Source of the DNA: a virus
Reading direction: 5' to 3' (one strand)
DNA length: 64,000 nucleotides
Virus record (IMG/VR): IMGVR_UViG_3300030419_003648
Span: 1 to 64,000 of that record
The notes below the pieces were generated by a model. It saw nothing but the letters and a program-made list of their open reading frames with translations. It had not been told where the DNA came from and did not search any database. The position numbers and the translations under genes were made by a program. Below are positions 1 to 64,000 of the stretch, piece by piece; position 1 is the stretch's first letter; each line of letters opens with the position of its first letter.

Positions 1-192
1 ATGCCTGAATACAGAGCAAAGATTAGAAATAAAAAAGGAAGAGCAAAGACTAGAGTAGTAAAAATATTTGCTGGTTGTTATTCTGACGCAGAATCAGAAG
101 CTCAAAGAGAAGCAAAACGTGGAGAGTATGTATACTCTTTAGACAATGTAAATTTTCCAAAAGATAAATTCAAAGTACTAAGCAGAGGATAG
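1..192 (+). CDS. Small basic hypothetical protein
   Basis: A 63-residue Lys/Arg-rich protein that I do not recognise. The first codon is an ATG at the window edge, so the true start could lie upstream. It ends one base before the next ATG, and its last codons carry a GAGGA ribosome-binding site for that gene, which suggests co-transcription with the cupin protein. No signal peptide or membrane segment is visible. Confidence 0.6.
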   Translation: MPEYRAKIRNKKGRAKTRVVKIFAGCYSDAESEAQREAKRGEYVYSLDNVNFPKDKFKVLSRG

Positions 193-193
193 A

Positions 194-688
194 ATGACTC
201 AATATAGATTTCAATGTTGTGGTCAAATTGCAACACACAAGCAATGCACTCAAAATCCATGTCCTTTTTGTGGTAAACAAAATCCTATCTGTGAAGAGGT
301 TGACAAAGAAGATATGGTCTTTCCCACAGTTTCTGGTTTTTCAGGTGATAAAAAGCACGAAGAAAGAGCTTGGGGTTCATTTGATGTTTTATTAGATGAA
401 GAGGGCATAAAGGTTAAGAGGATTATAGTTAAGTCTGGTGAACGACTTAGTTTACAGTTACACACAAAGAGAGAAGAGAAATGGTTCATTGTTGAAGGCT
501 TTGGGACTGTCCAAGTCGGGAGTGATGAGTTTGATTTAGAAGCTGGCGACAGCATCACTATTAGAAAATACGAAGTACATAGAGTTAGAAACTCTGGATT
601 GATTGATCTGGTGATTGTAGAAATACAAACTGGTGACTGTCAAGAAGATGACATCATTAGATTACAAGATGATTATGGAAGAGAATAG
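194..688 (+). CDS. Zinc-ribbon plus cupin protein, mannose-6-phosphate isomerase type II-like
   Basis: Residues 1-30 hold a Cys cluster (C8, C9, C18, C23, C26) resembling a zinc ribbon. Residues about 58-164 match the cupin domain of type II mannose-6-phosphate isomerase, often fused to GDP-mannose pyrophosphorylase: WGSF near the start, a QLHTKREEKW strand, a Gly-rich turn, VHRV, and a C-terminal EDDIIRLQDDYGR. In the family the strand usually reads QxHxxRxEHW; here the second His is Lys, so metal binding may differ. The family interconverts fructose-6-P and mannose-6-P on the way to GDP-mannose. The phosphomannomutase at 1956 supports a mannose pathway. Isomerase activity is inferred, and the Cys-rich N-terminus is an unusual addition. 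Confidence 0.8.
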   Translation: MTQYRFQCCGQIATHKQCTQNPCPFCGKQNPICEEVDKEDMVFPTVSGFSGDKKHEERAWGSFDVLLDEEGIKVKRIIVKSGERLSLQLHTKREEKWFIVEGFGTVQVGSDEFDLEAGDSITIRKYEVHRVRNSGLIDLVIVEIQTGDCQEDDIIRLQDDYGRE

Positions 689-740
689 ACTGGTTTTGTT
701 TACATTTAACGTGCAAACATCCTGATACTTTCACCAGTCT
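687..740 (+). other. Stem-closed RNA element between cupin gene and tRNA-Glu
   Basis: AGACTGGT at 687-694 is perfectly complementary to ACCAGTCT at 733-740. Inside, TGTTT (697-701) can pair with AAACA (715-719). The outer arm begins inside the stop codon of the cupin gene. No U-run follows, so a simple intrinsic terminator is unlikely. It is adjacent to a second closed domain at 743-848. Confidence 0.45.
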
Positions 741-742
741 AA

Positions 743-848
743 GCTAGATAGCAAGCCGCTGGTGACCCTTTGAGACTATTCATTACTTTACTTACGCAAA
801 GCATGAAACTTCTCTGTTCGGAGGTGAACCAAAGGCGAACTATCTAGC
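743..848 (+). ncRNA. Candidate structured RNA domain, 106 nt
   Basis: GCTAGATAG (743-751) pairs perfectly with CTATCTAGC (840-848). Within it, CCTTT (767-771) can pair with AAAGG (831-835), and GTTC (816-819) with GAAC (826-829). No reading frame of useful length is present. It lies two bases after the 687-740 element and three bases before tRNA-Glu, so all may be processed from one transcript. It does not fold as a tRNA and I recognise no riboswitch class. Confidence 0.4.
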
Positions 849-851
849 AAT

Positions 852-924
852 GCCCCGTTCGTCTAGTGGACTAGGACATCGGCTTTTCACGCCGAAGACA
901 GGAGTTCGATTCTCCTACGGGGTA
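852..924 (+). tRNA. tRNA-Glu (TTC)
   Basis: A 73-nt cloverleaf. The acceptor stem GCCCCGT pairs with ACGGGGT (G1 opposite U72). The anticodon stem 879-883/891-895 encloses the loop TTTTCAC with anticodon TTC at 886-888, and the T loop has the GTTCGAT pattern. The discriminator is A924 and CCA is not encoded. Confidence 0.95.
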
Positions 925-960
925 CTTATTGTAAAAAATTGATGTAAACCATTGCAAACA

Positions 961-1004
961 AAGGACTTAGAGTAATTGCATTTTGCTCATTAACGTAAGT
1001 CCTT
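961..1004 (+). other. 9-bp inverted repeat downstream of tRNA-Glu
   Basis: AAGGACTTA (961-969) and TAAGTCCTT (996-1004) are perfect inverted repeats around a 26-nt loop. The structure lies in the leader of the membrane protein gene, favouring that gene's ATG at 1037 over a TTG at 983 inside the loop. It could be an RNA processing or translation-control hairpin; no T-run follows. Confidence 0.4.
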
Positions 1005-1036
1005 ATATATCAAACACTTACGACGAAAATGTACAG

Positions 1037-1510
1037 ATGAATAATTGGAAAGCATACTTTGAAGAGCAGAAACTAAGAGACTCTCTGAAGAAAGAGAACA
1101 CTAAGAGGAATATCAAATACCTTTTGGTTGCTATTGCCTCTATCCTTTTGGTTTCTTTACTTGCGGCAGTAGTTGGCTCACCATCTTTAGCAAAGATAAT
1201 CTTTGGAAGTCTATTTGCTTTACTTGGTATAGCTGCGGCAATAGCTCATGTTGTTTGTTACTACTGGGTAATTGCGGCTGTGTTTCAAGATGAAGGAGTT
1301 AGTGGAGGACTTACCTTCTTATTCCTTTGCGGCATAACTTGCTACTTATATTATATATATTACGCATTTGTAAATTGCACTCCTTTACTTGCTGTATTGA
1401 GTAGCTTCGGAGCTTTACTTGCTAAGTCATTAGCGGCGGCGGCAGTCTACACTTACACTGGTGGTGCTTTCACTATACCGTTGTTTGGCTTTCAGGTGAT
1501 TCCTGTATAG
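1037..1510 (+). CDS. Multi-pass membrane protein
   Basis: A 157-residue protein with a charged N-terminus (about 35 residues) followed by four or five hydrophobic segments rich in Ala, Leu, Ile, Tyr and Cys. This fits an integral inner-membrane protein; I cannot assign a family. ATG at 1037 is preferred because an in-frame TTG at 983 falls inside an inverted repeat and has no convincing ribosome-binding site. It lies between two tRNA genes, all in the same direction. A holin or transporter-like role is possible but unsupported. Confidence 0.7.
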   Translation: MNNWKAYFEEQKLRDSLKKENTKRNIKYLLVAIASILLVSLLAAVVGSPSLAKIIFGSLFALLGIAAAIAHVVCYYWVIAAVFQDEGVSGGLTFLFLCGITCYLYYIYYAFVNCTPLLAVLSSFGALLAKSLAAAAVYTYTGGAFTIPLFGFQVIPV

Positions 1511-1517
1511 AAACTAT

Positions 1518-1591
1518 GGGCTTGTAGCTCAGTTGGTTAGAGCAGGGGACTCATAATCCCTTTGTCGTAGGTTCGAGTCCTACCAAGCCTA
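1518..1591 (+). tRNA. tRNA with CAT anticodon (Met or lysidine-Ile2)
   Basis: A 74-nt cloverleaf with acceptor GGGCTTG/CAAGCCT (G1 opposite U72), D arm GCTCAGTTGGTTAGAGC, anticodon loop CTCATAA and T loop GTTCGAGTC; the discriminator is A. CCA is not encoded. The anticodon arm and variable region resemble bacterial tRNA-Ile2, whose CAT is modified to lysidine, as well as elongator tRNA-Met. Sequence alone does not settle the identity. Confidence 0.95.
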
Positions 1592-1613
1592 CTACCTTTA
1601 ATGGAGAGATAAG

Positions 1614-1943
1614 ATGTATAAATTTTTGAACTATGTAAACAGAAAGTGGAATAATACTGTATTTTTATTTCACGACATTGCTACAAAGACAAGGGTTGGA
1701 TGGCTAGTTAAGCTAAGTATATGGGCGCATGACCGAATGTTTTGGGAGTTGCCAGAAAAAATGCAACTCATAGATGGAGTTCCTGTTAGCGAACTCAGAC
1801 TGCAAAGGGAATTAGAGTTAGCTAACCATCAAATCAAATACTGGGTGGACTATGCTACTGAATTGCAAACTTCATTGTTTGAAATAACGGAAGAGATTGA
1901 AAAGTCAAAAGAAGAAAATCTTGTACCAGTAACTACTGATTAA
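1614..1943 (+). CDS. Hypothetical protein
   Basis: A 109-residue protein beginning after a GGAGAG ribosome-binding site. The middle is Trp-rich and the last 35 residues are acidic/Lys-rich and probably helical or coiled-coil. No signal peptide or known motif. It sits between the CAT tRNA and the phosphomannomutase gene, with a 12-bp gap to the latter. Confidence 0.75.
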   Translation: MYKFLNYVNRKWNNTVFLFHDIATKTRVGWLVKLSIWAHDRMFWELPEKMQLIDGVPVSELRLQRELELANHQIKYWVDYATELQTSLFEITEEIEKSKEENLVPVTTD

Positions 1944-1955
1944 GCGAGCTTTAAT

Positions 1956-2654
1956 ATGAACTATCTATTTGACGTAGACGGAACATTAACAGATGCGCGA
2001 AAGCCAATCGTTAAAGAATTCAAGGATTACTTTGGTAAATGGATTACTTTTCAGAGATCGAAAGGTAACAAAGTATATTTAGTAACTGGATCAGATAGAG
2101 ACAAAACAGTAGAACAAATAGGCGTTGACCTCTGGAGGCATGTTGACGGAGCTTACCAGAACTGTGGAAATGTATACTATGAACATGGCAAGCTGATTCG
2201 TCAGTCTACTTGGCAAATGCCTGTTGATCTACATTATGAGATATTAACAGAAATAGAGAAAAGTAAATGGTACGGAAAAGCCGATAACAATATAGAAGAA
2301 AGAATTGGCATGGTGAACATGTCAACTCTTGGTCGATCTGCTAGTGCCGTTTTGAGGAGAGAATATTACAAATGGGACAACACCAGAGGAGAGCGAAAAG
2401 AAATTGTTGAGTCGCTCTCTGGTAAGTTTCCCGATCTCGATTTTTCTATTGGGGGCGAGATAAGTATAGACATTTACCCAAAGGGTATGGACAAGGCTCA
2501 AGCTATTAATGATATGGATGGTGCATGTATGTTTTTTGGCGACAGATGCGAAAAGGGTGGAAACGATCATTCCATAGCTATAAATTGTTCTGAGTACCAC
2601 AATGTAAACGGATGGAAAGAAACGTATGAAATACTTACTTACTTGCTGCGATAG
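1956..2654 (+). CDS. Phosphomannomutase, eukaryotic PMM type (HAD superfamily)
   Basis: A 232-residue HAD-fold enzyme expected to interconvert mannose-6-P and mannose-1-P in the cytoplasm. HAD motif I is FDVDGTLT (residues 5-12). Further on are TGSDRD, the substrate region GMVNMSTLGRSAS, the FSIGGEISIDIYPKGMDKAQ block, and the Mg-binding FGDRCEKGGNDHSIA. These match the PMM1/PMM2-type family rather than the bacterial ManB/alpha-PHM family. Length is close to the family norm of about 245. With the cupin isomerase upstream and the HxGH nucleotidyltransferase downstream it suggests an activated-mannose or related sugar route. Overlaps the next gene by 29 bp. Confidence 0.92.
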   Translation: MNYLFDVDGTLTDARKPIVKEFKDYFGKWITFQRSKGNKVYLVTGSDRDKTVEQIGVDLWRHVDGAYQNCGNVYYEHGKLIRQSTWQMPVDLHYEILTEIEKSKWYGKADNNIEERIGMVNMSTLGRSASAVLRREYYKWDNTRGERKEIVESLSGKFPDLDFSIGGEISIDIYPKGMDKAQAINDMDGACMFFGDRCEKGGNDHSIAINCSEYHNVNGWKETYEILTYLLR

Positions 2655-3063
2655 AATCGTAGACGTTGACAATAAACCAAAGTGGTGCATCAAATGTGGT
2701 CGTCATGACATGGAAGTTATTGACTGGAACACTACAAAACTAACTTCATTCAAAGACGAGTTAGGCAAAGAAATCTACGCCGTAGACACACCCAATGGAA
2801 TTAGGTATTATTCAGATGAAGTTTACCTGAATCAGCTTATCTTTGCAGATGCGGTGACAGACTTTGAATCGTTAGAAGCTGTTTGTAAAAATCACAAATG
2901 GATAAAGAGTATGAGAGACATGATTGAATGGGACTCAGAGATGGGAGAATACTTCTTCTGGGATGAAGCAGCTCAAAAAAGAGGCTGGTGGAAAACAAAA
3001 GAAGATGCCGCTGAAGCGTTTATTGAATACTGTAGAAAAGATTTAGAATTTGGTGATGAGTAA
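2626..3063 (+). CDS. Hypothetical protein with N-terminal Cys motif
   Basis: A 145-residue protein not recognised. The N-terminus has C7, C8 and a CIKCGRH segment, which could form a small zinc-binding knuckle. The rest is rich in Asp, Glu, Trp and Tyr. The start overlaps the end of the phosphomannomutase gene by 29 bp and has a purine-rich GGAAAGAAA upstream. It ends at the ATG of the nucleotidyltransferase, so the three genes are probably translationally coupled. Confidence 0.75.
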   Translation: MKYLLTCCDRIVDVDNKPKWCIKCGRHDMEVIDWNTTKLTSFKDELGKEIYAVDTPNGIRYYSDEVYLNQLIFADAVTDFESLEAVCKNHKWIKSMRDMIEWDSEMGEYFFWDEAAQKRGWWKTKEDAAEAFIEYCRKDLEFGDE

Positions 3064-3503
3064 TGAAAGTAATAGTTATATCAGGTTATTTTAACCCAAT
3101 ACACAGAGGTCATATTGATTACATTGCCTCAGCCAGAAATTTAGGAGATTTCCTAGTTGTCATTGTTAATAATGACGAGCAGGTAAAGATAAAAGGCTCA
3201 ACTCCTTTTATGGATCAAGATGAAAGACTTGAAATAGTAAGAAACATCAAAGGTGTGGATCGTGCTGTTATTTCTATAGATGAAGACGGAACTGTATGTC
3301 AAACCATTAGGCAGGAATATTATAGACTTACTGATGACCCCTTCTTTACCGCTATGGCATTTGCCAATGGTGGAGACAGGAAGGAAGGTGGTGTACCAGA
3401 AGATGTCCTTGAGGAGGAGATTGGGGTAAGGATGATATACAATGTCGGCGGTGGCAAACTACAGTCCTCAAGCGACCTCCTAAAAAATGTAAAAAAATCC
3501 TAA
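3063..3503 (+). CDS. Cytidylyltransferase-like nucleotidyltransferase
   Basis: A 146-residue HxGH-superfamily enzyme. The N-terminal GYFNPIHRGHIDYIASARNLGD carries the nucleotide-binding HRGH (about residues 15-18), and LQSSSDLL near the C-terminus corresponds to the family ISTT motif. The closest functional relatives are glycerol-3-phosphate cytidylyltransferase and the adenylyltransferase half of HldE/RfaE. These transfer a nucleotide to a sugar- or polyol-phosphate, giving CDP-glycerol or ADP-heptose. The exact substrate cannot be read from sequence. Its first base is the last base of the preceding stop codon. Confidence 0.88.
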   Translation: MKVIVISGYFNPIHRGHIDYIASARNLGDFLVVIVNNDEQVKIKGSTPFMDQDERLEIVRNIKGVDRAVISIDEDGTVCQTIRQEYYRLTDDPFFTAMAFANGGDRKEGGVPEDVLEEEIGVRMIYNVGGGKLQSSSDLLKNVKKS

Positions 3504-3524
3504 AACTTTGAAAAAAAAGTCTTC

Positions 3525-3593
3525 TTGTATTGTTTTCTTTTGTTAATATTACCTATGTGCCAACTGGCACAATCGAACGTGCCAACTGGCACA
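3525..3593 (+). promoter_or_regulatory. Promoter-like A/T tract with two tandem palindromic operator candidates
   Basis: The palindrome TGTGCCA-AC-TGGCACA occupies 3556-3571 and GTGCCA-AC-TGGCAC occupies 3579-3592. The centres are 22 bp apart, two helical turns. The 2-nt spacer is too short for an RNA hairpin loop, pointing to a DNA-binding dyad site. A TTAATATT element at 3543-3550 with TTG-containing sequence upstream could be the promoter, which would put the dyads over the start of transcription. The gene at 3624 follows. The regulator is unknown. Confidence 0.55.
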
Positions 3594-3623
3594 GTCTGGT
3601 AAAGATATAAAGGTAAACAAATC

Positions 3624-3848
3624 ATGGAAAAGTGGTTAAGGACAAAGGCACTTACCGTTTTAGTTGAGCTTTCTAATAATACAACCAATGGCGTAGAAGC
3701 ATTGGAAGAGTTTGCAAAGTATACTGGGAGAAAAGACTCTCAAGATATGCTTTATTATTTGTTTAAGACTGTTGCAGATCATGTAAGATATGTAACACAG
3801 AATCCTGATATTGAGGACGATATAAATGAAATTCGCTATCATATATAA
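3624..3848 (+). CDS. Small hypothetical protein downstream of tandem operators
   Basis: A 74-residue mostly helical protein with no recognised motif. It is the first gene after the tandem palindromes and leads a run of ten very small overlapping genes extending to 5749. Its end overlaps the next gene by 23 bp. Confidence 0.65.
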   Translation: MEKWLRTKALTVLVELSNNTTNGVEALEEFAKYTGRKDSQDMLYYLFKTVADHVRYVTQNPDIEDDINEIRYHI

Positions 3849-4206
3849 CGACGGTAATCTGAATTACAAAGACTTTGGTTCTGAGTGTCGTGACGAAGGA
3901 TGGCTTCCAGTAACTGTACTTCGTGACAAGGCAAGCACTGATATATACGTCCCAATATTTACTAATTCAAATACTGCTCATAATTTTATGAAGCGTAATT
4001 TTAATACAAAAGAAGTCCAAAGCGGAATACTATTGCTTTGTGATGAAGATATAGCAAACATGGAAGATAGAGGTTGGAAAATGATGCCACTTAGATTTCC
4101 AAGAAGGTTTGCTGAAGGACATCCAGAATACGAGTTGGATGTTGAAGTTTTAGAGTTAGACGAATCACCAGAATTAAAAAGTTATAATTCGCCTAATGTA
4201 CTATAG
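3826..4206 (+). CDS. Hypothetical protein
   Basis: A 126-residue protein with predicted beta-alpha character (FAIIYNDG, WLPVTVLRD, GILLLCDE) and an acidic C-terminus. No known domain recognised. Overlaps both neighbours. Confidence 0.7.
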   Translation: MKFAIIYNDGNLNYKDFGSECRDEGWLPVTVLRDKASTDIYVPIFTNSNTAHNFMKRNFNTKEVQSGILLLCDEDIANMEDRGWKMMPLRFPRRFAEGHPEYELDVEVLELDESPELKSYNSPNVL

Positions 4207-4372
4207 ATTGTATAGACTCTTAGAAGATTGTTATTCCTTTAGCGTATGGGACAAGGAAGGAAATATGCTAACATTAAGTGTCGGTAAAAAGAAAACAATT
4301 CTTGATGCCGCAAAAGATCTGAATATAGATATTACACGGGAGATGAAGAATGTTAGTGCAGGATCATTTTAA
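4196..4372 (+). CDS. Small hypothetical protein, 58 aa
   Basis: ATG at 4196 overlaps the end of the preceding gene by 11 bp, and the frame runs 58 codons to TAA at 4370-4372. The N-terminus is Tyr/Arg-rich (MYYRLYRLLED), followed by a mixed region. Unrecognised; supported by tight packing and the overlap pattern. Confidence 0.5.
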   Translation: MYYRLYRLLEDCYSFSVWDKEGNMLTLSVGKKKTILDAAKDLNIDITREMKNVSAGSF

Positions 4373-4472
4373 GAAAATGTTAGTTACTATTGGCTGGTTC
4401 AGTACAGGTGCTTTTATTGTTTCAACATCTGTAATGACATACAAGGGTCTTATAAGTTTATTAGCAGGTTAG
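4350..4472 (+). CDS. Small single-pass membrane protein, 40 aa
   Basis: ATG at 4350 follows GGGAG with 7-nt spacing. The product has a short basic N-terminus (MLVQDHFKKM) and one hydrophobic segment of about 25 residues ending LLAG. Overlaps the preceding gene by 23 bp and ends one base before the next ATG. Function unknown. Confidence 0.5.
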   Translation: MLVQDHFKKMLVTIGWFSTGAFIVSTSVMTYKGLISLLAG

Positions 4473-4473
4473 T

Positions 4474-4773
4474 ATGCACGAATATAGAGCCAAGCTAATC
4501 CGGTGTGTTGATGGTGACACGGCAATATTTTTAGTTGACTGTGGGTTTCATATACACCATGAGATTACTACTAGGCTTGTTGGTGTCAATACACCTGAAA
4601 GAGGAAAGCCGGATTTCAAGAAAGCAACCGCAATGCTTGAAAACTTAATAGCTACCAATCAAGACAAGGATGGATGGATTGTTATTAAGACCGGAAAGAC
4701 TGGCAAGTACGGTAGATGGTTAGTTGATATAGAAGGTGTCAACAAGGTTTTAGCTGAGAAGTGGCCTTACTAG
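4474..4773 (+). CDS. Staphylococcal nuclease-like (thermonuclease) protein
   Basis: A 99-residue compact SNase-fold protein. Family signatures are RCVDGDT (residues 10-16), RLVGVNTPE (34-42) and GKYGRWL (78-84). R34, E42 and R81 match the three catalytic residues of micrococcal nuclease, and Asp residues around DGDT could bind calcium. Shorter than classical SNase (about 150), lacking the C-terminal helix. No signal peptide, so it probably acts on nucleic acid inside the cell, for example in host DNA degradation or recombination. That role is inferred. Confidence 0.85.
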   Translation: MHEYRAKLIRCVDGDTAIFLVDCGFHIHHEITTRLVGVNTPERGKPDFKKATAMLENLIATNQDKDGWIVIKTGKTGKYGRWLVDIEGVNKVLAEKWPY

Positions 4774-5012
4774 TGCTATCAATACACCAACTATTAATTT
4801 TACTAGAAGACAAGATACCAAAAGATAGTTTGGTATTAGCAGTAGAGTCTTTGGTAAAGAAGGGATTTTTGGAACAATATACAGATGAACATGGAGATTT
4901 TACTTTTGCCGTAACGGAGTCCGGTAATAGAATGTCTCAACTATTAGAAGAGAATCCAGAACTCTTCTATGAACAACTGATGGAAGATCTGGAAGAGGAA
5001 GATAATGAGTAG
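4761..5012 (+). CDS. Small hypothetical protein, possible winged-helix
   Basis: An 83-residue protein; GTG starts at 4761 and 4773 are both possible, the latter overlapping the nuclease stop as TAGTG. ESLVKKGFLEQY followed by a short beta hairpin looks like the recognition helix and wing of a winged-helix fold, but this is a weak resemblance. The C-terminus is very acidic. Confidence 0.6.
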   Translation: MALLVLSIHQLLILLEDKIPKDSLVLAVESLVKKGFLEQYTDEHGDFTFAVTESGNRMSQLLEENPELFYEQLMEDLEEEDNE

Positions 5013-5169
5013 TGACGATGAAAAGATGCTCACTGAAAGACTCTTGATCTTATCTCAACAAACTGACGCAGTAGAGTCTTATATTGACGAGGATGGCGAG
5101 CTAGTATTTGAAATAGATTACGATGAGTTCGTCAAGATGATCGAAAACTGGGGAAAAGAAAATGAGTGA
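5005..5169 (+). CDS. Small acidic hypothetical protein, 54 aa
   Basis: ATG at 5005 overlaps the previous gene by 8 bp and follows a GGAAGAGGA ribosome-binding region. The 54-residue product is strongly acidic with a short predicted beta hairpin. Unrecognised. Confidence 0.55.
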   Translation: MSSDDEKMLTERLLILSQQTDAVESYIDEDGELVFEIDYDEFVKMIENWGKENE

Positions 5170-5281
5170 CTTTCCTGACTGGGAAACCATAGGTAAAGTT
5201 TGTGTTGGTATTTTCTTTTTGCGGATGGTTATAAACCTGACTCTAGGAAAGAAACTTAAAGATGAACAACGAACCATATAG
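5162..5281 (+). CDS. Small membrane protein, 39 aa
   Basis: ATG at 5162 lies inside the end of the preceding gene, after GGGGAAAAG. The product has one hydrophobic segment (IGKVCVGIFFLRMVINLTL) and a charged tail, suggesting a single-pass membrane peptide. Overlaps the next gene by 20 bp. Confidence 0.45.
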   Translation: MSDFPDWETIGKVCVGIFFLRMVINLTLGKKLKDEQRTI

Positions 5282-5600
5282 AGAGTTCGATGTCAGAAAG
5301 TTTACTGACTACAAACAGGAAATAAACAGAAACAAAGGTGTTGCCAATATTTGGGCAGACAAAAAGATTCGCCATAGGGAAGAGTACATGAAAGCGAGAG
5401 TTGAAAAACTCAAGGAGCTTTATGAACAGTGCGAACCCGAATGTGTGTATAGGTGGGAACTTCCAGAGGGAGAGACAGACGGAAGAAAGGCTTATAAAGT
5501 CGAAACGATAATTGGGGATGATATAAGTCCATTTGACCTACCCAACTTTGAAGAGTTAATGCCTAAAGAGATTGATTATGTAGAGAGGTACATAGAGTAA
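5262..5600 (+). CDS. Hypothetical protein
   Basis: A 112-residue charged protein with a helical Lys/Arg/Glu-rich centre. Two Cys near residue 68 (CEPEC) are the only striking residues. Preceded by AGGAAAG. No family recognised. Confidence 0.7.
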   Translation: MNNEPYREFDVRKFTDYKQEINRNKGVANIWADKKIRHREEYMKARVEKLKELYEQCEPECVYRWELPEGETDGRKAYKVETIIGDDISPFDLPNFEELMPKEIDYVERYIE

Positions 5601-5749
5601 TGCCAGACTATGAAATAGTATATGAACCCAATGATTGTCATTGGATAGTTGTCAAAAGCGATGATTTGGATGGCAAAGAAGAAAACATTATGAGGTTTGT
5701 CAATCGAGATCAGGCCGAAGAGTGGTTAGAACAACGCTTAGAGAGTTAA
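5600..5749 (+). CDS. Small hypothetical protein, 49 aa
   Basis: ATG at 5600 uses the last base of the preceding stop (TAATG). A 49-residue acidic protein with a C-terminal helix. It is the last gene before a 75-bp A/T-rich gap. Confidence 0.55.
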   Translation: MPDYEIVYEPNDCHWIVVKSDDLDGKEENIMRFVNRDQAEEWLEQRLES

Positions 5750-5824
5750 AAAAAAGAGTTGTTTTTTTGCCGAAATCAAAAAATAAATAGTTGAACCCCA
5801 CCTTGTTTTGTTAAGATTGTACCT
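5750..5824 (+). promoter_or_regulatory. A/T-rich intergenic region, possible promoter
   Basis: Contains TTGAAC (5794-5799) and TAAGAT (about 5815-5820) separated by about 15 bp, just before the ATG at 5825. It resembles the A/T tract before the gene at 3624 (TTGTTTT...TTAA-AT..TACCTATG). Weak evidence only. Confidence 0.3.
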
Positions 5825-6169
5825 ATGAAAACTAAATCAAAACCTGAACAAACCCCTTCCCGAAAAAGACGACAACCTACAGACGCTCAGTCTAAAAACA
5901 AAAAGTTTGAGCGATATGTATCTGAACAGGTAATGGAAAAACTAGGTGAAGTTGAAGGTTTCAATTCAATAAGATCAAGCAATGTCTTTGATAATAATTG
6001 GAGGGTTGATGTATTTTGCGTTTTTGAATCTGCAACAGAACTATCTGTTTTCAAGGACACAAAAATAGATTACAGTTTTTTCGTTCGGACTGACGATTCT
6101 GGTGTTATAATAAAGTCTGACCCAGAAATAGTTTCTTCAAACAAGTTCGGAAAAGGAAGTATATTATGA
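5825..6169 (+). CDS. Hypothetical protein with basic N-terminus
   Basis: A 114-residue protein. Residues 1-30 are Lys/Arg/Pro/Gln-rich and probably disordered or nucleic-acid-binding; the remainder has alternating hydrophobic strands (WRVDVFCVFES, IDYSFFVRT). Overlaps the next gene by 4 bp (ATGA). Not recognised. Confidence 0.7.
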   Translation: MKTKSKPEQTPSRKRRQPTDAQSKNKKFERYVSEQVMEKLGEVEGFNSIRSSNVFDNNWRVDVFCVFESATELSVFKDTKIDYSFFVRTDDSGVIIKSDPEIVSSNKFGKGSIL

Positions 6170-6486
6170 ACGAGATTCAGTTTTTACTCGCCCTACAAAA
6201 AACAAAGAAATCCTACAAGTGGCACATCAACGGAAACAAGATTCGTGGTAAAGCCAGAAATGGAAGAGATAGAGGAGAAATCTTCGACCCGATTACAGCA
6301 GTTTCTAGGTACACAGGAAATGGTACATATGATACTACAAAACGTAGTCGGCAGAGAGCTGGTAGGTCATTAGGCATTAGTACCACCCTAACTAACACGA
6401 TTGTGGGTGCTTCTGATGCTAACAAGAATAGAGGTAGCGACCAAGTATTGCGAGGTCGCATTAAAGAAATACTAGATTTGAAATAG
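6166..6486 (+). CDS. Basic hypothetical protein
   Basis: A 106-residue basic protein, rich in Arg, Lys, Gly, Thr and Asn. The segment YKWHINGNKIRGKARNGRDRG looks like a nucleic-acid-binding surface, but no domain is recognised. Coupled to the preceding gene and 39 bp upstream of an SSB gene. Confidence 0.7.
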   Translation: MNEIQFLLALQKTKKSYKWHINGNKIRGKARNGRDRGEIFDPITAVSRYTGNGTYDTTKRSRQRAGRSLGISTTLTNTIVGASDANKNRGSDQVLRGRIKEILDLK

Positions 6487-6525
6487 CCAAGTTTTTTAGA
6501 TTTTTCATGTAGAAAGGAAGATAAG

Positions 6526-6891
6526 ATGGCTGCTTTTAATAAGAGTGTATTGGTTGGTAATCTTACCAATGACCCAGAATGTTCACAAGTAGGCGAGAAG
6601 AAGATTACTAAATGTAATTTTCGTATTGCTGTGAATAACCCCCGAAATAAAGAAGAAGTTCTTTATATGAATGTAGCTGTTTGGGGTAAGCCTGCTGAGT
6701 CATGCAATACCTATTTACAGAAGGGTAGTTCGGTTTTGGTCGAGGGTCGTATTCGCCAAGCTAAACTAGAAAATGGTTCGTATTGGACTGAAGTAGTTGC
6801 TGATACTGTTCAGTTCTTAGGTAAGACTAAGAAAGCTAATTCAGCAGAAATCCAAACTGAATCAATTACCGATGACGATGTTGCATTTTAA
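6526..6891 (+). CDS. ssb: Single-stranded DNA-binding protein (first of two)
   Basis: A 121-residue OB-fold SSB that would coat ssDNA during replication and recombination. Family features: N-terminal FNKSVLVGNLTNDPE, central LYMNVAVWGKPAESC, GSSVLVEGRIRQ, and an acidic C-terminal tail ending DDDVAF, close to the bacterial SSB DDDIPF tip that recruits partner proteins. A clear GAAAGGAAG ribosome-binding site precedes it. A second SSB gene at 48597 lacks this acidic tip, so the two may have different roles. Confidence 0.93.
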   Translation: MAAFNKSVLVGNLTNDPECSQVGEKKITKCNFRIAVNNPRNKEEVLYMNVAVWGKPAESCNTYLQKGSSVLVEGRIRQAKLENGSYWTEVVADTVQFLGKTKKANSAEIQTESITDDDVAF

Positions 6892-6909
6892 TGTAAAAAG
6901 GATTTTGAT

Positions 6910-7458
6910 ATGAATACTAGTAAGTATTTTTTCGGTTTTGTTTTGCTTACAGTTCTCAATGTAGGCATTTTGCAGCAATGGCAAATTTCCAAACTGAATA
7001 ATCAGTTGGAGCTTTCTGACATGAGAGCTAAAGTTAATGCTGAATTTGCTGATGAACTACTTTGGTTGCAGATCAATGATGTTCAACAGCTAACTGAAGA
7101 CTCTTTGATTGCTCAAGGTCGTTTAGAAGGATTAGTAAACTATTTTGCTACTCCTGAAGATGATCGTAATCAAATTGATAATCTCTGGCATGAAGGATAC
7201 ATGCGTGGTCTATCACAGACTGAGTGGGAATTTGATGTCATTTCGGAAAACAATTACAATCGTGGATACAAAGATGCGATTGAAAAGGCTTTCCCTGATG
7301 GAAAATATCCACAGTACGTTAATTATCCTCCAAGAGAAGTGAGTGGTGGTGCCATTAAGACTCCAGAGTTTGATACCAAGCTCGACAGTCTTAAAGACAA
7401 CACTGAAGTTGTTGACCAGCTTAATGATAAAATTAAGCAGATCAAGAACGAACAATAA
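6910..7458 (+). CDS. Membrane-anchored hypothetical protein
   Basis: A 182-residue protein with one N-terminal hydrophobic segment (residues about 6-24) that probably anchors it in the inner membrane, with the remainder outside or periplasmic. The rest is acidic, with Tyr/Asn-rich stretches (NNYNRGYKDA) and a final amphipathic helix. Function unknown. An intrinsic terminator follows 17 bp after the stop. Confidence 0.75.
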   Translation: MNTSKYFFGFVLLTVLNVGILQQWQISKLNNQLELSDMRAKVNAEFADELLWLQINDVQQLTEDSLIAQGRLEGLVNYFATPEDDRNQIDNLWHEGYMRGLSQTEWEFDVISENNYNRGYKDAIEKAFPDGKYPQYVNYPPREVSGGAIKTPEFDTKLDSLKDNTEVVDQLNDKIKQIKNEQ

Positions 7459-7475
7459 CTGTTAGTTGTTGTTAT

Positions 7476-7515
7476 AATAGCGGTGTAGGCTTCGGCTTGC
7501 ATCGCTATTTTTTTT
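7476..7515 (+). terminator. Rho-independent terminator
   Basis: A 15-bp stem with a few wobble pairs (7476-7490/7495-7509) is capped by a TTCG tetraloop and followed by eight T residues. Ends the operon that includes SSB and the membrane protein. Confidence 0.93.
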
Positions 7516-7516
7516 G

Positions 7517-7575
7517 ACCATTGCCCATTTATAGACCTATTGGCTATATCTGTACAGGGTGGGCAATGGTTTTTA
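7517..7575 (+). terminator. 11-bp inverted repeat with trailing T-run, second terminator candidate
   Basis: ACCATTGCCCA (7517-7527) and TGGGCAATGGT (7560-7570) are perfect inverted repeats around a 32-nt loop with internal ATAG/CTAT pairing. A TTTTTAT tract follows. It would insulate the tmRNA promoter from upstream transcription; the right arm lies where a -35 element would be. Confidence 0.5.
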
Positions 7576-7579
7576 TACT

Positions 7580-7588
7580 GTGTATAAT
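7580..7588 (+). promoter_or_regulatory. tmRNA promoter (GTG-TATAAT)
   Basis: A perfect TATAAT at 7583-7588 preceded by GTG. The mature tmRNA 5' G at 7595 lies 7 bases beyond, exactly where transcription should start. The same GTGTATAAT occurs at 12145 and 29731. Confidence 0.75.
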
Positions 7589-7594
7589 ATATTA

Positions 7595-7933
7595 GGGGGT
7601 GAAATGGTTTCGACTGGTTGTTAAAATGATAGTTGCATTGAGTAGTTGAACGAAGGGCTACTTAAAAAATCGTTCAAACTTTTTAAGTGCAGAAAAGAAT
7701 TTCTCACTAGCCGCCTAGTGCGGCAGGGGTATCACAGCCCTGTAAACCAAATAGTGATGACTCAGATAATTCTGATAGAGATTATGTACTCGAATTAAAT
7801 ACATATGATTGCAGTAAACTGCCTGACTCCGATAATCGGATAACTTTGTTTGTTGTGTGATTACAATAAACTAACAATGTAGATACTATCACAGAGGCAA
7901 TACAGGACGCGGGTTCAACTCCCGCCACCTCCA
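7595..7933 (+). ncRNA. ssrA: tmRNA (ssrA), one-piece
   Basis: A 339-nt tmRNA that rescues stalled ribosomes and tags the nascent protein. The 5' end GGGGGTG pairs with CACCTCC at 7926-7932, followed by the conserved AAATGGTTTCGAC. The T arm is GCGGGTTCAACTCCCGC and the discriminator is A7933; CCA is not encoded. The tag frame runs from GCA at 7689 to TAG at 7716-7718 and reads AEKNFSLAA, with the LAA end seen by ClpXP-type proteases. A hairpin-forming region follows the tag. The tag resembles planctomycete tags as I remember them, which hints at the host. Confidence 0.96.
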
Positions 7934-7936
7934 CTT

Positions 7937-8122
7937 ATGAGCGATTACTCTAATAAACGAAAATACAAAAAGAAGAAAGCCAAAGAACAGGCGAGAAAGA
8001 AGAAGCAGGCTAGAAGAAGCATTGCGATCAAGTCTGAAAATAGACAAAAGAAAGCCATTGAAAAAATAAAGTGGCAGAACAGGTCAAGAATTACACCAAC
8101 TAGAAGCGAAGATGGTGAATAA
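7937..8122 (+). CDS. Lys/Arg-rich small protein
   Basis: An open frame of 61 codons between tmRNA and tRNA-Arg. Over 40 percent of residues are Lys or Arg, suggesting binding to nucleic acid or ribosome. No ribosome-binding site is evident because the upstream bases are the tmRNA 3' end. It could be a chance frame. A similar basic 34-residue frame lies at 29567. Confidence 0.4.
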   Translation: MSDYSNKRKYKKKKAKEQARKKKQARRSIAIKSENRQKKAIEKIKWQNRSRITPTRSEDGE

Positions 8123-8128
8123 GAGAAT

Positions 8129-8200
8129 GGCCTCATAGTTAAATGGATATAACAAAGGTCTTCTAAACCTTAGTTCGGGGTTCGATTCCCTGTGGGGCTA
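8129..8200 (+). tRNA. tRNA-Arg (TCT)
   Basis: A 72-nt cloverleaf: acceptor GGCCTCA/TGGGGCT (G1 opposite U72), anticodon stem AAGGT/ACCTT enclosing CTTCTAA with anticodon TCT, and T arm CGGGGTTCGATTCCCTG. The discriminator is A and CCA is not encoded. It decodes AGA, a codon frequent in these A/T-rich phage genes. Confidence 0.94.
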
Positions 8201-8235
8201 CTAGATGATAGTTGTGTTTTTAATCATGAACAGAG

Positions 8236-8532
8236 ATGAAGATAACAGAGGCTGAATTAGATGACATATTGAGATCTTATAATGACCCAAACCTACAACA
8301 AGCCGCCGTAGAGTTCATTGGCTTGTTAAAGAAATTTGATAAAACAGAAGACGATAAATATATATACTTGATGGACGATGTTGCTAATAGGGTTAAAGAC
8401 AGGATTCCTTATGACGAGGTAATGTTCAACGATTCGTGGACAACGGAGCCGAGCTTTGTTCTGATGGCTACCGTTATGAAAATGATTAGTTTGGACTATT
8501 TACCCAGTCTAAAAAAATACGAAGGTTTTTAA
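8236..8532 (+). CDS. Hypothetical protein
   Basis: A 98-residue acidic helical protein, unrecognised. The frame continues after its TAA without another stop to 8616, encoding an extra 27 residues, so the present end may be a recent stop. It lies between tRNA-Arg and the rIIA gene. Confidence 0.65.
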   Translation: MKITEAELDDILRSYNDPNLQQAAVEFIGLLKKFDKTEDDKYIYLMDDVANRVKDRIPYDEVMFNDSWTTEPSFVLMATVMKMISLDYLPSLKKYEGF

Positions 8533-8536
8533 TTAT

Positions 8537-8627
8537 TTTTGGATTTAGGGACTACAACTTTTAGATTCATGTCGATAGAATTTATAGAGTTGATAAACAA
8601 GTATCCCTTTTCTTAGGAAATCCAAAA
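8537..8627 (+). promoter_or_regulatory. Long-range hairpin reaching the rIIA start codon
   Basis: TTTTGGATTT (8537-8546) is perfectly complementary to AAATCCAAAA (8618-8627). The right arm covers part of the AGGAAA ribosome-binding site and the first base of the rIIA ATG, so pairing would hide the start. A 15-codon frame (ATG 8569 to TAG 8616, MSIEFIELINKYPFS) lies in the loop and could act as a leader peptide. Confidence 0.35.
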
Positions 8628-10789
8628 TGAAATTGCAATCCGAAGTAAACAGTGTTGTCCGATCAAACGACTTTGAACAATCCAACTACACCATCGAAGC
8701 GTCAGCTAAAGCCTTCTCAATTCTTTCAGATGGCTTATACTCAAACAAAATAAAAGCTGTGATTCGTGAGCTATCTACAAATGCTTACGATGCTCATGTT
8801 GATGCTGGCAAAGCTGACGTTCCATTCAACGTCACCATGCCAGATAGATTCAGTCCTCAATTTGCGATTCGTGACTTCGGCACTGGCCTATCTCACGAAG
8901 ACTGCATGAATCTTTACACTACATACTTTGGTAGCACTAAGACTAATACTAATGATGCAGTTGGATGTCTTGGTCTTGGTAGCAAGTCGCCATTTGCTTA
9001 TACAGATAGTTTCATTGTTACTTCTTATCACAATGGCAAAGTGCGTGTTTATAATTCTTTCAAAGATGAACACAATAAACCTGTGTTTGCTTTGATGTCA
9101 GAAGATGATACTACTCAGCCTAATGGGTTGCATGTATTGTTCAGTGTAGATGCTGACGATGTACAGGAGTTCGAGCAGGAAGCTAAAGAAGTATACAAAC
9201 ACTTTAAGGTTAAGCCTAACTTTAATAGCGATATTGAAATAGAAGAGTTTGATTATGTCTTTACTGGTAGCACTTGGGGCTTAGTCAACAAAGATGCTCA
9301 GCGACGATGGGATATTAAGGCTAAAGCTATCATGGGTCAGGTTGCATATGATCTTGATGGAGATCAGTTTTCAGACAATGATACCGTTACTGCTGTATTG
9401 AAAAGCAATGTGCATATCCATTTTGCTATTGGTGATGTAGATATTACACCAAGTCGTGAATCTCTTAGTTACAACGAGTATACTAAGAAAGCTATTGTTG
9501 AGGCTTGCGAGTTTATTATTGAAGAGTTGAAAGAGACTCTTGGCGAGAGCTTTGATGATTGTCCTACACATTGGGATGCACGAATCAAATACAAAAACTT
9601 CCGCAGAGAAGGTGGTCACTTAAATGAGATAATCAGATCATTCAGTGATGACATTAAGTGGAATGGCAAAGACTTGTTTGATGATGCTTACGATAGAGTA
9701 TATACACCAAAGAAGACTGTTTCAGACTACAACGGTGGAGATATGGAAGTTCCCATGTACAAGATGCGTAAGATGTACCGAGATTTCTGGAAAACTGCTA
9801 TTGCTTGTGACGATGTGGAGTTTATTCGATTTGATAACGGTACTAAGAACATAGTGCTAATCCTTGATGACTTGAAACGTGGTGCTGTTGCTCGTACTCG
9901 AAAGTATGCTAAGGAACAACTTGGCGATAAGCATGACCGAGAGAAGAACAAGTTTGAGTATTATCTAATTAGTGGTGGCGACAAAGAAGCTATCATGAAA
10001 TGGTTGGGTTGTACTGAAGAACATTTGATTCTTGCTTCAAGTCTTTCATCAGTTACTAGAAGCAGAAGCAATAACTCTGGTGCTAGTTATAGAAGCAAAG
10101 TGTGTATCTGGGATTACAGTCGTGGCCAGTGGAAAGACGTTGAAGTAGACATGGAAGAAGGTGGTCTATACTTCGAGATCAATCGCTATGAGATTGTTGG
10201 TCGTGATGGCAACCGCATGGGTGATTGGAATAACATCAGAAGGTTCAATGAGCTACTCACAGATATTGGCTGTGAGATTGATGAAGAAGTTCCTATTTAC
10301 GGCATCAAGAGTCAAGAGCTAAAGAAGAAGAAGTTCAATGCCAACGGTCAGTGGACTAACTACTTCGAGTACATGCAGTCGGCATACAATGATCGCATTA
10401 CTGAAGTCCTTGAGTGGAATGTTGAACACATTGCTTGGAGACAACATGAAAGTTCTGAGCGTGAAGTTATTGCCAACTGGTTGTCTGAAGTGGACAATCT
10501 GCCTGAAGAGATACGAGAGTATGTCGATGACTACAAGTGGTGTCGTTCAAACGAGAAGTTGTGGGTTGCCATGAGTGCGCTCAAAAGACATCTTGGTTTG
10601 GGTAATGGTCTTCAGCAGGATGTTGATGTAGACCCTGTTGAGTGGAACAAGAGGGAGAGTAAAATCACTGAGACTTTCCCTGTGCTGAACTACACCAACC
10701 TTCACTCGTACTACGACAATGAAGCAGAGCGAGACATTCGCAAAGCACACATTCTGGACTACATCAAGTTAGTCCTTTCCAGTAAATAG
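8627..10789 (+). CDS. rIIA: rIIA-like protein (GHKL ATPase domain)
   Basis: A 720-residue homologue of the T4 rIIA lysis-inhibition and exclusion protein. The N-terminal GHKL/Hsp90-type ATPase fold shows the N box ELSTNAYDAH (E49, N52), G1 DFGTGL (83-88) and G2 GCLGLGSKS (113-121). The Bergerat pocket therefore looks intact. The long C-terminal part is phage specific. In T4 the protein is membrane-associated, works with rIIB, and counters Rex-type exclusion; the function here is by homology. The start follows AGGAAA. A rIIB homologue follows 25 bp downstream. Confidence 0.9.
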   Translation: MKLQSEVNSVVRSNDFEQSNYTIEASAKAFSILSDGLYSNKIKAVIRELSTNAYDAHVDAGKADVPFNVTMPDRFSPQFAIRDFGTGLSHEDCMNLYTTYFGSTKTNTNDAVGCLGLGSKSPFAYTDSFIVTSYHNGKVRVYNSFKDEHNKPVFALMSEDDTTQPNGLHVLFSVDADDVQEFEQEAKEVYKHFKVKPNFNSDIEIEEFDYVFTGSTWGLVNKDAQRRWDIKAKAIMGQVAYDLDGDQFSDNDTVTAVLKSNVHIHFAIGDVDITPSRESLSYNEYTKKAIVEACEFIIEELKETLGESFDDCPTHWDARIKYKNFRREGGHLNEIIRSFSDDIKWNGKDLFDDAYDRVYTPKKTVSDYNGGDMEVPMYKMRKMYRDFWKTAIACDDVEFIRFDNGTKNIVLILDDLKRGAVARTRKYAKEQLGDKHDREKNKFEYYLISGGDKEAIMKWLGCTEEHLILASSLSSVTRSRSNNSGASYRSKVCIWDYSRGQWKDVEVDMEEGGLYFEINRYEIVGRDGNRMGDWNNIRRFNELLTDIGCEIDEEVPIYGIKSQELKKKKFNANGQWTNYFEYMQSAYNDRITEVLEWNVEHIAWRQHESSEREVIANWLSEVDNLPEEIREYVDDYKWCRSNEKLWVAMSALKRHLGLGNGLQQDVDVDPVEWNKRESKITETFPVLNYTNLHSYYDNEAERDIRKAHILDYIKLVLSSK

Positions 10790-10814
10790 TTTTTTTGATT
10801 TTAGGAGTATTGAT

Positions 10815-11642
10815 ATGAGTTACATTGTAAGTAACAAAGGCGTTGTAAATTGTGTTGTCGCTGGTAAGACCTACACCTTCGACAAGAACCATCCAAACTA
10901 TACCAAGTTAGTAGGTCACTTGATTGATGGTAATGTTGAATACTTTGAAGCTGACTATGATGTCGTTGCGGCAATAGACAACTTCTGTGAAGGATACATT
11001 GACGTTAAGAATGGTACACTTCAGTGGGATGGCATTGAGATGCCAGAACTATTCACTGAGCGTATCTTGAAGATGAAGACTGAAGGGTTTAACTTCCAAC
11101 CAATGTTGGAGTTCTTAAACAATATGAACGAGAATCCTTCTGACCATGCTATTGTGGAGTTGTTTGACTTCATGCAACATGAACACTTACCTATTACTGA
11201 TGATGGTCACTTCCTTGCGTATAAGGCTGTGAACAAAGACTTCAAAGATAAGTGGAGTGGAACCTTTGACAACTCAGTTGGTAATGTAGTTGAAGTTGAT
11301 CGAGGTAATGTTGATAGCAATCGTAACAACGGTTGTAGCAAGGGACTTCATGTAGGCTCTTTGGATTATGTCAAAGACTATGGAAGTGAAGATGGTGGCG
11401 ACCAGTTCTTAGTGGTCAAAGTCAATCCTATGGATGTAGTAAGCGTACCTCACGATTCACGATACCAGAAGTTGCGTTGTTGCAAGTATGAGGTTGTAGC
11501 TCTGTTCACTGATCCACTCAAGGATTCTGTTCAGATGAGCGACAAGCCTCCTGTAGAGGTCGAAGTGACTCACTACGATGAGGCATGGCGTGACAATGTT
11601 CGTGAGCGTATCGAGTCGCTGACGAGCTTAATGACCGCTTAG
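10815..11642 (+). CDS. rIIB: rIIB-like protein
   Basis: A 275-residue partner of rIIA. The N-terminal half resembles T4 rIIB, including NPSDHAIVELFDFMQHEHLPIT and GHFLAYKAVNKDFKDKWSGT. The C-terminal part shows CSKGLHVGSLDYV and FLVVKVNPMDVVSVPHD, typical of rIIB-like proteins in many phages. RBS is GGAGT before ATG. Co-transcribed with rIIA and followed by two hairpins that end the operon. The biochemical role of the family is unresolved. Confidence 0.9.
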   Translation: MSYIVSNKGVVNCVVAGKTYTFDKNHPNYTKLVGHLIDGNVEYFEADYDVVAAIDNFCEGYIDVKNGTLQWDGIEMPELFTERILKMKTEGFNFQPMLEFLNNMNENPSDHAIVELFDFMQHEHLPITDDGHFLAYKAVNKDFKDKWSGTFDNSVGNVVEVDRGNVDSNRNNGCSKGLHVGSLDYVKDYGSEDGGDQFLVVKVNPMDVVSVPHDSRYQKLRCCKYEVVALFTDPLKDSVQMSDKPPVEVEVTHYDEAWRDNVRERIESLTSLMTA

Positions 11643-11654
11643 TATTTTCAGGGA

Positions 11655-11717
11655 GGCCGATGCTCGTTGTATCGGTCAGGGCGGCAGGTTGTGTTCCAGC
11701 CTGTCGTCCTTTATTTT
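11655..11717 (+). terminator. Two consecutive hairpins, the second an intrinsic terminator
   Basis: First hairpin: GGCCGAT (11655-11661) with ATCGGTC (11671-11677). Second: a 14-bp stem with three G-T pairs, 11678-11691 with 11697-11710, loop TGTTC, then TTATTTT. Together they end the rII operon. Confidence 0.88.
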
Positions 11718-11734
11718 GCTTGAGAGGATGGAGT

Positions 11735-12142
11735 ATGATTTTTTCGTATTATTCCATTGGCGATGTGATACTTGATATTGTTGGTGGTATTGCTGCTTTT
11801 ATAGTCTTGTGTGCTTGGGGAGTGGCATCAGTCGAACCTAAGAAAAAACAGGTCGAGACTAAGAAACCAAAACGGGTTCAAAACAATGCAAAGCCAGCAC
11901 AAATCAAACCAATAGAACTAGAATTGGTATTCGAGTATGACGAGTCTGATAAAACTAAACCTAAGCCTAAGCCTGTTCCCAAGACCTCAGAGAAGATAAT
12001 TGAAGAGGCTGTATTCGCTCTTCATAACTTAGGTTTTAAGAAAACTGAAGCTAAAAAGGCCATAGAAAGAGTGTCTAATGGCAGGGTTTTTGATAATGTT
12101 CAAGACTTGATAGTAGCCACGATGGATAGAACTAATGTTTAA
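11735..12142 (+). CDS. Membrane-anchored protein with UBA-like C-terminal domain
   Basis: A 135-residue protein starting at ATG 11735 after GAGAGG; the longer frame from 11660 would begin inside the terminator hairpins. One N-terminal membrane segment (residues about 12-32) is followed by a Lys/Pro-rich linker. The C-terminal helical segment EEAVFALHNLGFKKTEAKKAIERV resembles the RuvA domain III or UBA-type helix-turn-helix that binds a protein partner; this is a weak resemblance. Function unknown. Confidence 0.75.
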   Translation: MIFSYYSIGDVILDIVGGIAAFIVLCAWGVASVEPKKKQVETKKPKRVQNNAKPAQIKPIELELVFEYDESDKTKPKPKPVPKTSEKIIEEAVFALHNLGFKKTEAKKAIERVSNGRVFDNVQDLIVATMDRTNV

Positions 12143-12144
12143 TT

Positions 12145-12153
12145 GTGTATAAT
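12145..12153 (+). promoter_or_regulatory. Promoter element GTG-TATAAT
   Basis: TATAAT at 12148-12153 preceded by GTG, 12 bp before the ATG at 12165, identical to the tmRNA promoter core. The transcript would begin about 5 nt before the start codon, so the leader would be almost absent. Confidence 0.6.
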
Positions 12154-12164
12154 AAGGTAGAGCT

Positions 12165-12734
12165 ATGAATAGGTTAAGAGGGATGACTGCATACTTATGC
12201 GGTGCTATGGATAGAGTAGAAGATGGTGGAGTTAAATGGAGAAACTATGTAACTCCTAAACTTCAAGAGCTTGGTGTTGGCGTTTTAGACCCTTGCGATA
12301 AAGCAAGTGACTATGGCACTGAAGATCATGACACTAGAGATCATATAGCCAAATTAAAAAAGTCTGGCAAGTATGATGAGGTGTCTAAGATAATGAAACC
12401 TATTTGCGCTATAGATTTGAGAATGGTTGACATTGCTCACTTTATTGTAATGAGCTTGGATGTTGACACTCACCTATGTGGTTCTTACCACGAAGCCTCA
12501 ATCGCTATAGCCCAGAAGAAACCTGTTGTCATAATGTGCAAACAGGGGAAGGAAAATTTACCAAACTGGATGTTTGGTGTAGTTCCCCATGAAATGGTAT
12601 TTTCAAATTGGAGTGAACTATTGGAGTATTTACGTCACATTGACGAAGATGATGATGCAAAACATATGAACCGTTGGCGGTTCTTTGACTTCGATAAGGT
12701 TTACAATAATGATAGATTTACAATTCAACCGTAG
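12165..12734 (+). CDS. Nucleoside 2-deoxyribosyltransferase-like protein
   Basis: A 189-residue protein of the nucleoside deoxyribosyltransferase / Rossmann-like superfamily. Evidence is AYLCGAMDR (residues 9-17), the GVLDPCD strand-turn, AIDLRMVDIAHFIV, and GSYHEASIAIAQKKPVVIM, where E110 matches the catalytic Glu of the family. Members swap bases between deoxyribonucleosides or hydrolyse dNMPs; in phages they may help nucleotide salvage or base modification. The substrate is unknown. It overlaps the following DUF1501 gene by 26 bp. Confidence 0.8.
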   Translation: MNRLRGMTAYLCGAMDRVEDGGVKWRNYVTPKLQELGVGVLDPCDKASDYGTEDHDTRDHIAKLKKSGKYDEVSKIMKPICAIDLRMVDIAHFIVMSLDVDTHLCGSYHEASIAIAQKKPVVIMCKQGKENLPNWMFGVVPHEMVFSNWSELLEYLRHIDEDDDAKHMNRWRFFDFDKVYNNDRFTIQP

Positions 12735-13941
12735 AGACTTTATGAGAGTAGGTGGCATTAGTGCTGGACTAAGTGCCATTGGATTATCAGATATAAAAGC
12801 AGAAGACGCTCCTTTATGTTTATCGCCAAATGACAAATCCGTTATATGGGTTTGGCTTGGTGGTGGAGCAACACAAGTAGAAACATTCGATCCAAAGCCA
12901 GACGCTCCTGACAACGTAAGAGCAGTTAATGGCTGGGTTAAAACAAACGCTGGTTACAGAATTGGTGCTGACTGGGAAAACCTAGCAACAGTTGGCGATA
13001 AGATGACAGTTGTTAGATCGTTTGCTCATGGCAATGCTAGTCATAGAACTGGTACTCATTGGGTAATGACTGGCTACAATAGCACAGACAATACACCACT
13101 GTCACCAGCTTATAATCCTTCATACGGTTCTATGGTTGCTAGTTCATATGGCTCAAACAATCCAATTACTGGTATGCCAGCTTATGTAAGAGTCAACAAT
13201 ATCACTTATGATGGTGGAGCTTGGTTAGGTACTGACTACAAACCTTATGAAGCTACTGGCGAAGGTGTTAAAAACCTACAATTAAAAATAAACAGAGAGC
13301 ATTTTCTCGGTCGTCAGGATTTACTGACGGGTCTTGATAGATTGCGAGACAATACTAGCTTGCGCGATCAATCCTACAATATGCTTTTAGGCAATATTGC
13401 AGATGCTTTTGATGTAAAAAAAGAAGACCCAAAGAATTTAGAAGAGTATGGAAGTGGTATTGGAGAACAGCTACTTCTCGCTAGAAGACTTGCCGAAAGA
13501 GGCACTAAATTCGTCACAATCCAATACGGCGGCTGGGATATGCACTCTAATATCTCTAAAGCATTAAAGAGTAGAGTTCCACCCGTCGATAAAGCCCTTA
13601 CCGCACTGATTAACGACATCCACAATAGAGGTCTGAATAAAGACATTATGGTAGTTGTGACGGGCGAGTTTGGACGAACCTATAAGATTAATGCTAATTC
13701 AGGTAGAGATCATTGGCCTAGATTGTCGCCATTGATGATCTCTGGTGGAGACTTTTTTATGGGGTATGCTCTTGGTGAATCCACTTCTAAAGCAGAAGAA
13801 CCAAAGACAGACCCTCATAACCCACAGAATTTAACAGCAACATTACTTAAACATTTTGGTATTGACCAACACACACAAAGATTAGACATGGCTGGAAGGC
13901 CACGTTATTTCTTAGATGTTGGTACAGAATCTATTATCTAA
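12709..13941 (+). CDS. DUF1501 protein with twin-arginine signal
   Basis: A 410-residue DUF1501 family protein, an alkaline-phosphatase/sulfatase-like fold especially abundant in Planctomycetota. The N-terminus FNRRDFMRVGGISAG has RR at 8-9 and a short hydrophobic stretch, matching a Tat signal, so it is probably exported folded. Family blocks visible: VIWVWLGGGATQVETFDPKP, FAHGNASHRTGTHWVMTGY, FVTIQYGGWDMHSN, VVVTGEFGRTYKINANSGRDHWP, and GGRP-like AGRPRYF at the end. Start ATG 12709 is preferred over an upstream TTG. Family activity is not established. Very unusual in a phage. Confidence 0.9.
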   Translation: MIDLQFNRRDFMRVGGISAGLSAIGLSDIKAEDAPLCLSPNDKSVIWVWLGGGATQVETFDPKPDAPDNVRAVNGWVKTNAGYRIGADWENLATVGDKMTVVRSFAHGNASHRTGTHWVMTGYNSTDNTPLSPAYNPSYGSMVASSYGSNNPITGMPAYVRVNNITYDGGAWLGTDYKPYEATGEGVKNLQLKINREHFLGRQDLLTGLDRLRDNTSLRDQSYNMLLGNIADAFDVKKEDPKNLEEYGSGIGEQLLLARRLAERGTKFVTIQYGGWDMHSNISKALKSRVPPVDKALTALINDIHNRGLNKDIMVVVTGEFGRTYKINANSGRDHWPRLSPLMISGGDFFMGYALGESTSKAEEPKTDPHNPQNLTATLLKHFGIDQHTQRLDMAGRPRYFLDVGTESII

Positions 13942-13991
13942 TAGATATTGAGGAGGATTTGTCACTAGGAACCTAACATTCGAGGTGGCAA
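13942..13991 (+). promoter_or_regulatory. Short spacer with two strong Shine-Dalgarno-like sites
   Basis: GAGGAGG (about 13951-13957) and GAGGTGG (about 13982-13988) occur within 40 bp. The second serves the small gene at 13992; the first is followed only by a six-codon TTG frame. No terminator is visible. Confidence 0.35.
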
Positions 13992-14108
13992 ATGAAAAAA
14001 TTTTGTTCAACTATAAAGTTTGTATTTGAAAATGCTTACTACATAAGTGGTACTGCGTTTTTCATATTTGTAATTTACTTTTTAACCAAGTTTACTATGT
14101 GGTGGTGA
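13992..14108 (+). CDS. Small single-pass membrane protein, 38 aa
   Basis: ATG at 13992 follows GAGGTGG with good spacing and the frame ends TGA at 14106-14108. The product has a basic N-terminus and one aromatic-rich hydrophobic segment ending KFTMWW. It lies between DUF1501 and a secreted protein, so it may act at the membrane with them. Unrecognised. Confidence 0.6.
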   Translation: MKKFCSTIKFVFENAYYISGTAFFIFVIYFLTKFTMWW

Positions 14109-14109
14109 T

Positions 14110-14478
14110 ATGAAGAAGGTATTGATAATATTGGCAATTTTAATGGTTACTGGAACACTGAAAGCTCAAGAAAAAAGAGTGATAACAGTTCCTAAACCTC
14201 AAGTTCAAAGACCGCAAGGTTTTGGAAAACAGCAATGGCAACAACCCAGACAAGCTCAGCCTCCTGTTCAAAGAAACCATATTCATGGACGAATCATAAT
14301 TGGACAGCCAATGTATTATCCTTACTATAGGAACTACAGTTGGGTTAGAAACAACCATAACTTTCACCCTCATTGGTGTGGGTGTGCTATGTGTTGCCCT
14401 CCTGTTATAATTCAGCCACAGCCTGTCCCTGTATACCCAATGCCTTTTGGCGGGTTTTACTTTCAATTTAGGTTTTAA
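14110..14478 (+). CDS. Secreted Pro/Gln/His-rich protein
   Basis: A 122-residue protein with a clear Sec signal peptide (MKKVLIILAILMVTGTLKA, cleavage after A19 likely). The mature part is rich in Gln, Pro, Arg and aromatic residues. Near the C-terminus HPHWCGCAMCCPP clusters four Cys and two His, a possible metal site or disulfide knot. Exported low-complexity protein of unknown role, possibly envelope-associated. Confidence 0.75.
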   Translation: MKKVLIILAILMVTGTLKAQEKRVITVPKPQVQRPQGFGKQQWQQPRQAQPPVQRNHIHGRIIIGQPMYYPYYRNYSWVRNNHNFHPHWCGCAMCCPPVIIQPQPVPVYPMPFGGFYFQFRF

Positions 14479-14480
14479 CA

Positions 14481-14813
14481 ATGAAAAAACTAAACATGCT
14501 TTGCCTAGCAATAATGGCAATCACAATAGGATGTTTAGGATTGATAAACTACAAGCAAGGAAAAAGAATCACTCAACTTGAAGGTGAAATGTATCTCACC
14601 AATACGTATCTTAATCACACATCAATGAAACTTGAAATGTTTTTAGAGATGATAGAAGATGAGATGCACTCATCAATTAGAAGAATATCAAGACCGATAG
14701 CAAGAGAAGAGGTTATAAAGGGCTTCCAAGAATTTGCTGAGAACTTCCGTAATGCAGGAGTTCAGAAAGGTTCCTCTGATGAAAGATCTAATAGCGAGAC
14801 TGAAAAGAATTGA
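14481..14813 (+). CDS. Membrane-anchored or lipoprotein-like hypothetical protein
   Basis: A 110-residue protein with an N-terminal hydrophobic segment (MLCLAIMAITIGCLGLI). The TIGC could be a weak lipobox, or the segment a simple anchor. The remainder is helical and charged. Overlaps the following small membrane gene by 35 bp. Confidence 0.7.
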   Translation: MKKLNMLCLAIMAITIGCLGLINYKQGKRITQLEGEMYLTNTYLNHTSMKLEMFLEMIEDEMHSSIRRISRPIAREEVIKGFQEFAENFRNAGVQKGSSDERSNSETEKN

Positions 14814-14928
14814 TTGGACAGTGTTCAACAGGTATGTTATATTAACATTACTTGTCATTAGCCCAGTAGTATTTATGCTTATGGGGATTGGAATTTTACT
14901 GGACATTCTAGGAGCTTTACAAAAATAA
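14779..14928 (+). CDS. Small membrane protein, 49 aa
   Basis: Start ATG 14779 (MKDLIARLKRIDW) follows AGG with suitable spacing; an upstream ATG at 14734 in the same frame lies deep in the previous gene. A basic amphipathic N-terminus is followed by one long hydrophobic segment (about 25 residues). Could be a holin- or spanin-like peptide, but nothing specific supports that. Confidence 0.6.
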   Translation: MKDLIARLKRIDWTVFNRYVILTLLVISPVVFMLMGIGILLDILGALQK

Positions 14929-14929
14929 A

Positions 14930-15907
14930 ATGACTCAGGAAGATGAGATTATACATGTAAAATCTTGGATGGACTTAGGCGACTGCAACTATGAAATAGA
15001 CCACGACGATGATTCTATACCTGAGTCCGGCGTGGTCTATTGCAATATAGAACACATACATAAGTTCTTTGAAAAGTGTAAACGAACAGATAACAAATAC
15101 ATTGTAATTAGCGGATTCAGCGATTACGGTGTTGCTCTACAAAAAGAACATCCTGTAGCCAATGATATGATTAAATGGCTACCATTCATAGAAAATGAAA
15201 TACCAAACATTGGCTATTCGCCTTTGATAATACCAGCTAGGTGCGAAGTCGAAAAATGCAAGATAGAAGATAAGTATTCTGTCAAATGTTATTCTAGTAC
15301 ATACTCTACATTTAGTAGCATACCAGACAATATCATCAAATGGTTTACTGTAAACCCAATGATAGAAGATGATAGAATAGTCAACATACCTCTTGGTGTT
15401 GGAAAAGATGCACCATCTGAAATAGCCGAGGTTTGTCTTAGCGAATCAGACCTGCTCAAACATTCGCCCTCAGACCGAGTGAAAATGGTCTACATAAATT
15501 GGCAAGATCACACAATAGAAAGAATAAGATTAAAGAACGCTTTAATTAGGCTAGACCCTGCGTGGGGAACTATTGTTAGAGAGCCTAAAGAATACAAAGA
15601 CTATTTAACAGACCTAATGAATCATGCTTTTGCAATATGTCCAGAAGGTAATGGCGTAGACTGTTACAGGATATTGGAATGTATATATTGCGGCACTATA
15701 CCAATAGTGACCAAAAAGATAGCCTATCAATACCTTGAAGGTTTGCCTCATGTCGTAATAGAAAACTGGAATAATTTGAATTATGAGTTTCTGAAATCAG
15801 AGTTAGACAGAATTGAAAAAACTGAGTATAATCTTGATAAGGGTAAACTGTCTTATTGGAAAAAACAGATAGAAGACGAGAGGTCAAGAGTATGGAAGGG
15901 GTTTTAG
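14930..15907 (+). CDS. Exostosin-like (GT47-type) glycosyltransferase
   Basis: A 325-residue protein. The C-terminal half carries the exostosin signature: FAICPEGNGVDCYRILECIYCGTIPIVTKK, where the E and R residues usually bind the sugar nucleotide. The N-terminal half is acidic and less conserved. It probably transfers a sugar to a glycan acceptor on the cytoplasmic side, as no signal peptide is present. It starts a run of glycan genes; the stop overlaps a 40-residue membrane peptide. Confidence 0.78.
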   Translation: MTQEDEIIHVKSWMDLGDCNYEIDHDDDSIPESGVVYCNIEHIHKFFEKCKRTDNKYIVISGFSDYGVALQKEHPVANDMIKWLPFIENEIPNIGYSPLIIPARCEVEKCKIEDKYSVKCYSSTYSTFSSIPDNIIKWFTVNPMIEDDRIVNIPLGVGKDAPSEIAEVCLSESDLLKHSPSDRVKMVYINWQDHTIERIRLKNALIRLDPAWGTIVREPKEYKDYLTDLMNHAFAICPEGNGVDCYRILECIYCGTIPIVTKKIAYQYLEGLPHVVIENWNNLNYEFLKSELDRIEKTEYNLDKGKLSYWKKQIEDERSRVWKGF

Positions 15908-16014
15908 CTGGCCTAACTGCTTGGGGTGTAGAACTAGCAATAGCTGTAGCAATATTACTTGTGCTAAAACACGAAGAAAACAAAGTGTATAAAAGAAGGA
16001 AGAATAACAAATGA
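15892..16014 (+). CDS. Small single-pass membrane protein, 40 aa
   Basis: ATG at 15892 overlaps the preceding gene by 16 bp and the stop overlaps the next ATG as ATGA. One hydrophobic segment (VELAIAVAILLVL) is followed by a strongly basic tail ending KRRKNNK, a typical positive-inside anchor. The coupling to glycosyltransferases on both sides suggests a membrane tether, which is inference. Confidence 0.6.
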   Translation: MEGVLAGLTAWGVELAIAVAILLVLKHEENKVYKRRKNNK

Positions 16015-17153
16015 GTTTCTTGGAATCAACTGTAAGCATGAACCTTTTAGCGCCTTTGAATCAGCTTGGCTATGGTGTTACTGGGCTTAATCTGTCAACA
16101 GCTTTGACTAAAGCCGGACATACAGTGGCTTTATTCCCTATTGGAAACATAGATGTTCCAGATCAATACGGAGAGCTTATCCGGCCAATGATGGCTAATT
16201 CAAGGTTTCCTGACTTTAATGCTCCGTCTATACGTTTATGGCATCAGCATGACATGTCTCAATTTGTTGGTCGTGGAGCTAAGATTGGTTTTCCAATATT
16301 CGAGCTAGAGACTTTTACAGACCTAGAGCTACATCACCTTTCTCATTGTGACTACTGGTTTGTTTGTAGTCAGTGGGCAAAAGATATTTTAGTCAAGAAT
16401 GTAGGAGAACATCTCAAGAGTGATGATATTGCTAGTAGGGTATACGTCATACCTTTAGGTGTTGATAGAGAAATCTTTAGAGAAAACATTTCCCACAGAA
16501 AAGAAACCATATTCTTCAATGCTGGAAAATGGGAGCGTCGAAAAGGTCATGACATCCTAGTTACAGCCTTTAATGAAGCATTTGAAGAAGATGACGATGT
16601 AGAGCTTTGGATGCTTTGCGACAACCCATTTTACCCAGAAGAAGAGAATTTTAAGTGGGAAAGGCTCTACAGATCATCTAAACTAGGCGACAAGATAAGG
16701 GTCATCCCTAGACAGAAAACGCAGCTAGATGTGTATAATATTATGGTACAAACTGACTGCGGAGTATTCCCATCCAGAGCAGAAGGTTGGAATCTTGAGC
16801 TGCTTGAGATGATGTCCTGTGGCAAAAATGTTATTGCAACTAACTATTCAGCGCATACTGAATTTTGCAATGATGAAAATTGTCATTTAGTAGATGTACC
16901 GGAAGAGCTTGAAGAAGCTCAAGATGGAAGATGGTTTAGAGGTCAAGGAAAATGGGCTTCTATTGGAGAAGATCAAGTATCTCAGATTGCTGAACATATG
17001 AGAACTGTTCATCAGTTGAAGCAGAAAGATGATCTAAAGATAAATCAGGCAGGTATTGATACATCTAAGGAATACACTTGGGCTAACGCTGCAAATCACA
17101 TAGTGGCTGCGTTAAATGAAATAAACGAAAAACAAAATGATTCACATACTTAA
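16011..17153 (+). CDS. GT4-type glycosyltransferase
   Basis: A 380-residue retaining GT-B glycosyltransferase of family GT4 (Glycos_transf_1). N-terminal domain opens with LNQLGYGVTGLNLSTAL. The C-terminal domain begins FFNAGKWERRKGHDILVTAF and carries the EX7E donor-binding motif in SRAEGWNLELLEMMSCGKNVIAT. It would extend a glycan using a nucleotide-sugar donor in the cytoplasm. Overlaps its small membrane neighbour by 4 bp and the PAP2 gene by 17 bp. Confidence 0.9.
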   Translation: MSFLESTVSMNLLAPLNQLGYGVTGLNLSTALTKAGHTVALFPIGNIDVPDQYGELIRPMMANSRFPDFNAPSIRLWHQHDMSQFVGRGAKIGFPIFELETFTDLELHHLSHCDYWFVCSQWAKDILVKNVGEHLKSDDIASRVYVIPLGVDREIFRENISHRKETIFFNAGKWERRKGHDILVTAFNEAFEEDDDVELWMLCDNPFYPEEENFKWERLYRSSKLGDKIRVIPRQKTQLDVYNIMVQTDCGVFPSRAEGWNLELLEMMSCGKNVIATNYSAHTEFCNDENCHLVDVPEELEEAQDGRWFRGQGKWASIGEDQVSQIAEHMRTVHQLKQKDDLKINQAGIDTSKEYTWANAANHIVAALNEINEKQNDSHT

Positions 17154-17826
17154 TGCGACTGGTGGCTCCGAAGATATAAATAATATAAAGTATGTTGGTA
17201 AACCTAGTGATAAAGAAGCAAAGTGGATAAAAAAAGCAACTCCTCTTGTTTCAGTTGATTGGAAAGAATTACTTCCACCACCTCCCAGCAATACAAGTGA
17301 TGTCACAAAGACAGATCTTGAGCAGGTTCAAAGAATAACAAGAAACATATCAAAAGAAGATTTTGATATGATTATGCTCGTTGACGACGAACCCTCTCAT
17401 GTTTTTATGCCTTACCTAAAGAGGCATAACCTCTCTTATCCACAAGAGCTTATAGACCTTGTGTTGGATAATGTGTATCCAGTTTGGCTAAAGCTAAAGT
17501 ATTACCATAAACGGCCAAGACCGTTTCAGATAGCTCCACATCTGGGATACATAATATCCGTTATTCAAACATCTACACATCAAACGCCAGCTTATCCTAG
17601 TGGACATCAAGCTGAAGGTGCTATCATAGCGGAGATATTATCTGACATATATCCAGAACATCAAACAGCCTTTTACGAAGCGGCTGGAAAAGTAGGACAC
17701 GCTAGACTTTTACAAGGGGTTCATTACCCTAGCGATAATGAAGCCAGTATGATTCTTAGTAGGATATTATGGGAAAACATAAAGGGAAACTTAGATGATA
17801 ACTGGACTGATATTATCAAAAAATAG
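17137..17826 (+). CDS. PAP2-superfamily phosphatase
   Basis: A 229-residue protein with the three PAP2/haloperoxidase motifs: K119-x6-RP (126-127), PSGH (154-157), and GHARLLQGVHYPSD (R190, H196, D200). All catalytic residues are present. No membrane segments are evident, so it resembles soluble acid phosphatases more than lipid phosphatases, though there is no signal peptide either. It may dephosphorylate a sugar or polyprenyl phosphate in the glycan pathway; that is inferred from neighbours. Confidence 0.85.
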   Translation: MIHILNATGGSEDINNIKYVGKPSDKEAKWIKKATPLVSVDWKELLPPPPSNTSDVTKTDLEQVQRITRNISKEDFDMIMLVDDEPSHVFMPYLKRHNLSYPQELIDLVLDNVYPVWLKLKYYHKRPRPFQIAPHLGYIISVIQTSTHQTPAYPSGHQAEGAIIAEILSDIYPEHQTAFYEAAGKVGHARLLQGVHYPSDNEASMILSRILWENIKGNLDDNWTDIIKK

Positions 17827-18631
17827 AGCATCTCAATTAAGATTATTATTAGAAAGTATAAAGCTAAATGCGCCAAATCTATTCTCTGAAATAAAAATAT
17901 TGTACACCTCAACTGACGACAAGTTTGATGAGGGTTACAAAAAATTGATAAACGAAGAAATCCTGAATAATATTGTTTGGCAAAGAGAAAATGATTTTGT
18001 TCAGGATTTTTTGCAATCATTAAGAGATTGTAAAACTGAGTATATTTGTGGAATAGTTGATGACTGCGTAATCTATAAAAGATTAGCGTCTACTCCACAA
18101 CAAATAATAGATAGTTTCGATGAGGATGTTTTTTGTTTTTCTTTACGTCTTGGTTTGAATACTACAATGCAATTCTACCTAGACCCCAAAAGAAAAATAC
18201 TGCTTGAGGATTTCCAACAAAGTGGATTTTTCATCCGTTGGAATTGGAAAGAGTGGGCAGACACATTGAATTATGGTTATCCAATATCATTAGATGGTCA
18301 TATATTTAGGACGAAAGAATTATCAGATCTGTCGCACAGCTTTGAGTTTGAATACCTCAGACAATGGGAAGGTGTTTTAGCAGGTAAGTGCAGAGAAAAA
18401 ACAGAACGAGATAAGATGATTGCTTACAAACAAAGTGTTTTGTTTAGCATACCAGCAAACTGTGTACAAGATCCTCCATTAATAGCAGGTCAAATACATG
18501 AGTTTACAGAGGAAAAACTTAACGATTTATATTTAGAAGGAACCGTTATTGACTTAGGGGCTTTAGAGTTTGCCTTTCAAAATGTTAAATGGTCACATAA
18601 CGAAGTTCCGTTTTTCTTTAAGGAGTTATGA
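17795..18631 (+). CDS. Glycosyltransferase-like protein (paralogue of the 27641 gene)
   Basis: A 278-residue protein. Its N-terminus MITGLILSKNRASQLRLLLESI and a GIVDDCVIYKR segment resemble GT2-type GT-A enzymes, with a possible DD metal site. It shares the opening motif, the FSLRLGLNTTMQ / LSLRLGNNTVIQ block, the NYGYPISLDGHIF / NFGMPMSINGHIY block and the C-terminal layout with the protein at 27641, so the two are paralogues. Overlaps the PAP2 gene by 32 bp. Activity is inferred. Confidence 0.7.
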   Translation: MITGLILSKNRASQLRLLLESIKLNAPNLFSEIKILYTSTDDKFDEGYKKLINEEILNNIVWQRENDFVQDFLQSLRDCKTEYICGIVDDCVIYKRLASTPQQIIDSFDEDVFCFSLRLGLNTTMQFYLDPKRKILLEDFQQSGFFIRWNWKEWADTLNYGYPISLDGHIFRTKELSDLSHSFEFEYLRQWEGVLAGKCREKTERDKMIAYKQSVLFSIPANCVQDPPLIAGQIHEFTEEKLNDLYLEGTVIDLGALEFAFQNVKWSHNEVPFFFKEL

Positions 18632-18632
18632 G

Positions 18633-18851
18633 ATGGAAAATCTAAGAGAAAAGGGTTTAGAATATTTAAAGAATAAAGCACTGACTGACAGGAATAAAGC
18701 AGAGCTTTCTCTTACTCTTCTTCTTGATTTAAGCGTCGGGATTGGAGATCACTCAACTGAAGATTTTTATAACAACCTTGATGAAGCACTGAACACTTTG
18801 GTAGATGCTGAAGATAGGCTAGAAATACTCAAGAAAAATTTTGATGCTTAG
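18633..18851 (+). CDS. Small helical hypothetical protein
   Basis: Start ATG 18633 follows AAGGAG with 7-nt spacing, so the 72-residue version is preferred to an in-frame ATG at 18570. The product is charged and helical. Unrecognised. Confidence 0.65.
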   Translation: MENLREKGLEYLKNKALTDRNKAELSLTLLLDLSVGIGDHSTEDFYNNLDEALNTLVDAEDRLEILKKNFDA

Positions 18852-19263
18852 AAGACTATTCAAAAAATTATTTCGTTCTTCAAAGAAAGAAGAATTTGCG
18901 GCAGAAATATCTTACAAGGTAGATGCCGAAGGTGATATATGGTTAGATTTCAAATGGAAGTCTGACGTTAATAAAAATGCAGCTAAGATGTTTTCTGAAT
19001 TATTTGTAGAAGTATCATCTGGAGGTTTAGTTGATAGTTCTTTAGAGTTTTTAGAAAACAAATTTAAGGAAATGGGATCTGAAGAGGATTATGATGGATT
19101 CTTACAATATATAAATCTCTTGCAAGACATCAAGTTCATGGAACAAATGACAGATGAGATTGAAGAGCAAGACGAAGATGACGATGACCAGCCTCTTATT
19201 AGACCAACAGAAGTTGCAAACATAATAGAGACTGGAACTGTCAATGATTCCTTAAACAATTAA
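18844..19263 (+). CDS. Acidic hypothetical protein with basic N-terminus
   Basis: A 139-residue protein: a basic amphipathic start (MLRRLFKKLFRSSKK) that could touch membrane or nucleic acid, then an acidic body with an Asp/Glu-rich stretch around EEQDEDDDDQ. Overlaps the previous gene by 8 bp. No family recognised. Confidence 0.7.
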   Translation: MLRRLFKKLFRSSKKEEFAAEISYKVDAEGDIWLDFKWKSDVNKNAAKMFSELFVEVSSGGLVDSSLEFLENKFKEMGSEEDYDGFLQYINLLQDIKFMEQMTDEIEEQDEDDDDQPLIRPTEVANIIETGTVNDSLNN

Positions 19264-19276
19264 AGGGAGTACGAAG

Positions 19277-19891
19277 ATGCCCAGTACAAATAAAAAAGTA
19301 GCGTGGGAAAAATGGGATGAGGACGTACTTGACCAAGAAATAATAGAAGATACAGTCAGTGAGTTTGGAGAATACGAAGAAGACTCTAGTCTTGCCGAAG
19401 ATGCTCTTTTGTTTTTAGAAAAGATACCCAAGTTGGTAACAACTCCTCTTGGAATGTTCCAGCTATACGACAAGATGAGTGTTATGAACCAATACGAATG
19501 TTGGATGGGTTATACCAATTTTGATATTACAAACAAAGTAAAAACAATAATAGAAAAAACTCAAGGCGTTGAACTGCTAACAATAATTAGTAGGTACAGA
19601 TTCTTTGTGGGTATTGGAAAATTATTTGATTTTTCAGACGTAAGATTATCCATAGAAGGATCTTTGTGCGGAGCCAAGTTTGAATTAGACGACGAGACAA
19701 AAGAAACTGTAGAGGTTGTAAAAGACGCTCTATCCTCAGATAGATACTGGGCTATATTTGTTTCTCCAAATGGAGAACTTTTATACTCTAGTACGAATGA
19801 TGATAATGATGAAAGCTATTTAGAAACATTAATGTCATACGAAAAGAAAAAGAAAAAATCTGGTGGAAAAATTATTCAAAATGAACAGTAA
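19277..19891 (+). CDS. Hypothetical protein
   Basis: A 204-residue acidic protein following a good GGGAG ribosome-binding site. Residues 40-190 alternate hydrophobic strands and helices with no recognised motif; the C-terminus is Lys-rich. Its last 11 bp overlap the ClpP-like gene, suggesting translational coupling. Confidence 0.7.
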   Translation: MPSTNKKVAWEKWDEDVLDQEIIEDTVSEFGEYEEDSSLAEDALLFLEKIPKLVTTPLGMFQLYDKMSVMNQYECWMGYTNFDITNKVKTIIEKTQGVELLTIISRYRFFVGIGKLFDFSDVRLSIEGSLCGAKFELDDETKETVEVVKDALSSDRYWAIFVSPNGELLYSSTNDDNDESYLETLMSYEKKKKKSGGKIIQNEQ

Positions 19892-20486
19892 GATTATTAG
19901 CCCCGAAGACTCTTTCTTGCTTGATTGTGGAAAGGTTTTTGTTTGGGGTGATATAGACGAAGATTTAGCTTTGAAATTTTCTAGGCATATAAGATATGTA
20001 GCTAGTAAAGGACTAAAAGTCATGTACGTTTATATACATTCTGATGGTGGAGATGTAGATGCTGTTTGTTCGATGATAGATGAGATTGAAGGTGTTAAAT
20101 CGCAAGGAATAGAAGTAAATACTATTGCAAATGGAAAAGCATTTTCCGCAGCGGCTTATTTACTGACGTTTGGGACAAATAGATATGCAACAAATAACGC
20201 CACAATTATGCTGCATCCTATACTTTTTGATCTTGATTTAGATTATATAGATGCTCAAAGATCTTACACAGATTTTACAAACTTAAAGTATCAAAATTTG
20301 ATTTCCAAAGTTGCAAAAAACTGCGGAAGGAAAAGCAAAAACACAATAGATAAGTTTATGTCTGAGATAAAAGATGGACTATGGCTTATGCCTAAACAGG
20401 CTATAAAAATGAAAGTCATAGACTCTATTTGGGATTACGGTTGGGAAAATGAAATAAATGAACAATGTAACAAACGACGAGTTTAA
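19881..20486 (+). CDS. ClpP-like serine protease
   Basis: A 201-residue S14 (ClpP) family protein. The oxyanion strand IHSDGGDVDAVCSMIDEI (about 52-69), catalytic Ser89 in GKAFSAAAYLL, His112 in TIMLHPI and Asp165 in KDGLWLMPKQA match the ClpP triad. Length fits ClpP (about 200). In phages such proteins are often head-maturation proteases, but no capsid gene is adjacent here; degradation or regulation of host proteins is an alternative. Start ATG 19881 chosen over GTG 19863. Overlaps the sigma factor gene by 29 bp. Confidence 0.88.
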   Translation: MNSKIISPEDSFLLDCGKVFVWGDIDEDLALKFSRHIRYVASKGLKVMYVYIHSDGGDVDAVCSMIDEIEGVKSQGIEVNTIANGKAFSAAAYLLTFGTNRYATNNATIMLHPILFDLDLDYIDAQRSYTDFTNLKYQNLISKVAKNCGRKSKNTIDKFMSEIKDGLWLMPKQAIKMKVIDSIWDYGWENEINEQCNKRRV

Positions 20487-20955
20487 AGAAGCGTTCAAAA
20501 ACCTAGACAACATAAGGATAATGAACAAAGTATGCTCAAGGTATAGAGCTACAATACCTTATGAAGAAATAGAACGCTGCAAAATGATTGCTCTCTGGCA
20601 AGCATTAAAAGCATTTGACCCAAATGGAGGAAGAAAGTTTACCTCGTTTTTGTATAACAGGATTGACTGGGAGTGCAAAAAACAAATATATGAGATAAAC
20701 AAATCCAGAAGAATCAAAATAGACATGCCCCTTGAGTTTTCTGACGCATCTACACCAGATGACTTCTTGGAGCTATTAGAAATAAAAGACATAATGGAAA
20801 AGATAGATGAAAATTCACAGAAAATAATTTATCAAAGATTTTTCCAAAGGATGACAATGAAGGAAATAGCCAAAGAGAATGGCTATAGCAGAGAGACGGC
20901 TAGGAGAAACATAATTTGTTCCATAGATAAAATTAAAAAATGCTTACAGAATTAG
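20458..20955 (+). CDS. Sigma-70 family RNA polymerase sigma factor
   Basis: A 165-residue two-domain sigma factor. Region 2 is ALWQALKAFDPNGGRKFTSFLYNRIDWECKKQI; region 4 is MTMKEIAKENGYSRETARRNIICSIDKIK with a helix-turn-helix. It would redirect host RNA polymerase to phage promoters, possibly those with the GTGTATAAT core, but that link is untested. Overlaps the ClpP-like and DeoC-like genes. A second sigma-like gene lies at 48865. Confidence 0.88.
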   Translation: MNNVTNDEFKEAFKNLDNIRIMNKVCSRYRATIPYEEIERCKMIALWQALKAFDPNGGRKFTSFLYNRIDWECKKQIYEINKSRRIKIDMPLEFSDASTPDDFLELLEIKDIMEKIDENSQKIIYQRFFQRMTMKEIAKENGYSRETARRNIICSIDKIKKCLQN

Positions 20956-21572
20956 CTTGCTACAACCAAGACGCAACATTTCAAGAGTTGCTAGAAACAA
21001 TATTCATATCTTGCCAAAAAGAAATAGATTCAGTAGCGATACCGTCTGGCTTTATGAATAGAGTAAATGACTTTCTAAAAGACCAAAAATTTTCAGCAGC
21101 GATAGATTTCCCCTATGGTGTCAACGGAACTCAAGTCAGAGTTCACGAAATAATACTAGCCATAAGACAAGGCGCTTCCTATATAGACCTAGTGTTGAAT
21201 AGCGGGTTAATTAAAGATAAAAACTGGCATAAAATAAAGGAAGATCTGAAGGCTTGCATGACGGTTTGCAAAACCAATGATGTCGAATTGAGAGTAATCA
21301 CTGAGTATAGATTGTTTGATACAAAAACGCTGCTTTTATTGTGCGATCTGGTGTACGGGTTTGGTGTCTATAACATGATTAATTCTACTGGCTTTATAGC
21401 CGATGATCTTTCTGATAACGCATTAATTTCCCATGAAATACAGTCAAAGACAGGCATGAACGTGACTGCATGTGGAAGATTCACAAGCGAAAAGCATTTT
21501 AAGATGCTTGAAGATGCAGACATATACGGTCTTAGGCTAATGTCTCCTAGAATAGCGGAAGACCTGCTCTAA
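20940..21572 (+). CDS. DeoC-like aldolase homologue lacking the Schiff-base lysine
   Basis: A 210-residue TIM-barrel protein related to deoxyribose-phosphate aldolase. AAIDFPYGVNGTQVRVHEIILAIRQGASYIDLVLNSG and ELRVITEYRLF align with DeoC, with D83 kept. At the catalytic site DeoC has IKTSTG, whereas here MINSTG places Ile147 at the lysine. The second lysine region (FKPAGGVRT) reads NVTACGRFT. Ordinary aldolase chemistry is therefore unlikely; a binding or altered role is possible. Overlaps the sigma gene by 16 bp. Confidence 0.82.
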   Translation: MLTELACYNQDATFQELLETIFISCQKEIDSVAIPSGFMNRVNDFLKDQKFSAAIDFPYGVNGTQVRVHEIILAIRQGASYIDLVLNSGLIKDKNWHKIKEDLKACMTVCKTNDVELRVITEYRLFDTKTLLLLCDLVYGFGVYNMINSTGFIADDLSDNALISHEIQSKTGMNVTACGRFTSEKHFKMLEDADIYGLRLMSPRIAEDLL

Positions 21573-21575
21573 TAA

Positions 21576-21584
21576 GTGTATATT
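21576..21584 (+). promoter_or_regulatory. Promoter-like GTG-TATATT
   Basis: GTGTATATTATATTAGG directly after the DeoC-like gene resembles the GTGTATAAT elements found elsewhere in the window, with one altered base in the hexamer. It precedes the 84-bp leader of the gene at 21657. Confidence 0.45.
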
Positions 21585-21656
21585 ATATTAGGACTTGGAT
21601 TTCTATCATAGGAACTATCGGACTTGTGCAATATAGTCATATGAAAGGTTAATATC

Positions 21657-22292
21657 ATGACTGTAAGCACACATAAATCTACTGCTCAGGGAAGCGGAAG
21701 CTTCAAAGATGACGGTGGAACAATTTTGAATGGTGGGAATATTAGTGGAAGTAAATTTCAAGCTAAGACTCCTATCGAAATAGTACAGGGTCGTAAAGTT
21801 TCTGGTTCTAAAGTCGTTGCTAAATCTGGAGATGCCTACAATGCAGGTATCACCACAGCTAACTCCGGTGGAACTCTAGCTTTTAACCCAAGTGGAAGAT
21901 CAGTTACTCGTTCTGCTACTGACACGGGCTTCTTGATTAGAGGCGGTGTTGCGAACAACATTTCTGGTATTTCCAGTTTGAACCCAATCTTGAGTGGTGC
22001 TTCCGATACGACAAGTCGTCGTGGTGGAAACATTCACCCAATGAAGAAGTATCGTCAGAATGGTACTTGGGCAACTGCTATCTTCGATATCTTCGGTGGA
22101 GGACTATTGCAGAGCGATGGTACAGCCAAAGATGGTATCACTGACAGAGGAACTGCTATCACACTTGGTGTTGACCATGCAGCAGAACCTGTTGGTGGCG
22201 TAAGAGCAATTCCGGGTGAATTTGTAATTCTGTTTGACTTTGCTACGTTTACTAATAACTACAAAGACTACAGTGCAATCACTGGTGCTTAA
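21657..22292 (+). CDS. Gly/Ser/Thr-rich protein, possibly virion-associated
   Basis: A 211-residue protein without Cys, rich in Gly, Ser, Thr and Asn, with repeated short GSK/SGSK motifs in the first 65 residues (NISGSKFQ, KVSGSKVV). Such composition is common in phage structural or fibre-associated proteins, and its own promoter-like leader would allow strong late expression. No signal peptide. The structural role is a guess from composition. Confidence 0.75.
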   Translation: MTVSTHKSTAQGSGSFKDDGGTILNGGNISGSKFQAKTPIEIVQGRKVSGSKVVAKSGDAYNAGITTANSGGTLAFNPSGRSVTRSATDTGFLIRGGVANNISGISSLNPILSGASDTTSRRGGNIHPMKKYRQNGTWATAIFDIFGGGLLQSDGTAKDGITDRGTAITLGVDHAAEPVGGVRAIPGEFVILFDFATFTNNYKDYSAITGA

Positions 22293-22314
22293 TCGTTTTT
22301 CTTAGAGGTGTATC

Positions 22315-22626
22315 ATGAGTTCATTAGAAATGCCAGCACTAGCTGCTGTTATTGCAATCACTATGGGATTGATAAAGGTAATTGAAATGTTGATTTCTAA
22401 GAAGTCTTCTAAAGATTCTTGTTTGAATCAGGAAGAAAGAAATTGGTTACAAGGACTGCATGATTTACACGAAAAGTGTGATACCGATGGAACCCCCTTG
22501 GTTTATGTTCCTAGAAGTTGGGCTGAAATTCAGCGCAATATGCAACATATCATGACCAAGATAGTTAATGACCAACGGAGGATCGCAGATATTCTAGAAA
22601 GAATTGATAAGAAGATAGATAAGTAG
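22315..22626 (+). CDS. Small membrane protein with cytoplasmic helix
   Basis: A 103-residue protein with one N-terminal hydrophobic segment (residues 5-27) and a charged helical tail ending in a coiled-coil-like DILERIDKKIDK. Follows GAGGTG. Resembles single-span phage holin or pinholin candidates only in size and topology. An intrinsic terminator follows. Confidence 0.65.
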   Translation: MSSLEMPALAAVIAITMGLIKVIEMLISKKSSKDSCLNQEERNWLQGLHDLHEKCDTDGTPLVYVPRSWAEIQRNMQHIMTKIVNDQRRIADILERIDKKIDK

Positions 22627-22634
22627 TAACTAAT

Positions 22635-22670
22635 GGGGGTATGGGGTAATTGCTCCTTACCCCCTATTTT
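22635..22670 (+). terminator. Rho-independent terminator
   Basis: GGGGGTA (22635-22641) pairs with TACCCCC (22658-22664), with an inner GGGG/CTCC extension around a 6-nt loop, followed by TATTTTA. An in-frame ATG at 22633 inside this structure is therefore not used as a start. Confidence 0.8.
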
Positions 22671-22683
22671 ATGGAGAAGCAAA

Positions 22684-22926
22684 ATGAAAGAAGCAATTAA
22701 AAGCAAAAAAGGAATCATGGCAATAGTATCAATACTTATTGCACTCTTTGCTGCTATATGGCAAAACGGAGGACTTGATGGAATTATTATAGATGTACCC
22801 GGATCTGATCCGATTGAAGTAAACATTCCAGAAAGTTGTGAAGATTGTGAAGAGGCTTGTAAGTGCGATATTGATGACGGCGATTGTGTCTGTGACACTG
22901 ATTGCGCCTGTCCTGTCTGCGCCTGA
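22684..22926 (+). CDS. Membrane protein with acidic Cys-rich tail
   Basis: An 80-residue protein starting after GGAG with 7-nt spacing. One hydrophobic segment (residues 9-27) is followed by an acidic, highly Cys-rich tail with nine Cys in the last 30 residues, metallothionein-like. The final 89 bp are also read in another frame as the signal peptide of the next gene, so the Cys pattern may partly result from dual coding. Metal binding is speculative. Confidence 0.6.
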   Translation: MKEAIKSKKGIMAIVSILIALFAAIWQNGGLDGIIIDVPGSDPIEVNIPESCEDCEEACKCDIDDGDCVCDTDCACPVCA

Positions 22927-23356
22927 TAACTATGAGGTGGAAGTAGTTGAATACTGTGATTACGTGGAACTTAATCATGTATACAGATACGATGAAATAG
23001 ACGAGAGAGTGGTTTGCTATATGAAGCAGGCCATTTTCTGGTCTTTTAGGCATGACGTTTTATTACCAGTAAAAAACTCAGAAGGTAAATTAACCGATGA
23101 GTATAAGATGACTTCAGACTTTGTTATAAGAGATTTTATTGTATTAAAAACTGGCTGGAGCAATAAGCAAAACGTAAGATGGAATCTAATAAATGGAAAA
23201 TGGCACTTTACCTTCTACGATATGAATAGCGATACGTATCTAAGAGTCATATGTGGAAGCATGAAAACGACTCACACAGATTATGATGTCGAACGCAGAC
23301 ATCTTAAAATGTTAAAAAAAGATTTCAGACACGAATTTATGGGGAGAAGAGAATGA
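22838..23356 (+). CDS. Exported hypothetical protein
   Basis: A 172-residue protein from a GTG start. The N-terminus MKIVKRLVSAILMTAIVSVT has a basic n-region and hydrophobic core, and cleavage after VLSA (residue 27) fits a Sec signal peptide. The mature part contains many Tyr, Asp and Arg residues; no domain recognised. An internal ATG (residue 13) is an alternative start. Overlaps the Cys-rich gene in a different frame and the next gene by 4 bp. Confidence 0.65.
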   Translation: MKIVKRLVSAILMTAIVSVTLIAPVLSAPDNYEVEVVEYCDYVELNHVYRYDEIDERVVCYMKQAIFWSFRHDVLLPVKNSEGKLTDEYKMTSDFVIRDFIVLKTGWSNKQNVRWNLINGKWHFTFYDMNSDTYLRVICGSMKTTHTDYDVERRHLKMLKKDFRHEFMGRRE

Positions 23357-23745
23357 AATACCCAAAGATTAGAGCAGAGTGGCAACCAATAAACAATCCT
23401 GATATTGATATAAAAAGACAAGACATAAAGATATACAAAAACTCAGAGCTTATTCAAGAGTATTCACTGAACCGTTGGGAAGGGGCGTTAGAATTTTTTA
23501 CCCCTGCTTGGGACAAGAAGGGGCATCTGATACAAGACCCAACTAGAATATACTACACTGTGGAAGCTATCACAGATAACTTTTCATCTGAAGTTGTAGC
23601 TTCAAATGTCATAGAATTACAAAGCATTGCTATTGATGAAAAACCAACGGACTTGAAGGTGTCCGTAATGCCCTTTCCAGAGGTTTATCAAGAATACGAT
23701 CCGTCAAATCCAAACATTTCTATCATGGGTAGTGGGGTTATTTAA
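23353..23745 (+). CDS. Hypothetical protein with beta-sandwich character
   Basis: A 130-residue protein with alternating strands (DIKIYKNSELIQEYSL, RIYYTVEAITDNFSSEVVASNVIEL) that resemble a fibronectin type III-like or other Ig-like domain. No signal peptide. Directly abuts the M19 gene. The structural role is a guess. Confidence 0.65.
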   Translation: MKYPKIRAEWQPINNPDIDIKRQDIKIYKNSELIQEYSLNRWEGALEFFTPAWDKKGHLIQDPTRIYYTVEAITDNFSSEVVASNVIELQSIAIDEKPTDLKVSVMPFPEVYQEYDPSNPNISIMGSGVI

Positions 23746-25005
23746 ATGAACTGGCAAGATATTCACGACCAAGCTATTGTATTTGATTGGCATAATCACG
23801 GCACACTTAAAAATTTCTTATTCGACCGTTCTCTGAACGGTAAAGACTCTAGGTTCTTAAGCAGGTTATTCAAAAGGGCTTTCTGGCCTTTGAGTGAAAG
23901 AAACACTTTACCAAAGATGAAAGAAGGAGGATTAAACGTAGTTCTCTCGACTTCTTATATACCTGAAATAGAATGGGTAGACGATCAAAAGTTAATTAAG
24001 TTTTTGAAGTGGATTTATCCTTCAGTAAATAAGAGGGTTTTCAAACCAACTTACTTCGATGCAACTAATGCGATGATGGATCGTATGGAAGAAGAAGTAG
24101 AATTGTACAATGATATTTCTCTGATCTTAGATTCTGACAGCAAATTTAAGTTTGTAAAGAGTCTAAAAGAATTAGAAAATTCCATTGTTGAACATGACAT
24201 AGCAATGATTCATTCTGTTGAAGGAGGTCACTCTCTTAATGGTGAATTAGCAAAGAAGCGTGTTGATGAGGCAACTGCTGTAAAACCGCTTATAGAAAAT
24301 GAGCTAATGGAAAATCTTGAACACTTCTATAACAGGGGTGTTGCCTATCTTACTCTTGCTCACTTTTACCCAAACCATTTAGTGTCTCCTGTTTTTCCAT
24401 ACCCAGAGTATGGTATCAAGAGTAGTAATTGGAAGAACCTAATGGCTGGCTGGGACATGAATAAGGGTCTTACATCTACTGGCAAAAAGGTTGTGCAAGC
24501 CATGAAAGACATGGGTATGATTATAGATATAAGTCATTGTACCCCAACGGCAAGACAACAAGTTTATGAAATTGTTGGAGATGACTTATCGAGGATAGTT
24601 GCGAGTCATATTGGTGCATTTTCTATTAACCCAGACCCCTATAACTTAGAGGACTGGGAAATTAAATGGTTAGCAGATCATAATTGTTTAATAGGTTTAA
24701 TTTTTATGAACTATTGGTTAAGCCCAATAGATTCAGGTCTTGGATTAAAACACCTAGAAAGAACAATAGATCATATAATTAACATAGCCGGAGACCAAGT
24801 CTTGGCTATAGGGACTGATTTCGACGGGTTTACTGATCCTCCAGACGAGATAACTGACATTTCAGAATTGCCTAGACTTACTAGATATTTATCTTCGTTA
24901 AAGGGTGGGATTGATAAGGATAAGTATTCAAATAACACAATTACTAATATACTTGGTAGAAACTCACTTAGATTTATCCTAGAAGGCTGGGGCAAAAAGA
25001 AATGA
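23746..25005 (+). CDS. Membrane dipeptidase homologue (peptidase M19)
   Basis: A 419-residue M19-family TIM-barrel metallopeptidase. Recognisable blocks: FDWHNH (13-18), IHSVEGGHSL with E159, the IDISHCTP with H264, ASHIG with H288, and AIGTDFDGF. The family hydrolyses dipeptides, including D-containing ones, with two zinc ions held by H, D, E, H, H. Here the Asp of the first motif (HxD) is His18, so one ligand is altered. It lacks a signal peptide. Placement among small membrane proteins suggests a link to wall degradation at lysis, which is inference. Confidence 0.9.
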   Translation: MNWQDIHDQAIVFDWHNHGTLKNFLFDRSLNGKDSRFLSRLFKRAFWPLSERNTLPKMKEGGLNVVLSTSYIPEIEWVDDQKLIKFLKWIYPSVNKRVFKPTYFDATNAMMDRMEEEVELYNDISLILDSDSKFKFVKSLKELENSIVEHDIAMIHSVEGGHSLNGELAKKRVDEATAVKPLIENELMENLEHFYNRGVAYLTLAHFYPNHLVSPVFPYPEYGIKSSNWKNLMAGWDMNKGLTSTGKKVVQAMKDMGMIIDISHCTPTARQQVYEIVGDDLSRIVASHIGAFSINPDPYNLEDWEIKWLADHNCLIGLIFMNYWLSPIDSGLGLKHLERTIDHIINIAGDQVLAIGTDFDGFTDPPDEITDISELPRLTRYLSSLKGGIDKDKYSNNTITNILGRNSLRFILEGWGKKK

Positions 25006-25514
25006 AAAAATACATAGAGGCATTAAAACAATACTCGGAAGACGCAACTACTAGCGATGCAAAAACTGGAGCTTGCTGGGAAGGCTACGAAAGAGTGCCT
25101 AATACTAAAAAAGGTGAACCCGGAAGTTGCAGAAAGATTGGATCAACTACAGCAGATTATAAGTATGAAAACCCAAAGACTGGCGAAGTGTTTATATACA
25201 CACGAAAGGGAACTTATAAAAAGGGAAACACAGTATTAATTTATAGAGGTAAAGCAGAAGAAGCAGAAGCTGCTGAATATCAAGGAAGAAAGGTTACTCT
25301 CAACAAACCTTTCTTAACACCAGATGGGCCAAAGAAACGTTCTGTATATGTAAAAAATGATAAGGGTAATGTAGTCAAAGTTAACTTCGGAGACCCTAAC
25401 ATGAAAATAAAAAAGAACGACCCAGAAAGGCGTAAGAGCTTTAGAGCTAGACATAATTGTGATAACCCCGGACCTAAATGGAAGGCAAGATATTGGTCTT
25501 GTAAAATGTGGTAA
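25002..25514 (+). CDS. Basic protein with DUF5872-like C-terminus
   Basis: A 170-residue basic protein. ACWEGYERVPNTKKGEPGSCRK near the N-terminus and the C-terminal RRKSFRARHNCDNPGPKWKARYWSCKMW are motifs I associate with small virion-linked proteins in phages and large eukaryotic viruses (DUF5872-like), including conserved Cys and Trp. The function of these motifs is unknown. Overlaps the M19 gene by 4 bp. Confidence 0.7.
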   Translation: MKKYIEALKQYSEDATTSDAKTGACWEGYERVPNTKKGEPGSCRKIGSTTADYKYENPKTGEVFIYTRKGTYKKGNTVLIYRGKAEEAEAAEYQGRKVTLNKPFLTPDGPKKRSVYVKNDKGNVVKVNFGDPNMKIKKNDPERRKSFRARHNCDNPGPKWKARYWSCKMW

Positions 25515-25515
25515 C

Positions 25516-25806
25516 ATGCCGAATAATAGTAATAGATTGCAGACTATCTTAGAAAAACGTCGTCAAAAACATCAGATCAAATCTGAGAAAAAAGACGATA
25601 AGGAAGAAAAGAAAGAAACTAAAAGAAATTACAGGCTTGATAAAATCAATGCCGTAAAAGAAAAAATCTACGCTGTTGCAGCCAAAAGGAAGTGGTTGTT
25701 TTTAATAATAGCAGCTGCGATAGTAGCCTACTTAGTCATTTTCAAAGGCGGGTTTAGCTTTGGTGGCGGAGGAGGCATTTTAGAGAAGGTTAAAAGCTTC
25801 TTTTAA
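25516..25806 (+). CDS. Basic membrane protein with Gly-rich tail
   Basis: A 96-residue protein starting at ATG 25516, right after the previous stop. About 60 Lys/Glu/Arg-rich residues are followed by one transmembrane segment (WLFLIIAAAIVAYLVIF) and a GGFSFGGGGG stretch. Unrecognised; consistent with a membrane-attached phage protein. Confidence 0.65.
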   Translation: MPNNSNRLQTILEKRRQKHQIKSEKKDDKEEKKETKRNYRLDKINAVKEKIYAVAAKRKWLFLIIAAAIVAYLVIFKGGFSFGGGGGILEKVKSFF

Positions 25807-25827
25807 TTTTTATTAAGGAAAAGAACT

Positions 25828-26007
25828 ATGGAAAAGGTAAAAGCCTTATTCAAAAGTCGTCGTTTTTGGACTGCCGTTGGTGGCGTTGTTGTAGTAGTCG
25901 CTCAGGAAACTCTTGGGGTAGATTCAGAAACAACAAATAGAATTGTCGCACTTGCTGTGGCTTGGATTTTAGGAGACTCTTTGAGAGTTACTTCTACAGA
26001 AGAGTAA
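25828..26007 (+). CDS. Small holin-like membrane protein, 59 aa
   Basis: ATG at 25828 follows AAGGAAA. The product has a basic start (MEKVKALFKSRRFW) and two hydrophobic stretches (TAVGGVVVVVAQ and IVALAVAWILG) around a short polar turn. Size and topology fit a class II holin or a related small phage membrane protein, and it stands near the M19 gene. No experimental proxy in the sequence. Confidence 0.6.
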   Translation: MEKVKALFKSRRFWTAVGGVVVVVAQETLGVDSETTNRIVALAVAWILGDSLRVTSTEE

Positions 26008-26020
26008 TAATGCTATTTGA

Positions 26021-26077
26021 AATAGCGGCTCACCCAAATCTTCAATGACCCTCGCACCCGTAGGGTGAGCTGCTGTT
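26021..26077 (+). terminator. Inverted repeat, terminator or attenuator
   Basis: AATAGCGGCTCACCC (26021-26035) can pair with GGGTGAGCTGCTGTT (26063-26077) through 15 bp with two wobble pairs. The 27-nt loop is followed by TTCCTTT. It separates the membrane genes from the thioredoxins. The T-run is imperfect, so partial termination is possible. Confidence 0.5.
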
Positions 26078-26094
26078 TCCTTTAGGAAAGAAAT

Positions 26095-26382
26095 ATGGAA
26101 AACAAAAATAATCATTTGTTGGTTTTTTCTGCTGCATGGTGTGGGCCATGTAGAATGATGAAGGCTTTAGTATGGTCTGATTCTAGTGTTCAACAAGCTC
26201 TTTCTAGCTTCAAGTCTCACAAGTTCATAGACATAGACGACGTTCAAGGTCAAGCCTTAGCAAGAATCTATCATGTTAGATCTGTTCCAACTATTGTAGT
26301 CACCGATAAAGAAGGGCAACCTCTGAAGATTGCCAATACAATGGATGCAAAAGAAACTGTGAGGTTTTTAGAAAATGCTTAA
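26095..26382 (+). CDS. Thioredoxin
   Basis: A 95-residue thioredoxin-fold protein with the canonical WCGPC active site (W15-C19) and the cis-proline loop RSVPTIVV. It would reduce disulfides, and in a phage with its own class I ribonucleotide reductase it is a natural electron donor. Slightly shorter than bacterial Trx (about 105). Follows AGGAAAG. Overlaps the second thioredoxin gene by 8 bp. Confidence 0.92.
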   Translation: MENKNNHLLVFSAAWCGPCRMMKALVWSDSSVQQALSSFKSHKFIDIDDVQGQALARIYHVRSVPTIVVTDKEGQPLKIANTMDAKETVRFLENA

Positions 26383-26674
26383 ATCAAAATATCAAGTGGT
26401 TGTTTTCATGGCTGAATGGTGTCCTCATTGTACACACATGAAAAACAATGTCTGGACTGACCAAAAAGTATCAGAAAGTGTCTCAAAATATCATGGAGGC
26501 AAACCAGCTTTCATCGTTTGTTCTAAACCTCAGAACAGACATCTAGTAGACGAATTCAACATAGAAAAATATCCCACTGTTGTGATTATGGATGAAGATC
26601 ACAATATAAAAAGACAAGCTAATAATATGACTACTGATGAAGTCGTAAGTTTTTTAGAGGACTTTAATGGTTAA
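26375..26674 (+). CDS. Thioredoxin-like protein with CPHC site
   Basis: A 99-residue thioredoxin-fold protein with WCPHC (W15-C19), the same dipeptide as DsbA, and a cis-proline loop KYPTVVI. CPHC usually raises redox potential relative to CGPC, so it may be more oxidising. No signal peptide, so it would act in the cytoplasm. Overlaps both neighbours. Confidence 0.85.
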   Translation: MLKSKYQVVVFMAEWCPHCTHMKNNVWTDQKVSESVSKYHGGKPAFIVCSKPQNRHLVDEFNIEKYPTVVIMDEDHNIKRQANNMTTDEVVSFLEDFNG

Positions 26675-27644
26675 TCACGACAGCCGTATACTAATCACAG
26701 GTGGCGACGGCTTTATTGGTTCACACTTAGCTTTATATCTACAAGGGCTTGGCTACAAAAATATTTTTCCATGCCCTAAAACAGCAGAAGCTAACTTAAA
26801 TGTTAGTGCCGCAGTAGGGTATGCTTTCGAGTGGGCAAACCCTGACTGCGTTATTCATTTAGCCTCTAAGAATTCTGGGCTTCATAATAACATTAAATAT
26901 CCTGCTGGAATCATGCACGAAAATCTTGATATGGGATTAAAAGTGTTTGAAGAGTCTAGGCTATACAATGTAAAAAAATTCATTATGGCTGGGGATATGT
27001 CATGTTACTCTCCACAATCACCTGTCCCATTTAAAGAAGAAGACATGTGGATGGGAGAAGCCCATATCTCAAAAAGATTCTACTCACACGCAAAAAGAAT
27101 CTTGATGGAATACAATGGCGCGATGTCGAGTCAGTTTGATTGGTGTGGAATAAATCTAATATTTAGTGATGTTTACGGTGTTGGTAATAAATGGAATCCC
27201 CTTGCCGGAAATATAATTCCAGTAGCGATAAGCCAAGTAGCACTAGCACAAGATGAAGACAGACCTTTAGAGCTTAGTGGAGATAAAAATTTAACTAGAG
27301 ACTTCATACACATAAACGATGTCTGTAGAGCCATAGAGCTTTGTGTTTCAAAACAAGATCAACCTATAGGATTTAATGTTGGCTCAGGTGTAGGAACTAC
27401 CCTAGAACAACTTCATGAAAAAATAGCCTATCTAATGGGATACACAGGAATTACTTGGAGTGAAGGTGAAAGTTATCTACCCAAAAAAGCGGTGCTGTCC
27501 AACAAGTTAATTGATAAAACTCTTGGATGGAAGCCAATCATGGACATAGACAGTGGTCTAAAAGAGTTAGTTTTACATCAAAGAACTCATATGAATGTCG
27601 GAAGATTCACAAGAGATAGCTTGGGTATGAATCATCTAATATGA
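26667..27644 (+). CDS. NAD-dependent epimerase/dehydratase, GDP-L-fucose synthase-like
   Basis: A 325-residue extended short-chain dehydrogenase. Rossmann GGDGFIGSHL (about 12-21), YSHAK as the YxxxK active pair, and the substrate segment NLTRDFIHINDVCRAI. The pattern with DMGLKVFEESR and KFIMAGDMSCYSP follows GDP-fucose synthase (WcaG/Fcl), which converts GDP-4-keto-6-deoxymannose to GDP-fucose. The upstream 4,6-dehydratase is not seen, so another nucleotide-sugar is possible. Neighbouring genes are glycan-related. Confidence 0.82.
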   Translation: MVNHDSRILITGGDGFIGSHLALYLQGLGYKNIFPCPKTAEANLNVSAAVGYAFEWANPDCVIHLASKNSGLHNNIKYPAGIMHENLDMGLKVFEESRLYNVKKFIMAGDMSCYSPQSPVPFKEEDMWMGEAHISKRFYSHAKRILMEYNGAMSSQFDWCGINLIFSDVYGVGNKWNPLAGNIIPVAISQVALAQDEDRPLELSGDKNLTRDFIHINDVCRAIELCVSKQDQPIGFNVGSGVGTTLEQLHEKIAYLMGYTGITWSEGESYLPKKAVLSNKLIDKTLGWKPIMDIDSGLKELVLHQRTHMNVGRFTRDSLGMNHLI

Positions 27645-28525
27645 TTACAACAGTAGTAATATCAAAAGATAAGCCAGCACAACTTCACTTGCTGCTAGAA
27701 AGCTTGTACAAATATGGAGGAAATTTATTCGATATCCATGTTTTGTATGAAGCTACCTCTACCATGATAGAAGAAGGCTATTTAAAAACAAAACTTGCTT
27801 TCTACAACAAATCTAAATTTGGCCTAAGCTTTCCAGTACGATGGTACACCAGAAAAAATGATAATCTTTGCGAGGACATCCTAAGTTTATTAGAAGAGCC
27901 TAGATATTTATCGTGCTTGTTCAATGATGAGAACATACTTTTTGACAGGGTGGCATCATATAAAAAGATAAAGGAATTATTTTTAGAGTTTAGTTTGGCA
28001 AGTCTTTCTTTGAGGCTTGGCAACAACACTGTTATACAAAATCCTTACGATGCGCAAAACTATTTTGCAGAACTACCTGAAGAAGGCAGATTTGTAATGG
28101 ATAGATTTTTAGTTTGGAACGCTGCGCAAATTAAACCGTTCACTAATTTTGGTATGCCTATGTCAATAAATGGACATATATATTCTTCTAACCTACTAAA
28201 AAAAGTTTTAGAGCGATCCAGAACTGAAGATAGGGATACATTTGAAACTGATATACAAAAAACCCTATACGTAGGTGATTTTCTAGGGAATATGCCGCCA
28301 TTAATGGCGTGTACAGAATATAGTTGTGTACTAAATAATAGTGCAACAAGAATATCTGATGATGACACTAACGACTTAGGCATATCTGATATAGAGTTAA
28401 ACGAAAGATATATTAACGGCAAAATAATAGACTTTAATTTTTTCGATTTCAGTCATGTATCAAAACCATTTCAAGATTTTATAGTACGTTTTAAGAATGA
28501 AAATTATATGTACAACGGTGGTTAG
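27641..28525 (+). CDS. Glycosyltransferase-like protein, paralogue of the 17795 gene
   Basis: A 294-residue protein starting MITTVVISKDKPAQLHLLLESL, a GT-A-like opening. The segments LSCLFNDENILFDR, LSLRLGNNTVIQ and NFGMPMSINGHIY parallel those in the protein at 17795. The metal-binding acidic motif is less clear here (NDEN). It overlaps the epimerase by 4 bp and the beta-propeller gene by 29 bp. Donor and acceptor unknown. Confidence 0.68.
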   Translation: MITTVVISKDKPAQLHLLLESLYKYGGNLFDIHVLYEATSTMIEEGYLKTKLAFYNKSKFGLSFPVRWYTRKNDNLCEDILSLLEEPRYLSCLFNDENILFDRVASYKKIKELFLEFSLASLSLRLGNNTVIQNPYDAQNYFAELPEEGRFVMDRFLVWNAAQIKPFTNFGMPMSINGHIYSSNLLKKVLERSRTEDRDTFETDIQKTLYVGDFLGNMPPLMACTEYSCVLNNSATRISDDDTNDLGISDIELNERYINGKIIDFNFFDFSHVSKPFQDFIVRFKNENYMYNGG

Positions 28526-29417
28526 AGCCGCCAAACAAGGTGATATACATGGAGGTCTTTATGTAATAGATCTCGAAACAGAAGAAGTGATTCATCATGC
28601 TCCTTATGAAAAAGATTTTGTTAATGATAACGAGCGTGGAGGAGAAAGAGGTCTGCGTGGCATTGTTGTTCTTTCTGACCGTATTATCGTTTCTGATTCT
28701 GCTGGTTTTATTGAATTAGATAAATCGACATACGAAATATTACGAACACATCAGGATAGAGACTACTTCAAAAGCATACATGAAATTGCTTTTTATGATA
28801 ATCACATATGGGTTACATCTACAGCTTATGATGCTATCGTCAAAGTAGATCCTAATGATTTCAGCGTGAAAGGTTTTTGGGAAATATTAGGAAGGGACGT
28901 TGAGGACTACAAGGTTTTAACTGGAAAGAAAGAGATTACTCCAGACACTCGGTCTGAAGAAGACAGGTATCACATAAACTCAATATTTGTTTCTGACGAA
29001 AGACTTCTTTTTTCTGGTTTAATAACTCCTCTATATGACTTCAACACTATGGAAAAAGTTTGTGACATTCCAACACTCCAGAATGGAGCGAAAAGTTTTG
29101 TTCATAACTTCTATCAGTACGATGACCTTTACGCTTCAAATCTTACATCGTTTTCTTCTCTTGGATTGTCTGATGGGGAATCTTTTGTTCCTATCGAGAT
29201 ACCAAGAATGAAGAAGGCAAAGTTTCACGTTGACGACATAGCTTCTAATAACTGGAACAGAGGCTTAGCTCGTTATGGAAACAGGTTGGTAATTGGTTCT
29301 TCGCCAGCAAGGATACTGGTTTATAACCTTGAGACTCAGGAATTTGAAAAGGAAATAAAATTAGAACAGGACATCAGACACGCCATACATGGATTGGAAA
29401 TATTAGATGAAGTTTAA
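28497..29417 (+). CDS. Beta-propeller-like protein
   Basis: A 306-residue protein made of repeated short strands: GGLYVIDLETEEVIHH, GIVVLSDRIIVSDSAGFIELDKST, IAFYDNHIWVTSTAYDAIVKVDP, RLVIGSSPARILVYNLETQEF. This fits a propeller such as the TIGR03032 / DUF4915 group often found beside glycosyltransferases. Family function is not established. No signal peptide. Overlaps the previous gene by 29 bp. Confidence 0.75.
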   Translation: MKIICTTVVRAAKQGDIHGGLYVIDLETEEVIHHAPYEKDFVNDNERGGERGLRGIVVLSDRIIVSDSAGFIELDKSTYEILRTHQDRDYFKSIHEIAFYDNHIWVTSTAYDAIVKVDPNDFSVKGFWEILGRDVEDYKVLTGKKEITPDTRSEEDRYHINSIFVSDERLLFSGLITPLYDFNTMEKVCDIPTLQNGAKSFVHNFYQYDDLYASNLTSFSSLGLSDGESFVPIEIPRMKKAKFHVDDIASNNWNRGLARYGNRLVIGSSPARILVYNLETQEFEKEIKLEQDIRHAIHGLEILDEV

Positions 29418-29595
29418 TGAGCAGCTAGCTCTAAAAAATGGGGCAGAAAAAGTTAAAAATGGCAAGGTTTTCTGGGCTTGGCTATTGCCAGAGAAGGATG
29501 GCTTTCGTAAGATGGTAGCCTACGCCCGAAAAAATGATATTTTTTGGATTCATCCAGAGTACCAAAATGGGCAAAACGATAAGAAGAAAAAGTAA
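29407..29595 (+). CDS. Small hypothetical protein, 62 aa
   Basis: A 62-residue basic protein with VFWAWLLPEKDGF and a Lys-rich end. It overlaps the propeller gene by 11 bp and the 34-codon frame at 29567 by 29 bp. Unrecognised. Confidence 0.55.
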   Translation: MKFNEQLALKNGAEKVKNGKVFWAWLLPEKDGFRKMVAYARKNDIFWIHPEYQNGQNDKKKK

Positions 29596-29671
29596 GCAAG
29601 ACAAAAAACGCTTAAAAGAACAGCGTAAGGTGCGAAGTAAAAAACGGGACGGTCTGGTTCACCCCAAGTAG
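29567..29671 (+). CDS. Tiny Lys/Arg-rich protein, 34 aa
   Basis: ATG 29567 to TAG 29669-29671. Nearly half the residues are Lys or Arg (MGKTIRRKSKQDKKRLKEQR at the start). Similar in character to the 61-residue frame at 7937. Could be a nucleic-acid-binding peptide or a chance frame. Confidence 0.35.
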   Translation: MGKTIRRKSKQDKKRLKEQRKVRSKKRDGLVHPK

Positions 29672-29730
29672 GTCTTACTCAAACAAAACTACACGACTTT
29701 TCAAAAATAAATCAAGCCATTTTCTGAATC

Positions 29731-29739
29731 GTGTATAAT
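29731..29739 (+). promoter_or_regulatory. Promoter core GTG-TATAAT for the reductase operon
   Basis: TATAAT at 29734-29739 with GTG before it, identical to the cores at 7580 and 12145. It lies 160 bp before the nrdA start, leaving a long structured leader. Confidence 0.65.
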
Positions 29740-29777
29740 ACTTTGTTGGGCAATAAAAGAGCCTCCTTGAGAGCGCT

Positions 29778-29881
29778 AGAGCGACACAAGCTCAACATGC
29801 CTTGTTGCACCAAGCAAAAAGTTTTTAATCGTGTTTTACTGTCCTCTAACATTGTTTGGTAAACAAGTGTCGCTCTTTTTT
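29778..29881 (+). promoter_or_regulatory. Leader inverted repeat with U-run before nrdA, possible attenuator
   Basis: AGAGCGACAC (29778-29787) pairs perfectly with GTGTCGCTCT (29867-29876), followed by TTTTTT and then the nrdA start at 29899. The 79-nt loop contains TGTTTGGTAAACA. A long stem with a U-run inside the 5' leader is the layout of an attenuator; it could equally be a terminator for the preceding operon. Confidence 0.45.
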
Positions 29882-29898
29882 GATAACTAGGAAACAAC

Positions 29899-32355
29899 AT
29901 GGCATCAGATATTAAAGTCAAGAAAAGAAACGGTCGTCTTGAAGATATAAACTTAGACAAAATTAATAAATGTGTAGAAAGAGCTTGTGAAAACCTTGAG
30001 GATGTAAATGCAAGCGAAGTTGTTTTAGATGCGAGTCTTCAGCTATATAACAAAATCACGACATCTGAAATAGACTCAGCTCTTGTAATGTCTGCCCGTT
30101 CTAAAATAGAACAAGAGCCAAACTACAATTATGTAGCAGCTAATTTACTCTTGACTTCTCTCTATAAAGAAGTATTTGGAAAGAGTGTAAATGGTGACTT
30201 TGAAGAAGAGTACAGATCTTGCTTTATAAAAAACATCAAAGCGCTAGTAAAAGAAGATAGACTTAGCAAAGAGATGTTATCTTATGACTTGAATATGCTT
30301 AGTGAAAATCTGCGTATTGAAAGAGATAAGAATTTTAAGTACCTTGGAATTCAAACTCTTTATGACAGATACTTCATACACAAAGAAGGTAGGAGGATGG
30401 AAAATCCTCAAGCTTTCTATATGAGAGTTGCGATGGGTCTTTGTTTGAAGGAAGAGAACAAAGAAGAAAGAGCCATCGAAATATACAACATGATGTCTGA
30501 ATTTAGATATTCACCATCAACACCAACGCTGTTTAATAGTGGAACCTGCCATTCGCAATTATCTTCTTGTTATTTAAGTACTGTTGATGACTCGATTGAC
30601 GGGATCTTTGGCACTATACATGGTCAAGCTAGGCTATCCAAATACGCAGGAGGTCTTGGTGTAGACTGGAGTTCTGTGCGTTCTACTGGAGCTTACATCA
30701 AAGGAACAAATGGTCAATCCTCTGGGTTAATTCCTTGGTTAAAGATTTTTAATGATACACTCGTTGGTGTAAATCAAGGCGGTAAACGAAAAGGTGCTGG
30801 CTGTGCCTATCTAGAGGTTTGGCATCTCGATGTAGAAGATTTTCTAGACCTGCGAAAGAATACTGGGGATGACCGTAGAAGATGTCATGACATGAATACC
30901 GCTTTGTGGGTTTGCGATGAATTCATGGTTTCCGCACAAAAAGGAAGAGATTGGTATTTATTTGATCCATCTGAGTGTCCTGACTTACATGAAACATATG
31001 GCAAAAAATTCACAAGGTTATATAACAAATACAAAAAGATGGCGAAAGACGGACAGATTAAAAACTTCCGCGTTATAAACGCCAAAGACCTATGGAAGAA
31101 AATGTTGAAGTCTCTCTATGAGACAGGACATCCGTGGATTACTTTCAAAGACCCTTCTAATATTCGGTACAGCAATAAACATGAAGGTGTAGTCCATTCT
31201 TCCAATCTATGTACAGAAATACTTCTTCATACAAAACCGACAGTGTATGAAGATGGTGAAGTTGTTGAAGTAGGAGAGACTGCTGTTTGCAACTTGGCTT
31301 CTATCAATCTTGAAAACCATGTTAAGGTTCGCAGTATTGACTGGAAGAAATTACAGCAAACAGTAGAGGTGGCAATCAGAGGTTTGGATAATGTGATTGA
31401 TCTCAATTTTTATCCAACTAAAGAAGCGGCCAAGTCTAATCTACGAAATCGTCCTATTGGTTTAGGTATCATGGGTACTCACGGCTTGCTACATAAGCTA
31501 GGGATTGTTTACAATTCCCAAGATGCTGTTGTTCTCTGTGGCAAGATACAAGAATTCATCTCTTATCATGCTATTCTTACTTCTTCTAAGCTAGCGAAGG
31601 AGCGAGGACACTACGAATCTTATGAAGGTTCTGAGTGGAGCTTTGGTAATTTGCCCATCGACACTTATTGTCGGTTGATGAACGAGAGATACCCAGAACA
31701 CTTAAAGAGTGGTAATGATAATCATTACAAACCTTCTGACTTTGAAAAAATGGACTGGAACAAAGTTAGAAGTCATATAGCTGAATATGGAATGAGAAAT
31801 TCAAATGTCATGGCTATCGCTCCTACTGCAACAATTTCTTACATACAAGGATGCTCACAGTCTATTGAGCCTGACTACTCCGTGCTTTTTGTCTATTCAA
31901 CATTAAGCGGAGAGTTCACAATGATTAATGAGCATTTTGTAGAAGTCGCCAAGAAAAATGGAATATGGGGAAAAGACCTCATCGAAGCGCTAAAAGCCGC
32001 CGATGGAGATGTCATGTCCATTAATCTAGACGAAGAAATACAACGAGAATTCAAAACAGCCTTTGATATCGAAGCAAATATATTGATAGACGCTGCGGCT
32101 GAAAGGCAAAAATGGATTGATATGGGAGAGTCCTTCAACCTATACAACAAAGGCACAAGCCTCAAGTACCTCAACGACATGTATATGCACGCTTGGGAGC
32201 AAGGCTTGAAGACTACATATTATTTAAGAAGCAAAGCTGCAACCAGACTTGAGAAGTCTACAGTTGTAGCTAGCAAAGAAGAAGTACCTGAAGAAGATTT
32301 GAGTCAAGTAAAGGCTTGTTCTTTAGAAGATCCAGATTGTGAAAGCTGTCAATGA
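29899..32355 (+). CDS. nrdA: Ribonucleoside-diphosphate reductase, alpha subunit (class I)
   Basis: An 818-residue catalytic subunit converting NDPs to dNDPs. The N-terminal ATP-cone starts VKKRNGRLEDINLDKIN. NSGTCHSQLSSCYL holds an active-site Cys, SSNLCTEI the N-C-E triad, and AVCNLASINL the partner Cys; TYYLRSKAA carries the YY radical pair. The C-terminal CSLEDPDCESCQ has the redox-shuttle Cys. All expected residues appear present. It heads an operon with a 44-codon gene, nrdB and dUTPase, after a promoter and long leader. Two phage thioredoxins may re-reduce it. Confidence 0.96.
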   Translation: MASDIKVKKRNGRLEDINLDKINKCVERACENLEDVNASEVVLDASLQLYNKITTSEIDSALVMSARSKIEQEPNYNYVAANLLLTSLYKEVFGKSVNGDFEEEYRSCFIKNIKALVKEDRLSKEMLSYDLNMLSENLRIERDKNFKYLGIQTLYDRYFIHKEGRRMENPQAFYMRVAMGLCLKEENKEERAIEIYNMMSEFRYSPSTPTLFNSGTCHSQLSSCYLSTVDDSIDGIFGTIHGQARLSKYAGGLGVDWSSVRSTGAYIKGTNGQSSGLIPWLKIFNDTLVGVNQGGKRKGAGCAYLEVWHLDVEDFLDLRKNTGDDRRRCHDMNTALWVCDEFMVSAQKGRDWYLFDPSECPDLHETYGKKFTRLYNKYKKMAKDGQIKNFRVINAKDLWKKMLKSLYETGHPWITFKDPSNIRYSNKHEGVVHSSNLCTEILLHTKPTVYEDGEVVEVGETAVCNLASINLENHVKVRSIDWKKLQQTVEVAIRGLDNVIDLNFYPTKEAAKSNLRNRPIGLGIMGTHGLLHKLGIVYNSQDAVVLCGKIQEFISYHAILTSSKLAKERGHYESYEGSEWSFGNLPIDTYCRLMNERYPEHLKSGNDNHYKPSDFEKMDWNKVRSHIAEYGMRNSNVMAIAPTATISYIQGCSQSIEPDYSVLFVYSTLSGEFTMINEHFVEVAKKNGIWGKDLIEALKAADGDVMSINLDEEIQREFKTAFDIEANILIDAAAERQKWIDMGESFNLYNKGTSLKYLNDMYMHAWEQGLKTTYYLRSKAATRLEKSTVVASKEEVPEEDLSQVKACSLEDPDCESCQ

Positions 32356-32486
32356 GATTTATAGAAATAAAACAATCTAATACATCTCCAATAAGATATT
32401 CTCTAGAGCTAAGACCAGAGGAAGCAGAAAAGGTAAAAGACCTTCTTCAAAAAATTATTGAAAGACTGGAAAATGAAAAAGACTAA
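32352..32486 (+). CDS. Small acidic protein between nrdA and nrdB, 44 aa
   Basis: ATG at 32352 overlaps the nrdA stop (ATGA) and the frame ends TAA at 32484-32486, 14 bp inside nrdB. The product has a short strand then a helix (EEAEKVKDLLQKIIERLE). Conserved spacing and coupling suggest a real gene. Function unknown. Confidence 0.55.
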   Translation: MRFIEIKQSNTSPIRYSLELRPEEAEKVKDLLQKIIERLENEKD

Positions 32487-33480
32487 GGAAATTATTTCGG
32501 ACAAAGTTGCAGTAGTTAATCAAATACTTCCACACACTAATAAATGGGCGTGGGACTTATTCATTGATGGGGCTGCGAATAATTGGATGCCAACAGAAAT
32601 CTCAATGGCAAAAGATATTGAGCAATGGAGATCAGATTCGCTTACTAATGACGAAAAGTTAGTCGTCAAAAGATCTCTTGGGTTTTTTGCAGGTTCAGAA
32701 TCTTTAGTTGCAAACAACCTTCTACTTAGCATTTTCAAATATGTCACTGACCCTGAATGTCGCCAATACATTCTAAGACAAGCATACGAAGAGAGCCTAC
32801 ACAATCTTACAGTAGTCTATTGCTGTGACTCTCTTGGGCTAAAGATAGACGAAGTATATCAAGCCTATAATTCAATCCCTAGTATCAAATCTAAGGATGA
32901 GTTTCTGATGAATATCTGCACAGATATTAATAGGCCAGAATTTAACATCAATACCCTAGAAGGGAAAAGAGAATTTCTTCGCAATATAATTACATACTAT
33001 GTAATCTGCGAAGGTATCTTTTTCTTCTCCGGTTTTGCAATGCTACTTTCTTTTAATAGACAGAATAAGCTACCGGGAATAGGTGAGCAGATCCAATATA
33101 CTTTGCGTGATGAAAGTCTGCATATTAAGTTTGGAACTACACTTATTAATAGAATTAGAGAAGACAACCCTAAAGTGTGGACTAAAGCTTTTGAAAAAGA
33201 AACTTTAGAACATATAGATAAGGCTATGGAGCTTGAACTTGCTTACGCAAGAGATGTTTTACCAAATGGTATCCTTGGGCTTAACTCAGACATGTTTATT
33301 GATTATGTCCAATACATAGCCAATCGTAGACTAGAGGACTTAAATCTTCCAAGCCCTTACGAGGATACCAAAAATCCATTCCCTTGGCTAAGTGAAATAA
33401 TTGACTTAGAAAAGTGTAAGAACTTTTTTGAAACCCGTGTTACTGAATATGCAGTCGGCAACATAGAAGATGACTTTTAA
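32473..33480 (+). CDS. nrdB: Ribonucleoside-diphosphate reductase, beta subunit, class Ic-like
   Basis: A 335-residue ferritin-like radical-generating subunit, starting at ATG 32473. Metal ligands read as E76 (GSESLV), E107 and H110 (EESLH), E180 (ICEGIF), E214 and H217 (RDESLH). Two features set it apart from class Ia: the first ligand is Glu rather than Asp, and the residue four after H110, normally the radical Tyr, is Val114 (LHNLTVV). The chlamydial class Ic enzyme also has Glu and lacks Tyr, using a Mn/Fe centre. Cofactor type here is inferred. Confidence 0.94.
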   Translation: MKKTKEIISDKVAVVNQILPHTNKWAWDLFIDGAANNWMPTEISMAKDIEQWRSDSLTNDEKLVVKRSLGFFAGSESLVANNLLLSIFKYVTDPECRQYILRQAYEESLHNLTVVYCCDSLGLKIDEVYQAYNSIPSIKSKDEFLMNICTDINRPEFNINTLEGKREFLRNIITYYVICEGIFFFSGFAMLLSFNRQNKLPGIGEQIQYTLRDESLHIKFGTTLINRIREDNPKVWTKAFEKETLEHIDKAMELELAYARDVLPNGILGLNSDMFIDYVQYIANRRLEDLNLPSPYEDTKNPFPWLSEIIDLEKCKNFFETRVTEYAVGNIEDDF

Positions 33481-33638
33481 TGCTTAGAAATATAACAATA
33501 GATAACGACATGCTTAAATGGGTTGCCAAAGAACTGAACAAGTATGTTGATCAAGGTGAAAAGATAACCAGAGGAACTTTGTCTAAATTACTTTGGCGTT
33601 ATGAGACAAATGGAAGATTTGAAAAGGAAGAAGAATGA
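33480..33638 (+). CDS. Small hypothetical protein, 52 aa
   Basis: ATG 33480 shares the last base of the nrdB stop (TAATG), and its TGA overlaps the dUTPase ATG (ATGA). The product is a helical, charged 52-residue protein. Coupling on both sides supports it. Unrecognised. Confidence 0.6.
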   Translation: MLRNITIDNDMLKWVAKELNKYVDQGEKITRGTLSKLLWRYETNGRFEKEEE

Positions 33639-34069
33639 TCTGCGGCTATAAACATTTTGAAACTAAGCTGCTATACGAGTCTGCTAAAGCTCCAACTAAA
33701 GGCCATCTTGATGATGCTGGCTGGGACTTATACGCTTTTGAAACAATCTCTATACCTGCTGGAGAGACTGTTCTTGTTTCTACTGGTATTGCTATTGCTA
33801 TTCCTAAAGGTTATGTAGCTTTAATATGGGATAGATCTTCAATGGGTGTGAAGGGTGTACATAGACATGCAGGAGTTATAGACTCCGGTTATAGAGGCGA
33901 AGTAAAAGTTTGTCTGCATAATACGACAAAAGAACCGTATCATATAGAAAGAGACGATAGAATCGCACAAATGTTAATACAAGAAGCCCCAAACTTTAAA
34001 CAACATGTAGTTCAAGAACTAGACTCAACAAACAGGGGCGATGGAGGGTTTGGTTCAACAGGTAAGTAG
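33635..34069 (+). CDS. dut: dUTPase (dUTP diphosphatase)
   Basis: A 144-residue trimeric-type dUTPase that removes dUTP and supplies dUMP. The five motifs are DAGWDLYA (I), DRSSMG (II, usually PRSSxG), GVIDSGYRGEV (III), RDDRIAQMLI (IV) and RGDGGFGSTG (V). The catalytic Asp in motif III is present. Part of the nucleotide operon, overlapping the preceding gene by 4 bp. Confidence 0.95.
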   Translation: MICGYKHFETKLLYESAKAPTKGHLDDAGWDLYAFETISIPAGETVLVSTGIAIAIPKGYVALIWDRSSMGVKGVHRHAGVIDSGYRGEVKVCLHNTTKEPYHIERDDRIAQMLIQEAPNFKQHVVQELDSTNRGDGGFGSTGK

Positions 34070-34070
34070 T

Positions 34071-34757
34071 ATGGCTAGAAAAAAGAACAACGAGTCGGGA
34101 TATACTACTAGACGGAAGGCTTTAAAGCCTAAAACGGAAAACCAAACAGAATATATTGACATCATAAATAATAATGATGTTACTTTTTGTACAGGCCCAG
34201 CAGGTACTGGCAAAACAGCAGTCGCAGTGGGTCTAGCCTGTGACTATCTACTAGATAAAAGAGTAGAAAAAATTGTAGTAACTAGACCTGTAATAGAATC
34301 TGGAAGAGGTTTGGGTTTCTTACCCGGAACCTTTGAAGAAAAGATACACCCATATCTTGTGCCTGTATTAGAAGAGATGCAATACAGACTAAATAGTAAT
34401 AGGGTGCAGTCTTACAGGGAAGAAGGCAAAATAGAAGTTGTCCCTCTTGAATATATGAGAGGGCGAAATTTTCATAATTGCTTTATGATATTAGATGAAG
34501 CTCAGAACGCTACGTTTGAACAGTTAAAGATGTTTATTACGCGGATAGGCTGGGATTCAAAAGCTGTCATAAATGGTGATATTGATCAAACAGACCTTGT
34601 TAAAAAAGACAGAGGTGGTCTTGAAGAATTTCTTGACCGGCTTGAGCTTGTAGAAGGTGTGGGTATTGCAGAATTGACAGAAGATGATATAATTAGAAAT
34701 AAGATTATTTCTAAAATCTTAGACGCTCTTTACGACGACACGGTGAAATACTCCTAA
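34071..34757 (+). CDS. phoH: PhoH-like ATPase
   Basis: A 228-residue PhoH-family P-loop protein. ATG 34071 is preceded by AGGTAAG. Walker A GPAGTGKT is at residues 42-49 and Walker B is FMILDEAQN; the PhoH signature GRGLGFLPGTFEEKIHPY and GDIDQTDL follow. PhoH is common in phages; an RNA-helicase or nuclease-linked role has been proposed but its function is not settled. The stop overlaps the FmdB-like gene. Confidence 0.93.
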   Translation: MARKKNNESGYTTRRKALKPKTENQTEYIDIINNNDVTFCTGPAGTGKTAVAVGLACDYLLDKRVEKIVVTRPVIESGRGLGFLPGTFEEKIHPYLVPVLEEMQYRLNSNRVQSYREEGKIEVVPLEYMRGRNFHNCFMILDEAQNATFEQLKMFITRIGWDSKAVINGDIDQTDLVKKDRGGLEEFLDRLELVEGVGIAELTEDDIIRNKIISKILDALYDDTVKYS

Positions 34758-35110
34758 TGCCAACTTATGACTATCTGTGCAACAAATGCGGTTGTGAATT
34801 TGAACAATTTCATGGGTTCAACCAAACTCCCGAACCATGTGAATGTGGAAGTTCAGATATTAAAATAGTCATTAATCAACCTCCTGCTGCGTTCGTAAAA
34901 GGCGAACCTACAACTCTTGGCCAGCTAGCTGAATCTAACACTAAGAATATGGGTAGGTATGAACTAGAAGATAGAAGGGCTTATCAAAACGAAGGCAAAC
35001 AAAAACCCAAAAAAGATTGGTGGCAAAAATCTGGGTCTGCCAGTAGGGATGATATAAACAAGATGTCAAAGTCTCAAAAGGCTAAGTATATCAAGGACGG
35101 AAAAAAATGA
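34757..35110 (+). CDS. FmdB-type zinc-ribbon protein
   Basis: A 117-residue protein beginning MPTYDYLCNKCGCEFEQF, then CECGSSDIKIVI, the four-Cys ribbon of the FmdB family. The C-terminal half is polar, Lys-rich and probably disordered. FmdB-like proteins are predicted regulators or metal-binding factors; function is not proven. Overlaps PhoH by 1 bp. Confidence 0.85.
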   Translation: MPTYDYLCNKCGCEFEQFHGFNQTPEPCECGSSDIKIVINQPPAAFVKGEPTTLGQLAESNTKNMGRYELEDRRAYQNEGKQKPKKDWWQKSGSASRDDINKMSKSQKAKYIKDGKK

Positions 35111-35400
35111 GCGAAGAGCCTGAAATGATTGATGTCAATGACATGCAAGACCATGTTATTAAATGTTCAGACTGCGGCAAGCCTTTACTGCAAGTTGTTA
35201 AGGTTAGAGACTCGGACAAATTCAATAGAATAATTGTTAATTGCTACTCTAAAAAATGCGGTGGTTCCAGCTTTCTCAAAGAAATCGAAGGTGATTTGTT
35301 TTTTGCTCCAGCCGTCCATGTTTACGAAGTTACTGATATGGACTATGATGAGGATGACAACTTAATGACTATTCAGGTCAGAAAGAAAAAAGGTTCCTAA
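35107..35400 (+). CDS. Zinc-ribbon hypothetical protein
   Basis: A 97-residue protein with CSDCGKP and NCYSKKCGG Cys pairs typical of a zinc ribbon, followed by beta strands. ATGA overlap with the FmdB-like gene. Small nucleic-acid- or protein-binding ribbons like this are common beside phage replication genes; exact role unknown. Confidence 0.75.
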   Translation: MSEEPEMIDVNDMQDHVIKCSDCGKPLLQVVKVRDSDKFNRIIVNCYSKKCGGSSFLKEIEGDLFFAPAVHVYEVTDMDYDEDDNLMTIQVRKKKGS

Positions 35401-35714
35401 TGGAAGACATTTCAGAATTTATTGGCAATGACGCTAAGAGCCACACATTTTACGATAGCAACGCGCATGTCGTTGATGAAGTAGACAGATCGTGTGCTTA
35501 TATTGTTTCGCAAAAGTCTAAAGAATCGTACTATGTAAAATTCTTTCGTGGGACTTTGTTTGATCCATCAGGCATAGACGCAAACAAAATAAATGCAATC
35601 AATACGGAATTTAAAAAAGTAACCGCTGAAACATTCCATCACTACATCAACTATTTGCAGTCAAAGAAAAACAATTTTTTGAGATGGGCTGAGAGGAGTA
35701 ATATTGATGTCTAA
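35400..35714 (+). CDS. Hypothetical protein
   Basis: A 104-residue mixed alpha/beta protein, with YYVKFFRGTLFDPSG in the middle and a helical C-terminus (FHHYINYLQSKKNNFLRW). Unrecognised. Overlaps its neighbours by 1 and 8 bp. Confidence 0.7.
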   Translation: MEDISEFIGNDAKSHTFYDSNAHVVDEVDRSCAYIVSQKSKESYYVKFFRGTLFDPSGIDANKINAINTEFKKVTAETFHHYINYLQSKKNNFLRWAERSNIDV

Positions 35715-36033
35715 AAAAACCGGAAAACTAACCAAAGTAGAGAAATTCTACATCGACAATAACTCGGACAAAACAGTTGAAGAAATCGCTTCTGATTTGA
35801 ACCGTACTGCAAACGCAGTAAAAAAACATATAGAAAAGACCACAGGTCATGTTGACTCTGCACAAGATGAAAAAGCAGACATCAGCGACTTGTTTGGTCA
35901 CAAAGAGGGCAGAGGTGTCACTGTCATGACTCAGGCCGCATCTGAAGTTGCGGATGATTCTCGAAAAGGCAGAATTAATGTCTCTAAAAAACACCAACAA
36001 GCAATACACATCATAAACCCAGATAAAAAGTAA
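35707..36033 (+). CDS. Helix-turn-helix protein
   Basis: A 108-residue protein starting at ATG 35707, after GGAG. The N-terminal KTVEEIASDLNRTANAVKKHIEK is a clear helix-turn-helix of the small homeodomain-like type. The C-terminal half is basic and probably disordered, ending HQQAIHIINPDKK. A DNA-binding regulator or a recombination accessory factor; target unknown. Confidence 0.72.
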   Translation: MSKKTGKLTKVEKFYIDNNSDKTVEEIASDLNRTANAVKKHIEKTTGHVDSAQDEKADISDLFGHKEGRGVTVMTQAASEVADDSRKGRINVSKKHQQAIHIINPDKK

Positions 36034-36515
36034 TGACGGTATTTGTATCAAAGGAATATGATTCGTATGTAAATATATACGCTGATAACAATCCGATTTG
36101 GATTGCTACGCTTTCTAATGGTGATACAGTCTATCAAGACGATGGAAGACCAGAAGTAGAACCGGAAAGCGCTTGGGCTAGATTAAAAATTTACTGCGAA
36201 GAAAACAGTCTTCATATAACAAACATTAAAGTTAAAAATAGGTCACATTTAGAAGACGTTGGTTCAGACTATGATGGCTATTTTTTCTGCAAGGGTGTAG
36301 GCGCTGTGATGTTTGGTGATTTCACCTTACACACTTTTAACATTGGAATTATTGAAAATGGAAAACTCAGGGTTAGAACTTGGAGACTCCCTGAACTTAT
36401 TCCAGAAAGATTTGAAGATAGAGAGCTAGAAGGTTCTCATGAATTTATTATTGCCAAAGAGGGTGTTTTAGATGGACAAAAATTACAAGCATCAGACGAC
36501 GGGTCAAGAATGTAA
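36033..36515 (+). CDS. Hypothetical protein
   Basis: A 160-residue beta-rich protein (NIYADNNPIWIATLSNGDTVYQDDGRP, GVGAVMFGDFTLHTFNIGII), unrecognised. Overlaps the next gene by 44 bp in another frame. Confidence 0.7.
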   Translation: MTVFVSKEYDSYVNIYADNNPIWIATLSNGDTVYQDDGRPEVEPESAWARLKIYCEENSLHITNIKVKNRSHLEDVGSDYDGYFFCKGVGAVMFGDFTLHTFNIGIIENGKLRVRTWRLPELIPERFEDRELEGSHEFIIAKEGVLDGQKLQASDDGSRM

Positions 36516-36897
36516 TGCGGCTCAATTCATAGCCGAAATGGTTTCTATAAGAAAAGCTGAAGTCGAGAACGTAGGAAGACCAGCTTACGCTTTATGGAAT
36601 ACCAAAAAGTGGAAAAACTATTTTAAAAGCCAAGTCACTATGGCTTATAAACTTCTGAAAAAGTATAGCGACAAAGCTATCATCAATGCGCTTAATACTT
36701 ACAAATGTCGAAGGGTCTATTCTTTGCGCGTTGCATTTCTTGAACCTGTTATAAAACAGGAACAGAAGAAGTTAGATAATATCAATAGCCTAGAAATAAA
36801 AGAAAAAGAATACAAAGACTCTACCAAGTCTGCTCCAGCAAAACCTTTTGGTAAGCAAGGAAGGTTTTCAAGATTAAGGAATTTAGAAGATGAATAA
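36472..36897 (+). CDS. Hypothetical helical basic protein
   Basis: A 141-residue Lys-rich helical protein with an N-terminal TGQECNAAQFIAEMV block. The C-terminal part is charged, with KPFGKQGRFSRLR. It overlaps both neighbours and lies directly upstream of the RecA gene, so a replication-linked role is plausible but unproven. Confidence 0.7.
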   Translation: MDKNYKHQTTGQECNAAQFIAEMVSIRKAEVENVGRPAYALWNTKKWKNYFKSQVTMAYKLLKKYSDKAIINALNTYKCRRVYSLRVAFLEPVIKQEQKKLDNINSLEIKEKEYKDSTKSAPAKPFGKQGRFSRLRNLEDE

Positions 36898-37957
36898 TGC
36901 AGTATTAAAAAACATAAGCAAGAAGTATGGAAACATTTTGGTTAATGGCGCTGAGGTTTTTGAAGAACTGCGCGACATGCAAGTCATTCCGGTAAGTCCG
37001 TCACTAGACTATGCTCTAGGAGGGGGTTTCCGTGAGGGAACTTGGGTTCAAATGATTGGCGATCCAAAGTCTGGTAAAACTACAACAGCGCTTCAATTTG
37101 CTGCGAACTGTCAAAAAAAGGAATATGGTGAAAGACCGATATTCTATGTCAATGTTGAAGGCAGATTGAGTACAAAAAACTTTGAAGGTGTTCATGGTTT
37201 AGATGCTAGTAAAATTACGGTTGTTCAATCTGAAGGAGAGCCTCTAAGTGCTGAGCAATATTTAGGAGCTGTAGAAAAATTAGTCAAAGCTCATCCAAAA
37301 TGTGTTGTAATTATTGATTCAATATCTAGCTTGATAGCTCAAAAAGATTTAGACGAAGAAGTAAGAGGCGACTATAGGCCGGGAGTTCCTAAGATACTTT
37401 CTAATTTCTGTAAGAAGATGAGCAGTGTAGTTCCTAAGCAAAGGGCTGTAGTGATAATGATCACTCACTTTATTGCTAACACTGGAGGAATGGGCAAGAA
37501 GAAAGTTGCAGATGGAGGCGTAAAGGTTCGCTATCAAGCAGACACTATTTTAGAGATTGCTTGGATTCAAGCGTGGAAAGAAAAAACTGACGGCAGGCAG
37601 ATCGGACAGGCTTTGCATTGGAAAGTTGTCACTTCTGCTTTGGGTGGCTTTGTAGGCGCTGAGGCTATTGGCTGGCTTCGTTATGGAATTGGTATTGATT
37701 ACAAGCAAGAACTTTTTGACCAAGCAAATGACTTTGATTTAATCTCTGCTGCTGGAGCTTGGTATACTTGCGACTTTTTACTGGACAATACAAAGCCCAT
37801 CAAAAAACTTTTGGAGGCAGAAGGTATAGACCCAGAAGACGAAGAGAAGCTTGCAAAGTTCGTTAAGTTTCAAGGACAACAACGACTAAAAGACTTCTTA
37901 GACCAAAACGATCTTTGGCCTGCATTACAAGAGTCTTTGAAGGAGATGTTGTTTTGA
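36890..37957 (+). CDS. recA: RecA-like recombinase (UvsX-type)
   Basis: A 355-residue RecA-family ATPase. Walker A GDPKSGKTT is at residues 57-65, Walker B is VVIIDSISS, and RAVVIMITHFIANTGG aligns with the switch and L1/L2 loops. The Walker A differs from bacterial RecA (GPESSGKTT), as in phage UvsX proteins. It should form filaments on ssDNA for strand exchange and repair. It overlaps both the preceding gene and the following nuclease-like gene. Confidence 0.92.
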   Translation: MNNAVLKNISKKYGNILVNGAEVFEELRDMQVIPVSPSLDYALGGGFREGTWVQMIGDPKSGKTTTALQFAANCQKKEYGERPIFYVNVEGRLSTKNFEGVHGLDASKITVVQSEGEPLSAEQYLGAVEKLVKAHPKCVVIIDSISSLIAQKDLDEEVRGDYRPGVPKILSNFCKKMSSVVPKQRAVVIMITHFIANTGGMGKKKVADGGVKVRYQADTILEIAWIQAWKEKTDGRQIGQALHWKVVTSALGGFVGAEAIGWLRYGIGIDYKQELFDQANDFDLISAAGAWYTCDFLLDNTKPIKKLLEAEGIDPEDEEKLAKFVKFQGQQRLKDFLDQNDLWPALQESLKEMLF

Positions 37958-38376
37958 AGGCGTTAGGTTTTGATGGCCGTGAAAGAAATTGGAACCTGAC
38001 AAAATGTGTTGTTATGGGGGATCAAAAAAGACCTCGAAGTAAATTGCATATTTTGGCAAGAAAGTTACTCCGTGAACAGTTTCCTTATGATACAATTCTT
38101 GAGGAAGTTCCACTTCCCGGCTCTCACAAGCCATCTAGGAAATCTACTTTGTATGTGGATTTTTTTGTACCTTCCTACTCTCTAGCCGTAGAGGTTCATG
38201 GTAGGCAGCATTTTGAGTTCGTCGCTCACTTTCATGGCAACAAGCAAGGATTCAGAAAATCCAAAGCTAGAGATCGTGACAAATCAAATTGGCTCAAAAA
38301 CAATGACATAGACTTAATCGTTCTAAGTTATTCAGGAACTGAAGATGAATGGAGAGAATCAATTATCAATAGATAA
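37954..38376 (+). CDS. PD-(D/E)XK-type endonuclease-like protein
   Basis: A 140-residue protein from a TTG start at 37954, chosen because AAGGAG (37940-37945) lies 8 nt upstream and the codon overlaps the recA stop. LYVDFFVPSYSLAVEVHGRQHFE supplies the D...ExH/K core of a Vsr/DUF559-like nuclease, and the C-terminal NDIDLIVLSYSG adds a strand. The basic N-terminal region could bind DNA. Cleavage target unknown. Confidence 0.75.
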   Translation: MKALGFDGRERNWNLTKCVVMGDQKRPRSKLHILARKLLREQFPYDTILEEVPLPGSHKPSRKSTLYVDFFVPSYSLAVEVHGRQHFEFVAHFHGNKQGFRKSKARDRDKSNWLKNNDIDLIVLSYSGTEDEWRESIINR

Positions 38377-38824
38377 GCTGGAAGAGTTTATTCAAAACAT
38401 TGATAATTACATGTCGGACGTTATTTCCGTAGAACCAAACCCAGAGGTAGAAAAGATATTAAACTTATCTTCCTTTGAATTGAAGAGTTTGACTTCGGAA
38501 GAATGTTGCGAAAAAGCATATGCGATATTCAATTACTGCAACTTCTTACAGAAGAAGCATAACAAAGAATTAGCTAGGCTTAAATGGTGTAATGAATTTA
38601 TATCACATGTAGTTGCAAGCAAATCTCATCACTTTGATAAATTCACGAAATGGGAAGTCAAAGTAAACTGTGTAATAAGAGAAGATGAACTTACACAGAA
38701 GGTTTGGAGAGTAAAGCGAATAGTTGAAGGCAATGTTACAGCCTCCACAGACATCATTAGAGATGTCAGAAGACAGGCCGATACATTGCTTGAATTGAGT
38801 AGGAAGAAATATAGTAGAGGATAA
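38345..38824 (+). CDS. Hypothetical helical protein
   Basis: A 159-residue protein, mostly alpha-helical and without a recognised motif. It lies between the endonuclease-like gene and the helicase within the replication block, overlapping the former by 32 bp. A recombination-mediator or helicase-loader function is possible from position only. Confidence 0.7.
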   Translation: MNGENQLSIDKLEEFIQNIDNYMSDVISVEPNPEVEKILNLSSFELKSLTSEECCEKAYAIFNYCNFLQKKHNKELARLKWCNEFISHVVASKSHHFDKFTKWEVKVNCVIREDELTQKVWRVKRIVEGNVTASTDIIRDVRRQADTLLELSRKKYSRG

Positions 38825-38825
38825 A

Positions 38826-39284
38826 ATGTCACCACTAGAACTTATAAAAAATGGAATTTTAGAAAATGATTTTCAAAAAGTTATTCAAGGCTATGAAGCC
38901 CTCACAGGAGAAGACCTCTCTTCAATCAGAGGAGAAGATCCAACAACCTCAAGAGAAGAAAGCACCAGCGACCAATCAGAGGAAGTGCGGAGGCCACAAG
39001 TGCCGGTGCGGTCGTCGGAGTTAGACTTCACAGTCCAAAGAGATGAACTCCCGAATGGAAAGTTTGGAAGAAAAGAATCAATACAAGTAGGCGCAAATCA
39101 ATTTGTGGATGATGGATCTGAGTCGCAGGGAAAAGAGTTTGATACTCCAAAAGTTGAACCAACCCCAAGACGAAGCCCAGTAAAAATGATAGAAGTTGTT
39201 TGCAACGCATGTGGAGCTAAGGAAGAGATAAATCCAAAATATAAAACTGGTAGCTATCATCGTTGCGGGAAGTGTGTAGGTTAA
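38826..39284 (+). CDS. Hypothetical protein with C-terminal zinc ribbon
   Basis: A 152-residue protein. The N-terminus is a short helix, the centre (about 30-115) is Ser/Glu/Pro-rich and likely disordered, and the C-terminus has CNACGAKEE and HRCGKC, a four-Cys ribbon. Its stop shares a base with the helicase start. Confidence 0.72.
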   Translation: MSPLELIKNGILENDFQKVIQGYEALTGEDLSSIRGEDPTTSREESTSDQSEEVRRPQVPVRSSELDFTVQRDELPNGKFGRKESIQVGANQFVDDGSESQGKEFDTPKVEPTPRRSPVKMIEVVCNACGAKEEINPKYKTGSYHRCGKCVG

Positions 39285-40762
39285 TGGAAAATTTAAAAGA
39301 TTTAGTAGCAGAAAAGTCTGTTTTGGCTGGAGTAATTCAGCACGGCGAAGAAGTATATTACGATATAAAACATGTTGTTAAGGTGTCATCTTTTACAGAA
39401 GAAGATAATATCGTATTGTGGACAACGCTGGAGAGGTTATTTGATTCATCTGAGTCAGTTGACTATCCAACCCTGTGTACAAATGCCCCATCTCTTGAGA
39501 TGTTTAGCAAGTATATACCGAAGGAAAAGTACAACAAACTACGGAATACGGAAATAAGCCTTAAGAACACAAAGCTGGCAGCGGCTAGAGTTTTTAAGTT
39601 TGAAGCCGCTAGAGAAGCATACGCTGCCACTGTTGAAATGCAAAGAAAGCTAAAATCTATTGAGGGAAAAGAATCTGTCAGTGAAATAGTTGGACTTGTT
39701 GAGCGTGAAGCTTTTTCAATTTCCGATAAGCTCGATGACAAACTAGATTCAAAGCCAGAGCTAATTGGTGATGATGTTATGGAACATATCCAGCATCTAA
39801 GAGACAATCCATCTGAAATGATTGGCATTAGTAGTGGCTTCACTAGATTTGATGATGCTATTGGCGGTGGTTTTCGCAGCGGTAATGTTGATTTAATAGC
39901 CGCAAGAACAAAAGTTGGTAAGAGTATGTTTGCTGACGCAGTAGCTCTGCATGTAGCTGGAGTGCTAAAAATACCAGTATTGTACTTAGATACTGAGATG
40001 CAGAAAAAAGACCACCAAAGAAGAATGCTTGCAAGCTTGAGTAACATTAAAACTAAGGATATTGAAACCTCCAAGTTTAATGAGTCTCAAGGTATGAATG
40101 AAAGAATTGATAAAGCAGGTCTCAAGATAAAGGACATGCCTTATCACTTTAAGAATATTGCCGGAAAAAAGTTTGAAGAAACAGAGTCTTTGATAAGAAG
40201 ATGGATCATCAAAGATGTCGGCTTTAACGAACAAGGTGAAACAAATCCTTGTTTAGTTATATACGATTACTTCAAGCTCACCACTTCTTCAGACATGGAC
40301 AACCTAAAAGAGTTTCAAGCTCTTGGCTACCAAATGCAAGACATGGTTAATCTTACGATTGAATACAATTTCCCTTGCTTGAGTTTTGTTCAAACTAATA
40401 GAGATGGCGAGACTAAAGAAACTCTAGAGACTATCAGTCAGTCAGATAGGCTCTCATGGTTTGCGAGTAGTATTACGATCTTCAAGAAAAAATCATCTGA
40501 TGAAATGGCTGAAGATGCAGGTGCTAGTGGGAATAGAAAGTTAATACCAGTTGCTTCAAGGTATGGTGGTGGACTGGAAGACTTTGATTATATCAATGTA
40601 AATCTTTTTGGAGACTACTCTAGAGTTGAAGAGGGGCTGACTAAAAATGAACTAGTCCTAGCCTCTAAAAAACAAAAAGAGGGATTTGAAAATACAGTTG
40701 GCGATGAACAACAAGAGTTCAAGCCAGAAAAAGAAATTGAAGATGAAGGAAAACCATTTTGA
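39284..40762 (+). CDS. DnaB-like replicative helicase
   Basis: A 492-residue hexameric helicase. The N-terminal part resembles a DnaB N-domain; the RecA-like core begins about residue 170, with Walker A ARTKVGKS (207-214), VLYLDTEMQKKDHQRRM as the H1a region, Walker B LVIYDYFKL, and SFVQTNRDG. The start at ATG 39284 overlaps the previous stop. It would unwind DNA ahead of the polymerase together with the primase that follows directly (ATG shares a base). Confidence 0.9.
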   Translation: MENLKDLVAEKSVLAGVIQHGEEVYYDIKHVVKVSSFTEEDNIVLWTTLERLFDSSESVDYPTLCTNAPSLEMFSKYIPKEKYNKLRNTEISLKNTKLAAARVFKFEAAREAYAATVEMQRKLKSIEGKESVSEIVGLVEREAFSISDKLDDKLDSKPELIGDDVMEHIQHLRDNPSEMIGISSGFTRFDDAIGGGFRSGNVDLIAARTKVGKSMFADAVALHVAGVLKIPVLYLDTEMQKKDHQRRMLASLSNIKTKDIETSKFNESQGMNERIDKAGLKIKDMPYHFKNIAGKKFEETESLIRRWIIKDVGFNEQGETNPCLVIYDYFKLTTSSDMDNLKEFQALGYQMQDMVNLTIEYNFPCLSFVQTNRDGETKETLETISQSDRLSWFASSITIFKKKSSDEMAEDAGASGNRKLIPVASRYGGGLEDFDYINVNLFGDYSRVEEGLTKNELVLASKKQKEGFENTVGDEQQEFKPEKEIEDEGKPF

Positions 40763-41838
40763 TGGCAAAAAAGAGAACTAACGAACAGTTAAAAAGACTG
40801 TCTGACGAATTAGCTCTTAAACCGGAAAAGTTGCACCCTATTGGAATATTCATCTCTGAGACTGGGCATTTGCCCTGCCCAATTCATGGAGGTGATAATC
40901 CTCAAGGTTGTTCAGTGGTTCTAGATCCAGACAGTCCTTACTTTGGCACTTACACCTGCTGGACTGGAAACAAAGAAACTGGTCGCAAGTGCCACGAAGT
41001 TTATAGAAACTCAATGATTGGCTTGGTCAGAGGGAAATTGTCATATGATGCTGGTCATGATGTTGGGTTCAACAAAGCCTTTGAAGTGTGCTTGAAACTT
41101 GTAGACTTGGACGAAGACTACCTAAGAAAAAATGCAACTAAGTTCAAAGCTCTTAGCGAACAAGAAAAGATTGACAGGATAAAAGAAAAAAAAGAAGAAA
41201 GGCTCAAACAAGCAAATCATAGAGAGCTGGTCAGAAAGAGCTTGAAGATGCCTTCAAAATATTTTGTTGACAGAGGGTACTCAGAAAAGGTCTTAGACTA
41301 TTTCGACATAGGGACATCTAATCATCCTAAAAGCACCATGAAAGGACGCTCGATTGTGCCTGTGTATGACGACGATGAACCTTTGATGGTAGGTTTTTTA
41401 GGAAGATGGAATGGTGATGATTATGACGAAAGAGGAGTTCCAAAATGGAAAAACAATTATGGATTTGCTAAGAGTCAATATCTTTATGGGTTTTATCAGA
41501 ACAAAGAAGATATAGTAAGAACAAAGACGGTAGTTTTAGTCGAGGGGCAAGGCGACGTATGGAGGTTATGGGAAGCTGGTATCAGAAATGCAGTTGGGCT
41601 GTTTGGAACTAGCTTATCAGCCGCTCAGTTATTCACATTAAGAACTGCATGTATAGTTAACCTAGTCGTTATACTTGATAATGATCCGGCAGGAATCATC
41701 GCTAGAGAAAAAATCAACACAACCTGTAGTAACATATTCAATATCATCAATATTGAAACAAGTAGTAACGATGTTGGCGATATGACAATCCAAGAAATTA
41801 ATGAACAAATAAAACCCAATCTTGAAGGACTCATTTAA
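40762..41838 (+). CDS. DNA primase (DnaG-like, TOPRIM)
   Basis: A 358-residue primase. The N-terminal zinc-binding CPIHGGDNPQGC with a following C..C and the central GFLGRWNGDDYDERG are typical. The TOPRIM domain has VVLVEGQGDVWRLWEAG and VVILDNDPAG with catalytic Glu and DxD. It lays primers at the fork. Shorter than bacterial DnaG, lacking the helicase-interaction domain, as in many phages. The first codon shares a base with the helicase stop. Confidence 0.9.
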   Translation: MAKKRTNEQLKRLSDELALKPEKLHPIGIFISETGHLPCPIHGGDNPQGCSVVLDPDSPYFGTYTCWTGNKETGRKCHEVYRNSMIGLVRGKLSYDAGHDVGFNKAFEVCLKLVDLDEDYLRKNATKFKALSEQEKIDRIKEKKEERLKQANHRELVRKSLKMPSKYFVDRGYSEKVLDYFDIGTSNHPKSTMKGRSIVPVYDDDEPLMVGFLGRWNGDDYDERGVPKWKNNYGFAKSQYLYGFYQNKEDIVRTKTVVLVEGQGDVWRLWEAGIRNAVGLFGTSLSAAQLFTLRTACIVNLVVILDNDPAGIIAREKINTTCSNIFNIINIETSSNDVGDMTIQEINEQIKPNLEGLI

Positions 41839-42596
41839 TGACTAATATACTTGGACTATCTGGTCATAAACAAAGCGGCAAAAGCACATGTGCTAAATTT
41901 TTACATGGCTACCAACTACGATTCAACGATGTAGTTGAAAAATTCTTAATGGACGAAGATGGAAATTTAATAGTCAATGCTACCCAATTAAATGAACGAG
42001 GAGAAGAAGTAGAAGGCTTTGGATTCTTGGATGTTGAGCGTAGAGATGAAGAATTTATTGAGTATGCTAGTCGAACTGTTTGGCCTTTTGTTCGCTCTTT
42101 CAGTTTTGCTGATCCTCTGAAATCAATCTCAATACAATTATTTGGATTGTCAGATGAACAATGCTTTGGTTCTGATGAGGACAAAAACACACCCATTAAT
42201 GTTAAGTGGGAAAACATGCCGGACGCAGGAGATAAGTCTGGGTTTATGACCGCTAGAGAATTTTTACAGTATTTTGGTACTGATATTTGCCGAAAAATAA
42301 AAGATGACATCTGGACAAGTTCTTGCATCCGTAGGATACTTTCCAGTGGGACTGATCTAGCAATAATACCTGATGTCAGATTTCCAAACGAAGTGGAAGA
42401 AATTCAAAAGGCTGGCGGCAAAGTAATCAGGTTAACACGGAAGCCACACGAAGATTGTCACCCCAGCGAGACAGCTCTGGATGACTATGACGGTTTTGAC
42501 CGTGTTATAAACAACGAAGAATTAGATATTGACCAGACTAACATAGAATTGATGAACGTGCTAAGGGAGTGGCAATGGCTACAAACAAAATCGTAA
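41838..42596 (+). CDS. Deoxynucleoside monophosphate kinase
   Basis: A 252-residue P-loop kinase like T4 gene 1. GLSGHKQSGKST (residues 6-17) is the P-loop, and DVRFPNEVEEIQKAGGKVIRLTR is the conserved mid-region. It phosphorylates dNMPs to dNDPs, feeding the reductase and polymerase. It overlaps the next gene by 22 bp. Confidence 0.87.
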   Translation: MTNILGLSGHKQSGKSTCAKFLHGYQLRFNDVVEKFLMDEDGNLIVNATQLNERGEEVEGFGFLDVERRDEEFIEYASRTVWPFVRSFSFADPLKSISIQLFGLSDEQCFGSDEDKNTPINVKWENMPDAGDKSGFMTAREFLQYFGTDICRKIKDDIWTSSCIRRILSSGTDLAIIPDVRFPNEVEEIQKAGGKVIRLTRKPHEDCHPSETALDDYDGFDRVINNEELDIDQTNIELMNVLREWQWLQTKS

Positions 42597-43180
42597 GAAT
42601 AGACTGGGATGACAGAATGGTAACTCGCGCCCAGAATAAAGCCAAAAAACTAGGCAAAATAAAGAATTCAATCCTGAGAGGTGGTGGCAATGCCGCTGGA
42701 TACTTAGGGGAAGAAGCTGTCGCGTCCTACATCGGGGCAAATATCACTAGCTGTGACAAAGGATCGGATAAATACGATTACGATATTGTTGCTAGAGATG
42801 GCCGTAGGATAGAAATCAAAACTAAAAGAAGAACTGTTTCTTGTATTGATGGCGATGGAAATGATCGAGGCAACTACGAAGTGTCAGTTGCCAAGACTAG
42901 CGTTCATCAAAGACCAGACCTATACATTTTCGTTAATATTCATTTTGAATTAATCGAATACAACTTCGTTAATGGTCGAAAAGTGAAGCAGTACAAGAAG
43001 ATTAAAAACATTGAAATACTAGGTCAGATGGAGCCGGAAGATTATTTCGCTGAGGCTTGGCTAGTACAAAAAGGCGATCATGACCCTAGCAATGATTTTA
43101 CAGCGCACGCAGATATGTACAATCTCTATATAAAAGATTTGGAACCGTTAGATGATAGTTTGTTACCACAGGAGCAGTAG
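42575..43180 (+). CDS. Restriction-endonuclease-like (PD-(D/E)XK) protein
   Basis: A 201-residue protein with start ATG 42575, preceded by AAGGGAG. YLGEEAVASYIGANI...DYDIVARDGRRIEIKTKRR supplies the conserved E, D and ExK of a PD-(D/E)XK nuclease fold. Substrate unknown; possible roles are DNA processing or host-DNA degradation. Placement in the replication operon supports DNA metabolism. Overlaps its neighbours. Confidence 0.75.
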   Translation: MATNKIVRIDWDDRMVTRAQNKAKKLGKIKNSILRGGGNAAGYLGEEAVASYIGANITSCDKGSDKYDYDIVARDGRRIEIKTKRRTVSCIDGDGNDRGNYEVSVAKTSVHQRPDLYIFVNIHFELIEYNFVNGRKVKQYKKIKNIEILGQMEPEDYFAEAWLVQKGDHDPSNDFTAHADMYNLYIKDLEPLDDSLLPQEQ

Positions 43181-44174
43181 TCTTGGAACATTAGAGTTCT
43201 GTCAGCAAAAATACTTTTTGCAGTATAACCTTTCGTTCAAAGATAAGACCAATCCAAAAGCCTTAATGGGTACGATTACCCATAAGGTGATGCAGACTCT
43301 TGGAGACAAGAAAGTTGCAATGAACAAAGGTCTTGACATCGTAGAAGACGAAGAAACAGGAAGGAACCTAACGCTAGAAGAATGTGACGATCTTGAACTT
43401 CTCAACAACATAGCGTTTGACTATTACACTAACGCCTTTCCAGAAGTAAAGATTGGTGACAAAGAAAGAAGGCAATGTCTTCGCTGGGCTGAAAAAGCGA
43501 TAGCTTTTAAAGACGGAATGCTAGACCCTAGAAACCAAGATGTATTTGCTACTGAACTCTTTTTTGACATCGAGATAAAGAAGCCTTGGGCTAAATACAA
43601 ATATGAGTTTGAAGATCAAACAATCGAAGGCTATTTATCTATTAAGGGAACTGTTGACCTTATATTAGATCAGGGCAATGGCTTCTTTGAAATACTTGAT
43701 TATAAAACTGGAAGACGTTTGGATTGGGCTACCGGAGAAGAAAAGACTTACGAAAAGCTACAAAAAGATAAACAGCTTTTGCTTTATTATTACGCTCTGA
43801 AGAATATGTATCCTGACAAAGAATTTTCAGTAAGTATATATTATATCAACGACGGTGGATTATTTTCTATGGTCTTTGACGAAGAAGACTATGAGGATGC
43901 GGAAGAGATACTTCGTAAAAAATTTGAACAAATAAGAAGTATACAACAACCAAGACTACTATCAAATGAACATACTCACTGGAAGTGTCAAAAGCTATGC
44001 CTGTTTAGCAGTGAGTATGAGGATAGCGGAAAAAGTATATGTCAGCATATACGAGACGAAGTTAAAGAAAAGGGTGTAGTCAAAGTAGTTGAAGAATATG
44101 GCAAAATTGACAAGATCGCCACGTATGGAGATGGCGGCGGAAGATTGGCAGACGATAGCGATAGCAAAAAATGA
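43152..44174 (+). CDS. RecB/Cas4-family nuclease with Cys cluster
   Basis: A 340-residue PD-(D/E)XK nuclease like the Cas4/RecB group. GTITHKVMQTLGD is motif I, and VDLILDQGNGFFEILDYKTGR the catalytic D...ExK. QLLLYYYAL is motif QxxxY. A Cys near the start (FCQQKYF) and C-terminal KCQKLCLFS with a later CQH can form the Fe-S cluster seen in Cas4 and AddB. It probably processes DNA ends with RecA. No CRISPR genes are near. Confidence 0.85.
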   Translation: MIVCYHRSSSLGTLEFCQQKYFLQYNLSFKDKTNPKALMGTITHKVMQTLGDKKVAMNKGLDIVEDEETGRNLTLEECDDLELLNNIAFDYYTNAFPEVKIGDKERRQCLRWAEKAIAFKDGMLDPRNQDVFATELFFDIEIKKPWAKYKYEFEDQTIEGYLSIKGTVDLILDQGNGFFEILDYKTGRRLDWATGEEKTYEKLQKDKQLLLYYYALKNMYPDKEFSVSIYYINDGGLFSMVFDEEDYEDAEEILRKKFEQIRSIQQPRLLSNEHTHWKCQKLCLFSSEYEDSGKSICQHIRDEVKEKGVVKVVEEYGKIDKIATYGDGGGRLADDSDSKK

Positions 44175-46093
44175 ATTGGACACCTTTACACCTGCATAGC
44201 CATTACAGCCTCCTAGACGGCCTCTCAAAGCCTTCTCAGATAGCTTCTCGGTGTGCGAACCTTGGTTTTGAATCTTGCGCTCTAACGGATCACGGGACGA
44301 TCTCTGGCGCTGTCGCATTTTCTAAAGCAATGAGGCAAAAGAATATCAAGCCAATACTCGGTTGTGAGTTCTACCTAAGCCAGCAAGATTGCACGGTTAA
44401 GTCCGAAGAAAATAGAAAACTGAGTCATCTCTGTGTCATTGCAAAGAATAAGAAAGGTTGGGGTCAGCTTATACAGGCGACTTCAAGAAGTAACGATGAA
44501 GAAAATTTCTATTATAAGCCTCGTCTTGATCTTGATACTCTAGGTCAATACGCAGATGGAAACTTGATAGCTTTTAGCGGACATCTTGGAAGTGATTTAG
44601 CAAATGTGATTTTCACTGATATTAAATCTGGTTATCAGGCTACAACTTTAGATGAGTTCAAAAGGTATACTCATGCTGACTGGCCTGAGAGAGTTTCCAA
44701 GTTAGCTCATAGGTATCGAGATATATTTGGTAAAGATAATTTCTTCCTTGAAGTGCAATCAATAGACCAAGAGAATTCCATTGCAGCTAAGATGGTCGCT
44801 GAAGGAATGAGATATGTAGCGAATAAATACGACTTCAGAACTGTAGCTACAGCTGACTCTCACTACCCTGAACAAAAAGATGCAGGAGATCAACTTCTAC
44901 TTCTCTGCTCAGCGATGAGAACAACCCTTAGAGGTGTGAAAAAGAAAATCCAAGCCAATGAAGATGTGGCATTTTCTGGCTTTATGAAGTCAACAAATTT
45001 TCATATTCCAACATTAGAAGAAATACAATCAGTCAATTCGTCAAAAGAGATTGATACTTCTATGGAAATAGCGAGTATGTGCGAAGACTACGACATACTC
45101 GGCCAACCTATGCTCCCAGAATTTGAATGTCCTGAAAATAAATCAGAAGAAGCGCATCTAAGACAGTTGTGCCGTGATGGTTGGCGCGATAAGCTGTCTG
45201 GAATTTTGACAAAAGATCAAAAGAACGAATACACCGAAAGAATTAAAAAAGAACTTGATGTCATAAGCAGTGCTAAACTGTCTGGCTACTTCCTTATTGT
45301 CAGAGATATAGTTAACAGTGTCAGGTCTAGAAATCATATACCCGGTCCGGGAAGAGGTTCTGCTGCTGGATGCTTAGTTTCTTATCTGATTGGGATTACA
45401 CAATTAGACCCTATCAGATACGGTTTAATCTTTGAACGCTTTTATAACGCAGGAAGAAATACAGGTGGGCATGTATCGCTTCCAGATATTGATATTGACG
45501 TTCCAGCTACTAAACGAGACGAAACTATAGACTATATCAGAAGTAAATATGGTAATGATCGTGTTGGTCAAATGGTCACGTTTGGAAGGCTTCAAGGTAG
45601 AAGCGCGTTAAAAGAAGTTCTTAGAATGAATGACGCTTGTAGTTATGACGAAATGAACGCTATCACTAAAAGCCTTCCTCACGAACACGAAGTGTCTGAT
45701 CAATTAGCTGAAATGGACGAACCGTCTGTAATTCAATGGACGTTAATGAATCAGCCGGATTCACTGAAAGATTATTGCCGATTAAATGACGATGGTAATC
45801 TTGAAGGCGACTACGCCAAATTATTTGCGCAGGCCATGCGTATAGAAGGCACATTTAAATCACAAGGAAAACACGCCGCTGGAGTCGTGATCTCTTCCCA
45901 TAAACTAGATGAAGTTTGTCCAATGGTTAGAGATAAGAAAGGCGCTGAGAAGATAGCAGGGCTTGAAATGAACGACCTAGAAGCAATGGGACATGTAAAG
46001 TTTGACATTTTAGGAATTTCCCTAATGGACAAAATCATGGGGATCAGAGATAAATTGGAGGAGGACGATGACCAAGAAAACTTGGAAAGATAA
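44171..46093 (+). CDS. dnaE: DNA polymerase III alpha, N-terminal piece (PHP and palm)
   Basis: A 640-residue fragment of a C-family polymerase. The PHP domain has HLHSHYS (7-13), TDHG (39-42), CEF (65-67), H86 and a DSH later, an apparently complete metal set. The palm has PDIDID with D441 and D443, and the third catalytic Asp612 in KFDILG. The protein ends soon after, where intact DnaE continues into fingers, so all three catalytic Asp are here and the rest is encoded at 46947. Activity requires pairing with that piece. Confidence 0.93.
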   Translation: MNWTPLHLHSHYSLLDGLSKPSQIASRCANLGFESCALTDHGTISGAVAFSKAMRQKNIKPILGCEFYLSQQDCTVKSEENRKLSHLCVIAKNKKGWGQLIQATSRSNDEENFYYKPRLDLDTLGQYADGNLIAFSGHLGSDLANVIFTDIKSGYQATTLDEFKRYTHADWPERVSKLAHRYRDIFGKDNFFLEVQSIDQENSIAAKMVAEGMRYVANKYDFRTVATADSHYPEQKDAGDQLLLLCSAMRTTLRGVKKKIQANEDVAFSGFMKSTNFHIPTLEEIQSVNSSKEIDTSMEIASMCEDYDILGQPMLPEFECPENKSEEAHLRQLCRDGWRDKLSGILTKDQKNEYTERIKKELDVISSAKLSGYFLIVRDIVNSVRSRNHIPGPGRGSAAGCLVSYLIGITQLDPIRYGLIFERFYNAGRNTGGHVSLPDIDIDVPATKRDETIDYIRSKYGNDRVGQMVTFGRLQGRSALKEVLRMNDACSYDEMNAITKSLPHEHEVSDQLAEMDEPSVIQWTLMNQPDSLKDYCRLNDDGNLEGDYAKLFAQAMRIEGTFKSQGKHAAGVVISSHKLDEVCPMVRDKKGAEKIAGLEMNDLEAMGHVKFDILGISLMDKIMGIRDKLEEDDDQENLER

Positions 46094-46286
46094 AATTCGG
46101 GACAAAATTCAAAACGGAAGATACGAAGAATACAAAGGTCTTTCCATTTGCAAAATAAACGATTTCTACCAACCAATGAACCGGAAGGTAAGATACCAAG
46201 TCCACTCGTATCGTTTCAGCGGACTTTTTGAAGATATTGAAGAAGCATTGGATAAATTTTTTGAGATTAAGAGGAAAATAAGATGA
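46068..46286 (+). CDS. Small basic protein inside the split polymerase operon, 72 aa
   Basis: A 72-residue basic protein, starting after GGAGG with good spacing and overlapping the end of the polymerase N-piece by 26 bp. Tyr/Lys/Arg-rich, mixed strand-helix. Possibly a stabilising partner for the split polymerase; that is a guess from position. Confidence 0.65.
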   Translation: MTKKTWKDKIRDKIQNGRYEEYKGLSICKINDFYQPMNRKVRYQVHSYRFSGLFEDIEEALDKFFEIKRKIR

Positions 46287-46963
46287 ATTACAAAGACATT
46301 ATTGTTTTTGACTTTGAAACAGGTTCTAGGAATCCGCACAAAACACAACCAGTCCAGATCGCAGCTGTAGCGATTCACGGAAGAAAGCTGACCATTCAGC
46401 CTGACGGAGAGTTTAACAGTCTTATCAGGCCAGTGCTGGACGATGAAGAGGCCATAAAGCTAGGATTAGACCCTATTGAAGACGAAGCCTTAGCTGTGAA
46501 TGGAAAGACCAGAGAAGAGCTTGCCAAAGCTCCTCAACCAAAAGTGGTTTGGGATAAGTTTGCAAATTTTGTAAACAGGTACAATTTCAAAAAAACACCT
46601 TATTATGCCCCAATCGCTGCTGGATACAACATAATCGGCTTCGATCTGCCGATAGTACAAAGGATGTGTGAAAAATATGGGCCAGTTGACAAGAAAACTG
46701 GTCAGCAAACACTCTTCAATAAAATTCACAAAGTTGATATGCTTGATATTGTCTGGATGTGGATGGAGAATAATGCCGATGTTAAATCTCTGAGCATGGA
46801 TTCAATGCGTGATTTACTAGGTATGTCTAAAGAAAATGCGCATGACGCTTTGCAGGACGTTAAGGATACAGCTTTGATGATGATATCCTTCATGAAATTC
46901 CACCGAAAAATTGCACCAAAAGTAAAATTTGAGAAAGCCTTTGCAGATGGCCGAGACTTTTAA
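46283..46963 (+). CDS. DnaQ-like 3'-5' exonuclease (DEDDh)
   Basis: A 226-residue exonuclease. Exo I is FDFETGS, Exo II is the GYNIIGFDLP region, and Exo III is NAHDALQDVKDT with the His of DEDDh. It is expected to proofread for the DnaE-type polymerase, like the epsilon subunit. It sits between the two polymerase pieces and overlaps both neighbours (4 and 17 bp). Confidence 0.92.
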   Translation: MNYKDIIVFDFETGSRNPHKTQPVQIAAVAIHGRKLTIQPDGEFNSLIRPVLDDEEAIKLGLDPIEDEALAVNGKTREELAKAPQPKVVWDKFANFVNRYNFKKTPYYAPIAAGYNIIGFDLPIVQRMCEKYGPVDKKTGQQTLFNKIHKVDMLDIVWMWMENNADVKSLSMDSMRDLLGMSKENAHDALQDVKDTALMMISFMKFHRKIAPKVKFEKAFADGRDF

Positions 46964-48539
46964 TTTAATTGAAGATGATAGCTTTGCCGACGAAGCTACT
47001 TGGGACTTAATATGCTCAGGAAAGACTAAAGGTGTTTTCCAACTAGAAAGCAACTTGGGTAAGTCTTGGGCAAAAAGAGTCAAACCAAGAAACATTGAAG
47101 AACTAGCAGCCCTGCTGTCAATAATAAGACCCGGAACATTGAAGGCTATACAAGATGGCAAATCAATGACCCAAAGGTTTGTTGATAGGAAAAATGGGTC
47201 TGAAAAGATTACTTACCCACACCCATCTTTAGAGCCTATACTCAAAACAACCCAAGGGGTTCTTGTGTATCAAGAGCAGTCTATGCAGATTGCTCAAATG
47301 CTTGCTGGTTTTGATCTTCAAGAGGCAGATAACCTTCGTAAAGCAATCGGTAAGAAAAAAGCCGATCTAATGGCGAAAGTCAAAAAGGCATTTCTAGCTG
47401 GAGCTATTAAAGAGGGGATTGTTGATAAGGACACCGCTGAGGAAATCTTCAGTTGGATTGAGAAGTCCAGTCGTTACGCATTTAATAAGTCTCATGCGGT
47501 TTCGTATGCAGTATGTGCTTATTGGAGCGCTTTTTGTAAAGCTCATCACCAACTAGAATTTTACTGCAATTATTTGATCTACTCTTCAGGCAAGCCAGAC
47601 CCTCATCAAGAAGTCAGAGAGCTTGTCAACGATGCAAAGAATAATGAAATCTATATCAGCCCTCCATCAATAAAGAGCTTAAATGTTCAGACTGACATAA
47701 TTGATGGCCGTATACATTTCGGCATGTCTAATGTTAAGTCTATTGGCGTAAAGCATATAGAAAAATTCAAATCAATAATTAAAGAAGTAGAAGAGCAGAT
47801 AAACAAACCATTCATTGAATGGTCTTGGTATGATTTTTTGGTCTTGGCTTCGCAAAAGGTCAATAGGCCGGTGGTGATCGCTTTATGTTCGATTGGATTC
47901 TTTTCGCATTTGCCAGAGACCAGAACGGAAATGTTAGATAGGTTCCACACTTGGGGTCAACTTACTAAAAAGGAACAAGAGTGGGCGGTCGAAAACCATT
48001 CCAAATTTACCTGCATTGAAAAGATATTGAGCAAAATGGTTCCTGTCAAGAAAGAGGGCGGAGCTACATTCAATAAAAAGCGCTCTGACATGCTGCGCGA
48101 CCTTTTGAACGAAATGCAGAATCCATCAAGTCCAATGTCTGACTCTAGACGGTGGGTTATACAAGAAGAAGAAAGGTACTTAGGGGTAGCTTTAACATAC
48201 TCTAGAATTGAAGCCTGCAACACGAACCTAGCAAATACCACGATCAAAGAGTTTTTAGATGGTAAGCGAGGCGACATTAAAATGGCTGTTACCATTTCCG
48301 ATGTCAAAAAATGGGTAACTAAAAACGGTAAGATGAAAGGTTCTGAAATGGCATTTCTTTGTGTAGAAGATACCACTGGAACTTTAGACACGGTAACAGT
48401 GTTTTCTGACCAGTGGCAAGAGAACAAAGGTATACTGTATACTGGTAACAATGTTATAATTTCTGGCACATCATCGAAAGACAAAAGACGACAAATTGAC
48501 GATGGTTTCATTGTCAACAGCGTTATAGAATTAAGTTGA
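46947..48539 (+). CDS. dnaE: DNA polymerase III alpha, C-terminal piece (fingers and tail)
   Basis: A 530-residue protein from ATG 46947. It continues where the 44171 protein stops: KGVFQLES, LLSIIRPGTL, RFVDRKNGSEKITYP, GVLVYQEQSMQIAQMLAGF, ADNLRKAIGKKK, and RYAFNKSHAVSYAVCAY align with DnaE fingers. A helix-hairpin-helix region and an OB-like C-terminus (VAVTISDVKKWVTKNGKMKGSEMAF-type) follow. No intein signature is seen at the break. Overlaps the exonuclease by 17 bp. Confidence 0.92.
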   Translation: MAETFNLIEDDSFADEATWDLICSGKTKGVFQLESNLGKSWAKRVKPRNIEELAALLSIIRPGTLKAIQDGKSMTQRFVDRKNGSEKITYPHPSLEPILKTTQGVLVYQEQSMQIAQMLAGFDLQEADNLRKAIGKKKADLMAKVKKAFLAGAIKEGIVDKDTAEEIFSWIEKSSRYAFNKSHAVSYAVCAYWSAFCKAHHQLEFYCNYLIYSSGKPDPHQEVRELVNDAKNNEIYISPPSIKSLNVQTDIIDGRIHFGMSNVKSIGVKHIEKFKSIIKEVEEQINKPFIEWSWYDFLVLASQKVNRPVVIALCSIGFFSHLPETRTEMLDRFHTWGQLTKKEQEWAVENHSKFTCIEKILSKMVPVKKEGGATFNKKRSDMLRDLLNEMQNPSSPMSDSRRWVIQEEERYLGVALTYSRIEACNTNLANTTIKEFLDGKRGDIKMAVTISDVKKWVTKNGKMKGSEMAFLCVEDTTGTLDTVTVFSDQWQENKGILYTGNNVIISGTSSKDKRRQIDDGFIVNSVIELS

Positions 48540-48564
48540 CGAAAATCAAAAAGAACAGTATGAT
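48536..48564 (+). promoter_or_regulatory. Sigma70-like promoter before second SSB
   Basis: TTGACG (48536-48541) and TATGAT (48559-48564) separated by exactly 17 bp, close to the bacterial consensus. It lies 33 bp upstream of the SSB start with GAGGG as ribosome-binding site, suggesting recognition by host polymerase early in infection. Confidence 0.7.
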
Positions 48565-48596
48565 ATTTGTATCGTATTGCAATTTAGAGGGAAAGT

Positions 48597-48953
48597 ATGA
48601 ATACAATTTCTAATTATTGCCGCTTTATAGGACGGTTAGTTCAAGATCCAAAGACTGTAAAATTTGAAAATACGGAGCTTTGCACTTTTACGCTAGCTGT
48701 CACTGAGTACAGAAGAGAAAAAGATGGCAACAAAAAAAAGAATGTCAATTTTTTTGACTTTGAAGCATGGGACTCTGGCGGTTCAACTATTCAAAAACAC
48801 TGTAGTAAAGGCGACATAATTGATTTGGTGGCATCTGCCAGAAACAATTCTTGGACAGATAAGGATGGTAAGAAAAGATTCTCAACAAAGTTCAGAGTCA
48901 AAGAATTCAAACTCTTTGGAAATCAGCAAAAGCAAAAAACTGAAAAAAGCTGA
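48597..48953 (+). CDS. ssb: Single-stranded DNA-binding protein (second)
   Basis: A 118-residue OB-fold SSB. CRFIGRLVQDPKTVKFENTELCTFTLAVTEYRREKDG and NFFDFEAWDSGGSTIQKHC are the family blocks. The C-terminus is Lys/Gln-rich and lacks the DDDxxF tip found in the protein at 6526, so it may not recruit the same partners. It follows a sigma70-like promoter. A sigma-like gene overlaps its end. Confidence 0.92.
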   Translation: MNTISNYCRFIGRLVQDPKTVKFENTELCTFTLAVTEYRREKDGNKKKNVNFFDFEAWDSGGSTIQKHCSKGDIIDLVASARNNSWTDKDGKKRFSTKFRVKEFKLFGNQQKQKTEKS

Positions 48954-49443
48954 AAAAGAAAAACTGAAAACACAAAAAGAGCTTGAAGAAGAACTAGTTC
49001 ATGAACACTATGGGTTAGTTGTGTCTCAGGCTCTTTCTTTTTTCTATAGCTCATACTTTGATGACTATATTCAAGCCGGTCTAATAGGACTACTCAAGGC
49101 TATAAGAAACTACAATAGCGACAAATCAAAGTTCAGCACCTTTGCAACAGTTTGCATACGCAACGAAATGGTGACTTTTGATAGAAAAATAAAGAAGAAA
49201 AGCTTCAGCAACATAGTCTTTGACACAGAGAACATTGAAATCTTTGTGAAAGATAAAAACAAAGAACCTTTACCAAAAGACTGGCTTCCTAATTCACTTA
49301 CAGAAGAAGACAGGTTTATAATAGAATTAAAACTACAAAATTATACTAACAAAGAAATATGTAGTTTTTTGAGCTGCTCAAAGTATGTACTTTCTAACAA
49401 GATAAAAAATATTTCAGCAAAAGTAAAAGAGCATAACAAATGA
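48865..49443 (+). CDS. Sigma-70 family sigma factor (second)
   Basis: A sigma-like protein with uncertain start. ATG 48865 gives 192 residues; TTG 48916 is another option. The convincing part begins near KAEKEKLKTQKEL. Region 2 is YFDDYIQAGLIGLLKAIRNYNSDKSKFSTFATVCIRNEM; the C-terminal LTEEDRFIIELKLQNYTNKEICSFLSCSKYVLSNKIKNI resembles region 4. It would direct polymerase to phage promoters. It overlaps the SSB gene in another frame and the next glycosyltransferase by 4 bp. Confidence 0.82.
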   Translation: MVRKDSQQSSESKNSNSLEISKSKKLKKAEKEKLKTQKELEEELVHEHYGLVVSQALSFFYSSYFDDYIQAGLIGLLKAIRNYNSDKSKFSTFATVCIRNEMVTFDRKIKKKSFSNIVFDTENIEIFVKDKNKEPLPKDWLPNSLTEEDRFIIELKLQNYTNKEICSFLSCSKYVLSNKIKNISAKVKEHNK

Positions 49444-51074
49444 GAAAGAAGAGAATACTTTTTTGCGGAGAGGCTACATATCTAAACACTGGATATGCTA
49501 CCTATGGTAGAGAAGTTCTCAAGAGGCTTCACTCTACTGGCAAGTATGAGATAGCAGAATTTGCTAGTTACGGCTCAGAAAAAGATCCTAGATGCTCTAC
49601 CATTCCGTGGACTTTCTATGGCAACATGCCAGACCCTAACGACAAGGCTCAAATGCAAGAGTATGAGTCTATACCAACAAATCAATTTGGTGAGTGGAGA
49701 TTTGAAGCTGTCTTGTTAGATTTTCTTCCTGATATTGTTTTTGATATCAGGGACTTTTGGATGTTCGACTACCAAAATAGATCTCCATTTAGAAATTATT
49801 TTAATTGGACTATTATGCCAACTGTTGATGCGGCTCCACAAAATGAGCAATGGTTGGACACTTTTATAAGTGCCGATGCTGTATTCAATTATTCAGATTG
49901 GGGTTGGGACGTAATAAACAAAGAGTCTAATGGAAAAATAAACTGCTTAGGATCAGCACCTCCTTCTGCCGACTCTGCTTATCAACCAGTAGAAGACAAA
50001 GCCGAACACAAAGAATCTATGGGGTTCACAAAAGATACCAAGATAATTGGTACTGTGATGAGAAACCAAAGAAGAAAGCTGTTTCCAGACTTGTTTGAAG
50101 CGTTTAGAAAATTTCTAGACAATTCTGGAAGAACAGATGTCTTGCTTTATTGTCATACAAGCTATCCTGATTTGGGATGGGATATACCAAAACTGCTTTT
50201 GAAATATAAGCTTTCGTCAAAAGTTTTATTCACTTACGTTTGCAACAACTGTGGACATACTTTTCCGTCATTCTTTTCAGACGCAAGAAGAAAATGCCCA
50301 AAATGTGGACAATTTGCAGCTGGCCTTTCAAGCGTACAAAAGGGAGCGTCTTACGAATATTTATCAAGCATAATGAATTTATTTGACTTGTACGTTCAAT
50401 ATGCAAACAGTGAAGGGTTCGGTCTTCCTCAAGTCGAAGCTGCGGCTTGTGGAGTTCCCGTAATGAGCGTTGACTACTCAGCCATGAGCAGCGTTGTAAG
50501 AAAGTTAGATGGCTTTCCAGTAAAACCTAAAGCCCTGTACAACGAAGTTGAAACTGGTTGCAATAGAGCCGTTCCAGATAATGACCATGCAGCTGAACAA
50601 ATGCAAAAGTTCTTCGATATGACGGATGCAGAGCAGCAAACATTGTCAAAAAATACTAGATTGAACTTTGAAAAATATTACCAGTGGGACAAGACTGCTA
50701 AAAAATGGGAAGACTATTTTGATTCAGTAGAAATCAGACCTATTGAACAAACATGGAAATCTCCCCCAAGAATACACCAACCCTCAAACACAATACCTCA
50801 AAACCTTTCACCAGCACAATTTGCTAAGTGGCTTATAACAGATGTCTTAGGCGAGCCAGAAAGATTGAATACATATTTTGAGTCTAGGCTGTTAAGAGAC
50901 TTAAATTATGGAATGTACATTCAGGGTACAGGAGAAATGTATTTGAATGAGGATTCTTATAAGTTCATAAAGCCCGTATATGAAAAGTTTGAAAAGCAAG
51001 AAGCTTACAACATGATGGTAGGATTATGCAACCGACGCAATCAATGGGAAGCAGCTAGGAGTAAACTTCAATGA
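49440..51074 (+). CDS. GT4-type glycosyltransferase with inserted zinc ribbon
   Basis: A 544-residue GT-B glycosyltransferase. FCGEATYLNTGYATYGREVLKRL opens it, and the donor site is NSEGFGLPQVEAAACGVPVMSVDYS with the EX7E motif. Between the domains sits a four-Cys zinc ribbon, C268-x2-C271-x14-C286-x2-C289, interrupting the usual fold. The C-terminal 120 residues are extra. It opens the main glycan cluster, overlapping the sigma gene by 4 bp. Confidence 0.88.
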   Translation: MRKKRILFCGEATYLNTGYATYGREVLKRLHSTGKYEIAEFASYGSEKDPRCSTIPWTFYGNMPDPNDKAQMQEYESIPTNQFGEWRFEAVLLDFLPDIVFDIRDFWMFDYQNRSPFRNYFNWTIMPTVDAAPQNEQWLDTFISADAVFNYSDWGWDVINKESNGKINCLGSAPPSADSAYQPVEDKAEHKESMGFTKDTKIIGTVMRNQRRKLFPDLFEAFRKFLDNSGRTDVLLYCHTSYPDLGWDIPKLLLKYKLSSKVLFTYVCNNCGHTFPSFFSDARRKCPKCGQFAAGLSSVQKGASYEYLSSIMNLFDLYVQYANSEGFGLPQVEAAACGVPVMSVDYSAMSSVVRKLDGFPVKPKALYNEVETGCNRAVPDNDHAAEQMQKFFDMTDAEQQTLSKNTRLNFEKYYQWDKTAKKWEDYFDSVEIRPIEQTWKSPPRIHQPSNTIPQNLSPAQFAKWLITDVLGEPERLNTYFESRLLRDLNYGMYIQGTGEMYLNEDSYKFIKPVYEKFEKQEAYNMMVGLCNRRNQWEAARSKLQ

Positions 51075-52192
51075 AAGTCTTATACATAGGCTGTTACAGA
51101 GATGGTACTGGTTGGGGTCAAGCGGCTACTGACTACATATTGTCATTAGATAGTATTGGCGTACAAGTAGTACCTCGTCCAGTAAAATTGAATTCTAATC
51201 TAATTGAACTTCACCCTAGAATAGCTCAGCTCGAAAATAGAGATTCTAGTGGTTGTGATATTTGCATTCAGCATGTTCTTCCTCATATGATGGATCATAA
51301 TCCTAGATTCAAAAAGAACATAGCTTTATACGCTACAGAAACAAGCAACTTCAAAAGATCTGGCTGGTCTAGAAGAATCAATTTCATGGATGAGGCTTGG
51401 GTTATCAACAACCAAATGGTTGAAGCCTCAAGAAACAGCGGAGTAGAAATACCCATAAAGGTTGTCCCGCACGCAACTAACTTTGGAAAATTTGATACTA
51501 ATTACAACAAAATAGAATTTCTAGACAACGACACTTTCAAATTTTATTTTATTGGTGAGCTAAACGAAAGAAAAAACCTAAGAGCATTTTTGAAAGCTTT
51601 TCACTCTGAGTTTAGAAAATCTGACAATGTTTCAATAGTCATCAAAACAAGCAAGCACGGAGTATCACCAGAACAGTGCGCGTCTGAAGTTAGAGACATA
51701 TGCAACGAAGTTAAGGTTGGTTTAAAACTATACCCTAATCTTAACGATTACAAAGAAGATTTAATAATCACAGACAGACTAAGCGAAGTAGACATGATGA
51801 GGCTTCATGCAAGTTGTGACTGTTTTGTGATGCCAAGTTACGGAGAGGCTTGGTCTATACCTTGTTTTGACGCTATGGGATTTGGAAAAACCCCAATATG
51901 CACAAACATTGGAGGTATGTCTGATTTTATTGGTAACGCAGGATTTCTAATAGAAGGAAGACAAGAGCCTGTTTATGGCATGTTAAATACGTTTCCATAC
52001 TTATTTACGGCAGAAGAAGAATGGTGTTCTATAGACATCAGTGAATTAAAGAAAGTCATGCGGCATGTGTACGAGAATAGAGAATCTCTAGAGGAGATGC
52101 GAAACTTGGGAGCTAAAAACGCTTATGACTATTCATACCCTAAGATTGGAGCATTGATGAAGAAGTTAATAGAGGAGAGCAATGATGATTAG
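51071..52192 (+). CDS. GT4-like glycosyltransferase
   Basis: A 373-residue GT-B enzyme. RDGTGWGQAATDYILSL starts the acceptor domain; FYFIGELNERKNLRAFLKAF starts the donor domain, and PSYGEAWSIPCFDAMGFGKTPIC holds the donor motif, with Asp replacing the second Glu of EX7E. ATGA overlap with the preceding gene. Adds a sugar to a growing glycan; specificity unknown. Confidence 0.85.
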   Translation: MKVLYIGCYRDGTGWGQAATDYILSLDSIGVQVVPRPVKLNSNLIELHPRIAQLENRDSSGCDICIQHVLPHMMDHNPRFKKNIALYATETSNFKRSGWSRRINFMDEAWVINNQMVEASRNSGVEIPIKVVPHATNFGKFDTNYNKIEFLDNDTFKFYFIGELNERKNLRAFLKAFHSEFRKSDNVSIVIKTSKHGVSPEQCASEVRDICNEVKVGLKLYPNLNDYKEDLIITDRLSEVDMMRLHASCDCFVMPSYGEAWSIPCFDAMGFGKTPICTNIGGMSDFIGNAGFLIEGRQEPVYGMLNTFPYLFTAEEEWCSIDISELKKVMRHVYENRESLEEMRNLGAKNAYDYSYPKIGALMKKLIEESNDD

Positions 52193-53201
52193 TCCTGTTA
52201 CTTCCATCACAAGAGCTGCTACCAGAAGGATAAAAGAGCCTCTTAACATACTTACATTTCCCACGCACGAGAGATATGAAAGTATGCTCGCTAAATGCGG
52301 ACATAACTTCTATGCGTATAGGGCGCAGGGTATAAAAGATTGGAACACTAACTACGCTGATATACCTGATAATTATTTCTTATTAGATCCAGATTTAGGC
52401 GAAGAGCAGATACCAGAACATGTGGACTTCGACCTTGTTTTGTCTCAAAATAAATTTGGGCAATTTCAAATAGCTAAAAAATTAGCTGGAATGTTACATC
52501 TACCCCTTGTAAGCCTTGAACACACACTTCCAATCCCGACTTGGGGCGAGGATGTGTTAGAATCCACAAGACAAATGAGAGGTCATCTAAATCTATTCAT
52601 ATCTAGATACAGCATAGACGCTTGGGGATGGCAAGAAGGCAAAGATACATTGGTGATAACACACGGTGTTGATACCGATTTGTTTAAACCAAATGATAAA
52701 GTAGAAAGAGAAGACCATATCCTGTCTGTGGTGAACGACTGGATTAATAGAGATTGGTGTTGTGGTTTTGGTATTTGGCAAAACGTCATAAAGGGGCTTC
52801 CCTTTAAGGTGGTAGGCGACACTCCGGGCTTGTCAGAGCCAGCGTCTTCTACGGAAGAGCTTGTCGCCTCCTACCAAAACAGCAGAATTTTTCTCAACAC
52901 TTCTACTATTTCTCCGGTTCCAACAGCGCTGCTAGAGGCCATGTCTTGTGGTTGTGCTATTGTGACTACTGCTACATGTATGATTCCTGAAATAGTGGAA
53001 AACGGAGTAAATGGTTTTATCAGTAATGACATGGATGAACTCAAAGAGTATTTAGTCATGCTTCTAAACGATGAAGATCTTGCTGAAAAAATGGGAAAAG
53101 CAGCGAGAAAGACTATAGTAGACAGGTTTTCTGTAGAACGATTTGCTTCAAAGTGGGACTTTATACTAAACACTGCTTCTAAAAAGGTTTTTGTGGGATG
53201 A
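52182..53201 (+). CDS. GT4-like glycosyltransferase
   Basis: A 339-residue GT-B glycosyltransferase. LNILTFPTHERYESMLAKCGH begins the fold; the donor region is PVPTALLEAMSCGCAIVTTATCMIPEIVENGVNGFI, strongly typical of GT4 although the first Glu of EX7E is not seen. Overlaps its neighbours by 11 and 4 bp. Confidence 0.85.
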   Translation: MMISPVTSITRAATRRIKEPLNILTFPTHERYESMLAKCGHNFYAYRAQGIKDWNTNYADIPDNYFLLDPDLGEEQIPEHVDFDLVLSQNKFGQFQIAKKLAGMLHLPLVSLEHTLPIPTWGEDVLESTRQMRGHLNLFISRYSIDAWGWQEGKDTLVITHGVDTDLFKPNDKVEREDHILSVVNDWINRDWCCGFGIWQNVIKGLPFKVVGDTPGLSEPASSTEELVASYQNSRIFLNTSTISPVPTALLEAMSCGCAIVTTATCMIPEIVENGVNGFISNDMDELKEYLVMLLNDEDLAEKMGKAARKTIVDRFSVERFASKWDFILNTASKKVFVG

Positions 53202-53662
53202 AAGTAAGAATAACAGTAGGCGAAGAAACCAAACTAAATGGGTATCTGAATATAGACCCTATTACTAAGTTTGACGACGTTGCTGTAGATATTAGAAATA
53301 TCGACGAAGTCGTAGAAAATGCTTCTTGTAAAGAGCTTATATCCGATCATATATTAGGTTTTTTAGAAAAAGAGGAAGCGATTAGAGTGCTAAAGGGGTA
53401 TATGAAAAAAATACGCCATAATGGTACTATAATAGTGTCGGAAATAGACTCTTACGAAGTGGCAAGGTCTTTCTACAGGAAAGAAATAGACTCTGACTTT
53501 TTTAACAAGGCTGTGCATGGAAACTTTTCTCATCCTTGGGATGTGAAAATGAGCAGTTACACTTTAGAAGAATTAGCTGATATTCTTGCTTCCGGCGGAT
53601 TTAAAATAATTAAAAAAAGATTAAACGGTATTAGACTAACAATAGAGGCCCAAAGACCATGA
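53198..53662 (+). CDS. SAM-dependent methyltransferase-like protein
   Basis: A 154-residue protein with LNGYLNIDPITKFDDVAVDIRNIDEV, a class I methyltransferase pattern seen in glycan clusters, and IRHNGTIIVSEID plus LASGGFKIIKKR as later strands. The glycine-rich SAM loop is not obvious, so it may be a truncated form. Possible role: methylating a sugar. Placed between glycosyltransferases with ATGA overlaps. Confidence 0.72.
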   Translation: MKVRITVGEETKLNGYLNIDPITKFDDVAVDIRNIDEVVENASCKELISDHILGFLEKEEAIRVLKGYMKKIRHNGTIIVSEIDSYEVARSFYRKEIDSDFFNKAVHGNFSHPWDVKMSSYTLEELADILASGGFKIIKKRLNGIRLTIEAQRP

Positions 53663-54468
53663 CTCAAGCATCCGATATAGCTTCATTTGAGCAAGGACAA
53701 GTCGAAGAAGAAAAGCAGGTACTACACACGACCTGTAAAAACTGCGTCTTTTCAGTTGTAGAAGGCAAAACTCAAACTGGATGCAAATTGAAAAGGATAG
53801 AAGCCTACAAAAAGCTAGGCACTACTGTAATCGAAGCAGAAGATTTAGAAGAAAATGAATTTTTTGTTATCGAGTCTTGGTGTAATGGTTACAGAGAGAA
53901 AGAATGGCTCCTCACTATTCCAGAAGATACAGACGATTTAGAGGCTGTGAGAAAAGAGATCCTTCCAAGACTTGGATTTTTTGTTTTAGTAAATGAAGAA
54001 AATTCTGATGTCAAAAAGACGATAGAGTCGGTAATAAAAGCAAAAGCAAGCTACGTAGTCGTCGTTAATAATAGCAAAAAGGACTATGTTGACCTGATTG
54101 AAGAATGTCAAAGCTACGTAGAAAATTGTGATTTGACGCTTAAAGTCATGAATCTAATTGAAGAAGTCAATGAATACGAAGCTATAGACGAAGCCTTTGG
54201 TAATGCCCAAAGCGGTTATTACTCAGTGATTGTTTCTGGCGAAGAAGCTAGAGAAGATATTTTGGAACGACTAGATGTAGCCATCAACGAAAATCTAACT
54301 CGTGTTGGATATGTAAAACCATACGATGGCGTGAATGGAATGACTGTTCTTTCGCTAATGCACAAACATTTAAACGGGAACGTAAATGGCTTCTTAGAAG
54401 AAAAAGTCATAGGAGCTGCAAAAATGGACAATTCGTCTAACCTTGTACAAAGCTGGGAAACCATCTAA
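53659..54468 (+). CDS. Cys-rich N-terminus with GT-A-like domain, unassigned
   Basis: A 269-residue acidic protein. Residues 25-80 hold TCKNCVF, GCKLKR and WCNGYR, four or five Cys that could bind zinc or an Fe-S cluster. The remainder (FFVLVNEENSDVKKTIESVIKAKASYVVVVNNSK) resembles the nucleotide-binding half of a GT2 enzyme, but no DxD is certain. Surrounded by glycosyltransferases. Role unknown. Confidence 0.65.
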   Translation: MTQASDIASFEQGQVEEEKQVLHTTCKNCVFSVVEGKTQTGCKLKRIEAYKKLGTTVIEAEDLEENEFFVIESWCNGYREKEWLLTIPEDTDDLEAVRKEILPRLGFFVLVNEENSDVKKTIESVIKAKASYVVVVNNSKKDYVDLIEECQSYVENCDLTLKVMNLIEEVNEYEAIDEAFGNAQSGYYSVIVSGEEAREDILERLDVAINENLTRVGYVKPYDGVNGMTVLSLMHKHLNGNVNGFLEEKVIGAAKMDNSSNLVQSWETI

Positions 54469-55232
54469 TGCTGCCAAAAGTCACTATTCTTATAGCGAAC
54501 TATAACGACGAAGAATATATAGACAATGCAATAGAAAGTGCGGTTAATCAAGATTATCCGGGTTCTATGACTGTATGTATAGTGGATGATGGATCAAAAG
54601 ATGATTCTTGGGAAATCATAAGCTCTTATTTTGATGACAAAGATGGTGATGTTCTTACAAAAAATAACTCTGGAAGATTTGGACAGACAAATCTTGTAGC
54701 TATAAAAAATGTAAATTCTGGCCCAAGCGAAGCAAGAAATGTAGGGATTGAATATACTTTAGAAGACACTGATATATATGCAATACTAGATTCTGATGAT
54801 GAAATGTACGAAAACAAAATCAGCTCTTGTGTTACTGTATTTGAGCAGGGTAATGGTCTAGTAGGTGTCGTGTATGGAGATTATGACACGTTACATGTTG
54901 AATCAGGAAAGATTATAAGAGAATTTAAAGAGCCTTACAGTAGAAAAAGGTTGGTACAAGAGTGCATTGTTCATAGCGGGTCTCTCATTTCTAAAGAAGC
55001 TTTGTTGTCAGTAAAAGAAGAAACTGGATTTTATGACAAAACAATGAGAACCTGCGAAGACTATGATCTTTGGATGAGAATAAGCGAAAAATATATAATT
55101 GCTCACGTACCTAAATCTTTAACAAAAGTAAGAGTAACTGGTGATAACTCTTCTTTTATTGTTAACCAAGACATTTGGCAAAAAAACTGGTTAAGAGTAA
55201 TGGAAAAAATGCAACAAAGAATAAATGAGTAG
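54468..55232 (+). CDS. GT2 family glycosyltransferase
   Basis: A 254-residue GT-A inverting glycosyltransferase. VTILIANYNDEEYIDNAIESAVNQDYPG starts the fold, IVDDGSKDDSWEII follows, GPSEARNVGIE is the ribose-binding region, and LDSDDEMYENK carries the metal-binding DxD. C-terminal EDYDLWMRISEKY fits an acceptor-binding helix. Its first base is shared with the preceding stop, and it overlaps the next gene by 8 bp. Confidence 0.92.
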   Translation: MLPKVTILIANYNDEEYIDNAIESAVNQDYPGSMTVCIVDDGSKDDSWEIISSYFDDKDGDVLTKNNSGRFGQTNLVAIKNVNSGPSEARNVGIEYTLEDTDIYAILDSDDEMYENKISSCVTVFEQGNGLVGVVYGDYDTLHVESGKIIREFKEPYSRKRLVQECIVHSGSLISKEALLSVKEETGFYDKTMRTCEDYDLWMRISEKYIIAHVPKSLTKVRVTGDNSSFIVNQDIWQKNWLRVMEKMQQRINE

Positions 55233-55929
55233 ATTTACCTCCGCCATAAAGAAAAATGGTGCTGGTCAATACAACGGTGAAAAACTAAGTATTGTAATAC
55301 CAGCGGCAGGAATGGGTCACAGGATGAAATCCTATGGCCCTAAATGCTTATTGGCGGCAAATAGTAGAGACACTATTCTTCAGAAGATAATAAAGAACGC
55401 AAAAAGAGAATATCCAAACTCAGACATAGTAGTAGTGACTGGGTTTGAATCAGAAAAAGTTATAAAGTCACTTCCACAAGAAATAAGAATTGTAGAAAAC
55501 TCAAACTACGAAACAACTAACACCGTAGAAAGCCTAAGAATAGGAATTAACGCCTGCGCGACAAGAAATGTCCTAATCATATACGGCGATCTTATCTTTA
55601 ATACATATTCTATACGCGACTTAACAAACGATGGTTCATCCATAGTTTATGATAAAAAGCAACAATTCAAGAGCGATGAAATTGGCGTAACAATAGTAGA
55701 TAATTGTGCAACCAGATTTGCTTACGGTTTAGAAAACAAATGGTCTCAAATAGCTTTTTTTGAAGGCGAAGACTTTGACTTATTAAAACAATTTTGTTCT
55801 GACAAAAGAAAAAGTAAACTTTATCCATTTGAAATATTTAATTACATGATCAACAAGGGTTGCAGCATAAAAGCCATAGCACCAAAAGGGATGATCATAA
55901 GAGAAATAGATTCTTTAAAGGATTTATAA
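55225..55929 (+). CDS. Sugar nucleotidyltransferase
   Basis: A 234-residue NTP_transferase. LSIVIPAAGMGHRMKSYGPKCLL is the NTP-binding GxGxR...PK motif, and LIIYGDLIF carries a metal-binding Asp. Such enzymes activate sugar-1-phosphates or phosphocholine-type groups. Residues 1-20 are a Lys/Gly-rich extension. The donor sugar is not identifiable. TAATG junction with a 49-codon gene. Confidence 0.85.
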   Translation: MSRFTSAIKKNGAGQYNGEKLSIVIPAAGMGHRMKSYGPKCLLAANSRDTILQKIIKNAKREYPNSDIVVVTGFESEKVIKSLPQEIRIVENSNYETTNTVESLRIGINACATRNVLIIYGDLIFNTYSIRDLTNDGSSIVYDKKQQFKSDEIGVTIVDNCATRFAYGLENKWSQIAFFEGEDFDLLKQFCSDKRKSKLYPFEIFNYMINKGCSIKAIAPKGMIIREIDSLKDL

Positions 55930-56078
55930 TGGGAAACTATTGGGGCTGGATTAAAAATAACTACAAGTGGTATGCTTGGAAGTATGTAAAAAATAAGGTC
56001 AAAGTTAAACTTGGACCATTTTATACTATAGAAGAAGCTCAAGAAGCGGCAGAAAAATATGAAGATTCTAATAAGTAG
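55929..56078 (+). CDS. Small Trp/Tyr-rich protein, 49 aa
   Basis: ATG 55929 overlaps the preceding TAA. The product MGNYWGWIKNNYKWYAWKYV... is rich in aromatic and Lys residues followed by a short helix with EEAQEAAEKYED. Aromatic/basic peptides may bind carbohydrate or membranes, but there is no direct evidence. Overlaps the next gene by 20 bp. Confidence 0.5.
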   Translation: MGNYWGWIKNNYKWYAWKYVKNKVKVKLGPFYTIEEAQEAAEKYEDSNK

Positions 56079-57105
56079 CGATGGACCTCATGCTCATTAT
56101 TATATAAGAATGGCTTGGGCTAGAGTTTTTAGTTCAATGGGTCATGACGTTGAATTATGGAGCAAGGATAGCATCCCAGCATATGATGTTTTTGATGAAT
56201 ATGAACCAGACATATTCATGGGACAGACCTACAACATCACTGAACCTTTAATTAATTGTATTAAAGAAAGACCTCATATGAAGGTTGTGATGAGAGGTTC
56301 TGACTGGGGAGACTTCCAAAAAAATATTAACACGCAAGAGTATCCTATTTTAGTCGCTTCGGAAGAAGAGAAGAAAATGATGGAACGGCTTAAGGAAGAA
56401 ACGGGAAAGCCTGACTTCATACATAATCATTACACTCAAAACTGGATTGATGTAACTCATAACAAATGGAAAGATATAGGAATACGTCCAGTATCATTAA
56501 TACATGCTGGCGATATATTTGAGTACAGTCTACAGCCAAAATCTAACTTGTTTAGCTGTGACGTTGGTTTTGTTGGTGGTTATTGGCCTTATAAAGCAAA
56601 GAGTTTAGACAAGTTTTTAATTCCTCTTTGTCACCCTGTAGGAAAATACAAGGTAAAGATTTTTGGAAATTCCGATTGGCCTGTAGTCCAATATCTAGGA
56701 ACAATAAAATCTAAAAATGTTTCTTCGTTTTTTCAGTCTGCAACTGTATGCCCAAACGTCAGTGAACCTCATTCTCAGGACTTTGGTTATGATATTATCG
56801 AGCGTCCTTTCAAAATTCTCATGTCGGGAGGTTTTTGCATATCAGATTATGTAGAGTCTATGGCAAATGATGTTTTTACAAACGAGGAAATTATCTTCGC
56901 AAAAACACCAGAAGAGTTTGAGACTCTAATTGAATATTATGTTAATAATCCTGACGAGAGAATGAAACATATAGAAGCAGGCTATAATTCTGTCATGTCT
57001 AAACACACCTACTACCATAGGATGGCAAAAATGTTTGAAGAATTAGAAATGCCAGAAGAAGCTGAGAAGTGCATGGAAACTCTCAAGAATTACGTTGGAG
57101 AATAA
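56059..57105 (+). CDS. GT-B glycosyltransferase, CgeB-like
   Basis: A 348-residue protein. MKILISSDGPHAHYYIRMAWARVFSSMGHDVELW opens a GT-B fold. CDVGFVGGYWPYK and FFQSATVCPNVSEPHSQDFGYDIIERPFKILMSGGFCISDYVE match the CgeB/Glyco_trans_1_2 donor site. Likely adds a sugar in the cluster. Overlaps the small aromatic gene by 20 bp. Confidence 0.82.
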   Translation: MKILISSDGPHAHYYIRMAWARVFSSMGHDVELWSKDSIPAYDVFDEYEPDIFMGQTYNITEPLINCIKERPHMKVVMRGSDWGDFQKNINTQEYPILVASEEEKKMMERLKEETGKPDFIHNHYTQNWIDVTHNKWKDIGIRPVSLIHAGDIFEYSLQPKSNLFSCDVGFVGGYWPYKAKSLDKFLIPLCHPVGKYKVKIFGNSDWPVVQYLGTIKSKNVSSFFQSATVCPNVSEPHSQDFGYDIIERPFKILMSGGFCISDYVESMANDVFTNEEIIFAKTPEEFETLIEYYVNNPDERMKHIEAGYNSVMSKHTYYHRMAKMFEELEMPEEAEKCMETLKNYVGE

Positions 57106-57106
57106 T

Positions 57107-58039
57107 ATGACAGTTTTAGTAACTGGAGCTAGTGGGTTTGTTGGTAGAAATCTAATTCAAAAACTTAGGTCTCAGAAGTCTCTTTTTGGAGATATTATTT
57201 CTGTAACGAGGAGTAACTTTGTTTCACCTTTTGTTACTAAAAGCTACAGTATTGACTTAGGCTACTCTGACGTAACTAAGCCTACTTTCTACGATTTCAA
57301 AAAAATATTAGACAGACATAAGCCTGACGTTATCTTTCACCTAGCAAGCAAAGCTACAGTGAAGATGGAAGGCGACGAAGCTTTTCAGATACTGCAAGAT
57401 AATGTATTAAGCACACAGAAGATTTGCGAATGGGCGCCTTTAGGCGCTAAAGTTGTGTTAGCATCCTCAGTGATTGTCTATGGAGACTGGATGTTTAACA
57501 CAGAAAACCCTTCTGCATACACCGAATTAGATAGAACAGAACCAACTTCTATATACGGTATGACTAAGAGAGCTTCTGAAAGTATATTAAGGTACTACAC
57601 CAGTACGGGACAAATAGATGGCGTTTCGGCTCGTATGTGTGCTACTGTTGGGCGTGGGTTAACACACGGTGTTGTTTATGATTTTATTCGTAAAATTCAA
57701 AACAACCCTACGTTGCAAGCTATTGGAAGCAAGCCGGGTTCGAGAAAACCTTATTGCTATATAGATGACTTAACAAGTGCTTTGGTATTGCTAGGTCTTT
57801 CAAAGCAAACAGGCGAATTTAATGTTACTCCAGACGACACAGCTAGCATAGAAGATGTAGCCTATGCTGTTATGGAAGGTCTAGGTGTCGAAAAACCTTT
57901 AGAATGGCTAGGGGATGGAGCCAACTGGAAAGGCGACAATAAACTAATAACTGCAAGTAATCAAAAACTAAAAGATCTTGGATGGGAGCCTAAATACAGT
58001 TCTCGACAAGCAATCGTTGAAGCTGTAAAAAACAGGTAG
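57107..58039 (+). CDS. NAD-dependent epimerase/dehydratase (extended SDR)
   Basis: A 310-residue protein from ATG 57107. GASGFVGRNLIQKL is the NAD-binding motif, SVIVYGDW and YGMTKRASESIL give the Ser and YxxxK catalytic residues, and SRKPYCYIDDLTSALVLL fits a sugar-binding strand. Belongs to the GalE/RmlD/GMD group, converting nucleotide-sugars by epimerisation, dehydration or reduction. Substrate unknown; one base after the preceding stop codon. Confidence 0.88.
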   Translation: MTVLVTGASGFVGRNLIQKLRSQKSLFGDIISVTRSNFVSPFVTKSYSIDLGYSDVTKPTFYDFKKILDRHKPDVIFHLASKATVKMEGDEAFQILQDNVLSTQKICEWAPLGAKVVLASSVIVYGDWMFNTENPSAYTELDRTEPTSIYGMTKRASESILRYYTSTGQIDGVSARMCATVGRGLTHGVVYDFIRKIQNNPTLQAIGSKPGSRKPYCYIDDLTSALVLLGLSKQTGEFNVTPDDTASIEDVAYAVMEGLGVEKPLEWLGDGANWKGDNKLITASNQKLKDLGWEPKYSSRQAIVEAVKNR

Positions 58040-58041
58040 CT

Positions 58042-59055
58042 ATGAAAATTCTTTACAACCCATTAATGCCATCGGATATTAACCAAGCAGACATGGTGTC
58101 TGACTACCAAGCAGACATGGTCTTTCACGGTTTGGTTAAAAGGCTTGGAAAAGATGTTCACACGTTCTTTGACATGTGGTGGCATCAAAAGAAAATAAAA
58201 GAAGACAGACCCAACCTATTTAGCAAGATATGGGGTAAAGGGTTCACAATGTATGGTCTTCTAGATGAACAAGACTATACCGTACTAGACAGAAACGAGC
58301 ATGTAGGCGAATACGATGCAGTCGTTGTTCCTATTCATCACACAATGACCAGACAAGACGGGCATTTGAAATCAATCATAGACTTCTTTGTAGACCGAGG
58401 TTATGGAAGAAATAGAATAATCGTGGTTGATGGATGGGATAGAGACTACATATGTGAAGACGCAGCGAATAAGTGTACATACTATAAAAGAGAAATGCTC
58501 GACTCACAAGAAGAAATAGCAAACCCTATATCTTTTGCATTTCCCGAAGAAAAAATAAGAGAGCTAGATGACTCAAACAGGTCAGTTCCTTTTGCCCCGT
58601 TAGTTCCGGTTAATCAGTCTATTGACCCTTCTTACATGTCTACGTATATATACGAAGAAGAAGAAAGTTATTACGACATGTATCAAACAGCTTATTTCTC
58701 ATACACATCAAAAAAGGGTGGATGGGATACTCTTAGGCATTATGAGATAATCGCAAACGGTTCAATTCCATTCTTTGTAGATATTGAAAATTGCCCAAAG
58801 AATACATTGTGGAATTTACCTAAAGAAAAACTAATAGAAGCTAAAAACACGCTAGGTGGAATACCAAACCTAAAAGAAGGCGAATGGACAAATGAGCCTT
58901 TACCACATTGTGGAGTGATAGAAAAAGAAAACCCCGGAAAGCTAGAAAACTTTAACCTTGAAAAATGGATCGAATATAGAAAATTTTTCTATGACTGGTT
59001 AAAAGAAAAAAATACAACTACGGCGCTAGCAGATTACATATTAGGAAGAATATGA
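58042..59055 (+). CDS. Exostosin/GT-like hypothetical protein
   Basis: A 337-residue protein. MYQTAYFSYTSKKGGWDTLRHYEIIANGSIPFFVDI resembles the donor-site block of exostosin-type GTs. The N-terminal half holds NQADMVSDYQADMVFHGLVKRLG and DAVVVPIHH strands. No further family markers. In the middle of the glycan cluster, ATGA overlap with the next gene. Confidence 0.68.
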   Translation: MKILYNPLMPSDINQADMVSDYQADMVFHGLVKRLGKDVHTFFDMWWHQKKIKEDRPNLFSKIWGKGFTMYGLLDEQDYTVLDRNEHVGEYDAVVVPIHHTMTRQDGHLKSIIDFFVDRGYGRNRIIVVDGWDRDYICEDAANKCTYYKREMLDSQEEIANPISFAFPEEKIRELDDSNRSVPFAPLVPVNQSIDPSYMSTYIYEEEESYYDMYQTAYFSYTSKKGGWDTLRHYEIIANGSIPFFVDIENCPKNTLWNLPKEKLIEAKNTLGGIPNLKEGEWTNEPLPHCGVIEKENPGKLENFNLEKWIEYRKFFYDWLKEKNTTTALADYILGRI

Positions 59056-59768
59056 TGTTTGGAGTTAAGAAAGCTTATTGTTTATGTTTAGACAAACGAG
59101 AAGAACACTGGCTTGATTTGAAGAAACAAGTTGAATCAAAAGGTTTAGAATTCAACAGGTTTTTAGTCGGCTCAGGTGAAATCTTTCCAAAAGAAGAATA
59201 TTCCCATATAGATGAAGACAACCCTGTCGTTGATATGTGGGGTTATGGAGGTCATCAAACAGACGCAGATGAAACCGTAACAAAGAAAAAGCAAAATCAT
59301 TACAAGGCATTTTTGTCCCATCAAGCGATGGCTAGAAAAGCTTTGGAAGATGGCGATGAAAAGGTTTTGTTTTTAGAGGATGATGCTTATTTTACCGACA
59401 GGTTTGACGAGGTTGTATCCAAAGCCGAAGAACACATTGGTGAAATAGAATATGATATGCTCTATTTAGGCTGGTGGATTGGCGATGAGGGAGACGAATT
59501 AAATGAGCAAATAGAAGGTATTTGGCGTGACACTAAACGTATAGGAATATCGAGAGTCAAAAGGGTTGGCGGTCTACACGGAGTAATACTTAGTAGAGAT
59601 ATTCTTGATGTAATCACTAGACTAGATCCTGTTGATCCTATAGATGCTCAGTTTAACAAGTATTTTCATCACTATGTGAAGTCTTATTTTATAGCTCCTA
59701 AAATTATCCACGATAAGGGCATATACAGTGAGTGTGAACTAAACGTAGTAGAAAGAACCAAGCTGTAA
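59052..59768 (+). CDS. GT25-like glycosyltransferase
   Basis: A 238-residue protein like GT25 (LPS biosynthesis, e.g. galactosyltransferases). VKKAYCLCLDKREEHWLDLKKQV starts it, with HYKAFLSHQAMARKALEDGDEKVLFLEDDAYF carrying the EDD metal site, and a C-terminal GGLHGVILSRDIL block. Acts on a glycan acceptor. The stop shares its last base with the next start. Confidence 0.85.
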   Translation: MMFGVKKAYCLCLDKREEHWLDLKKQVESKGLEFNRFLVGSGEIFPKEEYSHIDEDNPVVDMWGYGGHQTDADETVTKKKQNHYKAFLSHQAMARKALEDGDEKVLFLEDDAYFTDRFDEVVSKAEEHIGEIEYDMLYLGWWIGDEGDELNEQIEGIWRDTKRIGISRVKRVGGLHGVILSRDILDVITRLDPVDPIDAQFNKYFHHYVKSYFIAPKIIHDKGIYSECELNVVERTKL

Positions 59769-61138
59769 TGATTAAATTAGTTGTTTTTGATTTAGACGGC
59801 GTTTTAGTAGAAGCAAGAGATATTCACTATGAAGCTTTGAACTTAGCTTTGGCTGAGGTAGGCGAACAGTATGTCATTGGACGAGCAGAACATTTGTCAT
59901 CTTACGATGGTCTATCAACAACTAAAAAGCTCAAAAAACTAACTGTAGAAAAAGGTCTTCCTGAGCATTTTCATAATCAAATATGGGAAGGCAAACAAAA
60001 ACACACGCATAATGTTATATCAAACACCGTAAAACCAAACTGGTCTATAGCATCAGCTTTAAAAAGACTAAAGCATGAGGGTTATACCATTTATTGCGCT
60101 TCTAACTCTATTAGATCTAGCGTAAAGCTTATGCTCTTAAAAGCTCACTATATGGAATATATAGACGAGTATTTTTCCAATCAAGACGTTGAGAATCCAA
60201 AGCCTCATTCTGAAATTTATTTAAAATGTATGGTGAAGGCTGGGGTCAATCCTGATGAGTGTCTAATAGTTGAAGATTCTCATATAGGACGAAAAGCTGC
60301 GGTTAAATCTGGAGCGCATGTTTTAGGCGTGGCAGGTTTACAAGACGTAAATATCAAAAACATATTATCTGCTGTAGAAAGAGCAGACGATAAAAGCAAA
60401 GACGTAAATCCAAAATGGCAAGGTGGAAAGATGAAAGTTTTAATACCAATGGCTGGTGCTGGATCGAGATTTGAAAAGGCTGGATACACATTTCCAAAGC
60501 CTTTAATTGAGGTCAATGGAAAGCCAATGATACAACTGGTAGTTGAAAATTTAAACATTGATGCTGAGCATATTTTCATCGTGCAAAAAGAACACTATGA
60601 AAGATACAATCTTCAGTATTTATTAAATTTAATATCGCCAAACTGCAAAATAGTTCAGGTTGATGGAGTTACCGAAGGTGCAGCATGTACAACTCTATTA
60701 GCAAAAGAGTATATAAATAATGATGAGCCTTTACTGACAGCAAACTCAGACCAGTTTATTGAGTGGAATAGCAATGAATTTCTTTATTCAATGCAAGCTG
60801 AAGGCGTTGATGGAGGGATATTGACTTTTGAATCAATGCACCCAAAGTGGAGCTTTGCAAAACTAGACGATAAAGGTTTTGTTTCTGAAGTAGCCGAAAA
60901 GAAACCAATCAGCAACAAAGCTACGGTTGGAGTCTACTACTGGGCAAAGGGAAGTGATTATGTCAAATATGCAGAACAGATGATCTATCTTAACAAGAGG
61001 GTAAACAATGAGTTTTATGTTTGCCCAGTTTTCAACGAAGCTATTGAAGACAAGAAGAAAATAAAGACTTTTGACATAGAAAAAATGTGGGGTCTTGGCA
61101 CTCCAGAAGACTTGGAGGTATTTTTAAATGACACTTAA
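59768..61138 (+). CDS. HAD phosphatase fused to sugar nucleotidyltransferase
   Basis: A 456-residue two-domain protein. Residues 1-205 are a HAD/beta-phosphoglucomutase-like domain: FDLDGVLVEARDIHYEAL (D8, D10), CASNS, NPKPHSEIYLKCM, and EDSHIGRKAAVKSGA. Residues 222-456 are an NTP_transferase: VLIPMAGAGSRFEKAGYTFPKPLIEVNGKPM and TANSDQFIEW. The fusion would dephosphorylate or isomerise a sugar phosphate and activate a sugar phosphate. An internal ATG (60431) after GGTGGAAAG could also yield the second domain alone. Confidence 0.9.
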   Translation: MIKLVVFDLDGVLVEARDIHYEALNLALAEVGEQYVIGRAEHLSSYDGLSTTKKLKKLTVEKGLPEHFHNQIWEGKQKHTHNVISNTVKPNWSIASALKRLKHEGYTIYCASNSIRSSVKLMLLKAHYMEYIDEYFSNQDVENPKPHSEIYLKCMVKAGVNPDECLIVEDSHIGRKAAVKSGAHVLGVAGLQDVNIKNILSAVERADDKSKDVNPKWQGGKMKVLIPMAGAGSRFEKAGYTFPKPLIEVNGKPMIQLVVENLNIDAEHIFIVQKEHYERYNLQYLLNLISPNCKIVQVDGVTEGAACTTLLAKEYINNDEPLLTANSDQFIEWNSNEFLYSMQAEGVDGGILTFESMHPKWSFAKLDDKGFVSEVAEKKPISNKATVGVYYWAKGSDYVKYAEQMIYLNKRVNNEFYVCPVFNEAIEDKKKIKTFDIEKMWGLGTPEDLEVFLNDT

Positions 61139-61790
61139 AATTTTTATTGGTTGGGACAGTAGAGAAACAGACGCTTACCAAGTTTGTATTGATTCTCTAC
61201 AAAAACACTCATCTCAAAAACTTGACATTACACCAATAGTCAAAGATACACTCATTGACACTGGTGAGTATTATAGACCACAGCCAGAAGCTGGATCTGT
61301 TGAGTTTACTTATACTAGATTCTTAACTCCATACTTAGCAGAGTTTAATGATTGGGCTTTGTTCATAGATTGTGACTTTTTGTTTACTAGAGATGTGGCT
61401 GAATTATTTGCTATGGCAGATGATAAATACGCATTAATGTGCGCTAAGCATGATTATATTCCTAAAAATGCAGTAAAGATGGATGGTCAAAAACAAGTTT
61501 CCTACCCAAGAAAAAATTGGTCTAGCTGTATATTGTGGAACTGTGGACATCCTGCAAATGCAATACTAAATCCAGATGTGGTTAGTAAGGAGTCTGGAGC
61601 GTTTTTGCATAGATTTTATTGGCTACCAGATGAATTAATTGGAAGTATTCCTATTGAATGGAATTGGCTAGAAGGAGAATACGACAAGCCTGATGTTCCT
61701 CCTGCGGCAATTCACTTTACAAATGGAGGCCCTTGGTTTGATGAGTGGCAAGACGTAGACTATGCTGATTTGTGGAGATCGTACCTGTGA
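61128..61790 (+). CDS. Glycosyltransferase with DxD motif
   Basis: A 220-residue GT-A-type protein. IFIGWDSRETDAYQVCIDSLQKHS begins the fold and WALFIDCDFLFTRDVAELF holds the DCD metal site. The C-terminal DVPPAAIHFTNGGPWFDEW fits a GT8-like donor region. Overlaps both neighbours. Confidence 0.8.
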   Translation: MTLKIFIGWDSRETDAYQVCIDSLQKHSSQKLDITPIVKDTLIDTGEYYRPQPEAGSVEFTYTRFLTPYLAEFNDWALFIDCDFLFTRDVAELFAMADDKYALMCAKHDYIPKNAVKMDGQKQVSYPRKNWSSCILWNCGHPANAILNPDVVSKESGAFLHRFYWLPDELIGSIPIEWNWLEGEYDKPDVPPAAIHFTNGGPWFDEWQDVDYADLWRSYL

Positions 61791-62713
61791 GCATTAATGT
61801 TTACAACATTAAACGCAACAGAAAAATATACTCAACAATGTGCGATGCCTTTGTAAAAGGTCTTAAAAAACATAACGTCGCGTACAAATACTACGATAAA
61901 TTACGCACTCCTAAAAGCTGCGACTTAGCCGTATGTTTTACAAATGCACCTTCAACAAAAAAAATAATAGAGAAGCAATATGAAGATAGAAATAAATACC
62001 TTAGATTAGACAGAGGTCGCTTTCGTCTAAATGGAATAACAAATATTAAAAACAGAAATGACCTAGAGTTTATATATTGCAACCTATTTGACAAAGATTA
62101 CATTTCAAATTACTACATAAAAAACAAGCCTAACGATAGGCTTATCAAGTTTAATAATTTTGGCATACAAATAAGGCCGTTTAAAACAAAAGGATGCGTT
62201 TTAATACCAGAACAAGTACGCCCTGAAGGTGGATACAATAAGCCAGAAAAACTAAGAGGTCACAAATTTGATAGCTGGATAGAATGGTCAAAAAACATTT
62301 GTAATTTAATAAAGTCTAAAACCGATTTACAAGTAAGAATTAGAAGACATCCCAATAGAAATTTTTGGAAAGATTTTAATGACCATGTAGAAGAAGTTTT
62401 CAACGACATAGAATTTAGCTATGGAGAAAAAGTAGATCTTAAACAAGATCTAAAAGATGTTTCAAGGCTTATAACCATCAGCTCTAAATGTTCAATCGAA
62501 GCATTTTTTAATGGTGTAAACATTTTTGTGGAAGACAAGAGTTCAGTTGTTAAAGACGTTTCAAATAAAATGAATAATTTAGAATCCCCTATAAAATTTA
62601 ATAGACAGCAATGGCTTCAAGATATGTCTTACACTCATTGGACTATTGATGAAATTTCTAATGGTGACTATTGGCAATACTACAAAACGTTTTTAGAAAG
62701 AGATGAGGCATGA
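61787..62713 (+). CDS. Capsule-synthesis-like hypothetical protein
   Basis: A 308-residue protein from GTG 61787, chosen because it overlaps the preceding stop (GTGA) and GGAG lies 8 nt upstream. LQVRIRRHPNRNFWKDF and VSRLITISSKCSIEAFFNGVNIFVE resemble the C-terminal half of capsule polysaccharide-type (GT-B) proteins. Basic N-terminal half. Role in the glycan pathway inferred. Confidence 0.65.
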   Translation: MSINVYNIKRNRKIYSTMCDAFVKGLKKHNVAYKYYDKLRTPKSCDLAVCFTNAPSTKKIIEKQYEDRNKYLRLDRGRFRLNGITNIKNRNDLEFIYCNLFDKDYISNYYIKNKPNDRLIKFNNFGIQIRPFKTKGCVLIPEQVRPEGGYNKPEKLRGHKFDSWIEWSKNICNLIKSKTDLQVRIRRHPNRNFWKDFNDHVEEVFNDIEFSYGEKVDLKQDLKDVSRLITISSKCSIEAFFNGVNIFVEDKSSVVKDVSNKMNNLESPIKFNRQQWLQDMSYTHWTIDEISNGDYWQYYKTFLERDEA

Positions 62714-63648
62714 AAATTGCAATCTGTATATCAGGATCTTTGAGGCAGTTTGTTACATGCTATGCCAACCTGCAAGAAAATATACTCAATAGCTTAGACG
62801 AAAACGGAGTTGAATATGATTTCTTTTTAAGCACTTGGAAAGATGAATATGGTTATGAAAAAATTAATTTTGAAGACGAAGAAACATTTGAATATGCCCT
62901 GAATTTGTATAAACCAAAAAAATATAACTATGAAATTTACAGTAATGAAAAGAGGAAAAAACTAGCCGAAGAATCAGGGCTAGCTAAGCATCAAAAAAAA
63001 TACAAAGATCAAAAGACAAGCAGTTCCTACAAAGAAGCAGTCACGGGAGGAAAATATGCTAATAATTCGGTAGGACAGCTTTACAATATATACAAGGCAA
63101 ACGAAGTCAAAAAAGAATACGAACAAGAAAATAATTTTACATATGACTACGTAATAAGATACAGATTTGACAATATGATCATAAATTTAGAAAAGCACCC
63201 CAAGATTGCTTTTTTTGATTTTGTAAAAACAATAGAAAAAAACCATTTATATTTTCCTAAAACTAGATGGTATTATCCGCGTATAGATTCACGAACGGGT
63301 TACAACGATACTGATCACTATGAGGAAATAGAAAATTTGCAAGTAGTGCCTTCTTGTCCAGATGACAAATTCGCTATAGGGCATTCTAAAGAAATGGATA
63401 TACTTTCCTCTATATATCCTAACCTGCCTAGAATAATCGAAGTAGGTATGGAAAAATATAGAGTTTATCCTAGTATTCATTACATGATGAAGTTCATGTG
63501 CGACGAAAATAAAATCCAAGCAGTTCCATCCCCTTATATCTTCAATATTTACTACAAGTGTGCAGGTCTCCGAGAAGAAGGGTCAAATAACTCACTGACG
63601 CACTTAAGAAAAGTAGAGAAAAAGAAAAAAAAGAAAGGAAAGAAATGA
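62710..63648 (+). CDS. Glycosyltransferase-like hypothetical protein
   Basis: A 312-residue protein. MKIAICISGSLRQFVTCYANLQENIL and YDYVIRYRFDNMIIN resemble uncharacterised GT-like proteins from glycan clusters that begin with ISGxxR. The C-terminus is a Lys-only tract (EKKKKKKGKK). ATGA overlaps on both sides. Confidence 0.65.
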   Translation: MKIAICISGSLRQFVTCYANLQENILNSLDENGVEYDFFLSTWKDEYGYEKINFEDEETFEYALNLYKPKKYNYEIYSNEKRKKLAEESGLAKHQKKYKDQKTSSSYKEAVTGGKYANNSVGQLYNIYKANEVKKEYEQENNFTYDYVIRYRFDNMIINLEKHPKIAFFDFVKTIEKNHLYFPKTRWYYPRIDSRTGYNDTDHYEEIENLQVVPSCPDDKFAIGHSKEMDILSSIYPNLPRIIEVGMEKYRVYPSIHYMMKFMCDENKIQAVPSPYIFNIYYKCAGLREEGSNNSLTHLRKVEKKKKKKGKK

Positions 63649-64000
63649 TTCTATACGTAACGTCTTTTAATAAAAATCTCTACCAAGTTACTGGTAGAAG
63701 CATGATAGAGTCTTTCGTAAAATGGAAAACCGAAGGAGATCTACTTATAACATTTGAAGACGGTATAGACTCAGACATACCAAAGCATAGAAAATTTTTA
63801 TTTCATGATCTAGACAAAGATGAGTTTCTAAAAAACTGGCTAAAAGAAAACGAAGACATAATCCCTATAGCTTACGGTGGTAAATTTGTTGGAACTTTTG
63901 CAAACAAGTTTAATAGAAGAGCTGCTTGTTGGTTTAGAAAAATAGTCGCTGTCAAAGCTTCGTTAGATTTGGGTTACGATAAAGTTATATTTGTAGATAG
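63645..64000 (+). CDS. Glycosyltransferase-like protein, partial at window end
   Basis: ATG 63645 overlaps the preceding stop (ATGA). 118 residues are visible before the window ends. The start MILYVTSFNKNLYQVTGRSM and the last segment KASLDLGYDKVIFVD look like a GT-A fold just before its DxD motif. The remaining C-terminus lies outside. Confidence 0.65.
   Translation, partial: MILYVTSFNKNLYQVTGRSMIESFVKWKTEGDLLITFEDGIDSDIPKHRKFLFHDLDKDEFLKNWLKENEDIIPIAYGGKFVGTFANKFNRRAACWFRKIVAVKASLDLGYDKVIFVD

What the first reader, a model, noticed from the sequence alone, without database searches (positions are those of the whole stretch)
44171..48539. DNA polymerase III alpha is split into two genes, with a proofreading exonuclease between them
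The N-terminal piece (640 residues) ends just after the third catalytic Asp612. The C-terminal piece (530 residues) begins just before KGVFQLES, so the break lies between palm and fingers. A 72-codon gene and a DnaQ-like exonuclease occupy the gap, all overlapping and thus co-translated. The known cyanobacterial DnaE split uses a split intein at a different position; no intein motifs are visible here. Alpha would have to assemble from two chains, and the exonuclease may help join them.
Basis: partly seen in the sequence, partly recalled or inferred. Interest (0 to 1): 0.75.

Follow-up and report, generated by a model that had tools for sequence, protein, structure and literature searches.

The report
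Phage replicase split into two genes
A large group of uncultured, mostly aquatic phages makes its main DNA-copying enzyme as two separate proteins, with the gene for a likely error-correcting nuclease between them and no sign of any mechanism that joins the halves, so the enzyme most likely works as a two-piece machine.

Summary
At 44171-48539 a DnaE-type DNA polymerase III alpha is encoded as two genes: an N piece (PHP, thumb, palm, all three catalytic Asp) and a C piece (fingers, HhH, OB). Between them lie a 72-codon ORF and a DEDDh exonuclease. The pieces map to Salmonella DnaE 9-565 and 593-1057 without overlap, so the cut is in the palm-fingers linker.

It is not an assembly error or a pseudogene. 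In 184 distinct IMG/VR loci with both pieces, all are split with the exonuclease between and none is fused. Catalytic residues are invariant in the 159 loci scored, and dN/dS is below 0.17. No intein, intron or conserved frameshift links the halves. Two relatives carry about 6 kb of unrelated genes between N and exonuclease-C. The best explanation is non-covalent assembly of alpha from two chains, with the exonuclease as proofreader; a bridging role for it is untested.

Split C-family polymerases are known: cyanobacterial split inteins, a minimal jumbo-phage version (Iyer 2021), and isolate phage phiT1, cut at the same site. I found no report of this clade or this arrangement. I rate it a new variant of a known kind.

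The parts
44171..46093 (+). Alpha N piece, 640 aa: PHP, thumb, palm; catalytic D439, D441, D612; ends in a helix just after the palm strand
   Evidence: Pfam PHP and DNA_pol3_alpha; phrog_405 42-620; Salmonella DnaE 9-565; AF2 pLDDT 90.4 and Foldseek hits to PolIII alpha
46068..46286 (+). ORF72, small ORF of unknown function, overlaps the N end by 26 nt, with a GGAGGAGG stretch upstream of its ATG; conserved only in part of the clade
   Evidence: No Pfam or PHROG match; homologues in relatives; sequence
46283..46963 (+). DEDDh (DnaQ-superfamily) exonuclease, 226 aa; D10, E12, D121, H187, D192; conserved C-terminal tail K-[VI]-[KR]-F-x-x-[AS]-F
   Evidence: RNase_T; phrog_192 DNA polymerase exonuclease subunit; active-site residues 159/159; profile matches PolC exonuclease, ExoI and others in the PDB
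46947..48539 (+). Alpha C piece, 530 aa from the ATG at 46947 (536 aa from the TTG at 46929): fingers, HhH, OB; lacks the tau-binding tail
   Evidence: DNA_pol3_finger and HHH_6; phrog_405 623-1078; Salmonella DnaE 593-1057; AF2 pLDDT 86.4 and Foldseek hits to PolIII alpha
48597..48953 (+). SSB-like gene directly downstream (replication context)
   Evidence: Pfam SSB

Best explanation
This is the C-family (DnaE-type) DNA polymerase of a phage clade, probably its replicase. Alpha is made as two stand-alone chains cut in the linker between palm and fingers. The N chain carries PHP, thumb and palm with all three metal-binding Asp; the C chain carries the fingers, HhH and OB fold. The chains most likely reassemble non-covalently through the native palm-fingers interface into one active alpha. 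The DEDDh exonuclease encoded between them acts as a separate proofreading (epsilon-like) subunit. Shown: the split, domain coverage, conservation, purifying selection, and the absence of an intein, intron or conserved frameshift. Inferred: chain association, polymerase activity, and proofreading by this exonuclease.
For: Non-overlapping, nearly complete coverage of alpha. 184 of 184 distinct loci split with the exonuclease between, none fused. Asp triad and DEDDh invariant in 159 of 159. dN/dS below 0.17 for N, exonuclease and C. N tails are only 12-40 aa after KFDxLG, so no intein half fits; inteins are plain elsewhere in the clade. No intron in Rfam. Reading-frame offsets vary. N lies about 6 kb from exonuclease-C in L024 and L020. 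N and C trees both recover the clade with SH-aLRT 100 and similar subclades. Each piece models confidently alone and matches PolIII alpha structures. No PolA or PolB found in the record or eight large relatives. The PHP metal site is degraded in 57 of 159 while the exonuclease is intact in all, which fits the exonuclease as proofreader.
Against: No complex was modelled and no biochemistry exists. The record may be incomplete, so another polymerase cannot be excluded. No sliding clamp was found in the record, so how the enzyme is held on DNA is unknown.
Confidence: 0.78

Rival explanations
1. The exonuclease (with or without ORF72) is a structural bridge: alpha forms only as an obligate N-exonuclease-C complex in which the nuclease holds palm and fingers together.
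For: The exonuclease is always encoded between N and C and has a conserved C-terminal tail that could be a docking peptide.
Against: Isolate phage phiT1 has the same-site split with no exonuclease between the halves. Synteny alone does not show contact, and the native palm-fingers interface already offers a binding surface.
Confidence: 0.15
2. The halves are joined after all, by a split intein, trans-spliced intron or programmed frameshift.
For: Other breaks in phage and cyanobacterial dnaE are joined by inteins, and L108, L141 and L055 of this clade carry intein sequences inside the C piece.
Against: No room for an intein half at the break; no Rfam intron; frame offsets vary and up to 6 kb lies between N and exonuclease-C.
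Confidence: 0.03
3. Assembly error, sequencing frameshift or decaying pseudogene.
For: The record is a metagenome contig.
Against: Same arrangement in 184 distinct loci from many samples, strong purifying selection, invariant active sites.
Confidence: 0.01
4. N and C do not form one alpha; each serves another role or pairs with host alpha.
For: No sliding clamp was found in the window's record, so host replisome parts may be used.
Against: In C-family polymerases the active site needs palm and fingers together (established knowledge); both pieces keep complementary conserved motifs and share one history.
Confidence: 0.03

Closest known systems
Rossellomorea phage phiT1 (PV767480) gp20/gp18, both annotated 'DNA polymerase III subunit alpha'
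   Same: DnaE cut in the same palm-fingers linker (Salmonella residues 574/576), with a small ORF between the halves
   Different: No exonuclease between; about 34% identical in N; outside the clade in the free trees, although a sister position is not rejected
Minimal split Pol III alpha of group 2.2 jumbo phages (Iyer et al. 2021, PMC7824862)
   Same: Phage C-family alpha made as two proteins thought to reconstitute one enzyme
   Different: There the core is minimal, without the other Pol III domains, the genes are distant, and the phages also have PolB; here alpha is nearly complete with PHP, the genes are clustered, and no PolB was found
Cyanobacterial split DnaE
   Same: DnaE in two genes
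   Different: Joined by a split intein at a place inside the fingers region (from general knowledge); no intein at this break
Fractured genes with split inteins and an endonuclease gene between (Dassa et al. 2009; paper not held, cited)
   Same: Phage gene in two pieces with other genes between; L108 and L141/L142 of this clade look like this kind inside the C piece
   Different: At the N/C break there is no intein, and the constant gene between is an exonuclease
Bacterial PolC and the Pol III alpha-epsilon pair
   Same: Polymerase and DEDDh exonuclease encoded or acting together
   Different: In PolC the exonuclease is a domain inside the PHP of one chain (general knowledge); here it is a separate gene and alpha is of DnaE type in two chains

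Membership tests
C-family DNA polymerase, DnaE type | PHP, palm, fingers and HhH domains | tested here: met
   Met only by N and C together
C-family DNA polymerase, DnaE type | Three catalytic Asp in the palm | tested here: met
   D439, D441, D612 in 159 of 159 loci
C-family DNA polymerase, DnaE type | Single polypeptide | tested here: not met
   Split in 184 of 184 loci; membership claimed for the N+C pair, not for one chain
C-family DNA polymerase, DnaE type | C-terminal tau-binding domain | tested here: not met
   C aligns only to Salmonella 593-1057 of 1160; such a tail is not expected in all DnaE
C-family DNA polymerase, DnaE type | Clamp-binding motif | not tested
   No systematic motif search was run; no clamp family hit in the record
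Split-intein DnaE (cyanobacterial type) | Intein halves at the break | tested here: not met
   N tails 12-40 aa, short C leaders, no intein blocks
Minimal split Pol III alpha of jumbo phages (Iyer 2021) | Minimal core without PHP | tested here: not met
   PHP present
Minimal split Pol III alpha of jumbo phages (Iyer 2021) | Accompanies a PolB | tested here: not met
   No DNA_pol_B match in the record or eight large relatives; records may be incomplete
Fractured gene (Dassa type) | Split intein plus homing endonuclease between the pieces | tested here: not met
   The window gap holds ORF72 and a DEDDh exonuclease; in some relatives endonuclease-like genes sit in the gaps only as extra inserts
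DnaQ/epsilon proofreading exonuclease | DEDDh active site | tested here: met
   All five residues in 159 of 159
DnaQ/epsilon proofreading exonuclease | Binds alpha | not testable with these tools
   Only a conserved C-terminal tail was seen

The most novel reading that the evidence does not exclude
A three-chain replicase core in which the proofreading exonuclease is an integral subunit docked at the palm-fingers break, so that alpha forms only as N-exonuclease-C and polymerisation depends structurally on the proofreader.
Probability: 0.15. Interest if true: 0.85.

Novelty: new variant of a known kind. Interest (0 to 1): 0.6.

Why it matters
If N and C do reassemble, a C-family polymerase has been kept over a large and diverse phage clade as two polypeptides cut through its catalytic region without protein splicing. 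That makes the palm-fingers interface of DnaE directly testable by complementation, offers a natural split-polymerase system, and pairs a dedicated DEDDh exonuclease with a polymerase whose own PHP nuclease site is decaying in part of the clade.

Tried and rejected
Assembly error or pseudogene: rejected. Intein at the break: rejected. Group I/II intron: no Rfam match beyond one sub-threshold chance hit on the other strand. Programmed frameshift or readthrough: frames vary among relatives and up to 6 kb is inserted. Bacterial relatives: a genome-contig scan with N found none. Isolate relatives: best tblastn identity about 35%; the exonuclease has only distant isolate hits, in Bacteroides phages. 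phiT1 relatives in IMG/VR: none found. Paper searches found no description of this clade, but most subscription papers and all bioRxiv-only preprints are outside the library, so a published description may have been missed.

Full report
What is there. The window is part of a 99,882-base IMG/VR virus record. Within a replication cluster (helicase, primase, dNMP kinase, nuclease) lie N 44171-46093, ORF72 46068-46286, a DEDDh exonuclease 46283-46963, C 46947-48539, and then an SSB at 48597. N carries PHP and palm, C carries fingers and HhH. PHROG 405, a 1190-position phage DNA polymerase, is covered 42-620 by N and 623-1078 by C. Against Salmonella DnaE, N aligns to 9-565 and C to 593-1057. The cut therefore falls in the linker after the palm strand that carries the third catalytic Asp (D612) and before the fingers segment leading to KGVFQLES. 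The tau-binding tail is missing.

Is it real. Scans of IMG/VR with N, C and alignments of N, exonuclease and C gave 184 distinct loci with both pieces. All are split, all have the exonuclease between, and none is fused (earlier tally). The scans keep only the best 80 loci per alignment query, so this samples the clade rather than counting it. Members are as distant as about 40% identity in the C piece and sit on contigs of up to 243,821 bases. In the 159 loci scored, the Asp triad and the DEDDh residues are invariant. Pairwise dN/dS, where it could be computed, is below 0.17 on N, exonuclease and C. The one single-ORF hit, L058, is a distant DnaE outside the clade.

How the halves could be joined. 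N tails end 12-40 aa after the KFDxLG motif and C leaders are short, so no intein half fits. Where inteins exist in the clade they are obvious: L108 has intein halves flanking a Vsr-like endonuclease inside the C piece, L141/L142 has the C piece broken at the same profile position around a similar insert, and L055 has a contiguous mini-intein at the same place. Rfam finds no intron. Frame offsets from N to exonuclease and from exonuclease to C differ among relatives. In the contigs of L024 and L020, N lies about 6 kb from exonuclease-C, with genes that read as metabolic enzymes between. Two separate chains is the only reading I found that fits all members.

Mechanism. N (AF2 pLDDT 90.4, pTM 0.88) and C (86.4, 0.77) each model confidently alone and match PolIII alpha structures. 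All catalytic Asps are on N and the fingers on C, so neither chain should polymerise alone (established knowledge of C-family enzymes). I infer non-covalent reassembly through the native palm-fingers interface; no complex could be modelled here. The exonuclease is the likely proofreader: it is universal, while the PHP metal site is intact in 94 of 159 loci and degraded (4 or fewer of 8 ligands) in 57. Its conserved C-terminal tail K-[VI]-[KR]-F-x-x-[AS]-F is a candidate docking peptide, by inspection only. A bridging role remains possible but is not shown. ORF72 is limited to part of the clade, and elsewhere different small ORFs stand in its place or none does, so it is unlikely to be generally needed for assembly.

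Other polymerases. No PolA or PolB was found in the record or in eight large relatives, and no beta clamp in the record. The records may be incomplete.

Evolution. Trees of N and of C each recover the clade with SH-aLRT 100 and similar subclades, which fits inheritance of the pieces together. Rossellomorea phage phiT1, an isolate, has DnaE cut at the same linker with a 49-aa ORF between and no exonuclease. It falls outside the clade in the free trees, but a sister position is not rejected (AU p 0.51 and 0.18), so one or two origins remain open. Phage DnaE breaks exist at other places too: Bacillus phages Jayan (410+76+634 aa) and KLEB27-3 (HNH gene between).

Known or new. Iyer et al. 2021 (PMC7824862) described a split minimal Pol III alpha in group 2.2 jumbo phages, beside a PolB and with distant genes. 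The present system has a nearly complete alpha, genes that are usually clustered, an exonuclease between, and no PolB found. I found no paper on this clade. Verdict: a real, conserved, intein-free split polymerase and a new variant of a known kind, with function inferred.

Noticed in passing
L108:10000-12847; L141/L142:8786-11778: The C piece is itself broken by what looks like a split intein with a Vsr-like endonuclease gene between the halves (L108: YAFNK|SHAVSY), giving a three-gene alpha.
   Followed up: partly
L055:5893-7947: A contiguous mini-intein sits in the C piece at the same place as the L108 split intein.
   Followed up: partly
Gaps N-exonuclease and exonuclease-C in L030, L034, L023, L092, L036, L108, L110, L048, and the contigs of L024 and L020: The gaps act as insertion spots: uracil-DNA glycosylase, TylF-like methyltransferase, endonuclease VII-like and other HNH-like genes, a long repeat protein, and about 6 kb of genes that read as metabolic enzymes.
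   Followed up: partly
N-terminus of the C piece in L020, L023, L024, L030, L034, L040, L045, L047, L048, L093, L097, L142, L187: A short CGC motif (F-x-C-G-C) opens the C piece in many branches but is missing in the window's own group.
   Followed up: no
Contig of L142 (G004:C1:53291-54163 and 199351-200223): Two distinct copies of the N-piece polymerase domain on one 206 kb contig.
   Followed up: no
L251:4385-5943: The C piece is broken into two overlapping frames near profile position 270, either a frameshift or a further split.
   Followed up: no
N pieces of L035, L101, L055 and about 57 of 159 scored loci: The PHP metal site is degraded, often with about 100 aa of PHP missing, while the exonuclease stays intact.
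   Followed up: yes
window 6526-6891 and 48597-48953; 48820-49443: Two SSB-like genes, the first by reading only, and a sigma-70 family gene whose ORF overlaps the second.
   Followed up: partly
window 8627-11642, 29899-34757, 36890-37957, 49440-64000: T4-like accessory genes (RIIA, RIIB, ribonucleotide reductase, PhoH, UvsX-like) followed by a long run of genes that read as glycosyltransferases and sugar enzymes.
   Followed up: partly
L283 (Bacillus phage Jayan) and L286 (Bacillus phage KLEB27-3): DnaE is broken at other places in isolate phages: before the palm with a 76-aa ORF between, and in the fingers with an HNH gene between.
   Followed up: partly
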